This document shows positions 1 to 64,000 of a DNA stretch of 64,000 nucleotides, piece by piece (position 1 is the first letter of the stretch; every line of letters begins with the position of its first letter). Location: assembly GCF_016862575.1 (NCBI RefSeq), contig NZ_BONF01000054.1, positions 1-64,000 of the forward strand, read 5' to 3'. Under the pieces are notes generated by a model that had not been told where the DNA came from, did no database searches, and saw only the letters and a program-made list of their open reading frames with translations. A program made the translations under genes and the position numbers. Origin of the DNA: Catellatospora bangladeshensis (GTDB taxonomy: Bacteria; Actinomycetota; Actinomycetes; Mycobacteriales; Micromonosporaceae).

Positions 1-1175
1 CGAACGGCCGGGGCACCGCCAACGGCACCGCGGTGATCATCTACGACTGCAACGGGCAGCCCAACCAGCAGTGGAACGTGAACGCCAACGGCACCATCAG
101 CGGCGTTCAGTCCGGCCGGTGCCTGGACGTGTGGAGCACCGCCAACGGTGCGCAGGTGCAGCTCTACGACTGCCACGGCCAGACCAACCAGCAGTGGCGC
201 ACCCAGTTCGGCAGCCCCGCGTCGCCGTCCCCGTCCGCGCCGCCCCCGTCGTCGCCGCCCCCGGGTGGCTGCACGCTGCCCTCGACGTACCGCTGGACCT
301 CGACCGGCGCGCTGACGAACCCGCAGAACGGGTGGGTCTCGCTCAAGGACTTCACCAACGTGGTCTACAACGGCAAGCACCTGGTCTACGGGTCGTACGT
401 CAACAGCGGAGGTTCGTACAGCTCGATGAACTTCGGCCTGTTCACGAACTGGTCCGACATGGCCTCGGCCAGCCAGAACGGGATGAGCCAGGGCACGGTG
501 GCGCCGACGCTGCTGTACTTCGCCCCCAAGAACATCTGGGTGCTGGCGTACCAGTGGGGCCCGACGTCGTTCAGCTACAAGACGTCGAACGACCCGACCA
601 ACGCCAACGGCTGGTCCGCGGCGCAGACGCTGTCCACCGCCAGCCTCCCCGACGCCCCGTACGGCGTGATCGACCAGACCCTCATCGGCGACGACCAGAA
701 CATGTACCTGTTCTTCGCCGGTGACAACGGCAAGATCTACCGGTCGAGCATGCCGATCGGGAACTTCCCGGGCAGCTTCGGCTCGTCCTACACGACGATC
801 ATGACCGACTCGACCAACAACCTGTTCGAGGGCGTCGAGGTCTACAAGGTGCAGGGCCAGAACCAGTACCTGATGATCGTCGAGGCCATCGGCAGTCAGG
901 GGCGCTACTTCCGCTCGTTCACCTCCAGCAGCCTGAGCGGTTCGTGGACCCCGCAGGCCGCCAGTGAGAGCAACCCCTTCGCCGGCAAGGCCAACAGCGG
1001 CGCCACCTGGACCAACGACATCAGCCACGGTGACCTGGTCCGCAACAACCCCGACCAGACCAAGACCATCGACCCGTGCAACCTGCAGTTCCTCTACCAG
1101 GGCAAGAACCCCAACGCGGGGGGTGACTACAACCTGCTGCCGTGGCGGCCGGGTGTACTGACGCTGCAGCGCTAG
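1..1175 (+). CDS. Secreted GH62 alpha-L-arabinofuranosidase with N-terminal ricin-type CBM13 (5' partial)
   Basis: The frame is open from base 3, so the gene begins left of the window; about 390 residues are visible. The first ~70 residues are the end of a ricin-type beta-trefoil (CBM13) with repeated QQW motifs (NQQWNVN, NQQWRTQ). A Pro/Ser-rich linker follows ([13 protein letters not shown]), then a ~300-residue catalytic domain that begins [10 protein letters not shown] and carries family-like stretches such as [20 protein letters not shown] and the C-terminal [12 protein letters not shown]62 enzymes remove arabinose side chains from arabinoxylan outside the cell. The order CBM13-linker-GH62 is common in actinomycetes. 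The signal peptide must lie upstream. The internal GTG at 33 is not a plausible start because the beta-trefoil would be cut. Confidence 0.88.
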
Positions 1176-1186
1176 GCAGCATCACG

Positions 1187-1290
1187 AAGGCCCAGCGTAT
1201 GAGTGCTCGATGAACGGCGAGGTCTCCGGTGAAGGGTTCAACGACCAGAAGAACCTGAACACCGGAGACCTCGCCCGCGACAAATACCCG
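1187..1290. repeat. Solo relic of an IS5-element end containing a 16-bp inverted repeat
   Basis: Between the convergent GH62 and hydrolase genes lies a perfect 16-bp inverted repeat (GGCGAGGTCTCCGGTG at 1216-1231 and its complement at 1260-1275) with a 28-base spacer. Read on the minus strand, about 60 bases here match, with scattered substitutions, the leader upstream of the IS5-type transposase at 33248-33310, including CCGGAGACCTCGC and TGAACCCTT. There is no transposase here. The hairpin could also act as a bidirectional terminator for the two flanking genes. Confidence 0.6.
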
Positions 1291-1298
1291 CAGACGGA

Positions 1299-2672
1299 TC
1301 AGGGGAGCAGCAAACCCCAGTAGAGAGACCAGGGCAGGAAGAGGACGCCGCCGGTGATCAGCAGACCGAGGCGCAGCCGGTCGCCGGTCGCGGTACGCCA
1401 GACGTACGCCGTCATCGCCGTCGCGATCACGGTGATCAGGGCGACGACCTGCAGCGCCAGCCAGAACACCGGCCGCCCGGCGAGCATCGGGCCGGGGGAG
1501 ATGCCGCGCCAGTCCGCGCTGTCGACGACCGTGACGAAGTAGCCGGTGAAGCCGAGGACGGCCAGCACGCCCACGCCGGCCAGGACCCGGGCGGGACGGG
1601 TCACCTCGACCGTACGACGCCGGAACCGGCGGGCCGCCGCGATGACCGGGTAGGCCAGGAAAGTCACGAGCAGCACGGCGAGCACGGTCAACTGCGCCGG
1701 CCACGACTCCCACCACGCCGACGGGGCGAGGCTGCTGCTGAGCGCCGCCTGGCCCGGAGCCGGGTCGGCGTGCGCGGGCGGGACGTTCCCGGCGGCCACC
1801 GCGCGGACCCACTCGCCGACGATCTCCGCGTACCCCGGGAACAGGGTGTCGGTGTACATCCCGTCCTCATCGAGCACCCGCAGCGTGTGCCCGGCCCCGG
1901 GAAGGAACCGCACGGTCAGCGGCGCGGTCACGGTACGGCGCAGTTCGGCGGCGCTCTCGGCGGGCGGGACCTGGGTGTCGGCGGTGCCATAGACGGCCAG
2001 GACCGGCTTCGTGAGCGCCGACAGGGCCGGGGCCGGGTCGTGATCGGCCTGCGCGAACATGCCCGCGTCGTTCGCGAGCCGGTAGAGCCGGTCCGACAGC
2101 GTGTCGGCGAGGGCGCCGGTGACCCCGGCCGCGGCCAGCTTGTTGCGCATGTTCCAGTTCTGGACGCGCAGCGGGGACTGCGCGGGTGCGGACGCCAGCA
2201 CCAGGAAGGCGATGCCGGGGGAGCGTCCGGCGGCGATCGGGTCGACCCAGCCGCCCTCGCTGATGCCCCACACCCCGACCGCGGCCGGATCCACGCCGGG
2301 CTGGGCCCGCAGCACCCCGGCCGCGGCCACCGCGTCGTCGGCCAGCAGGGAGTATTCGGGCTGGTCGAGCGGGCGCTTGTCGTAGACGAGGACCGCGATG
2401 CCCTGCCGGGCGAAGGCGAGCGCCTCCGGTGTGACACCGGCCCGCCGTCCGTTGCCGGAACCGTGCACGAGCACGAGACCGGGCAGCGGGCCGGCCGCCC
2501 CGCGAGGGGAGTAGACCGTACCGCCAAGGGTCTTGCCGCCGGAGGCGGGAATCGCGACCTCCACGGTCGTGAGGCCGGCGGTGGGATCGGCCGCCGCCGG
2601 ACCGGCGGTCAGCGTGAGCGCTGCGGCCAGGACCAGCGGCAGAGCCAGGACTCGAAGGCTTCGTCGGAACAT
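1299..2672 (-). CDS. Exported alpha/beta hydrolase (dienelactone-hydrolase-like) with C-terminal membrane segments
   Basis: The 457-residue product starts with a signal peptide (MFRRSLRVLALPLVLAAALT, cleavage near AAADP). An alpha/beta-hydrolase domain covers roughly residues 35-290: oxyanion region LVLVHGSGNG, nucleophile elbow GISEGG, acid loop YGTADTQVP and catalytic His in GAGHTL, giving a full Ser-Asp-His triad. The last ~150 residues hold about four hydrophobic segments, so the enzyme is probably tethered to the membrane with its active site outside. The substrate is unknown; an ester or peptide is most likely. It lies 82 bases downstream of the response regulator on the same strand and may be under its control. 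Confidence 0.8.
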   Translation of the reverse strand: MFRRSLRVLALPLVLAAALTLTAGPAAADPTAGLTTVEVAIPASGGKTLGGTVYSPRGAAGPLPGLVLVHGSGNGRRAGVTPEALAFARQGIAVLVYDKRPLDQPEYSLLADDAVAAAGVLRAQPGVDPAAVGVWGISEGGWVDPIAAGRSPGIAFLVLASAPAQSPLRVQNWNMRNKLAAAGVTGALADTLSDRLYRLANDAGMFAQADHDPAPALSALTKPVLAVYGTADTQVPPAESAAELRRTVTAPLTVRFLPGAGHTLRVLDEDGMYTDTLFPGYAEIVGEWVRAVAAGNVPPAHADPAPGQAALSSSLAPSAWWESWPAQLTVLAVLLVTFLAYPVIAAARRFRRRTVEVTRPARVLAGVGVLAVLGFTGYFVTVVDSADWRGISPGPMLAGRPVFWLALQVVALITVIATAMTAYVWRTATGDRLRLGLLITGGVLFLPWSLYWGLLLP

Positions 2673-2753
2673 GGAACGATCATCGAAGAACTCGTGTGCC
2701 CTGCCATCGCCGCCGAGAGCGGACTCCGATCGGTGCCTAGAGGGATTAAGGTC

Positions 2754-3425
2754 TCACTCTCCAGAGGGAGACGGCCGGCCGGCCACCACGAGACCCGACT
2801 CGTACGCCGCCACCACGGCCTGTGCCCGGTCGCGCAGCCCGAGCTTGGCCAGCACGCTGCTGACGTGCGTCTTCACGGTGTGCTCGCTGACGACCATGGT
2901 TGCCGCGATCTCGGTGTTGGCCAGACCGCGGCCGAGCAGCTGCAGGGTCTCGCGTTCACGCGGGGTGAGCCGGTCCAGCCCCGCCCACACCCCGGCCGGA
3001 GCGCCCCGCCCGCGGACCGCCGTCTCGATCAGCCGGGTGGTGATCGCCGGAGCGAGCAGCGACTCGCCGGCCGCGACCACCCGGACCGCCTGGATCAGCT
3101 CCGCCCGCCGGACGTCCTTGAGCAGGAAGCCGCTCGCCCCGGCCCGCAGGGCGTCGTAGACGTAGCCGTCCTGGCCGAAGGTGGTCAGCATGAGCACCCG
3201 GACCGGCTTGCCGTGGAGCCGCCGGGTCGCCTCGATGCCGTCCATGCCGGGCATCCGGATGTCGAGCACCAGCACGTCCGGCGCGTGCTCGTCGACCGCG
3301 GCGATCGCCTCGGCGCCGTCGGACGCCTCGGCCACGACCTCCATGTCCGGCTCCGCGTCGAGGATCATGGCGAACGCGCCGCGGACCAGCTCCTGGTCGT
3401 CGGCGACGACGATGCGGATGCTCAT
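2754..3425 (-). CDS. NarL/LuxR-family response regulator
   Basis: The 223-residue product has an N-terminal receiver domain with acidic pocket VVADD and phosphoacceptor Asp55 (VLVLDIRMPG), the conserved Lys in LLKD, and a C-terminal LuxR-type helix-turn-helix (LTPRERETLQLLGRGLANTEIA, then SEHTVKTHVSSVLAKLGLRDR). Its ATG overlaps the stop of the histidine kinase gene by one base (TGATG), so the two are translationally coupled and form one two-component system. Targets cannot be read from the window; the adjacent hydrolase and autoregulation are the obvious candidates. Confidence 0.93.
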   Translation of the reverse strand: MSIRIVVADDQELVRGAFAMILDAEPDMEVVAEASDGAEAIAAVDEHAPDVLVLDIRMPGMDGIEATRRLHGKPVRVLMLTTFGQDGYVYDALRAGASGFLLKDVRRAELIQAVRVVAAGESLLAPAITTRLIETAVRGRGAPAGVWAGLDRLTPRERETLQLLGRGLANTEIAATMVVSEHTVKTHVSSVLAKLGLRDRAQAVVAAYESGLVVAGRPSPSGE

Positions 3426-4558
3426 CAGGCCGGCACCGCCGGCAGCATGGCCCGGACCCGGAAGCCCCGGCCGTCCGGCACGGGACCCGCTGTGGCTGAT
3501 CCGCCGCAGCTCAGCGCGCGCTCGCGGATGCCGTTCAGCCCGCGGCCCAGGCCGTCACCGGCCGCCGTGCCGTCGCCGTCGTCGACGACCGTGACGGCGA
3601 GGTCGCCGCCGCTCCAATCGAGGGCCACGGTCACCGTACGGGCCCGCGCGTGCTTCATCACGTTGGTCAACGCCTCCTGCACGATCCGGTACGCCGCGAC
3701 CTCGCCGTCGGCGGTCAGCTTGCCGGGGTTGCCGGACACGGTGAGTGTCACCGGCACGGATCCGCTGCTCGACACGCGTTCGACCAGCTCCGGTAGGTCG
3801 GCCAGGGTCGGCTGCGGAGCGCGCGGGCTCTCCCCGCCGGCCTCCAGCACACCGAGGATGCGCCGGAGCTGGCCCATGGCGTCGCGGCCGGCGGTGGCGA
3901 TCGCGTCGAAGGCCGCTTCGGTGCGTTCCGGGCCCTTGCGCATCAGGACCGGGCCCGCCTCGGCCTGGGCGATCATGATGCTCACTCCGTGCGCGAGGAT
4001 GTCGTGCATGTCGCGGGCGATCCGGGACCGTTCCCGCTCGGCCTCGAGCTCCCGCTCGCGTTCCAGGTGCAGCGCGCGTTCCTGCAGGAGCCGCACGTGC
4101 TCCTGGCGAGAGGCCCAGGCGCGGCCCATCGCGTACGCCGTGGTCCACAGCAGCGCGCCGCGGGCGGCCGTCTCCAGCGAGCCGGTGAAGAGGAACGCGC
4201 CCCACACGATGATCACGATGGCGCTGATCCGCTGCCACCTCGGCGCCTGCGCGGCGAGGGTGAACATGGCGATCAGCGCGCCGTACCACAGCGGCTGCCT
4301 TGGACCGTCCGGGACCAGGGTGTACGCCACCGCGGCGAGTTCGCTGGCCATCAGCACCGCGAACGGGAACCGCCGCCGCAGGATCACCGGCAGGGACACG
4401 GCGACCGCCACGAGATAGCCGCCCACCGGCCACGACCGGCCCGCCGGCGGATCCCCCGAGACGAACGGCGCGAGCTGGGCGGCCAGCGCGGCCAGCGCGA
4501 GTCCGATATCGACGACCACCCGCGGCAGCCGGCGGAGCCGCTCCGCTACGCCCACCAT
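3425..4558 (-). CDS. Sensor histidine kinase, HisKA_3 type
   Basis: The 377-residue product has about four or five hydrophobic segments in residues 10-145 and no large extracellular domain, a charged coiled region (ERERELEAERERSRIARD), the HisKA_3 phosphoacceptor box with His185 in RDMHDILAHG, and an HATPase_c domain with N-box EALTNVMKHARA and G-box GRGLNGIRERA. It is the class that pairs with NarL-type regulators, and it is coupled to the regulator gene just downstream. With so little outside the membrane, it probably senses a membrane or envelope signal (inference). Confidence 0.93.
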   Translation of the reverse strand: MVGVAERLRRLPRVVVDIGLALAALAAQLAPFVSGDPPAGRSWPVGGYLVAVAVSLPVILRRRFPFAVLMASELAAVAYTLVPDGPRQPLWYGALIAMFTLAAQAPRWQRISAIVIIVWGAFLFTGSLETAARGALLWTTAYAMGRAWASRQEHVRLLQERALHLERERELEAERERSRIARDMHDILAHGVSIMIAQAEAGPVLMRKGPERTEAAFDAIATAGRDAMGQLRRILGVLEAGGESPRAPQPTLADLPELVERVSSSGSVPVTLTVSGNPGKLTADGEVAAYRIVQEALTNVMKHARARTVTVALDWSGGDLAVTVVDDGDGTAAGDGLGRGLNGIRERALSCGGSATAGPVPDGRGFRVRAMLPAVPA

Positions 4559-4915
4559 CGGCCCGGCACCCGGTCTCTGTCTTCCGGGATCCGCAGCCGA
4601 CGCTCCTCACGCGCCACGCCGACCATGAGCAGCTCGCCGTACGCGGCGTTGCCGTATGGGATCGACGCGATCCCAGCCTCGAACACGTTCACCTGATCCC
4701 GGCAGACTCGGTTGCTTCGATCATGGGGGAGATCCTGCCGTCGTGAACCGCCGCGTGGCAAGCCGCGGGCACCACACCCGGCTGGTGCACCGTTTTGTCA
4801 GCAAGCTCGTGAAGTGCAGTTTTGTTTCATTTGCTGCGCATAGAATGTTGTTGCGGCCGCACCCGGAGATCCATCGCCATCCGTTTCCACTGATGACAGA
4901 CAGACGGGATCCGCA
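4559..4915. other. Divergent intergenic region with promoter-like AT-rich stretch
   Basis: This 357-base gap separates the divergent kinase and lipoprotein genes. The half nearest the lipoprotein is unusually AT-rich for this genome (about 4790-4855) and contains TAGAAT at 4841-4846, a fair -10 element. TTTTGT at 4820-4825 is a weak -35 candidate with a short 15-base spacer. Short frames here (for example minus-strand 4546-4761) lack family-like sequence, and I do not call a gene. Confidence 0.35.
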
Positions 4916-5632
4916 ATGACTACAATGCCGCACTCGCGACTTCTGAGCGCTCGCGGCCTGGGCCATCCTCACCATGCGGGCACCATCCCGAGCCGTCGAA
5001 GAACGCCACTCACGGCGCTGCGCCTGCGCCGTACCGCCTTGCTGGGCGTGGTCGCCGTCCTGACCGCGCTGCCGGCCGCGTGCAGGTCCCCGTCGGACAC
5101 CCCTGCGGCGTCCAGCGCGGAGGCCCTTGCCGCCTCACCGCCCCGGGCCGCGCCGTCCGTGCCGGCCGCCACCTGCGCCGAGGTCAAGGACGCGATGGTG
5201 GCCGGCCCGATGGACCCGTATCTGGCGTTCGGCGACGACGGTGCGCCGCTGACCGACGGCATGTTCTCCGGCCAGGACGGTCTGACGCTCGCCGTGCAGG
5301 AGCCCTGCGCCACGGGCGACCTCGACGGGCTCGGCAAGACCACCGCTGCCACCATCATGAGCAGCGTCGTGAACACCACCGGCCGCTACTGGGCGGTCAT
5401 GCTCTGCGGCAAGCCTGCCGAGCGGGCCCGGTGCGTCGTGCAGTTCGAGCTCGATGATCGCGAGCCGGTCGAGAAGGTCGGCTTCGCGGACGGGAAGCTG
5501 ACCCTGGTCTACCTGACCCGCCCCAGTGATGCCGGTTCCGCCACGCTCAGCATCCGGCGCACCGCCGTGTACGCCCTGGACGGCGGCACGCTCAACGAGA
5601 TCTCCCGCACCGACGAGCCCTACAAGCCGTGA
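4916..5632 (+). CDS. Putative lipoprotein of unknown function
   Basis: The 238-residue product has an Arg-rich N-terminal extension, a hydrophobic segment (TALLGVVAVLTALPAAC) ending in a lipobox-like LPAAC, and an Ala/Ser/Pro-rich linker. The ~150-residue globular part has four cysteines after the lipobox (TCAEV, PCATG, LCGKP, RCVV), likely forming disulfides outside the cell. I recognise no family. The long N-terminus before the hydrophobic stretch makes the start uncertain; an internal start nearer the RRTALLG segment is possible. A subtilase gene follows 131 bases later on the same strand. Confidence 0.6.
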   Translation: MTTMPHSRLLSARGLGHPHHAGTIPSRRRTPLTALRLRRTALLGVVAVLTALPAACRSPSDTPAASSAEALAASPPRAAPSVPAATCAEVKDAMVAGPMDPYLAFGDDGAPLTDGMFSGQDGLTLAVQEPCATGDLDGLGKTTAATIMSSVVNTTGRYWAVMLCGKPAERARCVVQFELDDREPVEKVGFADGKLTLVYLTRPSDAGSATLSIRRTAVYALDGGTLNEISRTDEPYKP

Positions 5633-5763
5633 CCTGAACATCTCCAGCGACATCTGTGTCAGTGGGGCGAGCGGTCCCGGTTGTCTGCTGCCAGGCGGCC
5701 GCCGCATGAGGCACACCGGCTGCGATTCACCTGTCGGGCCACAAGGTAGAGAGGAACATCATC

Positions 5764-7104
5764 ATGGCAGATTGGAAGCTTGGCGCATGGGCCGGAAACT
5801 CCGTATCCGGCAACGGCGGCAATGGTGCCGCCCATCCATCGACCACAGGGCGATACGTGGTGGTCTTCAACGACGAGGTGCGCGGCGACCACGCGGCGAC
5901 CGCCGAGGCTCTGCGGGCGGTGACGGGGGTGACGAGCATCGCCAGCACCCGGGACTTCGCTGCCGGCGCGCTGGATTTCGACCAGGCGACCGCCGCGGAC
6001 GCCATCGTGTTCGCCGAGCTCGGCATCGCGGTGGTGGCAGCCCACCCGGACCAGGCTGTGCGGTTGAGCGCCGCCGGGGCGGCCGACGATCGGATCCTGG
6101 CGGTGGAGCCTGAACACATCCTTCACGCGATCACGGAGGCGCCGCCGGTGCCGTCTTCGTACCTGCTCGGGTATCGGGATGCGGTCACCGACCTCTGCGA
6201 CCGGGTGATCGCCACCGCGGCGGAGACGACCGGGCAGGCGAACGGGCATGGGTTCGCCGACACACCACTCCTGACCTGGGGGCTTCAGGCGACGAAGACC
6301 AACACGTCCAGTCGCACCGGCCAGGGCGTCTCCGTGGCCGTACTGGATACGGGATTCGGACTCGGCCACCCCGACTTCGCCGGACGCCAGATCATCGCCC
6401 AGTCGTTCATCCCCGGCGAGTCGCCGCAGGACATGCACGGGCACGGCACGCACTGCACCGGTACCGCATGCGGTCCGCCGTCCCCGTCCGACAGCCGCCG
6501 CTACGGCGTCGCCGGTGGTGCCCAGATCATGGTGGGCAAGGTGCTGAGCAACTCCGGCAGCGGCACCGACACCAACATCCTCGCCGGCATCAACTGGGCG
6601 ATGGTCAACGGCTGTAAGGTGATCTCGATGTCGCTGGGCGCGGACGTCCCGACCGTGTCGTTCGCATACGAGCAGGTCGGCCGGCGTGCTCTGGAGGCAG
6701 GCTCGCTCATCGTCGCGGCTGCGGGCAACAACGCCCGCCGCAGGTTCGGCGACCCGGGCTTCGTCGGCATTCCGGCCAACAGCCCGTCGATCATGGCTGT
6801 CGCCGCGATCGACGAGATGCTGGACATCGCCCACTTCTCCGCTCGCAGCAACCCGGTTCCGGGAGGCCAGGTCGACATCGCCGGACCGGGCGTGAACGTC
6901 TACTCCTCGTGGCCCACGCCGCCGCACAATGCCATCTCCGGTACGAGCATGGCGACACCGCATGTGGCCGGTATCGCGGCGTTGTGGGCGGAGGCCACCG
7001 GTGAATCCGGCCGCTCGCTCTGGAATGTTCTCACCCAGGCCGCCCGTGAACTGCCGCTGCCGGTGCAGGACGTCGGCGCCGGTCTCGTCCAGGCCCCGCA
7101 GTGA
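5764..7104 (+). CDS. Subtilisin-family (S8) serine peptidase
   Basis: The 446-residue product carries the complete subtilase triad: Asp195 in AVLDTGFG, His227 in GHGTHCTG and Ser395 in GTSMATPHVAG, plus the oxyanion region AAAGNN. Residues ~30-125 look like an inhibitor/chaperone-type prodomain (YVVVFNDEV through VEPEHIL). No signal peptide is visible (N-terminus MADWKLGAWAGN), so export would need a non-classical route or the enzyme acts inside the cell. A purine-rich site AGAGAGGAAC precedes the ATG at a suitable distance. A small gene encoding a propeptide-like protein follows 38 bases downstream and is probably co-transcribed. Confidence 0.93.
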   Translation: MADWKLGAWAGNSVSGNGGNGAAHPSTTGRYVVVFNDEVRGDHAATAEALRAVTGVTSIASTRDFAAGALDFDQATAADAIVFAELGIAVVAAHPDQAVRLSAAGAADDRILAVEPEHILHAITEAPPVPSSYLLGYRDAVTDLCDRVIATAAETTGQANGHGFADTPLLTWGLQATKTNTSSRTGQGVSVAVLDTGFGLGHPDFAGRQIIAQSFIPGESPQDMHGHGTHCTGTACGPPSPSDSRRYGVAGGAQIMVGKVLSNSGSGTDTNILAGINWAMVNGCKVISMSLGADVPTVSFAYEQVGRRALEAGSLIVAAAGNNARRRFGDPGFVGIPANSPSIMAVAAIDEMLDIAHFSARSNPVPGGQVDIAGPGVNVYSSWPTPPHNAISGTSMATPHVAGIAALWAEATGESGRSLWNVLTQAARELPLPVQDVGAGLVQAPQ

Positions 7105-7142
7105 CCGGGTCACAGCCGCGGCATCGGGGGTGGGGTCAGCTC

Positions 7143-7379
7143 ATGAGTGACCGAGTCACAGTGACCGTAAGCGATGATCACGTCGCCGAGATCGACGACC
7201 TCGCAGAACGGTTGCGCACCGTCGGCATGCGTGTCGAGCAGGTCCTCGGCGCTGCCGGGGTGATCACCGGAGTGGTGGACCAGACCGGGCGCGCGTCGAT
7301 CGCAACGGTGCCGGGCGTCGCCGCGGTCGAGGATGAGACCTCGTTTCAGCTGCCACCGCCCGAGTCGGATATCCAATGA
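7143..7379 (+). CDS. Small propeptide-like protein paired with the subtilase
   Basis: The 78-residue product (starts MSDRVTVTVSDDHVAEIDDL) has a predicted beta-alpha-beta pattern. It includes the run VEQVLGAAGVITGVV and a second strand unit ending VPGVAAVEDET, which recalls the I9/subtilase prodomain fold in which the peptide aligns with the protease substrate cleft. Such small proteins are often mis-named as aldolases in actinomycete genomes. The ATG at 7143 is chosen over an upstream start at 7101 because the earlier codons would sit against the protease stop and look non-coding. Role as a separate chaperone or inhibitor of the upstream protease is inference. Confidence 0.6.
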   Translation: MSDRVTVTVSDDHVAEIDDLAERLRTVGMRVEQVLGAAGVITGVVDQTGRASIATVPGVAAVEDETSFQLPPPESDIQ

Positions 7380-7420
7380 GCTCAGCCATGACACGGTAGC
7401 TCGGGCTCAGCTTCGGCAAG

Positions 7421-7465
7421 AGGCCCTGTGGCGGACACCTTATCCGGGTGTACGCCACAGGGCCT
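7421..7465. terminator. Bidirectional hairpin terminator
   Basis: A perfect 13-bp stem (AGGCCCTGTGGCG at 7421-7433, complement at 7453-7465) encloses a second short stem (ACACC/GGTGT). It lies between the convergent small propeptide-like gene and the 131-residue gene. There is no strong T-run, as is usual for actinomycete terminators. Confidence 0.75.
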
Positions 7466-7491
7466 GTCAGCAGACGTCGATTGTCGGCAGG

Positions 7492-7887
7492 CTAGAGGTT
7501 GTTGATTCGGGCAAGCAGTTCTGCCTCGGTCAGGTTCTCCAGGACCGCGTCCTGCTTGCGCCCGAGGACTGCAATCAGCTTCTCCTTCTCCAGCTTCTTT
7601 GCCGCCGCTGCCTTCGCCGCCTGGTCCTCCGCGAGGCGGAAGGCGATGACGTGCTTGACGACCTCCAGCTTGGCCTCCAAGGTCGCCTTGGCCGGATTGG
7701 CCTCGGTGGCCACGAACGACTCGGTGTCGACGGCCTTGAGCTCGGCGTTGACGGCCTTGGCCACGTCATCGAGGCTGAACCCGGACTTGGCGGTCAGCGG
7801 AAGCTCCCACAGCTGTTCCGTGGTCAGCAGGCCCTTGGCCGACGGGTAGCGGAACTTCTCCCGCGTGGCCTTCTCGAAAATGGTCAT
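7492..7887 (-). CDS. Conserved protein of unknown function, partner of the 667-residue protein
   Basis: The 131-residue product starts MTIFEKATREKFRYPSAKG and has GAGG seven bases ahead of its ATG. It is mostly helical and highly charged, with a central Ala/Lys-rich helix (AEDQAAKAAAAKKLEKEKL) and a closing ENLTEAELLARINNL. Similar small proteins recur in phage and actinomycete gene clusters as hypotheticals; I cannot give a function. It begins 30 bases after the stop of the larger upstream gene, so the two form an operon. Confidence 0.65.
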   Translation of the reverse strand: MTIFEKATREKFRYPSAKGLLTTEQLWELPLTAKSGFSLDDVAKAVNAELKAVDTESFVATEANPAKATLEAKLEVVKHVIAFRLAEDQAAKAAAAKKLEKEKLIAVLGRKQDAVLENLTEAELLARINNL

Positions 7888-7917
7888 GGTGGCCTCTCGG
7901 ATGTCCGGGGTAGGGGA

Positions 7918-9921
7918 TCAGAACTGGATGCTGAAGAGGTGACGCCGACCGCTGGTCATGGTCACCTTGGCGACCACGGAGTTGCGGACCGTGGAGCTGA
8001 AGCCGAGGCCCGACAGCTGATCCGGGGACGGCTCGCACTTGGTGCGGTCGCCGAGCACCTCGAACACCTTGCGGTGCGGTTGCAGGTCGCCGCGCAGGAA
8101 CTCGTTGTAGATCCCCCGGGTCGGCTGGTCGTTCACGCACCCCTTCAGGATGAAGAAGTAGTGCCGGTTGCCGACCTCGCTGTCGTCGAAGTAGTTCGGC
8201 GAGTACATGACGGTGGACACCGGCACGAACTGTTCGGTGGTGATGCCCCAGAGGTCCTTGCCGGCGCTGCCCCGCCGCATGTCCTTGCCGGGCCGGAAGG
8301 CCGTGATCACTTCGTTGACGACCGTCATCCGGCCCACCTCCACGGTCTCCTTGTGACCGACCGCCCGCTCGTGGCTGTAGTGCTCGATCTTCCCGTTGCT
8401 CTCGGTCTCGATCACGAAGCCGACGTCGGTGCTCTCCCGCTTGCTGAACTGGTTCACCTCGATGCGGTACTCGCCGTCGGGGACGTGGCCGGTCCAGGTG
8501 ACGTTCTCCACCGGCTCGCGCGAGAACCCGCCGCCCGCGTTCATGTCCACGTCCAGCTTGTTGCGCTTGTCCTGGTACCAGATGTGGACCCCGTTGGGTT
8601 CGAAAACGTGCAGGTCCAGGTCGTCGTGGTTGGACCAGGACAGGCTCACCCGCAGCTTGCCGGTGACGTTGCCCCCGGCGCGCTTGACCTTCTCCTTGAT
8701 CGAGTCGGTGACGTTGCCGCGGTAGGACCAGGCGAAATCGTTGTCCCAGGTGAACAGCCGCGGAGCGGCCGGGTGCCGGCCGGTGGTGAGACTGACGAAG
8801 TTCGGCTCGTGGCTGTTGGCGACCCACAGGTCGATGGTCGCCGCGCCGGGCAGGATGTCCTTCATGAAGGTGACCACGGGAATCTCCTCCTGCTTCCCGT
8901 CACGCGCACCTGCGGGCCGGGTGGTGGCCGCCTGCATGAGCAGTCCTTCGATGCCGTCCTTCATCCGCGCCTGGGTGTCGTTGTCGACCCACAGCACGTT
9001 GGTGACCGACACGTCGGACAGCCGGGCGAACCGTCGCTGCAGCGACTCCTCGATGCCCAGCTCGTCGATGGTCTTCATGGCGGCCTTGACCATGGCCGGG
9101 GTGATCAGCGTCTTGGGGCGCTGGTAGTTCTGTGGCGCCACCTTCGCCTCGAACGACCGGACCGCCTGCTCCAGGTCGACGCCCGCGGAGAGATCCTGGA
9201 CGAGGGTGCCGATCACCGTGTTGCGGAATCGGGCCGCCGGGTTCATGGCGTTGGCGAAGATGAAGGCCCGCGCGTCGGCCGCCTGCGTCCACCGGTTCTG
9301 CAGCGACCGGAACTCGGTCACCGCCCGCCGGTGCTCGGTGCCGCGGTAGAGCGCGTTGTCGTCGATGAGGTCGACGACGGTGTCCAGGGCAGGCTGGGTC
9401 AGCTCGGCCAGGCCACGCTGGAACACCTGCACCGCGGCGTCGAAGGTGGCCCGTGCCGCGCCGACGTCCTTGATGCGGTGCCGCTTCTCCACCCGGCCGT
9501 GCAGGTGGTGCCACACCTCGACCTGGCCGTCGCGCAGCGACCGGGTCGTCCTCGTCCCGTACTGCGCCTCGGTCGACCGGAAAACGGTCGACAGCGGCAG
9601 CGAGCCGACGAACTCGTCCATCGCGGCGGCGACGACGGAGAAGACCGGGTCGGAGGCAGACACCCCCGACCAGACGGTGCGAATCCGGCCGTCGTGGATC
9701 TCGACGACGTTACCGAAGCTCTTGATGAACCCGCGGCAGGTCGAGCAGTCGTACTCGGACCGCTCACGGAACCGGGGATTGGTGCCGGCAGGGAACGAAT
9801 CGAGAAAGGTGAGCCAGAGTGAGTCCCGGTCGAGACCGTCGCCGACGACGTACAACTCGCCCTTGGACATCACCGACAGACGTGTGGTCACATCCGTCAC
9901 GAACTGCTCGAAATCGCTCAC
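7918..9921 (-). CDS. Large unknown protein with a YfaP/DUF2135-like beta domain
   Basis: With the GTG at 9921 (GGGAG seven bases upstream) the product is 667 residues, starting VSDFEQFVTDVT. An upstream in-frame start at 9981 has no such site. The N-terminal half is alpha-helical with an early Cys pair (YDCSTCRGF). Around the middle lies LRVSLSWSNHDDLDLHVFEP followed by NGVHIWY and WTGHVPDGEYRIEVNQF, a pattern like the DUF2135/YfaP beta-sandwich seen in extracellular or surface proteins. No signal peptide is present. It is co-transcribed with the 131-residue gene. I do not know its role; a phage-derived or contractile-particle-like assembly component is one possibility, but no tail or capsid genes are nearby. 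Confidence 0.7.
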   Translation of the reverse strand: MSDFEQFVTDVTTRLSVMSKGELYVVGDGLDRDSLWLTFLDSFPAGTNPRFRERSEYDCSTCRGFIKSFGNVVEIHDGRIRTVWSGVSASDPVFSVVAAAMDEFVGSLPLSTVFRSTEAQYGTRTTRSLRDGQVEVWHHLHGRVEKRHRIKDVGAARATFDAAVQVFQRGLAELTQPALDTVVDLIDDNALYRGTEHRRAVTEFRSLQNRWTQAADARAFIFANAMNPAARFRNTVIGTLVQDLSAGVDLEQAVRSFEAKVAPQNYQRPKTLITPAMVKAAMKTIDELGIEESLQRRFARLSDVSVTNVLWVDNDTQARMKDGIEGLLMQAATTRPAGARDGKQEEIPVVTFMKDILPGAATIDLWVANSHEPNFVSLTTGRHPAAPRLFTWDNDFAWSYRGNVTDSIKEKVKRAGGNVTGKLRVSLSWSNHDDLDLHVFEPNGVHIWYQDKRNKLDVDMNAGGGFSREPVENVTWTGHVPDGEYRIEVNQFSKRESTDVGFVIETESNGKIEHYSHERAVGHKETVEVGRMTVVNEVITAFRPGKDMRRGSAGKDLWGITTEQFVPVSTVMYSPNYFDDSEVGNRHYFFILKGCVNDQPTRGIYNEFLRGDLQPHRKVFEVLGDRTKCEPSPDQLSGLGFSSTVRNSVVAKVTMTSGRRHLFSIQF

Positions 9922-10043
9922 CGTGTCATCTCCCTTGATCAGCGGAGATCCTATGGGGCGCACGCAATCAGACAAACGCATTTCCAGCCGTACACACGGC
10001 CATGGACGGGCGTCCGCGCCCGGCGGTCAGCCCACTCTCATCG

Positions 10044-12524
10044 TCATCCGGGGTCCGGTCCGGCACTCGTCGTCCTCGCCGTAGGCCCGGTGGCGTGGAC
10101 CAGCCGGTCGCGCACCCCCTCCGCATCGGGATGGCCGAGGTCGTCGAAGATGCGCAGGGCCCGCTGCCAGGTCCGCACGGCGCCTGCTCGGTCGCCCAAG
10201 GACCATCGGCTGTGACCGAGCCGGTTCAAGGTGTCCGCTTCGTCGAATCGGTCACCGATCTGCGTGAAAAGGATCAGGGCCCGGTGGTAGCACGAGACCG
10301 CCCGGCGGTAGCGGCCGAGACGGTCGTGGATGAAGCCGAGACTGTCCCAGGTGTTCGCCTCGCCGTGCCGGTCGTCGGTCTGGCGCAGCAGCACCAGCGC
10401 TCGCCGGCAGTGGTCGAGCGCCGGGCCGTACTGGCCGAGTCTGGCATGCGCCCACCCCACCCCGTTGTGTGCGCTGGCCTCTCCGGACAGGTGACCGGCG
10501 ACCCGGTACAGCTCCAGGCCTTGCTGCGCGTGGTACAGGGAATCGGCATGACGGCCGAGCAGGTCCAGCAGCGCGCCGAACGCCCGGTGGGTTCGTGCCT
10601 GCCCGGTGTGGTCACCGAGTTCGCTGAAGAGTTTCAGCGCCGCGTGGTAGTGGCCCTCCGCCTCGTCCGGTTCGCCGACTCGGACGAGCGCACGGGCGAG
10701 ATCGCGGTGGGCGCTCGCCTGCCCGGGCCGCTCGCCCGCCTGCTGCGCCGCGGCAAGGGCGGTTCGCTGCGCGGCGACCAGGTCCGGCCAGTGGCCTCGG
10801 CGTTGCAGGAAGTCCACCAGGGTCCGTGCCAGCCGCCAGGCGTGCCCTTCGAACCGGGCGCGTTCCGCGTGGGCGACCGCAGCCAGGAGCACGCGGTACT
10901 CGGCGGTGAACCAGCCCAGCGCGTGGCCGTGATCGGCGATCTCCTCGGGTGTTACCCCGGGTGGGGCGTCGGCCAGGCTGATCGGATCCCAGCCAGGCTG
11001 CAACAGCAGCGCGGCCGCGTGTGCCGTGTGCAGGTAGTGGTCCAGGCCGCGCTGGATTGCCGTCCGCTGGGTATCGGCGGTGTCGAGGCTTTCCACCAGG
11101 TCGGCCGCATACCCCCGCAGCAGGTCGTGGAGGTTGAACCTGCCGGGCACGTGTTCGGTGACCAGGTGCGCATGGGCCAGTTCGGCAAGCAGCCGGTGCA
11201 CCTGAACCCGTGGCAGCCCGGCCAGGCTGGCAGCGGCGGGGATCGTGGTGTCCGGCCCTGGATGGCAGGCGAGCAGCCGGAACAGGCGCGCGGCGGGCGG
11301 GCTCAGATGCTGGTACGACCAGGAGAAGACCGCCTGCACGTCGGTACCGGCGTCGCCACCGTCGAACGCGTCGAGCAGCCGCCTCGACTCCTGCAACTCG
11401 GCGGCGAGGGTGGACAGCGGAAACGACGGATGTGCCGCCCCTCGGGCGGCGACCACCGCCAGCGCCAGCGGCAGCCGTACGCACCGTTCGATCATCTCGT
11501 TCGCGGCTTGCGGTTCTGCGGTCAGCCGGTCTGCTCCGAGGCGCCGTGCCAGAAACTGCCACGCCTCGTCGAAGGAGAGCAGGTCGACGGTGACCGGCAG
11601 GGCGCCCTCGGCGGCGACCAGGCCGGCGAGGCGGTTTCGGCTGGTCACCAGTACGAGGCAGCTCGGGCTGCCAGGTAGCAGGTGTCGCACCTGCTCGGCG
11701 TCGCGCGCGTTGTCCAGCACGATGAGCATCCGCCGGCCGGCGAGCAGGCTTCGGTACAGCCCCACCTGCGCGGGCAGGTGTATCGGGAAGCGTTCGGGCG
11801 GCACGTCGAGTGCCTCCAGGAACCCGCGTAGCGCCTCGGCGGGCGTCATCATGGAGCCGCTGGGGTCGAACCCGCGCATGTTGACGTAGAGCTGGCCGTC
11901 CGGGTAGCGCTCGGCGGCGCGGTGGGCCCAGTGCACGGCAAGGGTTGTCTTGCCGACCCCGGCGGTGCCTGACAGCACCACGCTCGTCGCGGCCGGCTCG
12001 GCCGAGCTGCCTGCCCGACCGGTGGTGGCGTCGTCGAGCTGGGCGAGCAGCTCCGCGCGGCCGACGAAGGCGGTCAGGGCCGGTGGCAGCTGCTGCGGCA
12101 CGGGTGCACCTGACGCCGTGCCGTTGGCCTGACCCGGCGCGGCACCGGCATACCCGCCGGCCGGATTCGTTCGACGTCGACCTTCTTCGACCTGGTCCCG
12201 GGCGGTGGCCAACGCGCCTTGCTCAGTGCTGGTGGCCCCGAGCAGCCGGGTCAGGATGTCGAACCGCTCGGTGGGGGGCAGGACGTTTCCCGCGAAGTAC
12301 TCGCCGATGATTCCGTGGGACCAGCCGGTCTTCGCTGCCAGCTGCCGGTACGTCAACAGGTTGCCGCCTTGCTGGCGCGCGTGGCGCTGCCGCAGCTTGC
12401 GCAGCAGCAGGGCCAGGTCCTGCACCGTCTGCAGTTCGCGATCTACCGAGAGCGCGGAATGGTATGCGTCGGATGTCTGGTGCGACGCCCGTCGCGCACC
12501 GGGAGGCGCTGGTTGGTCGTACAT
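10044..12524 (-). CDS. XRE-HTH / NB-ARC / TPR STAND regulator
   Basis: The 826-residue product has a helix-turn-helix near residues 35-90 (LTYRQLAAKTGWSHGIIGEY). An NB-ARC NTPase follows, with Walker A GTAGVGKTTLAVHWAH, Walker B LIVLDNARD and sensor-like LVTSRN. After a winged-helix region the C-terminal third is a run of tetratricopeptide units (ALDHCRRALVLLRQTDDRHG, AVSCYHRALILFTQIGDRFD). GGGGGAG precedes the ATG. This domain order is typical of actinomycete STAND transcriptional regulators of secondary metabolism or exoenzymes. The gene is divergent from the secreted protease at 12890 and shares its 365-base intergenic region, so it could control it (inference). Confidence 0.9.
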   Translation of the reverse strand: MYDQPAPPGARRASHQTSDAYHSALSVDRELQTVQDLALLLRKLRQRHARQQGGNLLTYRQLAAKTGWSHGIIGEYFAGNVLPPTERFDILTRLLGATSTEQGALATARDQVEEGRRRTNPAGGYAGAAPGQANGTASGAPVPQQLPPALTAFVGRAELLAQLDDATTGRAGSSAEPAATSVVLSGTAGVGKTTLAVHWAHRAAERYPDGQLYVNMRGFDPSGSMMTPAEALRGFLEALDVPPERFPIHLPAQVGLYRSLLAGRRMLIVLDNARDAEQVRHLLPGSPSCLVLVTSRNRLAGLVAAEGALPVTVDLLSFDEAWQFLARRLGADRLTAEPQAANEMIERCVRLPLALAVVAARGAAHPSFPLSTLAAELQESRRLLDAFDGGDAGTDVQAVFSWSYQHLSPPAARLFRLLACHPGPDTTIPAAASLAGLPRVQVHRLLAELAHAHLVTEHVPGRFNLHDLLRGYAADLVESLDTADTQRTAIQRGLDHYLHTAHAAALLLQPGWDPISLADAPPGVTPEEIADHGHALGWFTAEYRVLLAAVAHAERARFEGHAWRLARTLVDFLQRRGHWPDLVAAQRTALAAAQQAGERPGQASAHRDLARALVRVGEPDEAEGHYHAALKLFSELGDHTGQARTHRAFGALLDLLGRHADSLYHAQQGLELYRVAGHLSGEASAHNGVGWAHARLGQYGPALDHCRRALVLLRQTDDRHGEANTWDSLGFIHDRLGRYRRAVSCYHRALILFTQIGDRFDEADTLNRLGHSRWSLGDRAGAVRTWQRALRIFDDLGHPDAEGVRDRLVHATGPTARTTSAGPDPG

Positions 12525-12785
12525 CGTTTCTCCCCCTGCCGGTCACGCGGCAGCCACACGTGCTGGCAGCGCGAGTAGTCCAGCCTTTCTGGCATCACTG
12601 GAACATCGTCGTCTTATCCATCGACGAACGTGGATGTCGCACAGCCCGACTGCCGAAGGCCGCCCGTGGCCGCGGTCGAGTTCATGCGTCGCTTGGTGGA
12701 CTACCGCAGCAATGCTCGACGGGGCCCCTACCGCCGCCGCCGGCGACGCACCGCGCCAGTGCGGTGGCTACGCCACAAGTCCAGG

Positions 12786-12816
12786 TGTCCAACTGTGTCC
12801 AACATCCCCATTGGAC
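12786..12816. promoter_or_regulatory. Operator-like repeats upstream of the secreted protease
   Basis: TGTCCAAC occurs twice as a direct repeat (12786-12793 and 12796-12803), and TTGGAC at 12811-12816 is the inverse of the second copy. TTGGAC could also serve as a -35 element, but the only -10-like sequence (TAAGAG at 12831) is spaced too closely for a normal promoter. The rest of the 365-base divergent gap (12525-12889) shows nothing I can name. Confidence 0.4.
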
Positions 12817-12889
12817 GGTTGTTGCATCGATAAGAGTAACCGTCTGAGCGGATGCCGCACGGGCTCCGCCACAGGTTGGGAGAACATGA

Positions 12890-14005
12890 ATGTCAGTCTC
12901 AACGACCAGGCGACAGGCGGCCCGGGTCCTCGCGGCCGTCGCGCTGGCGGCCGGTGCGGCCCTGGCGGTGCCCCAGTCCGCTGCGGCCGTCCTCGATGAC
13001 TCAGGCCTCTCGGCGAAGTCCGGCGTGACCGGAGGCGCGGTGGGGGTCCACGCCGAAGCGTGGGCGGCCGGACGTGCGAAGTACGGGCAGAACGTCACCG
13101 CGGCCCAGGCGATCGACGCGTTCTGGACGCCGGAGCGCATGCGTGCGGCCAGGCCGATCGAGGAGTCGCCCGAGTACGCCCGCGCGATGGCCGTGGGCAG
13201 CGAGGCGGCGAAGACCGCGGCACCGCAGGCGGCAACCGACGCCCGTAAACCCACCGTGATCCCGCCCTATGAGGGGGCCCTGGGCACGCCCAAGGGCAGC
13301 GGCATGTCGACGCTGGCCGTCAACCCGAACTTCGCGTTCTCCCACCCGACCGCGCGTACCAGCGGCAAGGCCTTCTTCGTGCTCGGCGGGGCCTCCTACC
13401 AGTGCTCCGGCACCGTGGTGAACTCCGCGGGCGCCGACACGGTGTGGACCGCCGGACACTGCATTCACAGCGGCGCGGGCGGCCAGGCCGCCTCCAGCTG
13501 GGCGTTCGTGCCCGCCTACGACGACGACCTGGCCAACCCGCGGCCGTACGGCACCTGGTCCGCGGTCAGCATCTGGACCATGAACGCGTGGATCAACTCG
13601 TCGGCGCCCGCCGAGGACATGGGCGTGGCGATCATGGGCACGCTGAACGGCAACCACATCGTCAGCTACCTCGGCGGCCAGGGCCTGTGGACGTTCGCCG
13701 GCACGCAGAACACGCAGAACGCGTTCGGCTACCCCGCCCAGGCCCCGTTCGACGGCGGCAACCTGTGGCGCTGCAGCGGCTATTCCTCGCAGGAGAACCC
13801 CAACGTCTGGACCGAGACGATCAAGATTCCCTGCAACTTCAACAAGGGCGCGAGCGGCGGCGGCTGGCTGCTGAACTGGGACGGCAACTGGGGCCTGGTC
13901 AACGGGATCAACAGCCGCGCCAACCTGCCCAACCCCACGATCGTGGCGTCGCCGTACTTCGACCAGACGGCCCTGGACCTGTACGACTTCACCAAGAACA
14001 TGTGA
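12890..14005 (+). CDS. Secreted trypsin-like (S1/V8-type) serine peptidase
   Basis: The 371-residue product has a signal peptide (RVLAAVALAAGAALAVPQSAAA), a ~110-residue propeptide, and a chymotrypsin-fold domain with His190 in TAGHC, Asp243 in AEDMGVAIM and Ser322 in GASGGGW. The protease domain also has a Cys pair (QCSG/GHC) and WRCSGY/KIPC, likely disulfides. TTGGGAG ends nine bases before the chosen ATG. An ATG four bases earlier is out of frame. A perfect hairpin follows 26 bases after the stop. The divergent STAND regulator is a plausible controller. Confidence 0.92.
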   Translation: MSVSTTRRQAARVLAAVALAAGAALAVPQSAAAVLDDSGLSAKSGVTGGAVGVHAEAWAAGRAKYGQNVTAAQAIDAFWTPERMRAARPIEESPEYARAMAVGSEAAKTAAPQAATDARKPTVIPPYEGALGTPKGSGMSTLAVNPNFAFSHPTARTSGKAFFVLGGASYQCSGTVVNSAGADTVWTAGHCIHSGAGGQAASSWAFVPAYDDDLANPRPYGTWSAVSIWTMNAWINSSAPAEDMGVAIMGTLNGNHIVSYLGGQGLWTFAGTQNTQNAFGYPAQAPFDGGNLWRCSGYSSQENPNVWTETIKIPCNFNKGASGGGWLLNWDGNWGLVNGINSRANLPNPTIVASPYFDQTALDLYDFTKNM

Positions 14006-14030
14006 CCTGTCCGCAGCCGCGGGCCTATGA

Positions 14031-14066
14031 CGATGCTGTGGGAGTTACCTGACTCCCACAGCATCG
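14031..14066 (+). terminator. Strong hairpin terminator of the secreted protease gene
   Basis: A perfect 15-bp stem (CGATGCTGTGGGAGT at 14031-14045, complement at 14052-14066) with loop TACCTG lies just after the protease stop. No T-run follows. Confidence 0.8.
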
Positions 14067-14398
14067 CCGTACGCCGGATGAGCATGCTTGTTGATGGAGA
14101 TCATGCGCCCTAGCTGCCCACTGCCTCGCGTGTCGGAGCGCAGCCGGCCGGCGTCGCTGACCGGCAGGACGCCCGGCGGGCCGTGGACCTTACGCGCGGG
14201 AAACGAGCTCTGCGAGGTGTCACACGCGGGCAGGGTCCCATTGCCCGGTGGTTGAGCCGGGTTCCTGGGATGTCTACGCAAAGCGAGCTTAAACACCCAC
14301 TGGAAACGTCATGAAACGGACACGGGGGGCGTGTGCGCGTCCCGCTTCAGAGTGCGCTACGCTGTACGGCCTGCCGCGGTGAGAGATCATCTCGGCAA
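14067..14398. other. Non-coding stretch leading to the tRNA remnant
   Basis: About 330 bases with no gene I can support. The minus-strand frame 14045-14296 runs into the terminator hairpin and has no family-like sequence. The promoter of the tRNA gene should lie near 14330-14390; TACGCT at 14358-14363 is a possible -10. Confidence 0.35.
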
Positions 14399-14437
14399 CG
14401 GGCTGTAGCGCAGTTTGGTAGCGCACTTGACTGGGGG
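14399..14437 (+). tRNA. Truncated tRNA-Pro (anticodon GGG), 5' half only; probable island left junction
   Basis: Bases 14399-14437 fold as the first half of a tRNA: acceptor strand CGGGCTG, linker TA, D-stem GCGC with loop AGTTTGGTA and GCGC, then anticodon stem CTTGA and loop CTGGGGG with anticodon GGG. A normal gene would continue TCAAG; instead unrelated sequence (GCTGGGCG) starts at 14438, and no variable arm, T-loop or 3' acceptor strand follows. Integrases often recombine at a tRNA anticodon stem-loop, and all defence genes lie to the right, so this is most likely an attachment junction. An intact copy of tRNA-Pro(GGG) is expected at the other end or elsewhere. Confidence 0.75.
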
Positions 14438-14697
14438 GCTGGGCGTCACCGTCGACTGAGGCTCGATCCGATCTGGATAACCGCAGCTCACTCTCCCGTT
14501 GATATCGCCCAGTAATGAGCTTGATGACGCCCGCCCCTTACTGTTGGAGCGTTACGGGAGCGCAAGATCATTATCTGTTGCGTGCGCTGCCGACACCTCT
14601 GTGGCGATCTCGGCTGGCCCCGGACTTCTTGCGGTTTAGCCGTGTGAGGGGTCCGGAGCGAGCAAGGACGGTGGCCGCGACGTGTTCATGTCGTGGA
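14438..14697. other. First 260 bases of the island; no gene seen
   Basis: No coding sequence or integrase is visible. A 7-bp inverted repeat (CTGGGCG at 14439-14445 and CGCCCAG at 14506-14512) is the only structure, and it may be chance. The stretch is lower in GC than the chromosomal side. Confidence 0.4.
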
Positions 14698-17600
14698 CTA
14701 CGACCTCGAGGTCGAGGCGGCGGACAGCCCGAAACGTGAGCGGATGTCGTCAGCCGGCGACGCCAGGGTGTTAGGTAGCAAGCCGATGATGCTGTCGATC
14801 GACTCAGGCATGTGCCAAGTGAGCAACTGGCCACCATCCAGAGTCGCGTGCAGGCTTTGGCTGGTCGGCCACTGTAGCGCGACTATGACACCGCGCATGC
14901 CGTGACGCCGTGGTATGTCTAGCGCGGCGCAGGAGAGTCCGGTCTCAGCATCCCAGATAGTGACCGTGTGGGAGCCGGCAGTGGCCAGGTATGTGCTACA
15001 CGGACTCCATGACAGAAGTCGACGTGCGCTAAAGAGCATGCCGTCGATGTCGTTGCCACCGATGCATCGCATTCTTATCGAGCCGTCTTCGGCGTTGCGG
15101 ATGTACACGCCGGCCTTGCCCACCGCAGCGATCGATCGACCGTTCGGTGACCATGCCAGTTGCTCCGTGTGAGGCGTGGGTTCCCCGTTAGCGAAAACCT
15201 CGTTCCAGGTGCCGGTTTGCAGGGTAATTATCGTTCTCCGATCCGGAGACAATGCCAGTCGATCGCCGGTTGGTGACCAAGCGACGATGGCATGGCCCAG
15301 CCGTCCAAAACTGCGGGTCAGCGCGGGCTGCCCGGTTCTGGCGTCGAATACGACGACTTCCGCAGGGCTTCTGCCCCACCAATCGCTCGCGGCTCGCACG
15401 AGGTAGGAGCCGTCGGGAGACCAGGCCAGTTCGTGCGCGCCGGGTTGGAGATCGTCGATCTGTATGATCTTGTGTCGATCGTGTGCGTCCCAGACCGCCA
15501 GCGAGTCATGGTTGGAAGCGGCGATGCGATTGCCGTCTTGCTCCCAGCAAACGGTAGTGGGGGCCAGCCGCCAGGCGAACGCTGTATCGAGAACGGCGAA
15601 TGACGCGGTGCCGATGTCGTGGATCATCGCGGAGTGACGCGTGGTGGTGGCCAGGCGCGTCCGGTCGGGTGACCACGCGAGGTTGCGGAGATCGGTGCTG
15701 GGCAGATGCAGAGAGTTGCCGGTGGTGATGTCGTGGATGCATATGCCGGAGGAGTCCGCGCAAGCGATCGCATGGCCGTCGGCTGACCATGCGACACACA
15801 TGCTCATCGTGAAGACGTCATGCAGGGGGGACGCGTGTCCGGCAATCGGCAAGAGGACGCGGCGGAGTGGTTCGGTGGAGTCCAGAGCGAATAAATGGAA
15901 TTCGGCTTGGATCGTCTCCGCTGTATCGGCATCCCTGTCGCGGAGGCTGTGGATCAGTAGGGCGACTTGGTCGCTGCCTGGTGACCAGCAGGCGCCGCTG
16001 ACGCGGAAGCTCGAGTAAGCGGTCGTGTCGTGGCGGATGTGCTGCACCGTACGCCCGGTAAGAGCGTCGAAGACCTGGACATGCTGTGTGATGGGCTGGC
16101 TGGCGCGGCGATGAGCCGGGCTGGCGATACACAGGATGAAGCGTCCGTCAGGTGACCACATGAGGGCGTCAATCTCCGCTGCGGCCGCGATCCTGGCCGT
16201 GATTAGCGCGGAGCTGCTGAGCCGGACGCGTACCGTGGCGCCCATGACCCAGGCGATCCTGTCGCCCTGCACGGACCAGAACGGTAGGGCGGACTCGCCG
16301 CCCGGCACGAACGGTATCTCGGGGAGTTCCGCCTCGGACATGTCACCGACGGCGATCCAGCCGCCGGGCCCACCGAAGGCATACTGTTGACCATCGTGGC
16401 TCCAGCCGAGCTGGGCGCTGTGGTACGCCTTGAGGGCGCGACGATATCGGGCATCGCTCATCGGCGCGGTGTCCCAACGAGACAGCTCATCCGACTTAAC
16501 GATCATGACGGCTGTGCCGCTGCCGGTCAGGCGCCGCCTATCGGTGGGGTCTAGCGGCAACTGTCGACGGTCCAGCAACTCACCCGAGCGCGACCAACGG
16601 CACAGCCTCCCTTCGCCGCCCAACGTCACGAGATCCTGCCCATTCCAGGCCAGACTGGCCACTCCCGGCGAGTGCGTCATGCTTAGCAACTGCATGTCAG
16701 GAGCATCCAGCAGCGACCATAAGGTCCACAGCGCTACTGGCGGTGTTGAGCCGGGAGCCTCGTCGACCGCCGCCAGAGCAACCGTGATCGCCTCGTCCGG
16801 GTTCTTCGCCCGGATCTGCTGTGCCCACAGCGCTGCGGCAGCAGCACGGGAGGCCGCTGACGCTGACGCTGATCGTCGCGATTCGCAGATGAACTCCGCC
16901 AGCAACGACGACACCCCCACAGACATGACGACGTCATCGCCGTCAGTGAGCGCTCCGCCGACGAGTAGATCGTCGGCGCGCCGACCGGCGCGATGCCAGT
17001 CCCGGGCACGTCGTTCAAGGGTGCTGCGAAGGCGTATCCGCCGGTCGGCGCGTTGCGCAAGGTGATTCAGCCGGTCCCAGCGTCGCAGAAGCGCGTCGTG
17101 CACGAACCCGACCGAACTTCCCTGGTCGAGGTCGACCATCAACCGGCTACTGCGGAACGTCGCGACGATGTCGCGATCGTTTTCGCTGAGCTCGGCGAAG
17201 GCAACCTGTCGTCGTGTAAGCAGGTCGCCGTCCCAGTCAACGAAACGCAGAAGCAGGTCATCGACCGCATCGGGGTCGTGGGTGCTCCCGGCGACGGCGT
17301 AAACCTGTTCGGCGTGAGCAGCGATGGCACCGGCAACCCGCCCGACTCGCTCGTAGTCCCGGTGGGTGATCACATCGGTGCGGTCGTCCCACAGTCGCCG
17401 CAAGAGCTGACTCAGCATGGGCAGCGCATCGCCGACGGTGGCCTCTGCGACTATGGTTTCGACGAGATCGGTTTCCAGATGCATGCCCGCGGCGCGGGCC
17501 GGGCGGACGATCACTTGACGTATCTGGTCCGGAGTCATCGGACCGACGACGATCGACGTGCCGTGGCGCAGGCCGGGGGAGAGACGATCGAGTGTGATGA

Positions 17601-18387
17601 GGTCGTCGGGTCGCAACGTGAGCAGGACGTGCAATGCGCGGTGGGACCGCAGCGCCGTTTGAAGATAGTTCAGCAGCATTGCCCCGTCATCCGCGGACAG
17701 ATCGTGCAGTAGTCCATCGGCTTGGTCGACCGCGAGGAGCATTTGCGGCCTGCCTTCGCTTGCCGCGCTCAGGGCTGCATTCAGAAGGCGCGGCGTCTGG
17801 AAGGTCCCCGCGCATGTCTCCACGGCTTCCTGACGCAGCCGTTGCGCAAGGTCGAGCAGGGCACCCGGGTCGTCTGTGCCCTGACGTAATATCTGAGCCA
17901 GCGAGGCAAACGGATCTGCTCCCGGGACCATCGGGCCATACACCTTCCACCGCCTCGACAGTCTCGGTAGGACACCAGCACGGAGCAGGGAAGATTTTCC
18001 GCTTCCTGAAGGGCCGACGAGCAGTAGCAGTCCTCGGCGTTCAAGCGTTCCGGTTCGGTTGTTGAGGTGTGCCAAGCATGTCTCGGTTTCGCGATCACGT
18101 CCAAAAAACACCGCTGACCTGTCACTGTAAAATGGCTCCAACCCGGCATACGGGCTGTCGTCGCTTCGCCACGCGTGGGCGCGCGCTACCCGCCAACGTT
18201 GAACCGCCTCCCACACCAGCACCGCCGCGAAGGCAGCCGACAGCCAGATCACGGCCGTGTCGTCGATCCATCGAAGTGGGTGCCACCATGAGTCGGCGTG
18301 TGCTGTCACCAGATTTATGCCGGCTCCCATCACGCCGCCGAGCAACAGCGCACGCAGATCCATCGGAATTCGGTGGCGTCGGCCCAT
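14698..18387 (-). CDS. Membrane-anchored nSTAND1-like NTPase with WD40-like repeats
   Basis: The product is about 1229 residues from the ATG at 18387; in-frame ATGs at 18489 and 18363 are alternatives and none has a clear ribosome site. Two hydrophobic segments near the N-terminus (LLLGGVMGAGINLVTA; AVIWLSAAFAAVLVWEAV) precede a STAND ATPase with entry motif PYAGLEPFYSDRSAVFFGRD, Walker A GPSGSGKSSLL and Walker B MLLAVDQADGL. The C-terminal ~650 residues hold repeated WD40-like units (LAWSPDGSYLV, VAWSPTGDRLAL, LAWSPNGRSIAA). STAND-NTPase/WD40 proteins include antiphage sensors (AVAST-type) and regulators; no separate effector domain is seen, so defence is inferred from the island. It is the first gene after the tRNA junction. 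Confidence 0.82.
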   Translation of the reverse strand: MGRRHRIPMDLRALLLGGVMGAGINLVTAHADSWWHPLRWIDDTAVIWLSAAFAAVLVWEAVQRWRVARAHAWRSDDSPYAGLEPFYSDRSAVFFGRDRETETCLAHLNNRTGTLERRGLLLLVGPSGSGKSSLLRAGVLPRLSRRWKVYGPMVPGADPFASLAQILRQGTDDPGALLDLAQRLRQEAVETCAGTFQTPRLLNAALSAASEGRPQMLLAVDQADGLLHDLSADDGAMLLNYLQTALRSHRALHVLLTLRPDDLITLDRLSPGLRHGTSIVVGPMTPDQIRQVIVRPARAAGMHLETDLVETIVAEATVGDALPMLSQLLRRLWDDRTDVITHRDYERVGRVAGAIAAHAEQVYAVAGSTHDPDAVDDLLLRFVDWDGDLLTRRQVAFAELSENDRDIVATFRSSRLMVDLDQGSSVGFVHDALLRRWDRLNHLAQRADRRIRLRSTLERRARDWHRAGRRADDLLVGGALTDGDDVVMSVGVSSLLAEFICESRRSASASAASRAAAAALWAQQIRAKNPDEAITVALAAVDEAPGSTPPVALWTLWSLLDAPDMQLLSMTHSPGVASLAWNGQDLVTLGGEGRLCRWSRSGELLDRRQLPLDPTDRRRLTGSGTAVMIVKSDELSRWDTAPMSDARYRRALKAYHSAQLGWSHDGQQYAFGGPGGWIAVGDMSEAELPEIPFVPGGESALPFWSVQGDRIAWVMGATVRVRLSSSALITARIAAAAEIDALMWSPDGRFILCIASPAHRRASQPITQHVQVFDALTGRTVQHIRHDTTAYSSFRVSGACWSPGSDQVALLIHSLRDRDADTAETIQAEFHLFALDSTEPLRRVLLPIAGHASPLHDVFTMSMCVAWSADGHAIACADSSGICIHDITTGNSLHLPSTDLRNLAWSPDRTRLATTTRHSAMIHDIGTASFAVLDTAFAWRLAPTTVCWEQDGNRIAASNHDSLAVWDAHDRHKIIQIDDLQPGAHELAWSPDGSYLVRAASDWWGRSPAEVVVFDARTGQPALTRSFGRLGHAIVAWSPTGDRLALSPDRRTIITLQTGTWNEVFANGEPTPHTEQLAWSPNGRSIAAVGKAGVYIRNAEDGSIRMRCIGGNDIDGMLFSARRLLSWSPCSTYLATAGSHTVTIWDAETGLSCAALDIPRRHGMRGVIVALQWPTSQSLHATLDGGQLLTWHMPESIDSIIGLLPNTLASPADDIRSRFGLSAASTSRS

Positions 18388-18584
18388 GAGAATCAGGGTG
18401 ACACACGGGGCCAAGGAAAAGTGCTGCCCGATTCCTGGGGTGTGCTGCACCGATAGGTGACAGGGGTAGTCACGCGGCCTTCTGACCATTCGGCGACGAG
18501 GTGGTTCGAAGAATTAGGCAAGCCTTAGCCGACAGACAGCTGCGCCGTCGTGGTGACGCATCTCGGCGAGCTGGAAGGCTGGCC

Positions 18585-18623
18585 ACTGGCCAGGGCCACT
18601 GGCCAGGGCCACTGGCCAGGGCC
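18585..18623. repeat. Three perfect 13-bp tandem repeats
   Basis: The unit ACTGGCCAGGGCC occurs three times without change at 18585-18597, 18598-18610 and 18611-18623. It lies at the broken 5' side of the metallo-beta-lactamase remnant and is probably a slippage product. Confidence 0.9.
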
Positions 18624-18639
18624 AAGGGCGGACTCCGCC

Positions 18640-18962
18640 ATCGAGATCACCGAGCCGAACATGACCTTTTGTGCGCAGAGCACGCTCAACTCGGCAACAG
18701 TGCGGTCGAGCTGATCGAGGCCGCGTGGGCGCACGCTGAGGGTGACGTGATCCTCGATGTGCCTAACGAGGATGTCGTGTGCGCCGGTGGCGTGCTGTTG
18801 ATCGGCGACCATTCGATCGTGTGGGATGGCGACATCGACGGCTGGATCGCCGCCTGCGATCGCATCCTCGTCACCGGCGCCAACACCATCGTCCCGGGCC
18901 ACAGGCCGATGATCGACCAGGAAAGCGCGCTGGAATTCCGTGAGCGCCCATACTTTCGGTAG
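18640..18962 (+). pseudogene. Remnant of a metallo-beta-lactamase-fold hydrolase
   Basis: About 100 C-terminal residues are recognisable: AHAEGDVILDVPNEDVV, then GGVLLIGDHSIVWDGDI, DGWIAACDRIL and TIVPGHRPMID. The usual N-terminal HxHxDH metal site is missing, and the Asp of the VFAGD motif is Gly here (VCAGG), so no active enzyme can be made. Upstream sequence is scrambled by 13-bp tandem repeats. The normal family is ~250-300 residues. This is a decayed island passenger. Confidence 0.6.
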
Positions 18963-19149
18963 CTGAGCGCCCAAGCAGCCTTGGACGTGCTGGATGCGAG
19001 GGGTGCTGAGTCTGGTGTTTGCGAGCGAATATAACGAGTGTGTCGCCGCGTTGGTAACGACCCGATGCTTGTAAGAATCGCGACAATCTTCCCCTTTGAC
19101 GATCATGGGGTTTCTCTCCACTTACATATGAGACTGTGTGGGAGGCCTG

Positions 19150-19377
19150 ATGGATCACCTATGGGTCGCAGCCATCTGCGGCACACCACTGTGCGCCGTG
19201 GTTGTGGTGTGGATCCGCCTGCATTTTCAGCTTCGCGGCGAAGCGGCCCGCAGTCGGCATTTGAGGTTGGCGGCCCGTGAACTTCCACCCCGTAGCAAGC
19301 TGCGAGAGGTGCGGGCCGACGGAACCTTGCTGACCATCGCGTTGGGCGTCGATGGGAACTCCGGAGGTAGGCAATGA
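19150..19377 (+). CDS. Small single-pass membrane protein upstream of the sigma factor
   Basis: The 75-residue product has one N-terminal hydrophobic segment (LWVAAICGTPLCAVVVVWI) followed by a basic cytosolic tail (RGEAARSRHLRLAARELPPR). GGAGG at 19141-19145 sits just ahead of the ATG at 19150, preferred over the GTG at 19138. Its stop overlaps the sigma-factor start as ATGA, so the two are coupled. It could tether or restrain the sigma factor, but it lacks a recognisable anti-sigma zinc motif; that role is inference. Confidence 0.6.
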   Translation: MDHLWVAAICGTPLCAVVVVWIRLHFQLRGEAARSRHLRLAARELPPRSKLREVRADGTLLTIALGVDGNSGGRQ

Positions 19378-19928
19378 CGACTCCGCGCGCGTACGAGCCG
19401 GGCCCGGAGACGAGCTGCGAAAGCCAGCCTTCGCCGACGACTGTTCGGTCGGTCGAGGTCGCCGAGTTCACCGCCTTCTACAAGGACGACGTTCACGCAC
19501 TGGGCGTGTTTTTGCGCAGCCTCGGCGCCAACGCCACAGTGGCCACAGATATCGCGGCGGACGTCATGGGGGAGGCGTACCATCAATGGTCATCCATTCG
19601 GATGCCTCGGACGTGGGTGCGAACGGTGGCGCGGAGGAAATACCTCAGAGCGCTGTTCGCTGTCGACCTATCTGGCGAGGTGTCCGACGCGGTGGAGGCG
19701 GACCATGGCCGCGACATCGCAGATTCGGTCGCGCCGCATGTAGCGGCATGCGGACTACTTGCGCGCCTGCCGCTGCGGCAGCGCCAGGTCATGGCCTGGC
19801 ACCTGGACGGGTATACCCCTACTGAGACTGCGCAAGAGTTGCAGATCTCGCCCGGTGCAGTGCGGTCGAGCCTTGCCGCTGCACGGCAAGCACTTGGTGA
19901 TCTCTTGCGGGAAGGGACAGAGCAGTGA
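19374..19928 (+). CDS. ECF-type RNA polymerase sigma factor
   Basis: The 184-residue product has region 2 (EFTAFYKDDVHALGVFLRSL and ADVMGEAYHQWSSI with the WVRTVARR end) and region 4 with a helix-turn-helix (LPLRQRQVMAWHLDGYTPTE, then AQELQISPGAVRSSLAAAR). The length is usual for group IV sigma factors. It is coupled by ATGA to the small membrane protein before it and by GTGA to the unknown gene after it. The Wadjet operon begins about 1 kb downstream on the same strand, so this sigma factor may drive the operon. Confidence 0.88.
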   Translation: MTTPRAYEPGPETSCESQPSPTTVRSVEVAEFTAFYKDDVHALGVFLRSLGANATVATDIAADVMGEAYHQWSSIRMPRTWVRTVARRKYLRALFAVDLSGEVSDAVEADHGRDIADSVAPHVAACGLLARLPLRQRQVMAWHLDGYTPTETAQELQISPGAVRSSLAAARQALGDLLREGTEQ

Positions 19929-20833
19929 GCGGGAGCCGACCGCCGTACGACCGCGAGGCGGTCGACAGCCTGTTGCGCGACGTCCAAGGGCATCTGCTGG
20001 CCGAGATGCGCCAGGCTATCGACGTTGAACGGGGTCTGGCCGCGATTCTAGGCGCAGACGCCACGGCGCCATGCCGCGAGAGCTTCGCTGGCCGTGCCTC
20101 GTCGCCAACCACAGCCATGGACGGGCGGATGGTTGCCGACACATTGCCGCACGCTGATGCGCCAGCCTCAAAGAGCGCGCCCTGCCGCATCGCCCAAGTT
20201 GGTCAGCACCTGCACGCTTCCCCCGCAGGCTCTGCCAGCGTGGCCTTCTACCTGCTTGCCGCGATCGCCTTGGACGAGGATCTTGACCGCACGGGTGAGA
20301 TCGCGCAGCTGCTGCGCATCAAGGTCAGCGACGATGAAGCACGTACGCGTCAGACGGTTCAGACCCTCGCGGCGGTGCAATCACGCGGCGCAAAGGGCGT
20401 AGGACGTGAGCACGCCAGACTCGTTGCGTCAGCTCATGCCCACGGCGTTCAGCATGTCCGGACCCTCGCTGATGCAGGAGCCGTCTTGCGGCGGCTTCGC
20501 TGGCCAGCGGTCATGACCGCCGACGGCGCACATGATCTCGCATCGAACTTGATTGCTGGTCTGGCGCACGCCACAGCACTCGTCTCAATAGTTGACCAAG
20601 TTGTCGGCCTTTGGGAGCCTCAAACCTGTCAGCCTTGGCTACCGAGCACGTCGATCGACCAGGTGCACCGCGCATTGCGTGAGGATCTAGCCGAATACGC
20701 CGCCCACATGCGTGCTACCGCTCGGCCGCGTCACCTCCACGAGGTCTACCGCCACCTCGAAGACCTGTTCGCCGACGAGGTGGCCGCCAACAGACGAGAA
20801 CGGCCGTCCATCGCTCTGGCCGTGCCCCGGTAG
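19925..20833 (+). CDS. Unknown protein co-transcribed with the sigma factor
   Basis: The 302-residue product starts at a GTG overlapping the sigma-factor stop. Its first ~45 residues (YDREAVDSLLRDVQGHLLAE, then MRQAIDVERGLAAILG) resemble the short proteins that often follow such sigma genes in actinomycetes. The rest is alpha-helical with no signal peptide or recognised catalytic motif (for example VAFYLLAAIALDEDLDRTGE and HLHEVYRHLEDLFADEVAAN). The stop lies 50 bases before jetA. It may be a regulatory or anti-sigma-like protein; this is not shown by sequence. Confidence 0.6.
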   Translation: MSGSRPPYDREAVDSLLRDVQGHLLAEMRQAIDVERGLAAILGADATAPCRESFAGRASSPTTAMDGRMVADTLPHADAPASKSAPCRIAQVGQHLHASPAGSASVAFYLLAAIALDEDLDRTGEIAQLLRIKVSDDEARTRQTVQTLAAVQSRGAKGVGREHARLVASAHAHGVQHVRTLADAGAVLRRLRWPAVMTADGAHDLASNLIAGLAHATALVSIVDQVVGLWEPQTCQPWLPSTSIDQVHRALREDLAEYAAHMRATARPRHLHEVYRHLEDLFADEVAANRRERPSIALAVPR

Positions 20834-20883
20834 CGGACAAAGAGATTGCTTGACCCATAGAGCGATCTGGGAGGATGTCACCC

Positions 20884-22446
20884 ATGGCTGATGTGGCGTC
20901 GGATGCTGTACGTCCATTCGCGCACTTGCAGTCCGAGCACGCCGACCGATACCGCCTGGTGCTTGCGGCGTTTACCCGGGCCAAGGACCGGTTCGTGGTC
21001 CACTTGCGTCCCGAGGACGTACACGCAGACCTGGGGCACCTGCTGGACCTTGACGGTGTTACCAATGGCCTGGCACAGCTCACCACCTGGGGCAACCTTC
21101 GGGCGGACCCCGACACCGGACGGGTCACCACCCCAGAGGACTTCAACCGCGCGCGGTACCTGTACCAACTGACCAGCGAAGGGGAGGCCGCCGAACAGGC
21201 GATCGCCGTCTACGAGGAGGCAGTGGGACGGCGCGGTGTGCTGCAGTCGGTGGCGTTGACCGACATCGCGTCTCAGCTGCACGCCCTGCTGCACCTGCTG
21301 AAGGAAGCCAACGACGCCGGGACCTCGGCCGATGCAGCTAAGGCGCATCTGCTGCTGCTCAGCATCGTGGAGCGCTTCGCCAGTCTGGCCGACAACGCGC
21401 AGGCGTTCATGGCGTCGCTGCGGCGCACTATCGACTTCGCCGACAGCGACGTCGATGCCTTCGTCGCCTACAAGGAACGGCTGATCACCTACATCGAGCG
21501 ATTCATCGCAGATCTAGCCAATCAGGGCGCGGAGATCGCCCGCTTGGCGCACGAGGTGGAGGCCGCCGGGGTCCGTGACGTCCTCGACGCCGCGGCACGA
21601 CGTGAGGCGGCCGACGCGGTACCCGACGCCGACTCTGACACGGACGCATACGCCCTCACCTTCACGGTCGCCCTCGATCGTTGGCGGGCGCGCTGGGACG
21701 GACTGCGAAGCTGGTTCGTCAGCGCCGACGCCCGCCGGCCGTCGCAGGCCAAGCTGTTGCGCTCAGCGGCTATCGCATCGATCACCCAGTTGCTGGCGAC
21801 GGTGTCAGCGATCAACGACCGCCGTTCGGGCCGCTCGGACCGCTCAGCGGACTTTCGCAGGCTTGCGGTCTGGTTCGCTGAAGCCACCGACGACGACGCC
21901 CACCGGCTGTGGCGGGCGGCATTCGCGATGTCGTCGGCGCGGCACCTGAGCGTTACCCCGGCGACGACCGCGGTGTGGGATGAGCAGCGGGTGCCAAGCT
22001 CCACGCCGTGGCGGGAGGCCCCCGCGCTGCGCATCAGTCCGCAGCTGCGGCGCACCGGGTCCTACGAGCGCCGGGGCACGCCCAACCGTGTGGCCGACCG
22101 CAGCGAACAGCGGCGATTCCTTGCTGAGCGGGCGGCGCGGGAGTCGGCGCAGACCGCGGCCGCGCGCGCCGAGTTGGCAACCGATGGCCCGGTGCTGCTG
22201 TCGCAGCTGGCCGAGCTTGATCCGCTGGCGTTCCGTCTGTTTCTCCAACTGTTGGGCGATGCGCTGGCCGCGCGAGGCCGTGACGGCGCCGAGGTCCGGG
22301 TGACCTCCAGCGACGGTACGATGCGGGTGCGGCTGACACCCGTGCCCCACGCGCCGGAGGTAGCCATCCGCACAGCCGACGGCGTGCTCCAAGGCCCTGA
22401 GCACCTGATCGACATCGCCCAGACCGGCCCGGCGGGGGACAATTGA
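20884..22446 (+). CDS. jetA: Wadjet type II JetA (DUF2397/TIGR02677 family)
   Basis: I start the protein at ATG 20884 (MADVASDAVRPFAHL) because GGGAGG at 20869-20874 is nine bases away; the ATG at 20875 abuts that site. The 520-residue product matches the DUF2397 pattern: a winged-helix-rich N-terminus with LTTWGNLRADPDTGRVTTPE, a helical middle and a conserved tail (LLSQLAELDPLAFRLFLQLL). JetA is the kleisin-like subunit of the MukBEF-related Wadjet complex, which recognises and cleaves small circular plasmids. Its stop overlaps the TTG start of jetB. Identification rests on the whole four-gene set. Confidence 0.9.
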   Translation: MADVASDAVRPFAHLQSEHADRYRLVLAAFTRAKDRFVVHLRPEDVHADLGHLLDLDGVTNGLAQLTTWGNLRADPDTGRVTTPEDFNRARYLYQLTSEGEAAEQAIAVYEEAVGRRGVLQSVALTDIASQLHALLHLLKEANDAGTSADAAKAHLLLLSIVERFASLADNAQAFMASLRRTIDFADSDVDAFVAYKERLITYIERFIADLANQGAEIARLAHEVEAAGVRDVLDAAARREAADAVPDADSDTDAYALTFTVALDRWRARWDGLRSWFVSADARRPSQAKLLRSAAIASITQLLATVSAINDRRSGRSDRSADFRRLAVWFAEATDDDAHRLWRAAFAMSSARHLSVTPATTAVWDEQRVPSSTPWREAPALRISPQLRRTGSYERRGTPNRVADRSEQRRFLAERAARESAQTAAARAELATDGPVLLSQLAELDPLAFRLFLQLLGDALAARGRDGAEVRVTSSDGTMRVRLTPVPHAPEVAIRTADGVLQGPEHLIDIAQTGPAGDN

Positions 22447-23657
22447 ACCGCAGGCGCGCCAGGCCGCTGTACGACGAGACCGCCCGCATGCAGCGTGCGA
22501 TGCGGCTGCTGCTGGCACGGCCGCTGCTGGTCGCTGGCCTCACACCTGACGAAGACTTCCGGCTGGTAAGGGCGATGGCCGCTCCGCTGCGGGAGTGGTT
22601 CGATCGGGAGACAGGGTGGCGGCTGCACATCGACGCGCAAACCGCGCGCCTGTTCAAGACAACCACCGACCTGGATGATCTCACCCGGCCGGCACGCGAT
22701 CCGAAGGCCGGCACCCCGTTCGGCCGCCAGCGCTACGTGCTGACGTGCCTGGCACTTGCGGTGTTGGAACGCGCCGACCGCCAGATCACCCTCGGGCGCC
22801 TGGCCGAGCAGATCCTGCTTGCCGCGACTGATCCTGAGCTTTTCGCCCTCGGGTTCCGGTTCGAGCTGGACCGCAGGGAGGAACGCGCAGATCTTGTCGC
22901 AGTGGTGCGCCTTCAGCTGGACTGGGGGACGCTGCGCCGGGTCGGTGGGGACGAGGAGTCATTCCTCAATGCCGCGGGCGATGTCCTCTATGACGTCGAC
23001 CGCCGCGTCCTGTCGAACCTGCTCACCAGCGTCACCGGCCCATCGTTGATCCAGCACGACGACACCAGTGCCCGCGTGGCGGCGATGACGGCCGAGGCTG
23101 TTCACGACAGCGACGATTTGCGCAACCGTGCGTTGCGCCATCGGCTCACCAGGCGCCTGCTTGAGGAGCCGGTCGTCTACTACGGCGAGCTCACCGAAGC
23201 CGAGCTGGGCTACCTGCGTTCGCAACGTGCGCAGATCACCAGCCGTATCACCGAGGCGACCGGCTTGATCGCCGAGGTCCGAGCCGAAGGCATCGCGATG
23301 GTCGACCCCGACGACGAGCTGACAGATGTACGCATGCCGGCCCAAGGCATGCGTAGCCACCTGGCTCTGCTGCTGGCCGAACATATCGCCACCCAGCCCG
23401 ACGGTGTGCCGTTGGCTGACCTGCACGAACTCACCAGGCAGCTGGCTGTCAAACACCAGGCGTACTGGCGCAAGGACGCCACCGACCCCGGCGCAGAGGT
23501 CGACCTCGTCGACGCCGCGCTGGCCACCTTGAGCAGCCTGAAACTGGTGCTCGTGCAGCGTGCACCGCAGCACAGGGCCGTACCGCGACCCGCCATCGCC
23601 CGATACGCGCTGGCCGAGCCCGAGATCCGCCAGCGTGGGAAGGAAGCGACCGCATGA
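22443..23657 (+). CDS. jetB: Wadjet type II JetB (DUF2398/TIGR02678 family)
   Basis: The 404-residue product begins at TTG 22443 overlapping the jetA stop (TTGA). It contains typical DUF2398 segments: LLLARPLLVAGLTPDEDFRL near the N-terminus, GRQRYVLTCLALAVLERADR, and the stretch LSNLLTSVTGPSLI. In Wadjet, JetB is the KITE-like partner that binds the kleisin JetA and the SMC-like JetC. It overlaps jetC by ATGA. Confidence 0.9.
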   Translation: MNRRRARPLYDETARMQRAMRLLLARPLLVAGLTPDEDFRLVRAMAAPLREWFDRETGWRLHIDAQTARLFKTTTDLDDLTRPARDPKAGTPFGRQRYVLTCLALAVLERADRQITLGRLAEQILLAATDPELFALGFRFELDRREERADLVAVVRLQLDWGTLRRVGGDEESFLNAAGDVLYDVDRRVLSNLLTSVTGPSLIQHDDTSARVAAMTAEAVHDSDDLRNRALRHRLTRRLLEEPVVYYGELTEAELGYLRSQRAQITSRITEATGLIAEVRAEGIAMVDPDDELTDVRMPAQGMRSHLALLLAEHIATQPDGVPLADLHELTRQLAVKHQAYWRKDATDPGAEVDLVDAALATLSSLKLVLVQRAPQHRAVPRPAIARYALAEPEIRQRGKEATA

Positions 23658-26600
23658 CGCAGAACCCCCAAGCTGGCACACCTCGACCGGACTCGCAGCG
23701 CTGGCGGCCACTGCGCTGCGGCCTGGTCGACATCTTCTACTACGACATCGAGGAATTCCATTTCCACAAGGGCGGCCTGCTGCTTCGAGGCAATAACGGC
23801 ACTGGCAAGTCCAAGGTACTCGCGCTGACCATGCCATTCCTGCTCGACGGCGAGCTGTCGGCCTACCGCGTCGAGCCCGACGGCGACAAAGACAAGCGCA
23901 TGGAATGGAACCTGCTGCTCGGCGGTAAGCATCCACACCCGGAGCGGCTGGGATACACCTGGATGGAGTTCGGGCGCTGTACCAACGACGGCGCCGAGCG
24001 GTATCTGACCATCGGCTGCGGGCTCAAAGCGGCCACCGGCCGGGGAATCGCCAAGCACTGGTACTTCGTCACCGACAGGCGCATCGGACAAGACCTCGAC
24101 CTAGTGGGCCCCTCGGGCGTCGCGTTGACCCGCGACCGGCTCAAGGACACCCTCGGCGCGCGCGGCACGATCTACGACCGTGCCGCAGACTACCGCCGCG
24201 CCGTCGACGAGGCGCTGTTCGGACTCGGCGACCGCTACGAGCCGCTGGTGTCGCTGCTGATTCAACTCCGTCAGCCGCAGCTGACCAAACGTCCAGACGA
24301 AGCAGCCTTGTCACGCGCGTTGACCGGGGCCTTGCCGCCACTCGATCCGAACCTGATCGCACAGGTTGCAGAGGCCTTCCGCAGCCTCGACGACGAACGC
24401 ACCACACTGCAGGGCCTGCAGGAAGCACGCAAGGCCGCCGATGACTTTCTGGGCACCTACACCCGGTACGCGAAGGTCGCCGCTAAACGGCGTGCGACAG
24501 GACCTCGACAGGCGCACAGCCGCTACGAAGCCATCGTGCGGGACCTCGCCGAGCAAGATCGCATTCATCAATCCGCGCAGCAGGCACTGGACGCTGCCGA
24601 AACGCGCCTGGGCGAGCTTGACCAGCTCGTGAGCACACTGCTCGCGCGCAGGGACGCGCTGCACGACAGTCCAGGCATGCGCGCGGCTAAAGACCTCGAC
24701 CTGGCCGACCAGATCGCCACCGAACGCGAGCGCATTGCACACAAACAGCAGGACCTGCTCACCGCGGCCCTAAACGCCGGGCAGCGCCTGTCCGCCGCGG
24801 TCGAACGCACCGGCCGTGAGTTGACGGCGGCCACAGTCGAACAAGAATCCGCCACCGGCGCTGTTCGTGAAGCAGCACGTAATGCCCGCATCGAGAACGA
24901 GCACACCGAAAAGGTGGAACGGGCGCTCACTGACGACCCGCCGTATCAGCAAGGCCGGCAAGCCGCCTCAACACTGGCCCAGTGGCGCGAACAGTCGACC
25001 GTCAACCTCCGCTCCCTGCTCGCCAAGGCACGAGCTGCCGACGGGGAGGTCCACCGCGCCCGAGACGAAGCCGACCGCCTCACTGCAGAGCTCGCCCAGG
25101 CACAGGAACATGCCCAAGCAGCCGAGGACGACGTAGAACAGCAAACCGGGGCACTGGCCACGGCGCTGCACCAGTACCTCGGCGCAACCGCCGAACTGAA
25201 GGTCCCCGACCTCGACGTCGTCATCGCCGAAACCGACCAATGGGGGCGTAGCCTCGATGGCCCGAACCCCGCGACAACCGCTATCACCGCCGCCAGCGCG
25301 GCGGCGACCGCCGCGCTCGCGCATTTGGAGTCCAATCTCGGCTCCGCCCGTGCTACGGCACAAGCCGACCACGACCGCATCACCGCGCAACTGCAGCGCC
25401 TGACCAGCGGCGACCACGACGCCCCCACGCAGCCCTACACGCGCTCACCGCAAGCACGCACCGGCCCCGGCGCACCGCTGTGGAAAGTCGTGGACTTCGA
25501 ACCATCCGTAAGCCCCGCGGACCGCGCAGGACTGGAGGCGGCTCTCGAAGCCGCCGGTCTGCTCGATGCCTGGCTACAACCCGACGGCACCGTCCTGGCC
25601 GCGGACACCGACGACGTGCTTCTGGTCGGCGGCCCACCCGTACCAGACAACCTCACCAGGCTCCTGCGCCCGGCCATAGACGCCGGCGACGAGCAAGCCG
25701 CGTCATTGAGCGACTCCGTGGTCATCTCCATGCTGAGCAGCATCGGTCTCGGCTCGCAGAAAGTTTCGGGCACGTGGGTGACGACCGACGGCCGATTCGC
25801 CAACGGGGTCTTGGCTGGGTCCTGGCGCAAGGACGCGGCGACGCATATCGGCGAGGGCGCCAGGGAAGCGGCGCGGCGCGCCCGCATCGCGCACCTGCGT
25901 GCCGAGCTGGCCGCTGCCGCCGACACGATCGCGAGCCTGGATACCCGTCTGGACGAGGTCGCCCGCCGCCAACGCGTCCTGGCACACGAAGCGCAGCACG
26001 CGCCCGGCGACGGCAAACTGCGGGAGGCGCACGCGGTGCTGCGCGAACGGACCGCAGCAGTGCGGCGCACCACCCGGCGCCAACTGGAAGCCAATGCGCA
26101 GGTCGAAGCCGCCCGCGAGAAGGCAACCCTTGCGCACCAGACAACACAGGAGTTCGCCGACGACGTCGATCTGCCCACCGACCCCGGCGAGCTCGACGGC
26201 GTCGCTGCCGCAGTCGGCCAGTACCGCACCACGCTTGCAGCGTGGTGGCCGGCTTGCGCCCAAGTCCTGGCCGCCCGTAGACGGGCCGACGAAGCCAGCA
26301 CCGAGCACGCCACCGCAACAGCTCGCATCGAAGCCGCCCAGATCGACACGAAGGAGGCAGCCGAGACCGCGCGCGCAGCACGTGAACGCCACGCAGCGCT
26401 GCTCGAAGCCAGCGGAGCGACAGTTGCCCAGCTACAGCAACAGCTCAAAGACCTTGGCATCAAGATCGAAAATGTTGTCCGTGATCGCAAACGCACCCAC
26501 GATCAGCAGACTGCGGCGGTAGCCGCACGCGGGCAGGCCGAAGGCCGCCGAAGCACCCTGGCCGACGAACTGTCAAAGGTCACCGAGCAGCGCGACAGCC

Positions 26601-27775
26601 AAGTCGACGCGTTGCGCCATTTCGCCAGGTCCGGCCTGCTGGAGATCGCCTGCCCTGACCTGGAGATCCCCGATCCCGAGACTCCCTGGTCGCCGACGCC
26701 CGCGATCGTCCTGGCCAGGACGATCGACCGGATCCTGGCCGAGACCGACGACAGCGAACGCCGATGGGAACGCGAACAGCAGCACGTCAGCAACGACAGC
26801 AAGACATTGACCGACATCCTGTCCAGGCACAACCACCAGACCAGTCTGTCGGTCCGCGACGGGATCATCCTCGTCGATGTCACCTTCCAAGGGCGCACCA
26901 GACCCATCGCCAGCCTCGCCACGGCATTGGCTGGTGAGGTCGACGAGCGCCAGCGCATCTTGTCGGCCCACGAGCGCGAGATCCTGGAAAACCACCTCGT
27001 CAACGAGGTCGCCGGCGCGCTGCAGGAACTCATCACCACGGCCGAGTCGCAGGTGCAGACCATGAACGACGAGCTGGAGCAGCGGCCCACATCGACCGGT
27101 ATGCAGCTGAGGCTAGTCTGGCGAACCGCTAAGGACGCGCCCGAAGGGCTGGCCGAGCTGCGCGACCGTCAACTACGCCAGAGCACCGACGTATGGGACG
27201 ACGATGACCGCACCAAGGTCGGCTGGTTCCTGCAGCGCCAGATCGCCAACGAACGACTGCGTGACGACTCCGGCACATGGCTGGACCAATTGACCAACGC
27301 CCTGGACTACCGCACCTGGCACGAGTTCAAGATTGAACGCCGCCAGGACTCGACATGGGTGTCCGCAGCCGGGCCTGCCTCCGGCGGCGAGCGTGTGCTC
27401 GCCGCGAGCATCCCACTGTTCGCCGCGGCTGCCTCCTACTACAGCTCCGCGAGCCCTCACGCACCCCGCCTCATTGCCCTCGACGAAGCCTTCGCCGGTG
27501 TCGACGACGACTCGAGAGCCAAGTGCCTTGGACTGATGGCAACCTTTGACCTCGACGTCATGATGACCAGCGAACGTGAATGGGGCTGCTACCCCCAGGT
27601 GCCCGGCCTCGCAATCGCCCAACTGTCCCGCTACGAGGGCATCGACGCCGTCCTCGTCACGCCATGGCGCTGGGACGGCAGCGGCAGCCGCTACCAAGTG
27701 CCACGACCTGCACCACGCGTACCCAGCCAAGCTACAGTCGCCGCCGATACTGACAGTCAGCCGACGCTGCTATGA
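23654..27775 (+). CDS. jetC: Wadjet type II JetC, SMC/MukB-like ATPase (TIGR02680 family)
   Basis: The 1373-residue product has Walker A GNNGTGKS at residues 46-53 and more than a thousand residues of coiled coil split by a hinge-like globular part around residues 600-720 (GPGAPLWKVVDFEPSVSPAD). The C-terminal ATPase half has signature motif SGGERVLAASIPLFAAAASY and Walker B PRLIALDEAFAGVDDDSRAK. This is the loop-extruding motor of the Wadjet plasmid-restriction complex. GGAAG precedes the ATG. It overlaps jetB and jetD by four bases each (ATGA). Confidence 0.93.
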   Translation: MTQNPQAGTPRPDSQRWRPLRCGLVDIFYYDIEEFHFHKGGLLLRGNNGTGKSKVLALTMPFLLDGELSAYRVEPDGDKDKRMEWNLLLGGKHPHPERLGYTWMEFGRCTNDGAERYLTIGCGLKAATGRGIAKHWYFVTDRRIGQDLDLVGPSGVALTRDRLKDTLGARGTIYDRAADYRRAVDEALFGLGDRYEPLVSLLIQLRQPQLTKRPDEAALSRALTGALPPLDPNLIAQVAEAFRSLDDERTTLQGLQEARKAADDFLGTYTRYAKVAAKRRATGPRQAHSRYEAIVRDLAEQDRIHQSAQQALDAAETRLGELDQLVSTLLARRDALHDSPGMRAAKDLDLADQIATERERIAHKQQDLLTAALNAGQRLSAAVERTGRELTAATVEQESATGAVREAARNARIENEHTEKVERALTDDPPYQQGRQAASTLAQWREQSTVNLRSLLAKARAADGEVHRARDEADRLTAELAQAQEHAQAAEDDVEQQTGALATALHQYLGATAELKVPDLDVVIAETDQWGRSLDGPNPATTAITAASAAATAALAHLESNLGSARATAQADHDRITAQLQRLTSGDHDAPTQPYTRSPQARTGPGAPLWKVVDFEPSVSPADRAGLEAALEAAGLLDAWLQPDGTVLAADTDDVLLVGGPPVPDNLTRLLRPAIDAGDEQAASLSDSVVISMLSSIGLGSQKVSGTWVTTDGRFANGVLAGSWRKDAATHIGEGAREAARRARIAHLRAELAAAADTIASLDTRLDEVARRQRVLAHEAQHAPGDGKLREAHAVLRERTAAVRRTTRRQLEANAQVEAAREKATLAHQTTQEFADDVDLPTDPGELDGVAAAVGQYRTTLAAWWPACAQVLAARRRADEASTEHATATARIEAAQIDTKEAAETARAARERHAALLEASGATVAQLQQQLKDLGIKIENVVRDRKRTHDQQTAAVAARGQAEGRRSTLADELSKVTEQRDSQVDALRHFARSGLLEIACPDLEIPDPETPWSPTPAIVLARTIDRILAETDDSERRWEREQQHVSNDSKTLTDILSRHNHQTSLSVRDGIILVDVTFQGRTRPIASLATALAGEVDERQRILSAHEREILENHLVNEVAGALQELITTAESQVQTMNDELEQRPTSTGMQLRLVWRTAKDAPEGLAELRDRQLRQSTDVWDDDDRTKVGWFLQRQIANERLRDDSGTWLDQLTNALDYRTWHEFKIERRQDSTWVSAAGPASGGERVLAASIPLFAAAASYYSSASPHAPRLIALDEAFAGVDDDSRAKCLGLMATFDLDVMMTSEREWGCYPQVPGLAIAQLSRYEGIDAVLVTPWRWDGSGSRYQVPRPAPRVPSQATVAADTDSQPTLL

Positions 27776-29028
27776 CAACAGACATCGATCGCCTACGCCG
27801 CGTGTTGGACAACGAATCGATCACGTGGGTAATCGACCGCGTGCGCGACCGCATGACCCGCGGCGCGAGTCTCACCGGCCTGGTCCGGCTGGCCGACCCC
27901 ACGCCCGCGCAACGCAGCGCCGTCCAAAAGCTGTTCGGGCGCAAACCCGGTACGGGCGGCGGCCTCACCGTCTCACTCGACGCACTCGACGCATTGCTGC
28001 GCGAGAAGCAGCTCGCCGAGGGCTTGGCCGCGGCAGTAGTGACACTACGTGGCCCGATCACGCCGGCGAAGGTCGCCGCCGCGGCACTCGACGACGCCTG
28101 GCAGCGGGCCATGGCCCCGCTGGTTGAAGCCGTCAGCCGGCGGCCCGAGCTCGAGGACTGGTACAACAGGACGCAGACACGTGCCCTCATCCGCCGGCTG
28201 TTCAATACCCCGGATGCCGCCGAGCCCGAGCTGCGCCAGCTCGCCTCCGTCCTTACCGCGATGCCCGCGTCGGGGGTCTCGCTGACTACGTTCGCGAGCC
28301 GCACCGCAGGCAACGCCCACGCCCTGGACACCGGGAAACCTCTAGCGGCACTCGCCGAGTCAGCGATCCGCACGACATGGCTGGCAGAACCACCGCCCGC
28401 GACCGGGCGAGCGCAGCATCGACGTCTTCTCTGGGAGGCTGTCGGCATCCAACTCGACGAGCTGTCCTCGACCGTTTTAGCACTCAACCTCGCCGCGGCA
28501 CCCGGCAGCTACCTGTACCGCTTCACGCAGCCGGCGCTCGAGTCCGGCGAGCCACTCGTACTCACGCTGCGCCAGCTTGCCAGGCACGAGGCGAAGTACC
28601 AGCCACAAGCCGTGTACGTGTGCGAGAACCCAACCATTGTGGCGGCGGCAGCAGATGAGCTCGGTCCAGCGTCGCCAACCGTGGTCTGCGTCAGCGGTCA
28701 GCCCTCGAGCGCAGCGATCCGCCTGTTGACGGGGCTTAACGACTCCGCTGCGACGTTCCACTACCACGGCGACTTCGACTGGGGCGGCCTGCGCATCGCC
28801 AACCTCCTACTCGCGAGGGTGCCGTGGACGCCGTGGCGCTTTCAAACAGTCGACTACCTCGCAGCAGTCGGCGACGCAACACGTCGCCTACGGGGTCGGC
28901 CGACAACCGCCACCTGGGACGAACACCTTGCAGAAGCAATCGCGTCCAAGGGCGTATCGGTCGACGAGGAGCTTGTCCTCGAGGACTTGCTTTCGGACCT
29001 TCGGCATGTGCAGTACACAGCGTCGTGA
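27772..29028 (+). CDS. jetD: Wadjet type II JetD nuclease subunit (DUF2399/TIGR02679 family)
   Basis: The 418-residue product has the TIGR02679/DUF2399 layout: an N-terminal helical domain and a C-terminal Toprim-like domain with YHGDFDWGGLRIANLLL, where the acidic residues bind metal, preceded by VYVCENPTIVAAAADEL (the first Toprim Glu). JetD makes the double-strand cut once the complex has extruded a small circle. ATGA overlap with jetC. The operon is complete and intact. Confidence 0.92.
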   Translation: MTTDIDRLRRVLDNESITWVIDRVRDRMTRGASLTGLVRLADPTPAQRSAVQKLFGRKPGTGGGLTVSLDALDALLREKQLAEGLAAAVVTLRGPITPAKVAAAALDDAWQRAMAPLVEAVSRRPELEDWYNRTQTRALIRRLFNTPDAAEPELRQLASVLTAMPASGVSLTTFASRTAGNAHALDTGKPLAALAESAIRTTWLAEPPPATGRAQHRRLLWEAVGIQLDELSSTVLALNLAAAPGSYLYRFTQPALESGEPLVLTLRQLARHEAKYQPQAVYVCENPTIVAAAADELGPASPTVVCVSGQPSSAAIRLLTGLNDSAATFHYHGDFDWGGLRIANLLLARVPWTPWRFQTVDYLAAVGDATRRLRGRPTTATWDEHLAEAIASKGVSVDEELVLEDLLSDLRHVQYTAS

Positions 29029-29216
29029 TCAAAACGTGTAAAGGCAACGACCCTTGAAGCGGCGACTGTGGCGACCTGTCAAAACCCCCCAAGCGCGTCC
29101 TTTGAGTCGCCCACCAGCATGCAAGTCGGCGTGACGACAGTTGTGATGGATGCCGATCCACCATGCCATCGCACGAGGCATACCCAGCCGGAATGATCCG
29201 GTTCCCGCGGCGGGTC

Positions 29217-29906
29217 TCAGGCGGAGGCGTGCTGATCCGCAGCGTTGGAGGCTGCCGCTCGCCGCCGCTGTCGCGCCTCCAGGAGTCTCGCTTTACGCTG
29301 CGCCTCCCAGCGTTCGGTGGTCAGGAGCCGCCCGTCGAGCAGGCGGCGAGCGATCTTCCAGCAGTTCAGGCAATCGACATCCGCCCTGTCCAGTCGCCGT
29401 GAGTCGGACCGCAGCAGGCTCCCCAACGGCCCGTCCCACTCGTTGTAGTAGGGGTGGCCGTCGGGCTTCTCGAACCACATCTGTTCTGCGAGGTGGAACA
29501 GATGCAGCGCAGTCAGGCGGGTGATGAGTGCGGCGTCGGCCCGAGCCGGCACGGTGAGGTCCCATTCTCGGAGCCGGCCTAGCGGTGACTCCCGGATCCG
29601 CACGACGAAGAATCCGTAGTCCTCGAGGAGCGCGGCCTTACGCTCGTCGCGTTCTTCCTCGCCGGAGTGCCAGTAGGCCCCGTCGTACTCCAGCACCAGT
29701 CCGGCCCGCCGGGACAGGGGGAAGAGCATGTCGGCCCGGTAGCGTCCGACCTGCGCGCCGGCCCGACCAGGTCCGAGCGCGAAGTCGAGCGTCGCGAAGA
29801 TGTTGCCCTCCAGCTTGGAGGTTGCCTCGTTGCCCCGCAGCGCGCAGTGGCCGTTGTCGCAGGATGCCGCGTAACGACCACTGGAGACAGACCAATTCTG
29901 GCGCAC
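29217..29906 (-). CDS. Vsr/PD-(D/E)XK-like nuclease-fold protein
   Basis: The 229-residue product contains a Vsr-like core: RYRADMLFPL (first Asp), GLVLEYDGAYWHSGEEERD (ExDG and His), then RKAALLEDYGFFVVRIRE, the pattern of very-short-patch endonucleases and related DUF559 proteins. An N-terminal Cys pair (SCDNGHC) and a C-terminal CLNCWK may bind zinc. The rest of the C-terminus is basic. The GTG at 29906 lacks a good site; GGAGG lies 14 bases upstream, so the start is uncertain. It is isolated between Wadjet and another nuclease gene, which suggests a stand-alone defence or repair nuclease. Confidence 0.65.
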   Translation of the reverse strand: MRQNWSVSSGRYAASCDNGHCALRGNEATSKLEGNIFATLDFALGPGRAGAQVGRYRADMLFPLSRRAGLVLEYDGAYWHSGEEERDERKAALLEDYGFFVVRIRESPLGRLREWDLTVPARADAALITRLTALHLFHLAEQMWFEKPDGHPYYNEWDGPLGSLLRSDSRRLDRADVDCLNCWKIARRLLDGRLLTTERWEAQRKARLLEARQRRRAAASNAADQHASA

Positions 29907-29973
29907 GCGTGCACCTTAAGCCCTCCGTCGGACACTTCCAGTGACGTTAATATGCGCTGCCAAGGGAGAGCGG

Positions 29974-31815
29974 ATGCCAGGTCATCTGGGCCGCTCGTTT
30001 CGCGATTTCGGATTCGTCGGGGCTATGACGGACGATGTGCGGATGGCTCATGACCTGTCCCGTATCGACCCGCACCGCTTCGAGCAGATGGTGCTGGCGC
30101 TCGGCGTACGTGTGCTCGGCTACGGCCTTCGATCTTTCGGCGCGGGTGCCGATGGCGGGCGTGAAGCCACGTTCGACGGGCCGGTTCCTTATCCGGCGCC
30201 GGGGCCAGGTTCCTGGAACGGCTACATCGTGGTCCAGGCGAAGTGCCGCCGGACCAAGATCGGTGTCAAGGACGCCGAATGGCTGATCGGACAAATCAAG
30301 AGCGAGCTGCGGGCGTGGCTGAATCCTGCCAGCAGTCGCGCACGGACGCGCCGCCCCCAGTATCTAATTATCGCCACGAATGTTCAGTTGAGCAGTACCG
30401 CCTCCAGCGGCGGCATCGACAGGGTTGAGGCCGCCATGAAGGAGCAGGCTGCCGAACTCGGTCTGCTGGACTGGGCCGTGTGGGACGGCAACCAGCTGTC
30501 GACGTTCCTGGACGCCCATCCTGAGGTGGCCAGGACCTACGCCGACGTCATATCGTCGGGCGACGTCCTGACCAAGGCCCTTGAGACCATCGACGCACTG
30601 GGCCGGTCGGTGTCACCGACCCCGATCCGGTTGGGCCAGGGCCAGCCCGGCGCCGAGCGAAAGTTCCAGGCTGCGTACGACAAGGCCGGAGGCGCGGCTG
30701 TGCTAGGTATGCCGACAACCGAGGCTTATGAGGAGGGGCCGGGCTGGGTGCAGGAGTTTCCCCACGCGGTCATCTGCGCTGCGGCGGAAGGCCCGGCCGT
30801 AGCGGTGGACCTGCCGGTCTGGGAAGCGCTCCTGGATGCTGGCGCGGGACACGGTCGCCTGGCGGCGGTCGGCTACCCCATCGTGGACGCCCACACCCCC
30901 GCCTTCATCGACGACAGGGCACAGCCGGTCCGGCTGCACGGTGGCACCTGGAACGACGGGCACCTTCTGCAGAAGATGGGAGGCTGGCGGTGGGAACCGA
31001 AGATCACCTTCAGTTTCAACATCCGCGACCACGATCGATGGCGCCATGTGGAACCGCTGATGGACCTCAGGCTGCGATGCGCGTTACGGGTGAACTGGCA
31101 GGCCAGCCACGAGCTCACGATCGACGCCCAAGGTCGCAGGAACATGAAGTCATTTGTCGCTGGCAGTTGGCTTTCCGGATTCATCGTCCGCCAGGCTAAC
31201 CGCTGGGGCCTCGACGGCAGCTCGCTGAAGTGGCAGCTTACGCCCGACGACGAGGGCTACAACGACAGCCGTTTCGCGTGCTACCGGGTGATGCTGGGCA
31301 GCCCCCCAGGCCCGGCCATCGGGGCGTGGCTACGGCTGAGCCTGCCCGACAGCCTGCGCGGTGAGGTCAGCTGCATCATCGACCTCCGCGTCAACTTTCC
31401 CCACCTTCAGCCACCGGACAGCCTCGCGGATGGACTCGCACTTGCTGCGGCGTCGCGGCCGCTCGATGTACAAGACCTCGTCGAATTCTTTGCTGGGGCC
31501 TGGGAGGCCAACGCCTGGTTCCTCCCGCGAGCTGCGAGCCCTAACCTGCTCTTCTGCAAGACCGTAGGCGCGCCTGTCATCGAATGCCACATAGTCGCCG
31601 AACGCTCGCCAGGACGCGGCCTGCCTTACACGGTCGACCTGCTGCAAGTCGTTGATCTGTCCATGTACGGCGAGGCGCCTGCCAACCCTCGGCCCATGAT
31701 GGGCGCATCTGTGTCGGCGCCGACGTCGCTCGAGCTTCCCCAGATCACCACCACCGTCATCCAACTCCTGGCTCACATGGCATCCGGGTTTGGGTTCCTC
31801 GAGTCCGAGGATTAG
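29974..31815 (+). CDS. PD-(D/E)XK nuclease fused to LGFP-like repeats and an unknown C-terminal domain
   Basis: The ATG at 29974 is chosen because AAGGGAG lies five to six bases upstream; the product is 613 residues. Residues ~30-200 form a restriction-endonuclease fold: Glu37 in RFEQMV, Asp60 in GADGGRE, and Gln88/Lys90 in VVQAKCRR. Residues ~229-320 look like LGFP repeats (AGGAAVLGMPTTEAYEEGPG, then WVQEFPHAVI and GHGRLAAVGYPI), a fold usually found in cell-wall proteins. The last ~300 residues are beta-rich and unrecognised (KITFSFNIRDHDRW). The N-terminal part resembles nucleases of defence fusions in which the C-terminal module senses infection. No partner gene is adjacent in the same direction. 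Confidence 0.72.
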   Translation: MPGHLGRSFRDFGFVGAMTDDVRMAHDLSRIDPHRFEQMVLALGVRVLGYGLRSFGAGADGGREATFDGPVPYPAPGPGSWNGYIVVQAKCRRTKIGVKDAEWLIGQIKSELRAWLNPASSRARTRRPQYLIIATNVQLSSTASSGGIDRVEAAMKEQAAELGLLDWAVWDGNQLSTFLDAHPEVARTYADVISSGDVLTKALETIDALGRSVSPTPIRLGQGQPGAERKFQAAYDKAGGAAVLGMPTTEAYEEGPGWVQEFPHAVICAAAEGPAVAVDLPVWEALLDAGAGHGRLAAVGYPIVDAHTPAFIDDRAQPVRLHGGTWNDGHLLQKMGGWRWEPKITFSFNIRDHDRWRHVEPLMDLRLRCALRVNWQASHELTIDAQGRRNMKSFVAGSWLSGFIVRQANRWGLDGSSLKWQLTPDDEGYNDSRFACYRVMLGSPPGPAIGAWLRLSLPDSLRGEVSCIIDLRVNFPHLQPPDSLADGLALAAASRPLDVQDLVEFFAGAWEANAWFLPRAASPNLLFCKTVGAPVIECHIVAERSPGRGLPYTVDLLQVVDLSMYGEAPANPRPMMGASVSAPTSLELPQITTTVIQLLAHMASGFGFLESED

Positions 31816-32343
31816 CAGCGGCCGATCAAGCCGGTCGCTTCGCAGCGTGGTCTGTGCCGGCCGTCGGCTTGGACCGCCGCCCGTGCCGCAGCTGTGCGAC
31901 GAAGACGGGCAGCGCGTCGGCGTGCGGTGAGTGGATGTGCAGGAAGTGGATGCCGAGCCCGTCGAGACGTGCGAGGGTCGCGCGCAGGCGGCGAGTCACC
32001 ATCGCGCTCGCCGAGCAGGCTGCCCGCAGGCAGGCCGAGCACCTTTCCTTCATGTCCGCTCCTGGCACGCCGTCGCGACACCGATCACGCCGATCGCAGG
32101 TGACCCGACCCGGACTGTAACGATCTGCCCACCCTGCATCGAGGCCGCCTGTTGCGCCTCATTACCACGGTCGTAGGGTGTGGCCATCATCGAGTTGTCC
32201 GCGGCCACTCGCTGTCCCGGCTGGGCATCCGTTGGCCGGACAAACAGAGGTAGGCCGGGAAGTGATGGCCGACCAACCGGTCATCCAGATGCGCGACACC
32301 ATACCCGAGGAGAGCAGGTGCTACCGCATCCCGGCCTCGACGC
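31816..32343. other. Intergenic region with only weak small frames
   Basis: These 528 bases hold no gene I can support firmly. A minus-strand frame at 31826-32068 could encode an 80-residue protein with ERCSACLRAACSASAMVTRR and GIHFLHIHSPHADALPVFV, which reads more protein-like than its neighbours and may be a gene fragment. It lacks a clear ribosome site. The IS5 element inserted at the right edge. Confidence 0.3.
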
Positions 32344-33234
32344 CTAGGTCGTGTATCGAAGTGCGTGTAGCCATTCGTTGATCGCGGTGATGTGGATCGT
32401 CGCCAGGTTACGGACGGCGAGCTTGTCGTACCGGGTGGCCATCGCACGATGGCGTTTGAGCCGGTTGATGCCGCACTCGACGGCGTGGCGCTGCCGGTAT
32501 ATGACCGGGTCGAACATCGGTGGTCGGCCACCGGCCTGGCCGCGTCGACGGCGGTGCCCAGCCTCATCGGCCGGGATCGGGATGGTGGCCTTGATCTTGC
32601 GTCGGCGCAGCAGGTCACGGTTGGCGCGGCTGCTGTAGGCCTTGTCGGCCAGGACCCGGTCCGGTCTCGTACGGGGCCGGCCGGGCCCTGGCCGCGGGAC
32701 ACGGATAGCGCCAAGCACGGCCGCAAACTGGGGACTGTCACCGGCCTGTCCGGCGGTGACCAGCATCGACAACGGCTTCTGTGCCTGTTCGCAGGCCAGA
32801 TGCAGCTTGGTGGAGTAGCCGCCACGGGAGCGGCCCAACGCGTGATCGGCTGGTTCGCCGACGGGCGGCTCGAGCTGCGCATCGCCGTCACGTCGGGCAC
32901 CGGCGGCGTGCTGATGAGCGCGCGCGGTCGTGGAATCGACGCTGACATCCCAGCCGATCAACCCGGCCGCGTCAGCCGTGGCCTGCAGCGCGGTCACGAT
33001 CCCGAGCCAGACTCCGGCCCGCTGCCACCGCCGGAACAGCCCGTACACCGCCGACCAGGATCCATAGCAGTCTGGCACGTCCCGCCACGGCGCACCTACC
33101 CGCACCCGCCAACGGATACCGTCGATGAGCTGCCGTTTCGTCCACGCCGACGGCCGACCCGCCCCCACGCTGATCGGTAGCAACGGCTCCAGGACCGCCC
33201 ACTGCGCGTCGGTGAGATCGTGCCGCCTCGTCAC
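32344..33234 (-). CDS. IS5-family transposase
   Basis: The 296-residue product has the N-terminal [15 protein letters not shown] domain and a DDE core: Asp in [15 protein letters not shown], Asp in [13 protein letters not shown] and Glu in [14 protein letters not shown]. It is full-length with no frameshift, so it is probably active. The stop codon TAG is not inside the element: it comes from the CTAG target sequence at 32344-32347, with the last codon ACC also using one base of that target. Confidence 0.93.
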
Positions 33235-33348
33235 CGCTAAGGTGGCCGCGAGATCTCCGATATTGCAGGTTCTGCTTGGTCGCTGAACCCTTTACCGGAG
33301 ACCTCGCTCCATATCGATCATCGACACCTAACGACTTCGACACACGCT
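32348..33348 (-). mobile_element. IS5-family insertion sequence, about 1.0 kb, intact
   Basis: Terminal inverted repeats lie at 32348-32362 (GTCGTGTATCGAAGT-like) and 33334-33348, matching at 12 of 15 positions. CTAG flanks both ends (32344-32347 and 33349-33352), consistent with a 4-bp CTAG target duplication. It carries one transposase gene reading leftward. The leader between the gene and the right end contains imperfect palindrome arms GCGAGATCTCCG (33248-33259) and CGGAGACCTCGC (33296-33307), related to the relic at 1187-1290. Confidence 0.82.
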
Positions 33349-33352
33349 CTAG

Positions 33353-34072
<720 letters not shown>

Positions 34073-35116
34073 GTGCCGTCTGACAAGCTCGCCCTCGGTG
34101 CGGCGGCGGTGTTTATGGCGCTATGCTTGGCCACCTTCCTGTGGGCAACGCGGCCCTCGGCGGCCGGGCGACGCCAGGCCATCCTTGTCTTCACCTGGCT
34201 GTGCGCCGCGCTCGCGGCGACCCTCGTCATCTTCTCGCTGTTCCCCAACTCGCATGCCTACGGCGACCTGATGGGCGTCACCCTCGGCGGAGCCGGCGCG
34301 TTCGTCGTACTGGTGTGGACGGCGGCGCTGCGTGCGAGTCGCCGCAGTGAGCAGATCGACCTGTTGCAGGGGCAGCTTCGTGAACGCGACGACGAGATCG
34401 CGCGGCTTACGGAGGAGATCCGCGACCTGAATACTGCCGACCACCCGCGCCGTTTGGACTCTACCCAGCTCCTGCTCTACCGCGTGGTGGGCGCGCCGGG
34501 CCGCCGATGCGTCGGCATCGTGACCGGCGACATCCGCCGGGCCCGTTGCGCCGAGGTGTGGGTCAACTCCGAGAACACCGACATGCAGATGGCGAGGGCC
34601 AGCGACCACTCGATCTCGGGCCTGATCCGTTACGAGGGCGCGGTGCGTGACGAGACGGGCCGGATCGTCGACGACGTTATCTCGGACGAGCTCGACCGGC
34701 GTATCGGCGCGCGTCGGCCCGTGCCTGCCGGTACCGTCGTCGTTACCGGCTCGGGCGCGCTCGCGTCCGTGGGCGTGAACTGGATCGCCCACGTGGCCAC
34801 GGTCCACGGCGAGCCGGGCGCCGGGTTCCGTCAGGTGCAGGAGCTCGGCCGCTGCGTCACCAACGTGCTGACCGCTGTCGGCTCGCCGCAGCACGACTAC
34901 GCCGCGCGCAGCGTGCTGTTCCCGCTGCTCGGCGTTGGCCACGGCAGTGGCGACCTGCTGCGCACCGTGACCACGATGGCGACGGTGATCGCCGGTCAGC
35001 TGGCGACCGACCGCGACAGCAGCGTCGAGACGGTTTACCTGCTCGCGTACACCGACGCGGAGCTGCTGATCTGCTCGCAGGTGCTCGGCTCGATGACGGA
35101 ACTGAAGGCCGAGTGA
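34073..35116 (+). CDS. Membrane-anchored macro-domain protein
   Basis: The 347-residue product starts at GTG with GGGAAGGA upstream. Three hydrophobic segments fall in residues ~5-105 (AAAVFMALCLATFLWA; FTWLCAALAATLVIFSLF; LGGAGAFVVLVWTAAL). A coiled coil follows (IDLLQGQLRERDDEIARLTE), then a macro domain from ~residue 130: GIVTGDIRRA, AEVWVNSENTDMQMAR, GTVVVTGSGAL, and SVLFPLLGVGHGSGD. Macro domains bind or hydrolyse ADP-ribose and its derivatives. The gene is convergent with, and only 15 bases from, the nucleosidase-like gene, suggesting a functional unit. Whether it senses a nucleotide signal or removes ADP-ribose is not shown. Confidence 0.82.
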   Translation: MPSDKLALGAAAVFMALCLATFLWATRPSAAGRRQAILVFTWLCAALAATLVIFSLFPNSHAYGDLMGVTLGGAGAFVVLVWTAALRASRRSEQIDLLQGQLRERDDEIARLTEEIRDLNTADHPRRLDSTQLLLYRVVGAPGRRCVGIVTGDIRRARCAEVWVNSENTDMQMARASDHSISGLIRYEGAVRDETGRIVDDVISDELDRRIGARRPVPAGTVVVTGSGALASVGVNWIAHVATVHGEPGAGFRQVQELGRCVTNVLTAVGSPQHDYAARSVLFPLLGVGHGSGDLLRTVTTMATVIAGQLATDRDSSVETVYLLAYTDAELLICSQVLGSMTELKAE

Positions 35117-35131
35117 TTCGTGCGCGACGGA

Positions 35132-36181
35132 CTAGCGGTCGCTCGTGAGCGGATCGCACTCGGCCAGCAGGGCTCGCACGTACGCCGCAGCAACAAAGGA
35201 TGCGTAAGGCCGCCAGGTCCCGTCTGTGCGGCTGTCGCCGTAGTCGCTGACGCCGCGCACTACGAACCATTCCAGGCCGTTGAGGAAGCCCGCCTTGCCG
35301 ATCCCCCGACCCTCCATCTCGAAGGCGAGCAGGTTGTGCTTCTCCGCCAGGTCGTCTCGTACCGCGGCGTCGCGCAGGGACCGGTCGGCGCTGCCGATGA
35401 GGCCGTAATGCACCTTCGGAAACCCGGGCCGGTGCCCTGTGGCCACGGGGTCCGGATGGATCAGTGTTCTCCCCGACTCGTCGGTTGCGCGCAGCACATC
35501 CGTGGCTTCGGCGGGCCTTCCGAAGTCGGTGAGATCAGGTCGTGCGGTCAAGGCGAGCAGGTCCTCCCACGGCCGATGTCCGCGCATCGACCTGGCTCTC
35601 AGCCGCCGCGATGCGCCAGCTAGCGCCGGAGACGGCTGGGGGAAACCGCCGCGCAGCCGCACCCCGTCCGGCCGCACATCGACGTGGTCGTAGTCGACCA
35701 CGCCCCACTCCGCCACGACGATGTCGCCCAGCCGGACGTGATGCGACGGTCTTGCCGGAGCCGGAACTCCGGCGGCGATCCCTACCATGACGACGTGGCG
35801 TACCTCTGGAAAGCTGCGCCGCAGGTTGGTGCAGGCCGTTGCGGCCGCGTCGTTACCCGCCTGCGGAAGCATCGTGAGAACCACGACGTGCGGCTGCCCG
35901 GGTAGGCGGCTGGGCATGGATCCGCGCTCGTAGGCGGCGTTGTCGCCAGCGACGCCTGGTAGCGGTGTGATGTCCTCGATGAGTGCCTGCACCGCCGACA
36001 ACTCCTCCGGCAGTGCCGTGATAAGGCCGACCGTGGGGCCTATCGAGCTCTGCCCAGTCCGCGGGCCGGTGGTCCGCCCTTCGGCCCCGGGCTGGACACC
36101 ATGGTAGATGTTGCCCGTCCCGAGATGCGATCCCCGGAGATCGTTGGGGCCGTGGAAGACGTTGGACGGCCGGTCGGTCAC
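35132..36181 (-). CDS. Nucleoside phosphorylase/MTAN-fold effector with N-terminal amyloid-like motif
   Basis: The 349-residue product starts at GTG with GGGAG six bases upstream; the GTGA overlaps the stop of the membrane-protein gene. Residues 7-30 form a Gly/His/Asn-rich motif (core GSHLGTGNIYHG). From about residue 50 comes a PNP/UDP-phosphorylase fold: VGLITALPEELSAV, VVMVGIAAGVP, LGDIVVAEWGVVDYD, LLAFEMEGRGIGKAG and VVRGVSDYGDS, where the last Asp is the usual catalytic acid. Such domains serve as nucleosidase effectors in bacterial NLR-linked and other abortive defence systems. The adjacent upstream gene encodes a protein ending in a matching motif. Confidence 0.82.
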   Translation of the reverse strand: MTDRPSNVFHGPNDLRGSHLGTGNIYHGVQPGAEGRTTGPRTGQSSIGPTVGLITALPEELSAVQALIEDITPLPGVAGDNAAYERGSMPSRLPGQPHVVVLTMLPQAGNDAAATACTNLRRSFPEVRHVVMVGIAAGVPAPARPSHHVRLGDIVVAEWGVVDYDHVDVRPDGVRLRGGFPQPSPALAGASRRLRARSMRGHRPWEDLLALTARPDLTDFGRPAEATDVLRATDESGRTLIHPDPVATGHRPGFPKVHYGLIGSADRSLRDAAVRDDLAEKHNLLAFEMEGRGIGKAGFLNGLEWFVVRGVSDYGDSRTDGTWRPYASFVAAAYVRALLAECDPLTSDR

Positions 36182-37983
36182 TGCTGGCTCCCGCCTGTCG
36201 GCGCCTGCTGGGAATAGTGGACGTCGCCGCTACCGAAGTGTGCGCCCTGCGCGTTGGTCGGCCCGACGAACAGGTTGCCGGTGTGGTTGAGGACCGTCGT
36301 CGCCCGATTGACGTACTCGTCGGTATCGAAGCCCATGTCATCGAGGAAGTCGAGTACCGCCGCGAGCAGACGGCGTTCGAGGACCTTCCAGTGACGCTTC
36401 ACATCGTGCATCTGGAAGTAGTTGACCGCCCGTGCCGCCTGGCGGTTGAGTCGGTCGGCCTCGCGCACGGCCCGGAGTGCCGCCCGCTCGGTTGCCGCGT
36501 CGGCCTCCACGATCAGGAGCACGTCCCGCTGGTGGTGGCTTACCATGTCCTTTGGCTGCCGCGCCGCGATCGCGGCCACGTACCGGGAAATGGCGCCGTC
36601 CTCACGGACACTGAACCGGGTGCCGCTGCGCCGGCTGTCGTCACGCGGTCCGGTCCTGCCCAGGCTCACCAAAGTCCGGAATGCGTAGGGCACGGCGGAC
36701 CACAGGTCGCCCGGGACGCGCTGAATCTCGTCAGGCAGGTTGCCGAGTCGCCGCAGCGCCAGGCGCGTGTGCGACCAGACCGCGCGCCAACCGTGGCCCA
36801 CGCTCAGGTGGAAGTCCGGGCGGGTCGGCAGCAGCGCCCAGACCGAGAATTCCAGGTATAGCGTCCGGCCCTGCAGCGAGGCGGTGACGAAGACCGAGGT
36901 CACCGTCTCGCCGCCCCACCCTTCGACGACGCAGGCGAGGTAGTGGCGTGCTGGGCCGGTGGGGTCGGCGCGGGCTGCAGCGATGGCGTCATCGACGATC
37001 GGCGAGATCCCGTCCGCTGCGGACTCGACCACGTATAACCGGTCGTTGACGACGAGGCCGGGCAGCTTCGTCTCGTCCACCGGCCAGTAGTCTGGGATCA
37101 GGATCTCATCGACCTCGGCGCGCAGGCCCTCCAGTTCGGCACGGATCCGCCGCATCAGCTCCTCGCTACCGAACGGCAGGAACTCCTCCTCGCGCTCGGC
37201 TTCTGAAAGGCGCTGCGTAGTACCGGAAAGGTCATCCTGGCGCTTGATCAGTCGCAGTGGGAACGCCCACGTTGCGATCTCCTCGCCGCTGCCAACGAAC
37301 GGCCGATACCCGGAGTAGAACGTGATCCGGCTACGCTGCGCCTCCTGCAGGTACGTCATGCGCCGGTTGAGGCGGCGTGCCGGAGCCGCGTCCTCCTCCA
37401 TGAGCATATGCAGGGCGGCCTGCCGCATCGCGGCGCCGATCAGGACGGCGATAGTGGCTGCCACGATGACCAGGACGGCCGATGACGCCACATCGACCAG
37501 AGCGGTCGCTTCCTTCCCGGGCTGCCAGACCGCTGCCACCGCGCTCCCGCCAAGCGCGACAAACAGCGCCAGAAGGACCACCGCTGTGGTCACGAGTGAC
37601 TTCATCGCGACGACTGACAGCCGTACCCGGAATCCAACGAGATCGCCCCAGCCCGGTCGGTCCCGCAGGTAGCGGCCAAAGTCCACGGCGATGAGGCGTA
37701 GCTGGTGCAGGATGTGCCAAATCATGATCATTCCACCGGCCAGCACTACCACCACTGGCGCGGCCCCTATGAGCAGGATCGCGCCTACCAGTACCACGTG
37801 CTGGGCTGAGTCGATCAGCCAGGCGCGACGCGCGTGCAGGGCTACCTGTGCGACGTCGAAGCCAAAGGAGGGGGCGACGTGGCGGGAGCGGTCCGCGTAC
37901 GCGTCCAGCAGCACCCGCTGCGCGAACCTGCTGTCAAGGTAGACACCGGCACACAGGTTCCTGGTGCTCGCGCTGAGCTTCAC
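36178..37983 (-). CDS. Multi-pass membrane protein with C-terminal amyloid-like motif; partner of the nucleosidase
   Basis: The 601-residue product starts at GTG with GGAGG five bases upstream. Hydrophobic segments cluster in residues ~55-210 (VVLVGAILLIGAAPVVVVLA; SLVTTAVVLLALFVALGGSA; SSAVLVIVAATIAVLIGAA). A large cytosolic part follows with no recognised family (SGYRPFVGSGEEIATWAFPL; YLACVVEGWGGETVTSVFVT; NYFQMHDVKRHWKVLERRLL). Residues 570-593 (core GAHFGSGDVHYS) match the N-terminal motif of the nucleosidase gene, which it overlaps by four bases. I infer a membrane sensor that recruits or nucleates the nucleosidase. Confidence 0.7.
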   Translation of the reverse strand: MKLSASTRNLCAGVYLDSRFAQRVLLDAYADRSRHVAPSFGFDVAQVALHARRAWLIDSAQHVVLVGAILLIGAAPVVVVLAGGMIMIWHILHQLRLIAVDFGRYLRDRPGWGDLVGFRVRLSVVAMKSLVTTAVVLLALFVALGGSAVAAVWQPGKEATALVDVASSAVLVIVAATIAVLIGAAMRQAALHMLMEEDAAPARRLNRRMTYLQEAQRSRITFYSGYRPFVGSGEEIATWAFPLRLIKRQDDLSGTTQRLSEAEREEEFLPFGSEELMRRIRAELEGLRAEVDEILIPDYWPVDETKLPGLVVNDRLYVVESAADGISPIVDDAIAAARADPTGPARHYLACVVEGWGGETVTSVFVTASLQGRTLYLEFSVWALLPTRPDFHLSVGHGWRAVWSHTRLALRRLGNLPDEIQRVPGDLWSAVPYAFRTLVSLGRTGPRDDSRRSGTRFSVREDGAISRYVAAIAARQPKDMVSHHQRDVLLIVEADAATERAALRAVREADRLNRQAARAVNYFQMHDVKRHWKVLERRLLAAVLDFLDDMGFDTDEYVNRATTVLNHTGNLFVGPTNAQGAHFGSGDVHYSQQAPTGGSQQ

Positions 37984-38263
37984 CGTGCCTCCGGACCTCG
38001 GATGACACCCCGAACGTGAGGGATAGGTGTCCGACGGTAGCCGAAGAGCGGAGAGCTGTCAGTCCTCACCGCACGAACCCGACCGATCGTCCGAACTCGA
38101 TTCGCTCATTCGCTCGTTCGCTCAGGCGGCCAGGATCCGTTGGGCGGCAACGACATGGACGTTCCCGCGAAATGCCGCCAGGCGCTGCAAGGGCGTCGGC
38201 GCGCCTACTCGTCGGCGTCAGGACCGCAGCGGTACGGCGAAGCTGCCTCTGTGATGGCTCGTG
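37984..38263. other. Divergent spacer, no gene seen
   Basis: This is the promoter side of the membrane-protein gene. It contains short repeats of the type TTCGCTCATTCGCTCGTTCG around 38100-38123. No reading frame with family-like sequence is present. Confidence 0.3.
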
Positions 38264-38485
38264 TGGAGTGCCCGATGCGGGGGCTACGTGGGCATCCAGG
38301 GCAAGCCGCGCAAGCTCGGGCACCGCGTCAGCGGCACTATGATCCAATGGCTGCTGCGGATCCGGCGTCTTCCGCCTGCGCCGCAGCGGTTACAGGTTAC
38401 GTGCCGGGACTTCCTGCGGACCCAGGCGGGCACCATCTTGACCTGCGACCTCTTGCAGCGGCAGTCGTACACCTCGGCAACCTGA
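38264..38485 (+). pseudogene. Fragment of an IS3-like/integrase-core transposase
   Basis: About 70 residues read as an rve-type transposase piece: GGYVGIQGKPRKLGHRVSG, then RRLPPAPQRLQVTCRDFLRT and QAGTILTCDLL, which parallels the usual GYRRIQGELRKLGHRVS / PPAPQR / WRQFLRTQA / ILACDFF. The second part of the catalytic domain is absent and a stop follows, so it is a relic just upstream of the Qat operon. Confidence 0.65.
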
Positions 38486-38621
38486 CCGCACTGCCCGAAC
38501 GCCGCGATGCTCGATATCGGCCAGCCATGTGGCTGTGGAGGACGGCCGGTGGCGACAAGGACCTCGTCCACTACAATACCGTGTCCTCGTCGGTGCGTTG
38601 AGTGATCATGTTGGAGTGCGG

Positions 38622-40400
38622 GTGACCAATCCTGGGCCTCAGGCCAGCTTCGCCGCGCCCCTGTTCGACGACAACCCGGCCATCCTCGACCTGCTCGGGT
38701 TCGACGCGGTGGCCGAGGTAGTGGCCAGAGTCGTCACTGCAGGTGGTCTGGACCCGGTAACGGTGGGCATCCACAGCGCCTGGGGTGGAGGGAAGTCCAC
38801 CGCGCTGAATCTCATTGCCGGTCGCCTCGGCCGCGAGGGCCACGTGGTCGTGGTCCGGATCGACCCGTGGGAGTTCGAGAACGCCGAGGACCTGCGCGGT
38901 ACTTTGATCACCCAGGTCCTAGACGAGTTGCAGAGCCGCGTCGAGTCCACTACAACGGAGCCGTCGAAGCGGGAACGGCTGGTGGCCCGTCTCGGTGATC
39001 TGCGGCGGCGCATCGCCTGGGGGCGCGTGGCCCAGGTGCTGGTGTCGAGTGCGGTGACCCTTTCGCCCAACTTCGATGGGCTGATTGAAGCGCTGACGCC
39101 CAAGCCGAAACAGGTGGAGTCCGAAGCGGGCACGGCTGGCGCTCAAGGTATGGCGGGCTTCCGGGAGGCTTTTGAGGCGCTGATGGGCGAAGTTGACGGC
39201 ATCCAGAAAGTGGTCGTGCTCGTCGACGATCTTGATCGCTGTCTGCCACCGACGATCATGGCGACTCTTGAAGCGATCAAGCTGTTCTTGTCGGTGCGGC
39301 GGATGGCGTTCGTGCTGGCCGCCGATGAGGACCTGATCCGTGAGGCGATCGGCGTCCACCTGGAGGGCGCGGCCAAGGGCGGGTTCGCCAAGCTGTACAC
39401 CGAGAAAATCATCCAGCTTCCGATCTCTCTGCCGGTGTTGTCGGTCGAGCAGGCGGAGGCCTACGTCGCGTTGCTGCTGTGCAAGAACGCTGGGCAGCTC
39501 ACCACGCAGGCGTTCCAGGACGTCATCGACGCAGCGCGCCAGCGCCGGCTGGAGGGCAGAGCGCCGTACGTCGTCGCTGGCGAGAACGGATCCGACGGGC
39601 CGTCGGGCGAACACCTTGTGCTGGCGGCACGTATCGCTGAAGGACTCGGCGCTGACGTGTGGCGTAGCCCTCGGGCGATCAAGCGGTTCCTCAACGCGTT
39701 CGCCGTCCGCGAGCACCTCGCTCGTGCCGGCGGCGCAGAGCTGGAGCTTGAGGTCCTGCTCAAGTTGTACCTGCTGGAGATCAGACACCTGGAGGAATTC
39801 CGCCTGCTGAGCCAGAAGCCGTCCGCAGAACGCAACACGCTGATCGCTGACTGGGAGCGCTGGGCCGACGGCGACGGCGATCGACCGCAGGGTGTGCGCG
39901 AGGAGACAAAAGCGTGGGCACGCAGCAAGCCGTCACTCACGGGACTCGAGGCGCAGGTCGAGCGGTACCTAAGCGTCGCGGCGACGCTGCTGAGTGATGT
40001 CCGCTTCGGCGGCGCGGTCACCGGAGCGCTCATACGGATCATCGAGGCTCTGGCCGACGCCTCCGAGGCGACGCGTGGTGCGGCAGTACAGGAGCTGAAA
40101 GAGTTGGAGCTGGCCGACCGGCAGATCGTGGTCCAAGGCCTGGGCGACCAGCTGACCCGACTGGCGGATCCCGAGCCGGTGATCGCGTCGCTCGCCACGG
40201 TCAGCCAGGCTGACCCCGATTTGGCCGACATGGCGAGCCGGGCACTGAGCCAGCCGGCGGTGGTCGGGCGGCTGGAGCCCCACCACGTCGTGTACCTCGC
40301 TGGGTTCGAGCAGGTGCTACGGGTGATCGTCGCCACCAAGGGGCTGGATGCCGACGTCGTGGAAGCGGCGCGTGCTGAGCTCGCCGAGCCGCTGCGGTAA
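38622..40400 (+). CDS. qatA: QatA, KAP-family P-loop ATPase
   Basis: I start at GTG 38622 (MTNPGPQASFAAP) because TTGGAG lies six bases upstream; the open frame extends further back without a site. The 592-residue product is a KAP NTPase: Walker A HSAWGGGKST at residues 51-60, the DPWEFEN motif typical of KAP proteins, and Walker B KVVVLVDDLDRC followed by MATLEAIKLFLSV. A hydrophobic stretch near residue 135-145 may be the inserted membrane segment of this family. It heads a four-gene operon matching QatABCD, an antiphage system of known effect but unclear mechanism. Its stop overlaps the qatB start (TAATG). Confidence 0.92.
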   Translation: MTNPGPQASFAAPLFDDNPAILDLLGFDAVAEVVARVVTAGGLDPVTVGIHSAWGGGKSTALNLIAGRLGREGHVVVVRIDPWEFENAEDLRGTLITQVLDELQSRVESTTTEPSKRERLVARLGDLRRRIAWGRVAQVLVSSAVTLSPNFDGLIEALTPKPKQVESEAGTAGAQGMAGFREAFEALMGEVDGIQKVVVLVDDLDRCLPPTIMATLEAIKLFLSVRRMAFVLAADEDLIREAIGVHLEGAAKGGFAKLYTEKIIQLPISLPVLSVEQAEAYVALLLCKNAGQLTTQAFQDVIDAARQRRLEGRAPYVVAGENGSDGPSGEHLVLAARIAEGLGADVWRSPRAIKRFLNAFAVREHLARAGGAELELEVLLKLYLLEIRHLEEFRLLSQKPSAERNTLIADWERWADGDGDRPQGVREETKAWARSKPSLTGLEAQVERYLSVAATLLSDVRFGGAVTGALIRIIEALADASEATRGAAVQELKELELADRQIVVQGLGDQLTRLADPEPVIASLATVSQADPDLADMASRALSQPAVVGRLEPHHVVYLAGFEQVLRVIVATKGLDADVVEAARAELAEPLR

Positions 40401-41182
40401 TGGGCACCTCCGGCGCGTATGGCGGCAGCGGCTCCCAAACCTGGGACGCAGCCCATGAAGCGTACGGGGACGCCGCCGCAGCGGACGGGACGGGCCCGTC
40501 GGATGCGCAGGTTCAGGCGTTTGTCAATGCGTTCATGCAGGCCCTGGCGAAGAACTCCGGACCGGTGCCAGGACCGTCGTCGTACCCGCTCGCCTCGCTG
40601 CGCCCCCAGCGGGCCGGCGGCGGCGGGGGATCGAGCAGTTCGGCTGGCGGAGGAGGCGAACGCAACCTCGGCCGGCAGACCGCCCGTGGAGCCGCCGCGG
40701 TCGCCGGAGCTTCCGCACTGCGCACCGGCGACCGGGCGACACTCGCTGAACTCGGTCTCGACCTGAACCATCTCGACAGCCTGCCCTCGCCCCGGGCCAA
40801 ATGCGCATACATCGTCGACACCCTGCTCGGGGCCCCAAGCCACCCCGACGAGGTGGCGCTGCGTGCCGCGACGTTGCGCACCATGGTGGAGATCCAGAAG
40901 GCTAAGGAGGCGCTAACCGCCGCTCAGCAGCTGGAGCTGTTCCTCCAGCACCTAGCCTACGAGCAGGTGCTCGTCGAACTGACATCGCAGCGGCGCACCG
41001 ACCACATCACGCCACAGCGCGCGAAGGAGATCGAGGACAAGGCCAAGAAATACCTACGCGCGAGCGTGTCGGCGATGCGGCTACCGAAGATTGCGAAGCT
41101 GGCCGCACAAACCTTCGTCGCGTCCGCTACAACGCTCGCACACAAGGTGTTTACGGTCTTCCGGATCCGAGACGAGCGATGA
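40400..41182 (+). CDS. qatB: QatB
   Basis: The 260-residue product starts MGTSGAYGGSGSQTWDAAHE, the usual opening of QatB proteins. A low-complexity Gly/Ser stretch (AGGGGGSSSSAGGGGERN) precedes a helical domain (RTMVEIQKAKEALTAAQQLE, and PQRAKEIEDKAKKYLRASVS). Its biochemical role is unknown. It is coupled by a one-base overlap to qatA and by ATGA to qatC. Confidence 0.88.
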   Translation: MGTSGAYGGSGSQTWDAAHEAYGDAAAADGTGPSDAQVQAFVNAFMQALAKNSGPVPGPSSYPLASLRPQRAGGGGGSSSSAGGGGERNLGRQTARGAAAVAGASALRTGDRATLAELGLDLNHLDSLPSPRAKCAYIVDTLLGAPSHPDEVALRAATLRTMVEIQKAKEALTAAQQLELFLQHLAYEQVLVELTSQRRTDHITPQRAKEIEDKAKKYLRASVSAMRLPKIAKLAAQTFVASATTLAHKVFTVFRIRDER

Positions 41183-42450
41183 ACATTCTCGAACTGCTGC
41201 CAGACGGCTCACCGGCCACCCAACCCGACGCGGTCATCTACCCATGGCCCGCCACGCCCGGCCGCTCGGCCGCAGTGCACACAGAAATCGGCTGGTCGAT
41301 GACAGAACTCGGACCGGCCGCGCCAGCAGCCAAAGACCTGTTGCGCATCGTTGCCGCCGCCTACCTGGCCGACCGGACCGTCTCGCGTCCACAGCTGGCC
41401 ATGCACCGCGACATGCACATCATCGTCCACCTCGAGCAGCCGGAGACCTGGACGCAAGAATCCCTGGACCGGATAGCGGACCTGCTGCACTGGCTGTCCG
41501 GCGACACCTGGCGCATTGACATCGTTCCTGCGCAACCGGCGACCGCGCACACCCGGCCCGACGCCCTCCCTGCACCAGTCGAAACCGTCAGCCTGCTCTC
41601 CGGCGGCCTCGACTCGTTGTGCGGTGCCCTGCTGCACCTTGACGACGCTGCCACAACCGTCTTCCTCGGTCACCGCGACAGCTCCACCGCCGTGCGCCGA
41701 GCGCAGGACACGATCAAGGTTGCACTGCGCCAGCGCCAATCGGACAGCACCTACCTCCGATTCGCATTCAGGCCGATCACCACACGGCGCGAGTCGACAC
41801 CCCGCACCCGCTCCCTGCTGTTCATGGCCATGGCCGCCGCGGTCGCATCCGGCCACGACGCCACTCGCATTCTTGTACCGGAGAACGGATTCACGAGCAT
41901 TAACCCGCCTCTGGAACCGTCACGCGGCGGTCCGCTGACCACCAGGTCGACCCATCCGTGGACCTTCTACACCCTGCAGCAGCTGCTCGACTCGCTACCG
42001 CTGAATGGCATAACCATCACCAACCCTTACGCCACGATGACCAAAGGTGAGCTTGTCGCCGAAGCGCTGCGCCCCGACTCCGCCGACGACTTGCGCTTGG
42101 CCGCAGCCACACTGTCCTGTGCTAAGCCCAACGCCGGACGCCTGCCCGGAGGCAACCCCAACCTCAACTGCGGCCTTTGCATAGCGTGCCTCGTCCGCCG
42201 CAGCTCCTTCATCGCCGCGCAGCTGCCCGACGAGACAGAATACCTGGTCGACGTGCTCACCGAACCGACACGCGAACGGCTGATGCATCTACGGCGCCAC
42301 GACATCGCTGCCTGGTCTTACGCTACCAGCGCCGGCTTCGATGAGTACCGCGTCATCGCCTCCGGACTGTGGCCCCCGCAGACCGATTTCGACGCAGTAC
42401 TCGCGCTCTGCGACCGAGGGCTGGAGGAACTTGCCCGTGTCACTATCTGA
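41179..42450 (+). CDS. qatC: QatC, QueC-like PP-loop protein
   Basis: The 423-residue product has the PP-loop SGGLDS in TVSLLSGGLDSLCGALLHLD and a C-terminal zinc-type cluster (LSCAKPN, then NLNCGLCIACLVRRSSF). This is the 7-cyano-7-deazaguanine synthase (QueC) fold, extended at the N-terminus by ~130 residues as in Qat systems. It probably adenylates a substrate, perhaps modifying a protein or nucleobase. No other queuosine genes are nearby, which fits a defence rather than tRNA-modification role. It overlaps qatD by 14 bases. Confidence 0.92.
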   Translation: MNILELLPDGSPATQPDAVIYPWPATPGRSAAVHTEIGWSMTELGPAAPAAKDLLRIVAAAYLADRTVSRPQLAMHRDMHIIVHLEQPETWTQESLDRIADLLHWLSGDTWRIDIVPAQPATAHTRPDALPAPVETVSLLSGGLDSLCGALLHLDDAATTVFLGHRDSSTAVRRAQDTIKVALRQRQSDSTYLRFAFRPITTRRESTPRTRSLLFMAMAAAVASGHDATRILVPENGFTSINPPLEPSRGGPLTTRSTHPWTFYTLQQLLDSLPLNGITITNPYATMTKGELVAEALRPDSADDLRLAAATLSCAKPNAGRLPGGNPNLNCGLCIACLVRRSSFIAAQLPDETEYLVDVLTEPTRERLMHLRRHDIAAWSYATSAGFDEYRVIASGLWPPQTDFDAVLALCDRGLEELARVTI

Positions 42451-43195
42451 CCTTCCGGCGCTGGACTGCCACGCCCACATCGCACCCGATGTAACCGCTG
42501 CTCAGGTCAGAGCACTCAACGGCGGCATCATCTTCGCGATGACCCGCAGCCCAGCGGAAGCCGCCGCAGCCGCACGTCGAAACGACGCCACGATTCTCTG
42601 GGGCTACGGCGCCCATCCGGGCGTCGCAGCGGCAGTCGCCGCCGTCACCGAAGACAGCGTCAGACGAGGCGTTGAACAGCACACCATCGTCGGCGAAATC
42701 GGCCTCGACCGAAAGACCGCATTAGCGCCACAGCTAGCTGCGCTTGACATGATCCTCAAAGTCTGCGCCGACCAGCCACGCTTGCTGTCTTTACACAGCA
42801 CCGGACGTACCAGCGAGTTGCTCGACGCGCTCACCCGCCGCCCACAGACCGGCGCGATCCTGCACTGGTTCAACGGCACCCGCGACGAAATCGAACGTGC
42901 CGCCGCTCTGGGCTGCTACTTCTCCGTCAACGCAGCCATGTCCGACGAACGACTCGCATGGATCCCTTGTGACCGTCTGCTGCCCGAGACCGACTTTCCG
43001 AGCAGCCGACGCACCACACGCGCTGGCATGCCAGGCGACATCGCTGCCCTCGAGCAGCGTATGTCCGCACTGCTGAACCAACCGGCACCTACCATCCGCG
43101 AACTGTGGTATCGCAACCTCGCCACGCTGGCGAAGCGAACCGGTGTCATCTCTCAGGTGCCGCCTACGCTCCGCGAACTTCTTGAGGGCGTCTGA
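42437..43195 (+). CDS. qatD: QatD, TatD-like metal-dependent DNase
   Basis: I start at GTG 42437 with GGAGG at 42423-42427; the frame upstream lies inside qatC and is not coding. The 252-residue product has TatD metal ligands: LDCHAHIAPD, VGEIGLDRK, LLSLHSTGRTSE, ILHWFNG and LLPETDFPSS. TatD proteins are metal-dependent DNases and here provide the nuclease arm of the Qat system. It is the last gene of the operon. The following 258 bases show nothing I can name. Confidence 0.9.
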   Translation: MSLSDLPALDCHAHIAPDVTAAQVRALNGGIIFAMTRSPAEAAAAARRNDATILWGYGAHPGVAAAVAAVTEDSVRRGVEQHTIVGEIGLDRKTALAPQLAALDMILKVCADQPRLLSLHSTGRTSELLDALTRRPQTGAILHWFNGTRDEIERAAALGCYFSVNAAMSDERLAWIPCDRLLPETDFPSSRRTTRAGMPGDIAALEQRMSALLNQPAPTIRELWYRNLATLAKRTGVISQVPPTLRELLEGV

Positions 43196-43453
43196 CTGCC
43201 GCCTCAGGTCTACCAGGGCAGCTGGATAAGAAATGGTGGCACGAGGACCGTGGTCAGTGCTGCCCTGGTGACGATGATCTGGCGCTGTGTCGGTAGCGTC
43301 GGAGCGCTGTATGACCATCAGGAGCTCACCGATCACGGCGGCCGGGCGCATCATCACCGCTGGACGTGCCGAGCCACGACCGCGAGGTCTACCCCGGCAA
43401 CCTATAACGATGACTGTCGGTAGGGACGACGACCTCCCGGCAACTTGATCTGG

Positions 43454-44437
43454 CTACGGGCTGCCGGCTTGACGCGGGTTGAGTTGGTAAGTGGCGCGGT
43501 CCACCCGGACGAAGTCCTCATACGTAGTGGAAGCATTGTCGGGCGCGTTGACGCACATGTGAGAGCTGATCATCGTGCGGATCGTGGATTCGGCATACCT
43601 GGTGGCGCGGCGGCGCATCTCGGTCAGAACGTCCGTCAGCGTGAAGGTTGCCGCACCGGATCGAACCATGACGGCCGCTACGGCATCCAGAATCTCGGCG
43701 CGGACCCCACCAGTAGACCGGTTCGTATCGAGGGTAGACCGGTTTGTATCGAGCAACGACCGTGCCGACTGGCTGACCCTGCTCGACGACGATGTGTGCT
43801 CAGGGCGCTGGACGGGTAGCCGAGTCATTTTCCCGGCCACATGAACTGGGTCCACGATGAACGCGGTCAGCCGCAAGCGGGGACCGATCACAGTACTGAG
43901 AAGGCGGCGGGCCGTTACCTGCAAGCCTGCCATGCGCTGTCCGATGATCTGTGCCGCCGATGACGGCAGCCGTTCCAGAACCGCAGGGTCGAGCACTATG
44001 TCTTCGGCACTGAAATCGAAGCCATACCGCTTCCCAGAGCTTGCCAGGTAACGGCCGAGCCGATCGGTCTCGGCGAGGACGAACACACGATCGGCGGTCG
44101 CCGAGTACACGGCTAGTCGGTAGAAATCCTTGAGCACCTCGCCGAGCGCCATCGTCCAGGCGGCGTTGACCTCGTTCGGTTCACGGGGGAACTTGAACTC
44201 GACTAGAGCGCCCGGCATGCCAGCGCCGACGACAAGATCGATACGAGAACCCTTCAAGTCCGGATGCGGCCACTCGTACCGTAGCTGCGCTGGATCGACG
44301 CCAGCGGCTACCAGCGCTCGCGCGGAGGCGAACCGGACCACGTCTTCCGTGAGCAGATCGCCGAGACCTGCGTTACGGTGATGCGCGAGTTCCTGGGCTA
44401 CTGCCTGCCAGACGTCGACACTGAGCCACGCACGCAT
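43454..44437 (-). CDS. PD-(D/E)XK-type nuclease with DUF7669-like C-terminal domain
   Basis: I start at ATG 44437 (MRAWLSVDVWQAVAQELAHH); further upstream the frame is antisense to pglW. The 327-residue product has a nuclease-like core SRIDLVVGAGMPGALVEFKF (Asp...Glu-x-Lys) in the first 110 residues. A C-terminal winged-helix-like domain of the DUF7669 type follows (FTLTDVLTEMRRRATRYAES, then TIRTMISSHMCVNAPDN). A linker between them contains the duplicated heptad LDTNRST. It is divergent from pglW and probably a defence nuclease in its own right or a BREX accessory. Confidence 0.65.
   Translation of the reverse strand: MRAWLSVDVWQAVAQELAHHRNAGLGDLLTEDVVRFASARALVAAGVDPAQLRYEWPHPDLKGSRIDLVVGAGMPGALVEFKFPREPNEVNAAWTMALGEVLKDFYRLAVYSATADRVFVLAETDRLGRYLASSGKRYGFDFSAEDIVLDPAVLERLPSSAAQIIGQRMAGLQVTARRLLSTVIGPRLRLTAFIVDPVHVAGKMTRLPVQRPEHTSSSSRVSQSARSLLDTNRSTLDTNRSTGGVRAEILDAVAAVMVRSGAATFTLTDVLTEMRRRATRYAESTIRTMISSHMCVNAPDNASTTYEDFVRVDRATYQLNPRQAGSP
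43713..43754. repeat. 21-bp tandem duplication inside the DUF7669-type nuclease gene
   Basis: Two 21-base units, GTAGACCGGTTCGTATCGAG-like at 43713-43733 and 43734-43754, differ at two positions and encode LDTNRST twice on the minus strand. It stays in frame. Confidence 0.9.
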
Positions 44438-44608
44438 CAGGTGACAATAACGCTGTTGTTGATCATCATTTATCCGCCAGTCGGTCGGAAGGATCGGGCG
44501 TAACGGCGGCGGTGTGCTTCCAGGCGTCGCGTAAGTCTGGCCCACCGTGAGCCGATGCGCAGGTAAGCAGCGCACACAGTGTCCGGCCCGGCGTCTAGGA
44601 TGCCTCCC

Positions 44609-47600
44609 ATGCAGGAGGGCCGGTGGACCACGATCACGCCGTCGCAGTTCGCGCACGAGCGCGAGGCGCTGGCACAGGTACAGGCACTGCTGCCTGACAC
44701 CGAACCTTACCGTGCGTGGTCGAACTTCACGTTTACCGCGCAATCCGGGCATCCGCACGAGGTGGATCTGCTGGTCGTCGGGCCTGGCGGGCTCTACCTG
44801 ATTGAGATCAAGAGTTTGACGGGTCGCCTTGTGTCGAGCGGCTCGAATTGGATGCTCACCGGCCCCAGCGCTACTCGAACTTTCGACAACCCGCTGCACC
44901 TGGCCGATGCAAAGGCCAAGCGACTGCGGTCGCTTCTAGAAGCAGCCAACCAGCGCAGCAAGACCAAGGTTCGGATCCCGTTCGTGCAGGCTGCGGTGTT
45001 CCTGTCAAAGCCGGGGCTGCAGATCGGCCTGTCCGACTATCACATGCACGGCCTGTATGGTCCGGAGCCCGCCACGGGCGCGCAGCCCGGCCCGCTGCCG
45101 CCTATCTGGTCGGCGCTGCTGCAGCGTCCGCCGCAGGACGAACGGCACCGGGTCACGCCGCAGGTGTCTCGCGCGCTGCCGGATTTGCTCGCGGCGGTGG
45201 GAATCGCCCGCAGCCGTCGCCACTACCAGATCGGTTCCTGGGAGCTCGCCTCGCGCCCGTTCGACGTGGGCCCCACGTGGCAGGACCACGAGGCCAAGCA
45301 TCGCGAGCTGGAACGAGAGCGTCGCCGGGTGCGGATCTACCTGGTTGAGCGCAATGCGGTGCAGGCTGAGCGTGCCAGCATCGAGCGTGCGGCCAAGCGG
45401 GAGATGCTGGCGCTGCACGGCATCAACCATCCCGGCATCGTGCAGGTCGACGCGATGGAGTCGCACGAGGCCGGGCCTGCGCTGATCTTCCGGCACGACC
45501 CGCGGTCGATGCGGCTCGACCACTACATGGCGCAGTACGGCGAACGCCTAGACGCGCCGGCGCGGCTCACGATGATCCGCCAGCTCGCCGAGACGGTGGC
45601 GTACGCGCACCGGCGGCACCTGCACCACCGGGCGTTGTCGGCGCGCAGCGTCCTGGTCACCCCAGGCCGCAAGCGCCGCGGCGGCGGTGACGACGAAGCG
45701 TGGCTCTCGCCGCAATTGCAGCTCAGCGACTGGCAGGTGGCGACCCGCGGCACAGACTCGGGCAGCAGCGCCACAAGCGGCGGCGAGCTCGTGGCGATGT
45801 CCTCCCACGCGGCAGCACATCTGGAGCGGTCCGCCGAGGCGTATCTAGCCCCGGAGCTGACCACTCCCCGCCCGGACGCAGTCGCGATGGACGTCTTCGG
45901 TCTGGGCGCGCTTGCCTACCTAATCCTGACCGGGCAACCACCGGCGGCAAAGCGTGCCGAGCTGCTCGCCCGACTTGCCCAGGAGAACGGGCTGCGGCCG
46001 TCGTCGGTGGCCGACTCGGTGTCGGAGTTCGCCGACGAGCTGGTCCAGGCAGCCACCGCGCCGCTGCCGACTCAGCGCCTCACGACTGTCGCGGACTTCA
46101 TCGAGATGCTGGAGGTCATCGAGGACGAGCTGACGGCGCCGCCGCCGGCCTCGGTGCACCCGGAGCAGGTGGAGCCCCAGATCGATCCGCTTGAGGCGCG
46201 CCCTGGTGACCGCGTCAATGAGTGGACGATCCGCAAGCGGCTGGGAACCGGCTCCACCTGCCGCGCCTTCCTGGCCTACAACGACCGCACCGGCCGGGAG
46301 GAGGTGCTCAAGGTCGGGCTCTCCGACGAGAAGGGCACCCGCTTGGCGCACGAAGCGCGCGTGCTCGGCCCGCTCACCGACTCGCGAATCATCCGGCTGG
46401 CCAGGCCCGAGCCGCTGCAGATCGCCAACCGCACCGTTGTGGTGCTGGAGCACGCGGGCGACCGGACACTGGCACGTAAGCTGCGTGACGAGGGCCGGCT
46501 GACCGTCGACGAGCTGGAGACGTACAGCGACTACCTGTTCGGCGCGCTGGACTACCTCGAGGGTGAGGGCGTCTACCACCGCGACGTGAAGCCCGACAAC
46601 ATCGCCATCCGGGTGCGCCCCAACCGCACGCGGCAGCTGGTGGTGTTCGACTTCTCCCTCGCCGGGGTCTCCGTCAAGGAGATCACCGCAGGCACTCCGC
46701 GCTACCTCGACCCCTTCCTGGGCAGCGCCACCCGTCAGGTCTACGACCGGCACGCCGAGTGGTACGCGCTGGCCGTCACGCTGCACGAGATGGCCTCCGG
46801 CGAGCTGCCGGTCTGGGGTGACGGCGGCACCGAACCCCAGCTGACCGACGGGCCGCCCGTGCTGGCCGTGGAGGCATTCGACCCGGCCGTCCGGGACGGG
46901 CTGGTCGACTTCTTCGACGTCGCGCTGCATCGTGACGCTCGGGCGCGTCACACGTCGCTCAAGGAGATGCGCGACGCCTGGCAGCAGGTGTTCCGACGCT
47001 CCGACGCGAGCGCTCCGGTGGGCACGGACCACCCCGAACTGACGGACGACGCCGACGTCCAGCAGGCTGAGGCGGCCCGCGACGAGGCCGCAGCGAAGGC
47101 GACCCGCGCAACAGCGCTGGATGCCGCCGGCCTCACGCCACGCGCGGTGTCGGCGGCGCACCGCCTCGAAGCCACTACTGTTGGCGAGCTCCTGGCCGTG
47201 GCGACGAAACTCGCCCACCTGCCCGGGTTGGGCGCCAAGACCCGCCAGGAACTGCAGCGGCGGGTCAAGGACTGGCGCAACCGGCTCGGTGACCGCGAGA
47301 CCATCGCGACGTCGACGGCCGACCGCAAGGCAGCCCAGTCCGAGGTCGAGGACGCGGCCGCCGCAAGCGGCCATGCCGACGCCGAACTCATCCGCATCGG
47401 GCTCGACGCCATCGCGACGCTGCTCGTGCCGGCGAAGACCAGCCGCAACACCAACGAGGCCGAAGCCACCAGGCTGCTGCTCAACCTGCCTGACGAGACC
47501 GGGGCGCTGCCGGACCTGCCGCCGTGGCCGCAGCAGCCCCAGGTGGCCAAGATCCTGGGCGTCACCTCGGGACGTATCGCGCAGATCCTCGGCAGCCAGC

Positions 47601-49012
47601 GCAAGCGCTGGCACGGCACGCCGGTGGTCCGCAACGTCCGTACCCAGATCGTCGACCTGCTGCGCGACAACGGCCGGGTGATGGGCGTCGGCGAGCTCGC
47701 CGCCGCGCTGCTGGGCAGCAGGGGATCGGTACGCACCGGCGAGCAGGTGCGCAACGCAGTCGCGCTCGCAGCCGTGCGCGCCGCAGTCGAGATCGACGAC
47801 CTCGAACCGGAGCGCTGGCTGCTGACCCGACGCCACGGTGACCGTCTGCTGGTCGCCCTGGAAGCCGCCGACGATGACGCACCTGACATCCCGACCGCAC
47901 CCGCGCTGCTCGACTACGCCGACGCATTGGGCAAGGCGGCCGACAAGCTCGCCAGGAGCGAGGTCCTGCAAAGCCCTGCCACTGTGCTGCGCACCCTTGC
48001 CGCGGTCACCGGGCCAGGCGGTGCTGCCCAGGCCATGGACGATCGCCGCCGCGTGCAGTTGGCCGCGGTGGCGTCAGATAACGCCGCGGCAACGGCGCGG
48101 ATGGAGATCTATCCTCGTGATCTCGCGCCGGTGCGTGCGCTACGGCTGGCCCAGGCCGGTGTGGTGCCGCCTGCGCCATCCCCGGACCAGCGCCGGGGCC
48201 TGACACCGGCGCAGGTCGCCGAGCGCGTGGCAGCCCGCTTCCCGGACCTGCCCCGCCTGCCAGGCGATCCCCAGCAGCTCGGCAAACTGCTGACCGAGGC
48301 GGGGTTCGAGCTGATCTGGAACCGGGATCGTTACATCTCGCCCGTACGACCCGGCTCGTCCTCGATGTCGATCGTGCTGCGCCGCCCGTCCGGGACCGCC
48401 CCGGCGAACCGGTGGACAGCGGAGTCGCCCGAGCTGGCGGCCGCGATGAGGGCCGAGGAGCAGCTGGCGGGTGCCGGCGCGGCTGGCGGGTTCCGGGCGC
48501 TGACGGTGCGGCTGTCCCGCTACGGCCTGGCACGCGAGGAGCTGGTCCGGCGGTTCGATGCCCGGCCGGTGAGCGTCGCCGGGCGCTTCCTGGACGAGTT
48601 GCACGCGCTCGTTGACGCCCGGCCCAAGCCGACCTGGGAAACCGTGCTCGGCGCCGACGTGGCCGAGCCCGGGTCGCGTTCGGCCATCAAGCTGGGGGAG
48701 TACGTCGAGGAGGCGTGGAAGCTCACTGAGCCGGCACTAGCCGGGCAGCTCCGCCGCGGCGATGGCCCTGTGCTGTTGCACGATGCCGGTGTGCTGGCCC
48801 GCTACGGTGCGATGGACCTGCTGCACAGGCTCGCCGAAGCTGCTCGCGGTGGCGCGGGCGACGTGTGGGTGCTGTGCCCGATGGAGGACCCGGCGCAGTT
48901 GCCCAAGATCGACGGCGCGGTGGTGCGCGTCGGCGACAACGAGTGGATCTCGCTGCCCGACCTGTGGGTCGTCAACGCCCACCGCAGCACGGCCGATGCC
49001 GCCGTGTCCTGA
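44609..49012 (+). CDS. pglW: BREX type 2 protein kinase PglW (NERD plus tandem kinase-like domains)
   Basis: From the ATG at 44609 (MQEGRWTTITPSQFAHERE) the product is 1467 residues; ATG 44600 is an alternative. A NERD nuclease-related domain comes first (HEVDLLVVGPGGLYLIEIKS). A kinase-like domain follows that has lost its catalytic Asp (LHHRALSARSVL in place of HRDLKxxN). A second kinase domain from ~residue 535 is intact: RLGTGSTCRAFLAY, EEVLKVGL, YHRDVKPDNIAI and VFDFSLAG. The C-terminal ~600 residues are helical with a TTVGELLAVATKLAHLPGLG helix-hairpin-helix-like segment. PglW is a hallmark of Pgl/BREX-2 phage-growth-limitation systems. It ends three bases from the convergent ADP-ribosylglycohydrolase-like gene. 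Confidence 0.92.
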   Translation: MQEGRWTTITPSQFAHEREALAQVQALLPDTEPYRAWSNFTFTAQSGHPHEVDLLVVGPGGLYLIEIKSLTGRLVSSGSNWMLTGPSATRTFDNPLHLADAKAKRLRSLLEAANQRSKTKVRIPFVQAAVFLSKPGLQIGLSDYHMHGLYGPEPATGAQPGPLPPIWSALLQRPPQDERHRVTPQVSRALPDLLAAVGIARSRRHYQIGSWELASRPFDVGPTWQDHEAKHRELERERRRVRIYLVERNAVQAERASIERAAKREMLALHGINHPGIVQVDAMESHEAGPALIFRHDPRSMRLDHYMAQYGERLDAPARLTMIRQLAETVAYAHRRHLHHRALSARSVLVTPGRKRRGGGDDEAWLSPQLQLSDWQVATRGTDSGSSATSGGELVAMSSHAAAHLERSAEAYLAPELTTPRPDAVAMDVFGLGALAYLILTGQPPAAKRAELLARLAQENGLRPSSVADSVSEFADELVQAATAPLPTQRLTTVADFIEMLEVIEDELTAPPPASVHPEQVEPQIDPLEARPGDRVNEWTIRKRLGTGSTCRAFLAYNDRTGREEVLKVGLSDEKGTRLAHEARVLGPLTDSRIIRLARPEPLQIANRTVVVLEHAGDRTLARKLRDEGRLTVDELETYSDYLFGALDYLEGEGVYHRDVKPDNIAIRVRPNRTRQLVVFDFSLAGVSVKEITAGTPRYLDPFLGSATRQVYDRHAEWYALAVTLHEMASGELPVWGDGGTEPQLTDGPPVLAVEAFDPAVRDGLVDFFDVALHRDARARHTSLKEMRDAWQQVFRRSDASAPVGTDHPELTDDADVQQAEAARDEAAAKATRATALDAAGLTPRAVSAAHRLEATTVGELLAVATKLAHLPGLGAKTRQELQRRVKDWRNRLGDRETIATSTADRKAAQSEVEDAAAASGHADAELIRIGLDAIATLLVPAKTSRNTNEAEATRLLLNLPDETGALPDLPPWPQQPQVAKILGVTSGRIAQILGSQRKRWHGTPVVRNVRTQIVDLLRDNGRVMGVGELAAALLGSRGSVRTGEQVRNAVALAAVRAAVEIDDLEPERWLLTRRHGDRLLVALEAADDDAPDIPTAPALLDYADALGKAADKLARSEVLQSPATVLRTLAAVTGPGGAAQAMDDRRRVQLAAVASDNAAATARMEIYPRDLAPVRALRLAQAGVVPPAPSPDQRRGLTPAQVAERVAARFPDLPRLPGDPQQLGKLLTEAGFELIWNRDRYISPVRPGSSSMSIVLRRPSGTAPANRWTAESPELAAAMRAEEQLAGAGAAGGFRALTVRLSRYGLAREELVRRFDARPVSVAGRFLDELHALVDARPKPTWETVLGADVAEPGSRSAIKLGEYVEEAWKLTEPALAGQLRRGDGPVLLHDAGVLARYGAMDLLHRLAEAARGGAGDVWVLCPMEDPAQLPKIDGAVVRVGDNEWISLPDLWVVNAHRSTADAAVS

Positions 49013-49015
49013 GGC

Positions 49016-50038
49016 TCACCAACCGGGGTATCGGTCCGACCAGTGCGGATCGTCGGCTTCGCCGTACAGGTTTCCTGACGGGTTCTCGGTGATCTGGCGC
49101 ACAAAGTCTTGGGCAAGGGTGTCGGCTGCCCACGCCAGCTCCAGGCGTGACAGCCAGTCGACGGGAAGCGCGTTGGGACCGTGCATCGCGCCGAGGAGGG
49201 TACCCGCGACCGCGGCAGCATGGCCGCCGTCACCGGCCGATGCGGCGAAGAGCAACGCGTCGCGTACGCGTTCAGGCTCGGGGAACGACATTGCGGCATA
49301 GACTCCACCGGCGAGGGCGGACGTGGCCCGTGCATCGGAAGCGAGCTGTGACAGCACCGCAGGCTGGGCGGCGGGAGCCTGGGCCGCAGCGAGAGCAAGG
49401 CTCTTGCCGGCCGCGGCGGGCCACTGGCGCTCGGCCAAGGCAGCGGCGTCCGCAATGCCCCGGCCTCTGCTGACCTGGTGAATCATCATGGTGCCAACGG
49501 CGGCGGCGTCCACAGCCTCACCGCAATGGGTCAGTGCGGCGATCTCGGCGGCCAGCTGACCCGCCCTGTCGACCTCATCGGGCAACAGCGCGGCGGGAAG
49601 GCTCCGAACGACTGCATGAGCGCCGATACTCGAACCCACCGGTTCCTCGATCGTGCCGGACTTCTTGCCCTGCAGCGCCGCCACCGTGGCCGGTGCCGAA
49701 CCGCGCCGCTGGGCCAAGACCGGTACGTGTACCAGCCAGCCATCGGGCCAGTTCTCATCGCTCCATGGCTTGATCCCAGCGATGCGCTGTGCCGTAGCCC
49801 AGCGATGGTATGCGTGCCAGACCACACCAGGGTGGTAACAGATGCCCTTGTGAGACAGGCGGACATCCGCGCGGATCAGGCCATCGACGGTGAAGCAAGC
49901 CAGCTGCCCACCGCTCGTGGCCTGCAACGGCTCATCGTCTGGCACATTGCCGGCCAGCGCACCGACCGAACTGCCCAGCACCAGACCGAGCACCGTACCG
50001 CGGGCAGCATAGATCCGCTGCGAGGTCGACCTATCCAC
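49016..50038 (-). CDS. ADP-ribosylglycohydrolase-fold protein lacking the metal-binding motifs
   Basis: I start at GTG 50038 (VDRSTSQRIYAARGTVLGLV) because the longer start at 50101 would run almost into the pglX ribosome site; neither has a clear site. The 340-residue product follows the DraG/ARH layout: ARGTVLGLVLGSSVGALAG, FTVDGLIRAD, GWLVHVPVLAQRRGSAPATV and GDGGHAAAVAGTLLGAMHG. In active enzymes these regions contain acidic Mg-binding motifs (GD near the start, TDDT before the second, GDxDT in the last); here they read GSS, SGGQ and GDGGH. So it may bind ADP-ribose or a protein without hydrolysis. It lies between pglW and pglX on the opposite strand. Confidence 0.8.
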   Translation of the reverse strand: MDRSTSQRIYAARGTVLGLVLGSSVGALAGNVPDDEPLQATSGGQLACFTVDGLIRADVRLSHKGICYHPGVVWHAYHRWATAQRIAGIKPWSDENWPDGWLVHVPVLAQRRGSAPATVAALQGKKSGTIEEPVGSSIGAHAVVRSLPAALLPDEVDRAGQLAAEIAALTHCGEAVDAAAVGTMMIHQVSRGRGIADAAALAERQWPAAAGKSLALAAAQAPAAQPAVLSQLASDARATSALAGGVYAAMSFPEPERVRDALLFAASAGDGGHAAAVAGTLLGAMHGPNALPVDWLSRLELAWAADTLAQDFVRQITENPSGNLYGEADDPHWSDRYPGW

Positions 50039-50133
50039 CGGCCGATCATAGGGGCGCAGGCACGGCTGAGTGGAGGCCGTGACTGCTCTGGCGGGTGACA
50101 CCGACGTACGGAGGTGACGACTAAGCTCTGCCT

Positions 50134-53100
50134 GTGATCGACCCGAAGCTGCTGCTCGCCGACCTGCAGAAGCAGGTCAAATCGTTAGAGACGGACCTGC
50201 GCGAGCAGGTAGAGACGGTCGAGGAGGTCCGCGGCAGGCTGCGAGGCGAATACGACCGCGCCTTCAAGGTCGAGCGTACGGCCGCAACCTGGGCTGCCTG
50301 GCGGGACGAACGGGTGACCCAGGTCGCGGTGGCCTGGGTGCTCGGCACGGTGTTCGTGCGCTTCTGCGAGGACAACGGTTTGCTCCGCGACCCTTTCCTG
50401 GCCGGCTCGGGTGACCGGCTGGTGTTGGCCGAGGAGGCGGAGGCGCAGTTCTTCCGCGACAAGCCGCAGGAAACCCTGCGCGGCTGGCTGCTCGCCGGGT
50501 TCGACGCGATCGCCGGCACGCAGGCCGGGCGCTCGCTGTTCAACAAGCGGCACAATCCGCTGTTCCAGATCCCGGTGTCGCATGATGCCGCCAAGGAACT
50601 GATCGGCTTCTGGCGCCGGCGCCGCGAGGACGGCGGTCTGGTACACGACTTCGCAGACCCTGATTGGGGCACGCGGTTCCTCGGCGACCTCTACCAGGAT
50701 CTGTCTGAGGCCGCCCGCAGGACCTACGCACTGCTGCAGACGCCCGACTTCGTCGAGGAGTTCATCCTCGACCTCACGCTCACCCCGGCGATCGACGAGT
50801 TCGGGCACGACGTGGTCAAGATGATCGACCCCACGTGCGGGTCAGGGCACTTCGTGCTCGGCGCGTTCGACCGGATGCTGAAGCAGTGGGAAGAGCACGC
50901 CCCCAACCGCGACATCTACGAGCGGGTGAAGTTGGCGCTTGACGCTGTGCATGGCGTCGACATCAACCCGTTCGCCGTGGCTATTGCCCGATTCCGCCTC
51001 CTGATCGCGGCGCTGAAGGCCTGCGACTTTAAGGCCCTAGACGACGCGAATGCGTACGATTTTCCACTCCATCTTGCAATCGGTGACTCCCTTATCAAGC
51101 ACCGGCAACTCGACCTCTTCGGCGGCATTGACGAACTTGCCGGGTTTCACTATGTGACCGAGGACGTCCATGAACACCCAGGAATCCTGGCTGAAAATAC
51201 CTACCACGCAGTGGTGGGTAATCCCCCATATGTTGCCGTCAGTGATGAAGCGGCAAATGCCACGTATAGGCAAATGTATCGCGACGTATGTCATCGACAA
51301 TACGCGTTGTCGGTTCCGTTCGCGAAGCGGTTCTTCGAACTCTCGAGGCGTGTCGGAGAGGACGGGGGCGGTGCCGGATACGTTGGTCAGATCACAGCAA
51401 ATTCCTTCATGAAGCGTGAATTTGGCAAGAAGCTAATTGAAGGATTTTTTGCCCATAAGGTCGAGCTTACCCATGTCATTGACACTTCGGGTGCTTATAT
51501 TCCGGGACATGGGACCCCAACTGTCATCTTGGTCGGCCGTCGCAAAGAGAAGAAGCGAGCAGAAACGCTTCGGGCTGTCTTGGGAGTTCGGGGCGAACCA
51601 GCTGCGCCCGCAAATCCGGCCGAGGGCCATGTATGGCGAGCAATTGTCAACCAAGTAAATGTACCAGGGTCAGAAAGTTCTTGGGTCAGCGTTTCGAATC
51701 TGTCGAGGAGCGTGCTGGCTACTTTCCCCTGGAGTCTGAGCGGTGGCGGCGCAATCGATGTCATGGAACTGATTTCCTCAGGTGCCTGCACCATGATGCG
51801 GAACACTGTTGAGAACATCGGCTTCATGGCAGTCACGCGGGCGGACGATGTCTATCTTGTCGGCCATTCGCGTGCACGGACAATCAGTTCTGATACTGGA
51901 GTTGTTCCATTCGTGACTGGAACCTTTGTCAGAGATTTTCTGCTGAGCTCAGAGCCATGCATATTTCCTTATGCTCCGGATGGAACAACGGCTCGAATCG
52001 GCCAGGCTGCCGCTCGTTTATTGTGGATGTTTCAGCCACAGCTGAAGTCGCGACAGGCGCTTTCGGGGACGCAGGAAGACCGTGGCTTAACTTGGTTCGA
52101 ATATTCGGACTTCCATCCCGCCAGATGGTCGGCATCGTTCAAAATTTCGTTCGCAGTTGTCGCGACCCACAACCACTTCGTCCTTGACCGGGGCGGAAGG
52201 TTATTCAATCGGCACGCGCCGGTGATCAAATTGCCGGACTCGGCGAGCGAGGACGATCACCTGCGGCTGCTGGGCGTGCTCAACAGTTCGACCGCCTGCT
52301 TCTGGCTCAAGCAGGTCAGCCAAGGCAAATCCGGCAGCGGCGTTGGACGAGGTATCCAGCCCGAGGACTGGATGGAGCGCTACGAGTTCACGGGAACTAA
52401 GCTGGAGGAATTTCCGCTGCCGACGTTATACCCGCTGGAGTTGGGGCGGGAGCTGGATGGGCTGGCGCAGCGGCTTGCTGGCGTGACTTCGGCGGCGGTG
52501 GCGGAGTCCGAGGTGCCGACACGGGAGCGGCTGGCTACCGCGCATGCCGAGTATGTCTCTATCCGGGCGCGGATGATCGCGCTCCAAGAGGAGCTGGACT
52601 GGCAGGTTTACCAGCTCTACGGGCTGCTCGACGAGGCTTTAACCGCCGCGAACCCGCCAGAGCTGGCGCTGGGTCAGCGGGCATTCGAGATCGTGCTGGC
52701 GAGAAGCGAGGCGGAGACGCAGTGGTTCGAACGGCACGGCTCGACGCCGATCACCGAGCTGCCCGCGCACTGGCCCGCCGATTACCGGGCACTAGTGGAG
52801 AAGCGGATCGCGGTCATCGAATCGAACCGCAACATCGCGCTGATCGAGCGGCCGGAGTGCAAGCGCCGCTGGGCCACCGACGGCTGGGATGCGATGCAGG
52901 CCGACGCGCTGCGCAGTTGGCTCCTCGATCGATGCGAGGCACGTGAGCTGTGGTATCACCTCGTCGACGGCCTCGAACAACCGCGGCCGCTTACCACCGC
53001 ACAGCTCGCCGACGAGCTGCGCCGTGACGCCGACGTACTCGGTGTCGCCGACATCTACGCACCAGGCCAGGACCTCGGCCGGGTGATCGCCGATCTGATC

Positions 53101-53688
53101 GCTGAGGAGCATGTGCCGTTCCTGGCCGCGCTGCGATACAAGGAGTCCGGGCTCGTCAAACGTGCTGACTGGGAGCACGTGTGGGAACTGCAGCGCAAGG
53201 AGGACGCGCAACCGGACGAGCAGGCGAAGCGAGCGGTCCGGGACGGCATCCCCGTGCCGCCGAAGTACGCCTCGGGTGACTTCCTGAAGGGCAGCTACTG
53301 GCGTCACCGCGGCAAGCTGGACGTGCCGAAGGAGCGGTTCATCTCATACCCGGGCGCGTCCAGGGACGGCGACTCCTCGCTGCTGATCGGCTGGGCCGGC
53401 TGGGATCACCGGGAGCAGGCTCAGGCCATCGCCACGCTGATCGTCGCACGTGAGCAGGAGGACGGCTGGGACGTCGACCGGCTCACGCCTCTGGTCGCGG
53501 GGCTGCGGGAGGTCCTGCCTTGGGTGCGCCAGTGGCACAAGGATTTCGACCCGATCTGGAGCGCCTCACCGGCAGACATCTATGCCAGCTTCCTGGCGGA
53601 GACGGCTGGCCGGCTGCACCTCACCGAAGACGCATTGGCGTCGTGGCAGCCGGCGAAGGCGGCTCGGGGGCGCAGGTCCGTTAGCTAG
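50134..53688 (+). CDS. pglX: BREX type 2 adenine-specific DNA methyltransferase PglX
   Basis: The 1184-residue product starts at GTG. It has methyltransferase motif I MIDPTCGSGHFVLGAFDRM near residue 231 and catalytic NPPYVAVS near residue 361. A variable middle holds the likely target-recognition part, and the long C-terminus has motifs of the family (SGDFLKGSYWRHRGKLDVPK; ERFISYPGASRD). PglX methylates host DNA so that BREX can tell it from phage. Bases about 51040-52230 are far lower in GC than the flanks, pointing to exchange of the specificity region. A perfect hairpin follows the stop. Confidence 0.94.
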   Translation: MIDPKLLLADLQKQVKSLETDLREQVETVEEVRGRLRGEYDRAFKVERTAATWAAWRDERVTQVAVAWVLGTVFVRFCEDNGLLRDPFLAGSGDRLVLAEEAEAQFFRDKPQETLRGWLLAGFDAIAGTQAGRSLFNKRHNPLFQIPVSHDAAKELIGFWRRRREDGGLVHDFADPDWGTRFLGDLYQDLSEAARRTYALLQTPDFVEEFILDLTLTPAIDEFGHDVVKMIDPTCGSGHFVLGAFDRMLKQWEEHAPNRDIYERVKLALDAVHGVDINPFAVAIARFRLLIAALKACDFKALDDANAYDFPLHLAIGDSLIKHRQLDLFGGIDELAGFHYVTEDVHEHPGILAENTYHAVVGNPPYVAVSDEAANATYRQMYRDVCHRQYALSVPFAKRFFELSRRVGEDGGGAGYVGQITANSFMKREFGKKLIEGFFAHKVELTHVIDTSGAYIPGHGTPTVILVGRRKEKKRAETLRAVLGVRGEPAAPANPAEGHVWRAIVNQVNVPGSESSWVSVSNLSRSVLATFPWSLSGGGAIDVMELISSGACTMMRNTVENIGFMAVTRADDVYLVGHSRARTISSDTGVVPFVTGTFVRDFLLSSEPCIFPYAPDGTTARIGQAAARLLWMFQPQLKSRQALSGTQEDRGLTWFEYSDFHPARWSASFKISFAVVATHNHFVLDRGGRLFNRHAPVIKLPDSASEDDHLRLLGVLNSSTACFWLKQVSQGKSGSGVGRGIQPEDWMERYEFTGTKLEEFPLPTLYPLELGRELDGLAQRLAGVTSAAVAESEVPTRERLATAHAEYVSIRARMIALQEELDWQVYQLYGLLDEALTAANPPELALGQRAFEIVLARSEAETQWFERHGSTPITELPAHWPADYRALVEKRIAVIESNRNIALIERPECKRRWATDGWDAMQADALRSWLLDRCEARELWYHLVDGLEQPRPLTTAQLADELRRDADVLGVADIYAPGQDLGRVIADLIAEEHVPFLAALRYKESGLVKRADWEHVWELQRKEDAQPDEQAKRAVRDGIPVPPKYASGDFLKGSYWRHRGKLDVPKERFISYPGASRDGDSSLLIGWAGWDHREQAQAIATLIVAREQEDGWDVDRLTPLVAGLREVLPWVRQWHKDFDPIWSASPADIYASFLAETAGRLHLTEDALASWQPAKAARGRRSVS

Positions 53689-53700
53689 ATCTGTTCCTGA

Positions 53701-53734
53701 ACCCTGAGATGCCTCGGCTGAGGCATCTCAGGGT
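53701..53734. terminator. Bidirectional hairpin terminator after pglX
   Basis: A perfect 15-bp stem (ACCCTGAGATGCCTC at 53701-53715, complement at 53720-53734) with a GGCT loop lies between pglX and the convergent EVE-DUF3883 gene. It implies that pglY must have its own promoter. Confidence 0.85.
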
Positions 53735-53777
53735 CGGTTGTCGTCTTCCAGCGATCGCGTACCGCCTGCAGCCGGCG

Positions 53778-55061
53778 TCAGTCTGCCTTGCTGAGGTCGA
53801 CCTGGTGGAGGAACGGGCGGCTTGCGCCCATCGCCGTCGGGCCGTCGACGATACGCAGCGTCGGCGTGGAAAGCGCCGTCGTCACGACGGCCAACCGCCA
53901 GTCGGGTTCCTGCTTGGCCGCGCGTGCCTCGTTCGACGTGAGCAGGATCGTCGGCTTCGCGCCGCTCACGCCTTTGACCTCGACCAGGTGGACCGTTCCG
54001 GTCGGTGACGTACAGGTGAGGTCCCAGCCGAGGCACTGTGCCGACACGTCATCGGCCGTCCAGCCGCCGTCCTCGTAGTGGGACCTCACCGCGTCCATCG
54101 CCGCCTGCTCCACCGCGGCGCGGTTCGCTGGGCTTCCGAACCCGGCGCCGGACGCGGTGACGGTGACGTCTCGGGGCGGGGGCAGGTACTCCTCAAGTGC
54201 GGCGAGCTCGTCGGCGGTGACGAAGAGCGGATTGGCCATCTGGGGCTGGCGGAGCACCTCCATGCGGGCGAGTCGCGGATCTGCCTTCAGCGTCTTCCGA
54301 GTGATCGGTCGGCTGAGAAGCCGGATGTCGACTGGGACGCCGTAGGGGCTCGGACTCGACCTCTTCTCATCGATCCACAGGCCCGACTCGTCGGGGGAGT
54401 CGTCGTGGTAGGCGGGCCCGAGAATGACCCCGTCGCCCCACACGCCGGGCGTGGGATCGTCGTTGTCGTTGCCGAACACCCACAGCAACGCACGCTGCCC
54501 GGCGGCGAGCACCTCGGATGTCCGGTACGTCGGCTTGACCGACCAGCTGTCGATCGTGCTGCCGCCCCAGTCGAGGAATGTGGCGAAGTCGAAGCTGCCG
54601 GGATTGCAGGTGAACATCCAGGCGCCGAGGTTTTCGAGGGTCACCAGGCGCCCGTGTTGGGGTTCGTCGCCGGCGTCGCGGTTGGCGTCGATGACGTGGC
54701 GGACCTCCTGCAGCCACATTCCCAGGTCGTCGCCGCGTGGCCGGTTGAAGGGCGCCTGCCGGGCGAGGCGGTGGAAACCTGGGTAGGGTTCGCCGAGCCG
54801 CCCGCCCTGGTCTTTCTTGACGACGAGCGCGGAGATCATGCCGCGATTCTCGGCTTCCTCGCGGCGCGATGCGTGTTCCAGGATGTGCGGCATCGGACCC
54901 CCGTGGTAGGGAACGTCGAGTCCGTGCTCGGCGAGATGATCGCTGAGCTGGCGGTAGGTGATACGTGCGTCCGCCTCGTCACGAGCCGTCCGTGCTCGCT
55001 GACGTAGGAAGCTGACAGTGTGGTCGACGGCAAGGTCGAAGTCCGGGTCGCCGATTCGCAT
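53778..55061 (-). CDS. EVE-domain/DUF3883 protein (likely modified-DNA reader with nuclease-like tail)
   Basis: I start at ATG 55061 (MRIGDPDFDLAVDHTVSFLR); the frame upstream overlaps pglY antisense. The 427-residue product has an N-terminal helical domain (ITYRQLSDHLAEHGLDVPYH) and a central EVE/PUA-like domain (WMFTCNPGSFDFATFLDWGG and QRALLWVFGNDNDDPTPGVW, then GDGVILGPAY). A C-terminal DUF3883 domain follows (AQCLGWDLTCTSPTGTVHLV, EVKGVSGAKPTILLTSNEA) whose D...ExK pattern resembles restriction nucleases. EVE domains often bind modified bases. It sits between pglX and pglY on the opposite strand and may extend BREX to phages with modified DNA (inference). Confidence 0.8.
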   Translation of the reverse strand: MRIGDPDFDLAVDHTVSFLRQRARTARDEADARITYRQLSDHLAEHGLDVPYHGGPMPHILEHASRREEAENRGMISALVVKKDQGGRLGEPYPGFHRLARQAPFNRPRGDDLGMWLQEVRHVIDANRDAGDEPQHGRLVTLENLGAWMFTCNPGSFDFATFLDWGGSTIDSWSVKPTYRTSEVLAAGQRALLWVFGNDNDDPTPGVWGDGVILGPAYHDDSPDESGLWIDEKRSSPSPYGVPVDIRLLSRPITRKTLKADPRLARMEVLRQPQMANPLFVTADELAALEEYLPPPRDVTVTASGAGFGSPANRAAVEQAAMDAVRSHYEDGGWTADDVSAQCLGWDLTCTSPTGTVHLVEVKGVSGAKPTILLTSNEARAAKQEPDWRLAVVTTALSTPTLRIVDGPTAMGASRPFLHQVDLSKAD

Positions 55062-55178
55062 CGGTCTATCGTCGGTTCGGTCGCATGAGGGATCATCGGG
55101 TGAACGGTCCGGACATTCGGTACGCCGGTCGGGCACCGTGAACAGCGCGTGGCGTACCGGCCCGCTACGGTGATGGGC

Positions 55179-58100
55179 ATGTCGCAGCCTGCCGCCCCGC
55201 CGTTGCTTCGTGAGCTCATCGACATTCCCGAGCACACGAGTGCCAGTGATCTGGTGCTCAAGCTTGCCGAGAGCGTCACTGACGCCGAGTCGACGCTGCG
55301 TGAGTATGTGATCACTGATCGGCTGGTGGGCAACTTCGACGAGGCGTTGGGCCTGATCAGATCCGCGGTCGAGGGGAGGGCGTCGAAGGCGGCGTACCTG
55401 CACGGCTCGTTCGGGTCCGGTAAGTCACACTTCATGGCGGTGCTGCACGCGCTGCTGCGGGGTGAGGCGGCAGCTCGCGGGCGCGACGAGTTCGCACCGC
55501 TGATCGCCAAGCACAGCGCCTGGCTGGACGGGCGCAGGTTTCTGCTGGTGCCCTACCACCTCCTCGATGCCCGCTCACTGGAGCAGCGGGTGCTGGGCGG
55601 TTACGTCGACCGGGTGCTGGCCCAGCACCCGGGTGCGCCGATCCCGTCGGTACACCGCACCGACGCGCTGCTGGAGCAGGCGGCCGACCTGCGTAAGAAG
55701 ATCGGCGACCCGCAGTTCATCGAGGGCCTGCCCGGTGGCGACGCCGAGGACGAGTGGGGCGAGAGCGAAACCTTCTGGACCGGCGTCCGGCTCGACGAGG
55801 CGTTCGCCGCCGACTACTCCAACCCGCTGCGCCGCCGGCTCGTCAACGACCTGCTCGTCAGCTGGAACAAGGGGTTCTTCAGCAACGCACGCGAGGACGC
55901 CGAGGCGTTCATCTCGCTCGACCGGGGGCTGACCGAGATCAGTCGGCACGCCAAGGAACTCGGCTACGACGGCCTGATCCTCTTCCTCGACGAGCTGATC
56001 CTGTGGCTGGCCAACTCGATCGGGGACCAGCAGTTCGTCTCCCGTGAGATCCAGAAGATCACCAACTTCGTGGAGGGTGGGGGCACCCGCCGGCCGATTC
56101 CGGTGATCAGCTTCATCGCCCGCCAGCGCGACCTGCGCGAGCTGGTCGGCGAGGAGGTCACCGGCGCCAACGAGCTCAGCTACCAGGACACGCTTAACCT
56201 GGCCAGCGGCCGCTTCGATGTGATCAAGCTGGAGGACCGCAACCTGCCGGAGATCGCTCGCCGGCGGTTGCTGAAGCCCCGCGACGCTGAAGCCGCGCAG
56301 GCGATCGCCGGTGCGTTCGAAGCCACTACCAAGGTGCGCAGCGAGGTGCGGGACACGCTGCTGGGCTCCGACGCGGCCAGCGGTGCCGACCTCGACGCGT
56401 TCCGGGCGACGTACCCGTTCAGTCCCGCGTTCATCTCGACGCTGGTGCACGTGTCCAGCGCGCTGCAGCGCTCCCGCACCGCCCTGAAGCTTATGCGTCA
56501 CTTGCTGGTGGACCGGCGCGAGACCCTGCGCCTGGGGCAGCTGGTGCCGCTCGGCGACCTCTACGACGTGATCAGCCGCGGCGGAGACCAGCCATTCACG
56601 GAGAAGCTCAAGGTCGAGTTCGAGACGGCCCAGAAGCTGTACGACGTGAAGCTGCGCCCCCACCTGCTCGGCCAGTACTCCCTGACCGAGGAGGACCTCG
56701 AGCGGGCGGCGCGGGGTGCGGAGATGGCAGCCGACCATACCGCGAGGGTGAGGGCGTTCACTGGCGACGACCGGCTCATCAAGACCCTCCTGCTCGGCGC
56801 GCTGGCACCGAGCGTGCCCGCGCTGCGGAACCTGACCGCCCGGCGGCTGTCCGCTCTCAACCACGGCAGCATCACCAGCCCCATTCCCGGCGGTGAGGTC
56901 GCGCAGGTGGCACGCAAGCTGGCCGACTGGGCGGGGCAGTTCGCCGAGCTCCGCATCAGTGAGGGCGACGACCCGGTGGTCGCGATCGAGCTCGTCGGCG
57001 TCGACGTGGACAGCGTGCTGGCTACCGCCAAGCACTACGACAATGACGGCGCTCGCAAGATCATGGTGCAGCACCTCCTGTGGGAGCAGCTCGGCGTGGC
57101 GTGGAGTGACACGCTGTTCGCCGAGGCGAAGCTGGTCTGGCGCGGCAGCCCGCGCAGCATCGAGCTCGTGTACGGCAACGTGCGCGATCCTGACGACATC
57201 CGGGAGGAGAAGTTCGCCCCGGACGACCCCACCCGGTGGCGTCTGATCATCGACTACCCGTTCGACAGCGGCAACCACGGACCCGCGGACGACCGACAGC
57301 GCGTCCAGCAGCTCACCGACCGGATGGCAGCGCAGACCGCTTGCTGGATTCCGGCGGCGCTTACCGCTGAGCGCCTCGCCGACCTGGGCAAGCTGGTCAT
57401 CATCGACAAGGTTCTCGAGGGTCAGCGTTTCGACACCCACGCCGCCCACCTCAGCGTCGACGACCGCCGCCGTGCCCACGCCGCGCTGACTAACCAGCGG
57501 CTGGGCCTGCTGAACAAACTGCGCGGCGTGCTGCGCCAGGCATACGGGCTTGCCGCCAAGCAGGCGACCGACGTGAAGATCGGCTTCGACGACCACCTGC
57601 TGTCGCTCACCCGCACCCTGCATCTGACCTTGCCGATGGGGGCAGCCTTCGCCGACGCGCTGCGCGGCCTCGGCGACCAGATGCTGAGCATCCAGTTCCC
57701 CGGCCACCCCGACTTCGACCCCGACCGCAAGGGTGAGCCGGTGCGTCTCGCCGACGTCAAAACCGTCCTGGACTACATCCGCCAGGCTGTGGAGTCACCC
57801 GACGGCCGGGTCGAGGTGGAGCGGACACATCGAGCGACCATGCGCCGCATCGCCAACCCTCTCCAACTCGGCCAGATGCACGAGGCCGCGTTCGTCATCG
57901 AGAACCAGTGGGTCCAGCACTTCAACCACCGCGCGGCCGCCGACGGCGTTCACGGTGAGCTGACGGTGGCGCAGTTGCTCGGCTGGATCGACAAGCCGAA
58001 CACCCGAGGGCTCGACCCCATCGTCGCCCAGCTCGTCGTCGCGGTCTTCGCGGAACAGGCGGACCGCTCCTTCTACCTACACGGCAGCGAGGTCGTGCCC

Positions 58101-58880
58101 GCGCCGGAGCTGGGCAAGATCAGCGCTGAGCACCGGTTGCGTGAGGAGCGCCTGCCCAGCGAGGCAGACTGGGACACCGCTCGCGCGCGTTCGGCGGCCC
58201 TCTTCGGGTTCGAGCCGCTGGCGCTGCGTCGCGGACGTGTCGTGGGGATGTTCGCCCGGGATCTGGCGAGCCAGGCCGAGCGGCACCGCCAGGCCGCCCG
58301 CGACCTGGTCACGCGACTGGAGCAGCACGCGCAGTGGCTCCAGATCGACCCCGACGCGCCCGCCGGTCGGCTGTCCACCGCCCGCGCTGCCGCCAGCCTG
58401 CTCGACGAACTCGCAGCCCGTACGACGGCGGTGCAGACGGTCGAGCGGCTCGCACAAACCGATCTCGGCGGACCCGCCGACCGGGCTGGGCGAAGCATCC
58501 AGAGCGCCGCATCGGTGTCCGGCGCCCTGAGCTCAGCGCCGTGGGACACGTTCGAGATCGTTGCGGCCCTGCCTGAGCCGTACGCACGCGAGGCAGCAGT
58601 GATCTTCGGTGCGCTGCGGGATGCAGCACGGGCTGACGAACTCACGACGCCGCTGGCGGGGGCGCTGCAGCGGGCGAAGGCCGACGCGACCGAGCTGCTG
58701 CGCCGCGCGACCCTTCCCCCGAATCCGCCTCCGCCGCCTCCGCCGCCCCCACCGGCTTCCGGAGCGCAGGCTCGCCGGGTGAGCGCAGGTCAGATCGATA
58801 CCGTCCTCGCCGAACTCAGCGCCTACGCCGTCGAGCACGCCAACGCCACAATCGAGGTCACCTGGAAGGTGGTGCCGTGA
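55179..58880 (+). CDS. pglY: BREX type 2 ATPase PglY
   Basis: I choose ATG 55179 (MSQPAAPPLLRELIDIPEHT); ATG 55173 and 55149 are in-frame alternatives. The ~1233-residue product has Walker A HGSFGSGKSHFM (Lys82) and Walker B GLILFLDELILWL, the BREX/PglY ATPase pattern. A large helical body follows, then a Pro-rich stretch (NPPPPPPPPPPASG) near the C-terminus. PglY is the large P-loop protein paired with PglX and PglZ. Its stop overlaps the pglZ GTG start. Confidence 0.92.
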   Translation: MSQPAAPPLLRELIDIPEHTSASDLVLKLAESVTDAESTLREYVITDRLVGNFDEALGLIRSAVEGRASKAAYLHGSFGSGKSHFMAVLHALLRGEAAARGRDEFAPLIAKHSAWLDGRRFLLVPYHLLDARSLEQRVLGGYVDRVLAQHPGAPIPSVHRTDALLEQAADLRKKIGDPQFIEGLPGGDAEDEWGESETFWTGVRLDEAFAADYSNPLRRRLVNDLLVSWNKGFFSNAREDAEAFISLDRGLTEISRHAKELGYDGLILFLDELILWLANSIGDQQFVSREIQKITNFVEGGGTRRPIPVISFIARQRDLRELVGEEVTGANELSYQDTLNLASGRFDVIKLEDRNLPEIARRRLLKPRDAEAAQAIAGAFEATTKVRSEVRDTLLGSDAASGADLDAFRATYPFSPAFISTLVHVSSALQRSRTALKLMRHLLVDRRETLRLGQLVPLGDLYDVISRGGDQPFTEKLKVEFETAQKLYDVKLRPHLLGQYSLTEEDLERAARGAEMAADHTARVRAFTGDDRLIKTLLLGALAPSVPALRNLTARRLSALNHGSITSPIPGGEVAQVARKLADWAGQFAELRISEGDDPVVAIELVGVDVDSVLATAKHYDNDGARKIMVQHLLWEQLGVAWSDTLFAEAKLVWRGSPRSIELVYGNVRDPDDIREEKFAPDDPTRWRLIIDYPFDSGNHGPADDRQRVQQLTDRMAAQTACWIPAALTAERLADLGKLVIIDKVLEGQRFDTHAAHLSVDDRRRAHAALTNQRLGLLNKLRGVLRQAYGLAAKQATDVKIGFDDHLLSLTRTLHLTLPMGAAFADALRGLGDQMLSIQFPGHPDFDPDRKGEPVRLADVKTVLDYIRQAVESPDGRVEVERTHRATMRRIANPLQLGQMHEAAFVIENQWVQHFNHRAAADGVHGELTVAQLLGWIDKPNTRGLDPIVAQLVVAVFAEQADRSFYLHGSEVVPAPELGKISAEHRLREERLPSEADWDTARARSAALFGFEPLALRRGRVVGMFARDLASQAERHRQAARDLVTRLEQHAQWLQIDPDAPAGRLSTARAAASLLDELAARTTAVQTVERLAQTDLGGPADRAGRSIQSAASVSGALSSAPWDTFEIVAALPEPYAREAAVIFGALRDAARADELTTPLAGALQRAKADATELLRRATLPPNPPPPPPPPPPASGAQARRVSAGQIDTVLAELSAYAVEHANATIEVTWKVVP

Positions 58881-61615
58881 CGACGGCACCAGCCCAGCAC
58901 CTGCTGCGGATCAACCCGGTCGCGTTGCGGCAGAAGGTCGGACAGCAGCTCGAGCGGCACCACACCGCAGAGCCATACCCGATCGTGGTGGTCCGTGCGG
59001 AACCGGCCTGGCCGCACGACCGGGAACTGCCGCTGACCGATGGGCGGTCGGCCCGGGTCGTCCCGTGCGTATCGCCGCTCGCGGTGTGGGAGCAGGTCGC
59101 CTCAGACCGCGGCAACGAGGTGCTGATCCTGCTCACCGACGTCGCCGAGTCCTCGCTCGGCCACGGCGTGCTCAGCCGGGTCTTCCGGCAGCGCGTCATC
59201 ACGGTGCAGCCGTGGGACCTGGTCGTCGACGCCTTTGGCGCACAACAGCCCGACGCGGCCCTGGAAGCCGAATCCTGGGCAGGTGAGGCGCTGCTGGACG
59301 CCATGCCACCCGCGGGCTGGCCCAAACTCACCACCGCCGTGCTCACCCGCGACGTCGCGCTACGCCACCTCGCGGCCGTGCGCCTCGGCCTGCACCGCCT
59401 CGGCGCGGAACCCGACGACCTCGACGTGGCCATGCTGCTGCGCTGGAGCGCGCTGCCAGGCGCCATCGAAGCGTTCCAGCTGCTGCGCCCCGCCGAACGA
59501 GACGGGCTCGCGCGCTGGCTCACCGACCGGTTCGGGCGGCCCGCGAAGGCCCTCTTCGCCCTCATCGCAGCCGGGCACGGCACCGACGCGCTGCCACTCG
59601 GGCTGGTCTGCGACGCGCTGTGGACCACCGTCAGCCCCGACGCCGCACGTGCACAGGGACGCATCGACCAATACTTCGGCCGGTTCGACCGCGACGACCA
59701 GACCATCGAGAGCTTCGCCGCGGCGACGACCGATGCCGTCGTCGCGATGCTCGCCGCACCCGCACGCGACGCGGCCGTACGCCGGCAGGGACACGCCGTG
59801 CTCGACCGCGCCGAGGAGCTGCTCATCCAGTTCGGTGCAGCCGACTGCGCAGGCCACAGTCGCATCCTTAGGTCGGGATTCGCCCACCGGATCGGCGTCG
59901 CCGCCAGCGCACTGCAGGCCGCAACAGCCGGCCGAGACGAGCCGGCACTCGCCGCCGCCGTGGTGCACCTGGCCGAGCATGAGCTCGCCGAGCCCGAAGC
60001 CGAGCGCATCCGCCGCGTGCGTATGGCGCAGCGGCTCGTGCAGTGGCTCGCCTCGTCGGTCGAGCCGCTGGCAAGCGTCGCCGACGGCGTGGATCGTCAG
60101 CTGACCCAGTGGAGCTGGGTCGACGTCGCGCTCAACCACGTGTGGGCTGGTGACGATCTGCACCCCGGGCTGCAGGCCGCGTTCCGCGACATCCACCAGC
60201 AGGCAAGCCGCCGCCGCAGTGAACTCGACGCGGCCTTCGCGCACCGGCTCGCCGCCTGGGTGGGCTCCGGCAACGACGGCGACCTGCTGACCGTCGAGAA
60301 CTTGCTGCCCACGGTCGTTGACCCGCTGCTGCGCGCCGACCGGCCCAGCCTGCTGGTGGTCCTCGACGGAATGAGCGCCGCGGTCGCGGTCGAGCTCGCC
60401 GATGAACTCTCCCAGCACTGGGTGGAATACGATCCGCTTGCAGGCGACTGCCCCGCCCGCCGCCGGGCCGTCGTCGCCGCGCTACCGACCCTCACCGCAG
60501 TGTCACGGACTTCCCTGTTCTCCGGCTGCCTGGCCACCGGTGACCAGGACACAGAGGTGCAGGTCTTCGCCAAGGGCCGGTGGGGCAAACACTCCCGCAT
60601 CTTCCACAAGGGTCCCGGCCGGGGAGGTGCAGGTGAGGTCCTCGCCAGCGGCCTGGCGCAGGCCGTGGCCGACCCGGCTGCGACGGTCGTGGCCGTGGTC
60701 ATCAACACCATCGACGAGTCCCTGGCGTACGGGCGTGAGGGCTACGACGCAGGTTGGAGCATCGGCGACATTGGCTTCCTGCGCAGCCTGCTCGACCTCG
60801 CCCGATCCTCCGGCCGCGCGGTCATCATCACCAGTGACCACGGGCACGTGCTCGACCGTGGCAGCGAACTCGTCCGCGCCGCGGACGCTGCCTCCGCCCG
60901 CCACCGCACCGGCACGACACCGGCCGTCGATGGCGAGATCGAACTTGCTGGCCCGCGCGTCCTAGCACCCGGCAACCGCATCATCTCGCTGTGGGACGCG
61001 CAGCGGCGCTACCGGCCTGGCCGCGCCGGCTACCACGGCGGCGCCTCCCTGGCCGAGGTCACCATCCCGCTGATGGCGTTCCTGCTGCCCAACGTCACGG
61101 ACATCCCGCGCGGCTGGGCACCGCTCGACGTCCCGCAGCCCGACTGGTGGCAGCCCTCGCCGGTAAAGGACACCCGCCCTCCGGCGACCACTACGCCGGC
61201 ACCGAAGTCGCGCCGTAAGCCGGCTGCTGCCCCCGCTGCCGAGGCCCTGTTCGATGTGCCTGCTACGCCAGCACCTGCACAGGCAACCGACGGCAACGTC
61301 GAGCTGATCACCGCGCTGCTCGCGAACGAACTGTTCGAGGCACAGCACGGCCTGACACCACGGCGCCTTCCCATCGAGAAGGTCCAAGCGGCGCTCACCG
61401 CCCTTCTCGACGCCAACGGCGTGCTGCCACTGGCAGTCCTCGCGGAGCGGGCAGGCGAGGCACCGGCGCGGGCGAACGGCTTCGTCGTCACCCTGCAGCG
61501 GATCTTCAACGTGGACAACTACCCGGTGCTGTCGCTGACCGACAACGGACGCACCGCCCGCCTCGACGAACGGCTGCTGCGCTTGCAGTTCCGTCTGCCC
61601 GGAGCAACATCGTGA
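58877..61615 (+). CDS. pglZ: BREX type 2 alkaline-phosphatase-superfamily protein PglZ
   Basis: The 912-residue product starts at GTG overlapping pglY. A helical N-terminal half precedes the AlkP-type core: LLVVLDGMSAAVAVELADEL near residue 495, TAVSRTSLFSGCLATGDQD, VVINTIDESLAYGREGYDAG and ITSDHGHVLDRGSELV near residue 655, giving Asp/Thr/His metal-ligand positions. An Ala/Pro/Lys linker (APKSRRKPAAAPAAEALFD) leads to a small C-terminal winged-helix-like domain. PglZ is the signature gene of all BREX systems. It is coupled by GTGA to brxD. Confidence 0.94.
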   Translation: MTTAPAQHLLRINPVALRQKVGQQLERHHTAEPYPIVVVRAEPAWPHDRELPLTDGRSARVVPCVSPLAVWEQVASDRGNEVLILLTDVAESSLGHGVLSRVFRQRVITVQPWDLVVDAFGAQQPDAALEAESWAGEALLDAMPPAGWPKLTTAVLTRDVALRHLAAVRLGLHRLGAEPDDLDVAMLLRWSALPGAIEAFQLLRPAERDGLARWLTDRFGRPAKALFALIAAGHGTDALPLGLVCDALWTTVSPDAARAQGRIDQYFGRFDRDDQTIESFAAATTDAVVAMLAAPARDAAVRRQGHAVLDRAEELLIQFGAADCAGHSRILRSGFAHRIGVAASALQAATAGRDEPALAAAVVHLAEHELAEPEAERIRRVRMAQRLVQWLASSVEPLASVADGVDRQLTQWSWVDVALNHVWAGDDLHPGLQAAFRDIHQQASRRRSELDAAFAHRLAAWVGSGNDGDLLTVENLLPTVVDPLLRADRPSLLVVLDGMSAAVAVELADELSQHWVEYDPLAGDCPARRRAVVAALPTLTAVSRTSLFSGCLATGDQDTEVQVFAKGRWGKHSRIFHKGPGRGGAGEVLASGLAQAVADPAATVVAVVINTIDESLAYGREGYDAGWSIGDIGFLRSLLDLARSSGRAVIITSDHGHVLDRGSELVRAADAASARHRTGTTPAVDGEIELAGPRVLAPGNRIISLWDAQRRYRPGRAGYHGGASLAEVTIPLMAFLLPNVTDIPRGWAPLDVPQPDWWQPSPVKDTRPPATTTPAPKSRRKPAAAPAAEALFDVPATPAPAQATDGNVELITALLANELFEAQHGLTPRRLPIEKVQAALTALLDANGVLPLAVLAERAGEAPARANGFVVTLQRIFNVDNYPVLSLTDNGRTARLDERLLRLQFRLPGATS

Positions 61616-62925
61616 ACAGCGTCAGCCCTGCCCGGCGCCGCGAGGTGATCGACGCGCTGCGCCGCGGAGCGGTCCCATCCGCGGGCCTCGATTTGCTCGC
61701 CGTCGGGCTCGACCGCTTCACCGCCTCCGTCGACGAGGACCTCGCCACCGTCACCACCGGCGGTTCCGTCTTCAAAGCCATCCGCGGCGAGTACGGCTCC
61801 GGCAAGACGTTCTTCACCCGCTGGGTCGCCGAACGCGCCAAGCGCGCCAACCTCGCCACCGCCGAGGTGCAGATCTCCGAAAACGAGACGCCACTGCACA
61901 AGCTCGAAACCGTGTACCGTCGGCTCACCGAACGCCTGATGACCGCGACCTTCGCGCCCAGCGCCATGCGGCCGGTCGTCGACGGCTGGTTCTACGCCCT
62001 CGAAGAAGATGCGTTAGCAGCAGACGCTTCCGCTGGCACCAACAGCGACGCACTCGATCACGCGGTCGGCGAGTTGCTGGAGCAACGGCTCGCCGCCGTC
62101 AGCCGCACCGCACCGGCCTTCGCCGCCGCACTACGCGGATACCGCACCGCCTACTCGGGCGGCGACGCGGCCACCGCCGAAGCCGTACTGGCCTGGCTCG
62201 GCGGGCAACCACACGTCGCCGCTGCCGCTCGCCGCGTCGCCGGCGTACGCGGCGACCTCGATCACTTCGCCGCACTCAGCTTCCTGCAGGGCCTGCTCGT
62301 GGTGCTGCGTGACAGCGGACACCCCGGCCTTCTCCTGGTGCTCGACGAGGTCGAGACCTTGCAGCGGGTCCGGTCGGACGCCAGGGATAAGGCGCTCAAC
62401 GCTCTGCGCCAGCTCATCGACGAAGTGCATTCAGGGCGCTTCCCCGGTCTTTACCTCATCATCACCGGCACCCCTGCGTTCTACGACGGGCCGCAAGGCG
62501 TGCAGCGCCTGGCCCCGCTGGCGCAGCGTCTTGCCGTTGACTTCACGACTGACGCGCGCTTTGACAATCCACGCGCGGTCCAGATCCGCCTGCCCGGCTT
62601 CACAGTCGACTCACTGGTCGAGTTGGGCGGACGGGTTCGCGACCTCTACGCCGACGGTAGTAGCGCAGGCGGTCGGGTGCACGCGCTCGTGGACGACGGC
62701 TACCTCGCCGCACTCGCGCGGGCGGTCGCCGGCAACCTCGGTGGCAAAGTCGGCGTCGCACCGCGCCTCTTCCTCAAGAAACTAGTGGGGGAGGTCCTCG
62801 ATCGCGTCGACCAGTTCCCCGACTTCGACCCCCGCCAGCACTACGCGCTGACCGTCTCCGCCGCGGAAATGACCGACCTCGAGCGCAACGCCACACGCGC
62901 CGACGAGATCCCGCTGGACGTTTGA
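61612..62925 (+). CDS. brxD: BREX type 2 ATP-binding protein BrxD
   Basis: The 437-residue product starts at GTG overlapping the pglZ stop. It has Walker A IRGEYGSGKTFFTRW near residue 60 and Walker B LLLVLDEVETLQRV near residue 240, with the sensor region YLIITGTPAFYDGPQGVQRL. This ORC/AAA-like ATPase is typical of BREX-2 loci and is encoded directly before brxHI. The brxHI start follows immediately with no gap. Confidence 0.92.
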   Translation: MNSVSPARRREVIDALRRGAVPSAGLDLLAVGLDRFTASVDEDLATVTTGGSVFKAIRGEYGSGKTFFTRWVAERAKRANLATAEVQISENETPLHKLETVYRRLTERLMTATFAPSAMRPVVDGWFYALEEDALAADASAGTNSDALDHAVGELLEQRLAAVSRTAPAFAAALRGYRTAYSGGDAATAEAVLAWLGGQPHVAAAARRVAGVRGDLDHFAALSFLQGLLVVLRDSGHPGLLLVLDEVETLQRVRSDARDKALNALRQLIDEVHSGRFPGLYLIITGTPAFYDGPQGVQRLAPLAQRLAVDFTTDARFDNPRAVQIRLPGFTVDSLVELGGRVRDLYADGSSAGGRVHALVDDGYLAALARAVAGNLGGKVGVAPRLFLKKLVGEVLDRVDQFPDFDPRQHYALTVSAAEMTDLERNATRADEIPLDV

Positions 62926-64000
62926 GTGTCCGCAGACCTGCTGCACCCCGTGGTGCTGCACCACATCGTCAACTCACTGCAGTGGCCAGCACTCCGGCCA
63001 CTGCAGGAAGCCGCCGTCGAGCCGCTGCTGCACGGTCACGACGCACTGCTACTCGCACCGACGGCTGGTGGCAAGACAGAGGCGGCCGTGTTCCCCCTGC
63101 TGTCGCGGATGGCGCAGGAAAACTGGCACGGCACTACCGTGCTCTACGTCTGCCCGCTCAAGGCCCTGCTCAACAACCTGCTACCGCGTATCGAACAGTA
63201 CGCGTCGTGGCTCGGGCGGCGGGCTGCTCTCTGGCACGGTGACGTCACCACAAGCCGACGCCGCCGGATACTGCGGGAACGACCCGATGTCCTGCTGACC
63301 ACACCTGAATCGTTGGAGTCGATGCTGGTCAGCGTAAATGTCGACCACGCCGAGTTCTTCGGGCAACTGCGTGCGATCGTCGTTGACGAGGTACACGCCT
63401 TCGCCGCTGACGACCGCGGCTGGCACCTCCTCGCCGTGCTCGAACGCCTCGGCAAGGTCGCCAGTCGACCCGTACAACGCGTGGGTCTGTCGGCCACCGT
63501 AGGAAACCCCGACGAGCTGCTGCACTGGCTGCAGGGATCCGGCCGCGGCGAACACCCGGCCAGGGTAATCACACCTGATCTTCCACCACCCACGGCAACG
63601 GCCACACCTGCTCGGCCTCCTGGCGAGGTCGAGCTGGATTACGTCGGCTCCGTCGACAACGCGGCGCGGGTGATCGCCGGTCTCCACCGTGGCGAGAAGC
63701 GGCTGGTGTTTTGCGACTCCCGCGCGCTTGTCGAGGAGCTAGGGCAGAAGTTGCGAGGTCACGGCGTCACTACGTTTCTGTCGCACGCCTCTCTGTCCGC
63801 GGAGGAGCGTAGGCGCGCCGAGGAAGCATTTGCGCAGGAGCGAGACTGCGTCATCGTTTCCACCAGCACGCTGGAGCTCGGCATCGACGTCGGTGACCTC
63901 GACCGGGTCGTTCAGATCAACGCTCCACGTACCGTCGCCGCGTTCCTGCAACGCATCGGTCGCACCGGGCGGCGCCCCGGCAGCAGCCGGAACTGCCTGT
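62926..64000 (+). CDS. brxHI: BREX helicase BrxHI, DEAD/DEAH-type (3' partial)
   Basis: The gene starts at GTG 62926, the base after the brxD stop, and runs off the window after 358 codons. The visible part is a superfamily 2 helicase: PLQEAAVEPLLHGHDALLL, Walker A APTAGGKTEAA (Lys50), VLYVCPLKALLNNL, LLTTPESLESML, Walker B VVDEVHAFAADDRG, LSATVGNP, then the second RecA domain with VIVSTSTLELGIDVGDL and QRIGRTGRRPGS at the window edge. It resembles Lhr-like helicases found as the last core gene of BREX-2. The rest of the protein, and probably the end of the island, lie to the right. Confidence 0.92.
   Translation, partial: MSADLLHPVVLHHIVNSLQWPALRPLQEAAVEPLLHGHDALLLAPTAGGKTEAAVFPLLSRMAQENWHGTTVLYVCPLKALLNNLLPRIEQYASWLGRRAALWHGDVTTSRRRRILRERPDVLLTTPESLESMLVSVNVDHAEFFGQLRAIVVDEVHAFAADDRGWHLLAVLERLGKVASRPVQRVGLSATVGNPDELLHWLQGSGRGEHPARVITPDLPPPTATATPARPPGEVELDYVGSVDNAARVIAGLHRGEKRLVFCDSRALVEELGQKLRGHGVTTFLSHASLSAEERRRAEEAFAQERDCVIVSTSTLELGIDVGDLDRVVQINAPRTVAAFLQRIGRTGRRPGSSRNCL

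Follow-up and report, generated by a model that had tools for sequence, protein, structure and literature searches.

A membrane protein and an overlapping PNP-superfamily protein share a co-varying terminal motif in an actinobacterial defence island

Introduction

Why should a multi-pass membrane protein and a nucleosidase-like protein, encoded by overlapping genes, carry the same short motif at the ends where they face each other? The question is raised by the 64,000-nucleotide stretch of DNA analysed here (the window), for which an original prediction had proposed a new two-gene abortive-infection or stress-death system linked by an amyloid-like motif. Dyrka et al. are said to have described bacterial amyloid signalling sequences (BASS) in NLR/Bell two-gene systems in 2020. 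Here we examine the window pair and its relatives and weigh what could hold the two copies of the motif alike.

Results

The window pair bears one motif at its facing ends

The membrane protein and the overlapping PNP-superfamily protein bear the same short motif at their facing ends, where the C-terminus of the former meets the N-terminus of the latter, as had been proposed (Table 1). Residues 570–593 and 7–30 align without gaps and are identical at nine of 24 positions (N, F, G, P, G, H, G, G and Q), which reproduces exactly the residue ranges and identities of the original prediction. The last 46 residues of the membrane protein were searched in six frames from −4000 to +4500 nt around its gene, and the top match was the N-terminus of the PNP protein with a score of 70, compared with 44 for the best of six shuffled window tails in the same search. 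The highest score of the tail against the downstream stretches of 94 other loci was 43. Among 121 PNP N-termini, comprising that of the window and the 120 homologues listed of 338 found, the true partner ranked second with a score of 64, next to a PNP from a sister system with 65. A chance match at the window pair was therefore rejected on the combined grounds of the shuffles, the other loci, the PNP ranking and the re-pairings described below. The two copies use the same codon at four of the nine identical residues, against 4.46 expected from codon usage, and share 55% of their DNA sequence; the window locus thus bears no sign of recent duplication, in agreement with the earlier claim.

Table 1 Features of the window pair and its surroundings.
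Feature	Position	Strand	Details
Wadjet II	20875-29028		JetA2-D2; PADLOC
PNP-superfamily (MTA/SAH nucleosidase-like) gene	35132..36181	-	349 aa; candidate effector
PNP catalytic stretch	35243..35320	-	E288, E290, R309, D313; from sequence alignment
PNP residue E60	36002-36004	-	at least 90% conserved (59 sequences)
Motif, N-terminal copy	36092..36163	-	PNP-protein residues 7-30
Membrane-protein gene	36178..37983	-	601 aa; multi-pass; candidate sensor
4-nt overlap	36178..36181	-	membrane-gene stop / PNP-gene GTG start
Motif, C-terminal copy	36205..36276	-	membrane-protein residues 570-593
Soluble part of membrane protein	36325..37308	-	residues 226-553; weakly START/SRPBCC helix-grip-like
Membrane region of membrane protein	37396..37854	-	residues 44-196; four long helices in model
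Qat	38529-43195		QatA, ORF in the place of QatB without PADLOC hit, QatC, QatD; PADLOC
BREX type 2-like	44579-62925		PglW, PglX, BrxC/PglY, PglZ, BrxD; PADLOC

The pair lies amid defence genes, with Wadjet II, Qat and BREX type 2-like genes assigned by PADLOC on both sides, which bears out the defence setting. The gene convergent with the PNP gene (34073–35116, + strand) encodes a protein that has a macro domain (PF01661, E 8.8e-05) and begins with a hydrophobic stretch, and a 624-aa protein encoded at 29941–31815 (+ strand) shows a weak match to Mrr-type restriction endonucleases (PF04471, E 0.00035). An Rfam scan of positions 33000–39000 returned nothing.

Features of the two proteins

The window membrane protein has no match in Pfam or PADLOC, and a Pfam scan of 24 relatives gave three weak single hits only, with no NTPase among them. 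Its AlphaFold2 model has a mean pLDDT of 83.2, falling below 50 in residues 572–601. The helices of the modelled membrane region, together with hydropathy peaks at residues 56–81, 134–152 and 168–186, lead us to predict three or four membrane passes; with these and no NTPase match, the proposal of a multi-pass partner other than an NLR was upheld. A START-like sensor fold, suggested by the modelled soluble part, is only a lead because the fold comparison is weak, and a search for PDB relatives by sequence profile gave two hits (E 0.045 and 0.28) that we judged to be noise. The homologue search with this protein returned 53 relatives. A match to the membrane family turned up in 69 of 200 genomes sampled from the taxonomic family to which the window belongs.

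The overlapping gene encodes a protein that matches PF01048 (E 6e-11) and the PADLOC profile 'PN-superfamily effector' (E 1.2e-16). In the monomer model, the first 40 residues, which include the motif, have a block-mean pLDDT of 48–50, so that the motif-bearing ends of both proteins are modelled as disordered. In an alignment with MTAN of V. cholerae, its catalytic stretch falls on the EME and R-ISD stretches, and Glu288, Glu290, Arg309 and Asp313 are invariant across 59 sequences. The pattern RG[IVLM]SD is present in 22 of the 26 PNPs found in pairs (see below) and absent in those of L010, L060, L115 and L131. The window partner keeps the PNP fold and the MTAN-type catalytic residues, and nucleosidase activity is predicted; the assignment of a PNP-type effector to the pair thus stood. 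PNP immune effectors cleave ATP, according to the portions consulted of two reports (PMC11249213, PMC10952713).

One further PNP, P0128, has a different motif at its N-terminus, and its gene directly follows that of a distant membrane-family relative (L139:4603-7338; hhalign 99.4%, E 2.5e-21). The C-terminus of this relative, which the first search had missed, resembles the N-terminal motif of P0128 with a score of only 35, and from this locus the paired system may extend beyond what the first membrane-family profile revealed.

Motif copies match within loci and differ between loci

To the window we added 18 membrane-family loci found by a scan of genome contigs and 88 regions that we picked from a match table of the 200 sampled genomes, one per place. 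An ORF matching the membrane-family profile was present in all 107 stretches, and 95 distinct loci were kept after identical 60-residue tails were discarded; gene calls in these loci were based on ORFs and GC3. A strict pair was defined by a best six-frame tail match that scored 45 or more, exceeded the scores of six shuffles and lay on the same strand, in a gene at the stop of the membrane gene. By this definition, the gene beginning at the stop codon of the membrane gene bears a matching motif in 70 of the 95 loci. The 4-nt overlap of the window recurs in 33 of these 70 loci, and the two genes overlap to some extent in 52.

The re-pairing test was run on all 95 loci, or on 60 non-redundant ones, unselected for a match. 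In the 60 loci, the mean score of a membrane-protein tail with its own partner was 68.8, whereas the highest mean in 10,000 random re-pairings was 37.1, and the true partner ranked first in 36 loci. Over all 95 loci the corresponding mean was 67.6, against 35.9 on re-pairing, with 42 true partners in first place. Paired copies therefore co-vary, a check that the original prediction had named, and together with the 70 strict pairs this result supports a receptor/effector-like pair with a shared short motif. Three other membrane/PNP pairs, each probably on one contig, have their own matched versions of the motif, and each of their partners ranks first among the same 121 PNPs (the window protein and the 120 listed of 338). 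The motifs of the 70 pairs fall into 29 clusters, differing strongly between loci and matching within a locus. After regression on both protein bodies, the similarity of tails still tracked that of the partner N-termini, with a partial r of 0.62 for the 70 pairs and 0.61 for the 26 PNP pairs (none of 2000 permutations was as high in either set); this correlation and the 60% motif identity within pairs are partly circular, because the 70 pairs were selected for matching.

Composition of the motifs

The motifs contain more N (log2 +2.7), G (+1.3) and Q (+0.9) than the protein bodies do, whereas L (log2 −2.9), R and other charged residues are scarcer in them, with charge at 8.5% versus 21.5% in the bodies. 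The linkers beside the motifs have a different make-up, rich in R and P. In composition, the motifs resemble known amyloid signalling motifs. None of the 70 tails or 70 N-termini contains the strict pattern FxGxGxQxxGxGxF of the fungal PNP_UDP-associated amyloid signalling motif (PUASM), and none of the 70 pairs contains the RHIM/PP/BASS3 core NxGxQxGxN or [VI]Q[VIL]GxxN, which we take to be the RHIM/PP/BASS3 core pattern as well. By these simple patterns, membership of PUASM or RHIM/PP was rejected. The single printed PUASM peptide scored a mean of 21.9 against the present motifs, compared with 18.9 for its shuffles, of which five in 500 were as high. That peptide forms fibres and foci, as stated in the part of the source consulted (PMC9815663).

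Partners and gene order vary among loci

Pfam assigned 26 of the 70 partners to PNP, 19 to DUF5955 (E up to 0.01), two to bDLD3 and one to TIR_2. The partner in L010 combines PNP with bDLD3, whereas those in L078 and L002 consist of the motif with bDLD3 and with TIR, respectively. With the 26 PNPs, L002 and L078 set aside, the other 42 partners are small proteins of 97–143 aa. A quick FastTree tree with long branches suggested at least seven changes of partner class.

The remaining 25 loci were sorted by eye. Six have weaker downstream matches (L122, L123, L125, L126, L129 and L136), and Pfam identified a CHAT-domain partner in L123 and L126. In four loci (L067, L068, L073 and L084) a PNP-like gene lies upstream and carries the motif at its C-terminus; those of L068 and L084 were confirmed by Pfam, that of L073 is cut by the end of the region, and only L068 passes the score threshold. 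From these upstream PNPs it follows that pairing survives a changed gene order and a changed terminus. The second L073 gene is a tandem copy of the membrane gene. In L096 (above the threshold) and L108 (below it), a cyclase-like gene lies upstream, likewise with a motif at the C-terminus. In seven of the 95 loci a motif-like tail has no recognised adjoining partner (L072, L089, L101, L109, L114, L132 and L135). We also looked for relatives that lack the motif and keep the gene pair, the refuting case named beforehand, and found five membrane relatives without the motif (L085, L093, L095, L118 and L119), none of which adjoins a recognised partner. Six tail matches other than the strict pairs exceeded the threshold, namely those of L068, of the two L073 genes (to each other), and of L096, L122 and L129; the L122 match, of low complexity and on the opposite strand, and the L129 match, 1.3 kb away, were taken as noise.

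Several of these neighbourhoods have features of their own. The upstream genes L096:1656-2399 and L013:5011-5838 seem by eye to encode nucleotide-cyclase-type domains and have no Pfam hit; their products close with a motif similar to the one in the membrane protein that follows, and they are a possible third component. L068:6837-8006, encoded before the membrane gene, unites a PNP, the motif and a weak DUF5955-like part in a single protein. In the related loci L129 and L136, a gene that appears vWA-like by eye (L129:3141-3848 and L136:3151-3858) follows the small motif-bearing partner.

Of the original interpretation, the paired co-varying motif, the PNP effector, the non-NLR membrane partner and the defence setting thus remain, whereas its two-gene scope is too narrow, since effectors, gene order and the motif-bearing terminus all vary.

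Discussion

The reading that we favour, and consider rather probable, is that a membrane sensor uses a homotypic motif, probably of amyloid nature, to recruit effectors that are interchangeable, and that the ensuing clustering would deplete nucleotides and kill the cell. Located at the inner face of the membrane, the sensor would respond to an insult such as a lipid, a small hydrophobic ligand or membrane damage by phage. Its disordered C-terminal motif would then pass into an ordered β stack, which would recruit and template the matching N-terminal motif of the PNP protein; that the two motifs match is observed, and their contact would be homotypic and probably amyloid. Clustering could switch on the PNP active site, so that a base is stripped from a nucleotide, for example ATP or a related metabolite, and growth would halt or the cell would die before phage release, as known PNP effectors suggest. 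The motif would serve as a private address whose copies stay alike within a locus and drift between loci, and such privacy would let paralogous systems share one cell with no need to cross-talk. PNP, TIR, CHAT, bDLD3 and small proteins would be exchangeable as effectors.

We favour amyloid over another kind of tag mainly because each partner is similar to the other and not its complement, and because of the make-up of the motifs. The same matching could be produced by a non-amyloid homotypic docking tag, such as a small β sandwich, hairpin or solenoid, that keeps the PNP protein at the membrane in a defined complex. The data consist of within-pair matching, of which fibres are no part, and one motif copy per protein and the frequent 4-nt overlaps would suit a stoichiometric complex. 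However, in-register stacking accounts directly for partners that are alike and not complementary, the N/G/Q-rich and charge-poor make-up is similar to that of known amyloid signalling motifs, and the layout is shared by the two-gene amyloid systems described in the published sections consulted; we regard such a tag as unlikely. Still less probable, in our judgement, is that the membrane protein is a restrainer that holds the PNP protein inactive until damage or its own loss frees the enzyme, in the manner of a toxin and antitoxin. The tight overlap of the genes, the position of the membrane gene ahead of its partner in most loci and an effector with no membrane signal of its own would fit this arrangement. 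Effectors of the TIR, CHAT and bDLD3 classes are, as a rule, activated by clustering in other systems, which speaks against restraint, and the five motif-less membrane relatives stand alone, unlike what would be expected of an antitoxin.

As a general explanation, it appears very improbable that the match arose by chance or that a low-complexity Gly/Asn stretch was recently duplicated within each locus. Across the 70 pairs, the same codon is used at 606 of 988 identical residues, compared with 517 expected (approximate z of 5.7), and in a few pairs, L069 for example, the two copies hardly differ; some motif copies may therefore stem from local duplication or conversion, and the likeness of the motifs may be maintained in part by copying from one gene to the other now and then. 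Nevertheless, none of the 10,000 re-pairings reached the observed mean, codon sharing in the window is as expected, the median DNA identity of the motifs is 68%, and the linkers beside them differ in make-up.

If sensor recruitment through a homotypic motif is correct, bacterial amyloid-type signalling would not be tied to NLRs and would extend to a membrane family whose partners are of at least five types; this unannotated family and the DUF5955-like small proteins would gain a candidate function, and the fungal PNP/NLR amyloid systems would have a bacterial counterpart. The matched but diverging motif pairs form a natural experiment on the specificity of amyloid templating, which swaps of motifs between loci would make directly testable. 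More tentatively, the loci could represent a large undescribed immune class with one conserved membrane sensor, interchangeable effectors and locus-private, prion-like motifs, in which orthogonal amyloid codes insulate co-resident systems. Such codes are suggested by the breadth of the motif repertoire, and, if real, they would be a naturally evolved insulation of amyloid signalling lines. Searches of the open-licence literature brought up no account of such a membrane receptor family.

Comparison with known systems

The closest parallels are the BASS systems and the fungal PUASM. As in the present pairs, BASS are short G/N/Q-rich motifs at the facing termini of proteins encoded by adjacent or overlapping genes, and they too occur in actinobacteria with CHAT and TIR effectors, so far as the portions consulted describe them. 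According to the same portions, the published two-gene amyloid systems join the N-terminus of an NLR to the C-terminus of an effector (PMC7889193, PMC8086366, PMC12261475, PMC9815663), whereas here the C-terminus of the receptor is matched to the N-terminus of the effector, with the exception of the four loci in which an upstream PNP bears the motif at its C-terminus. The BASS receptor is described there as an NLR/STAND NTPase, in contrast to a multi-pass membrane protein with no recognised NTPase. PUASM, too, is a short motif common to a PNP_UDP effector and the receptor to which it links that effector, but in the excerpts at hand the fungal partner is a NACHT-type NLR and the motif lies at the C-terminus of the effector (PMC9815663).

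Cap17/DtcC (Detocs), CBASS and other PNP ATP nucleosidases share the PNP fold and candidate nucleotide depletion with the window protein. In the available passages on these effectors, they are linked to a SLOG domain, a phosphorelay or a cyclic nucleotide (PMC11249213, PMC10952713), whereas the present PNP would be linked to a peptide motif of a membrane protein. The EAD/bDLD3 coupling systems of Kaur et al. resemble the present pairs in placing copies of an adaptor on receptor and effector and in using PNP, TIR and bDLD3 effectors, and the two-gene EACC1 system in encoding a membrane partner beside a variable protein. In the sections consulted (PMC8195603, PMC7159879), however, the EAD/bDLD3 adaptor is a folded domain, while the present link is a locus-private motif of 20–30 residues; EACC1 spans the membrane with a single helix and its partner is of the caspase type, compared with three or four predicted helices and a PNP in the window, although a CHAT partner does occur in L123 and L126, two of the weaker pairs. 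The receptor, the termini that are joined and the motif pattern of the present pairs thus differ from those of the BASS/NLR and PUASM systems as these are described in the text consulted.
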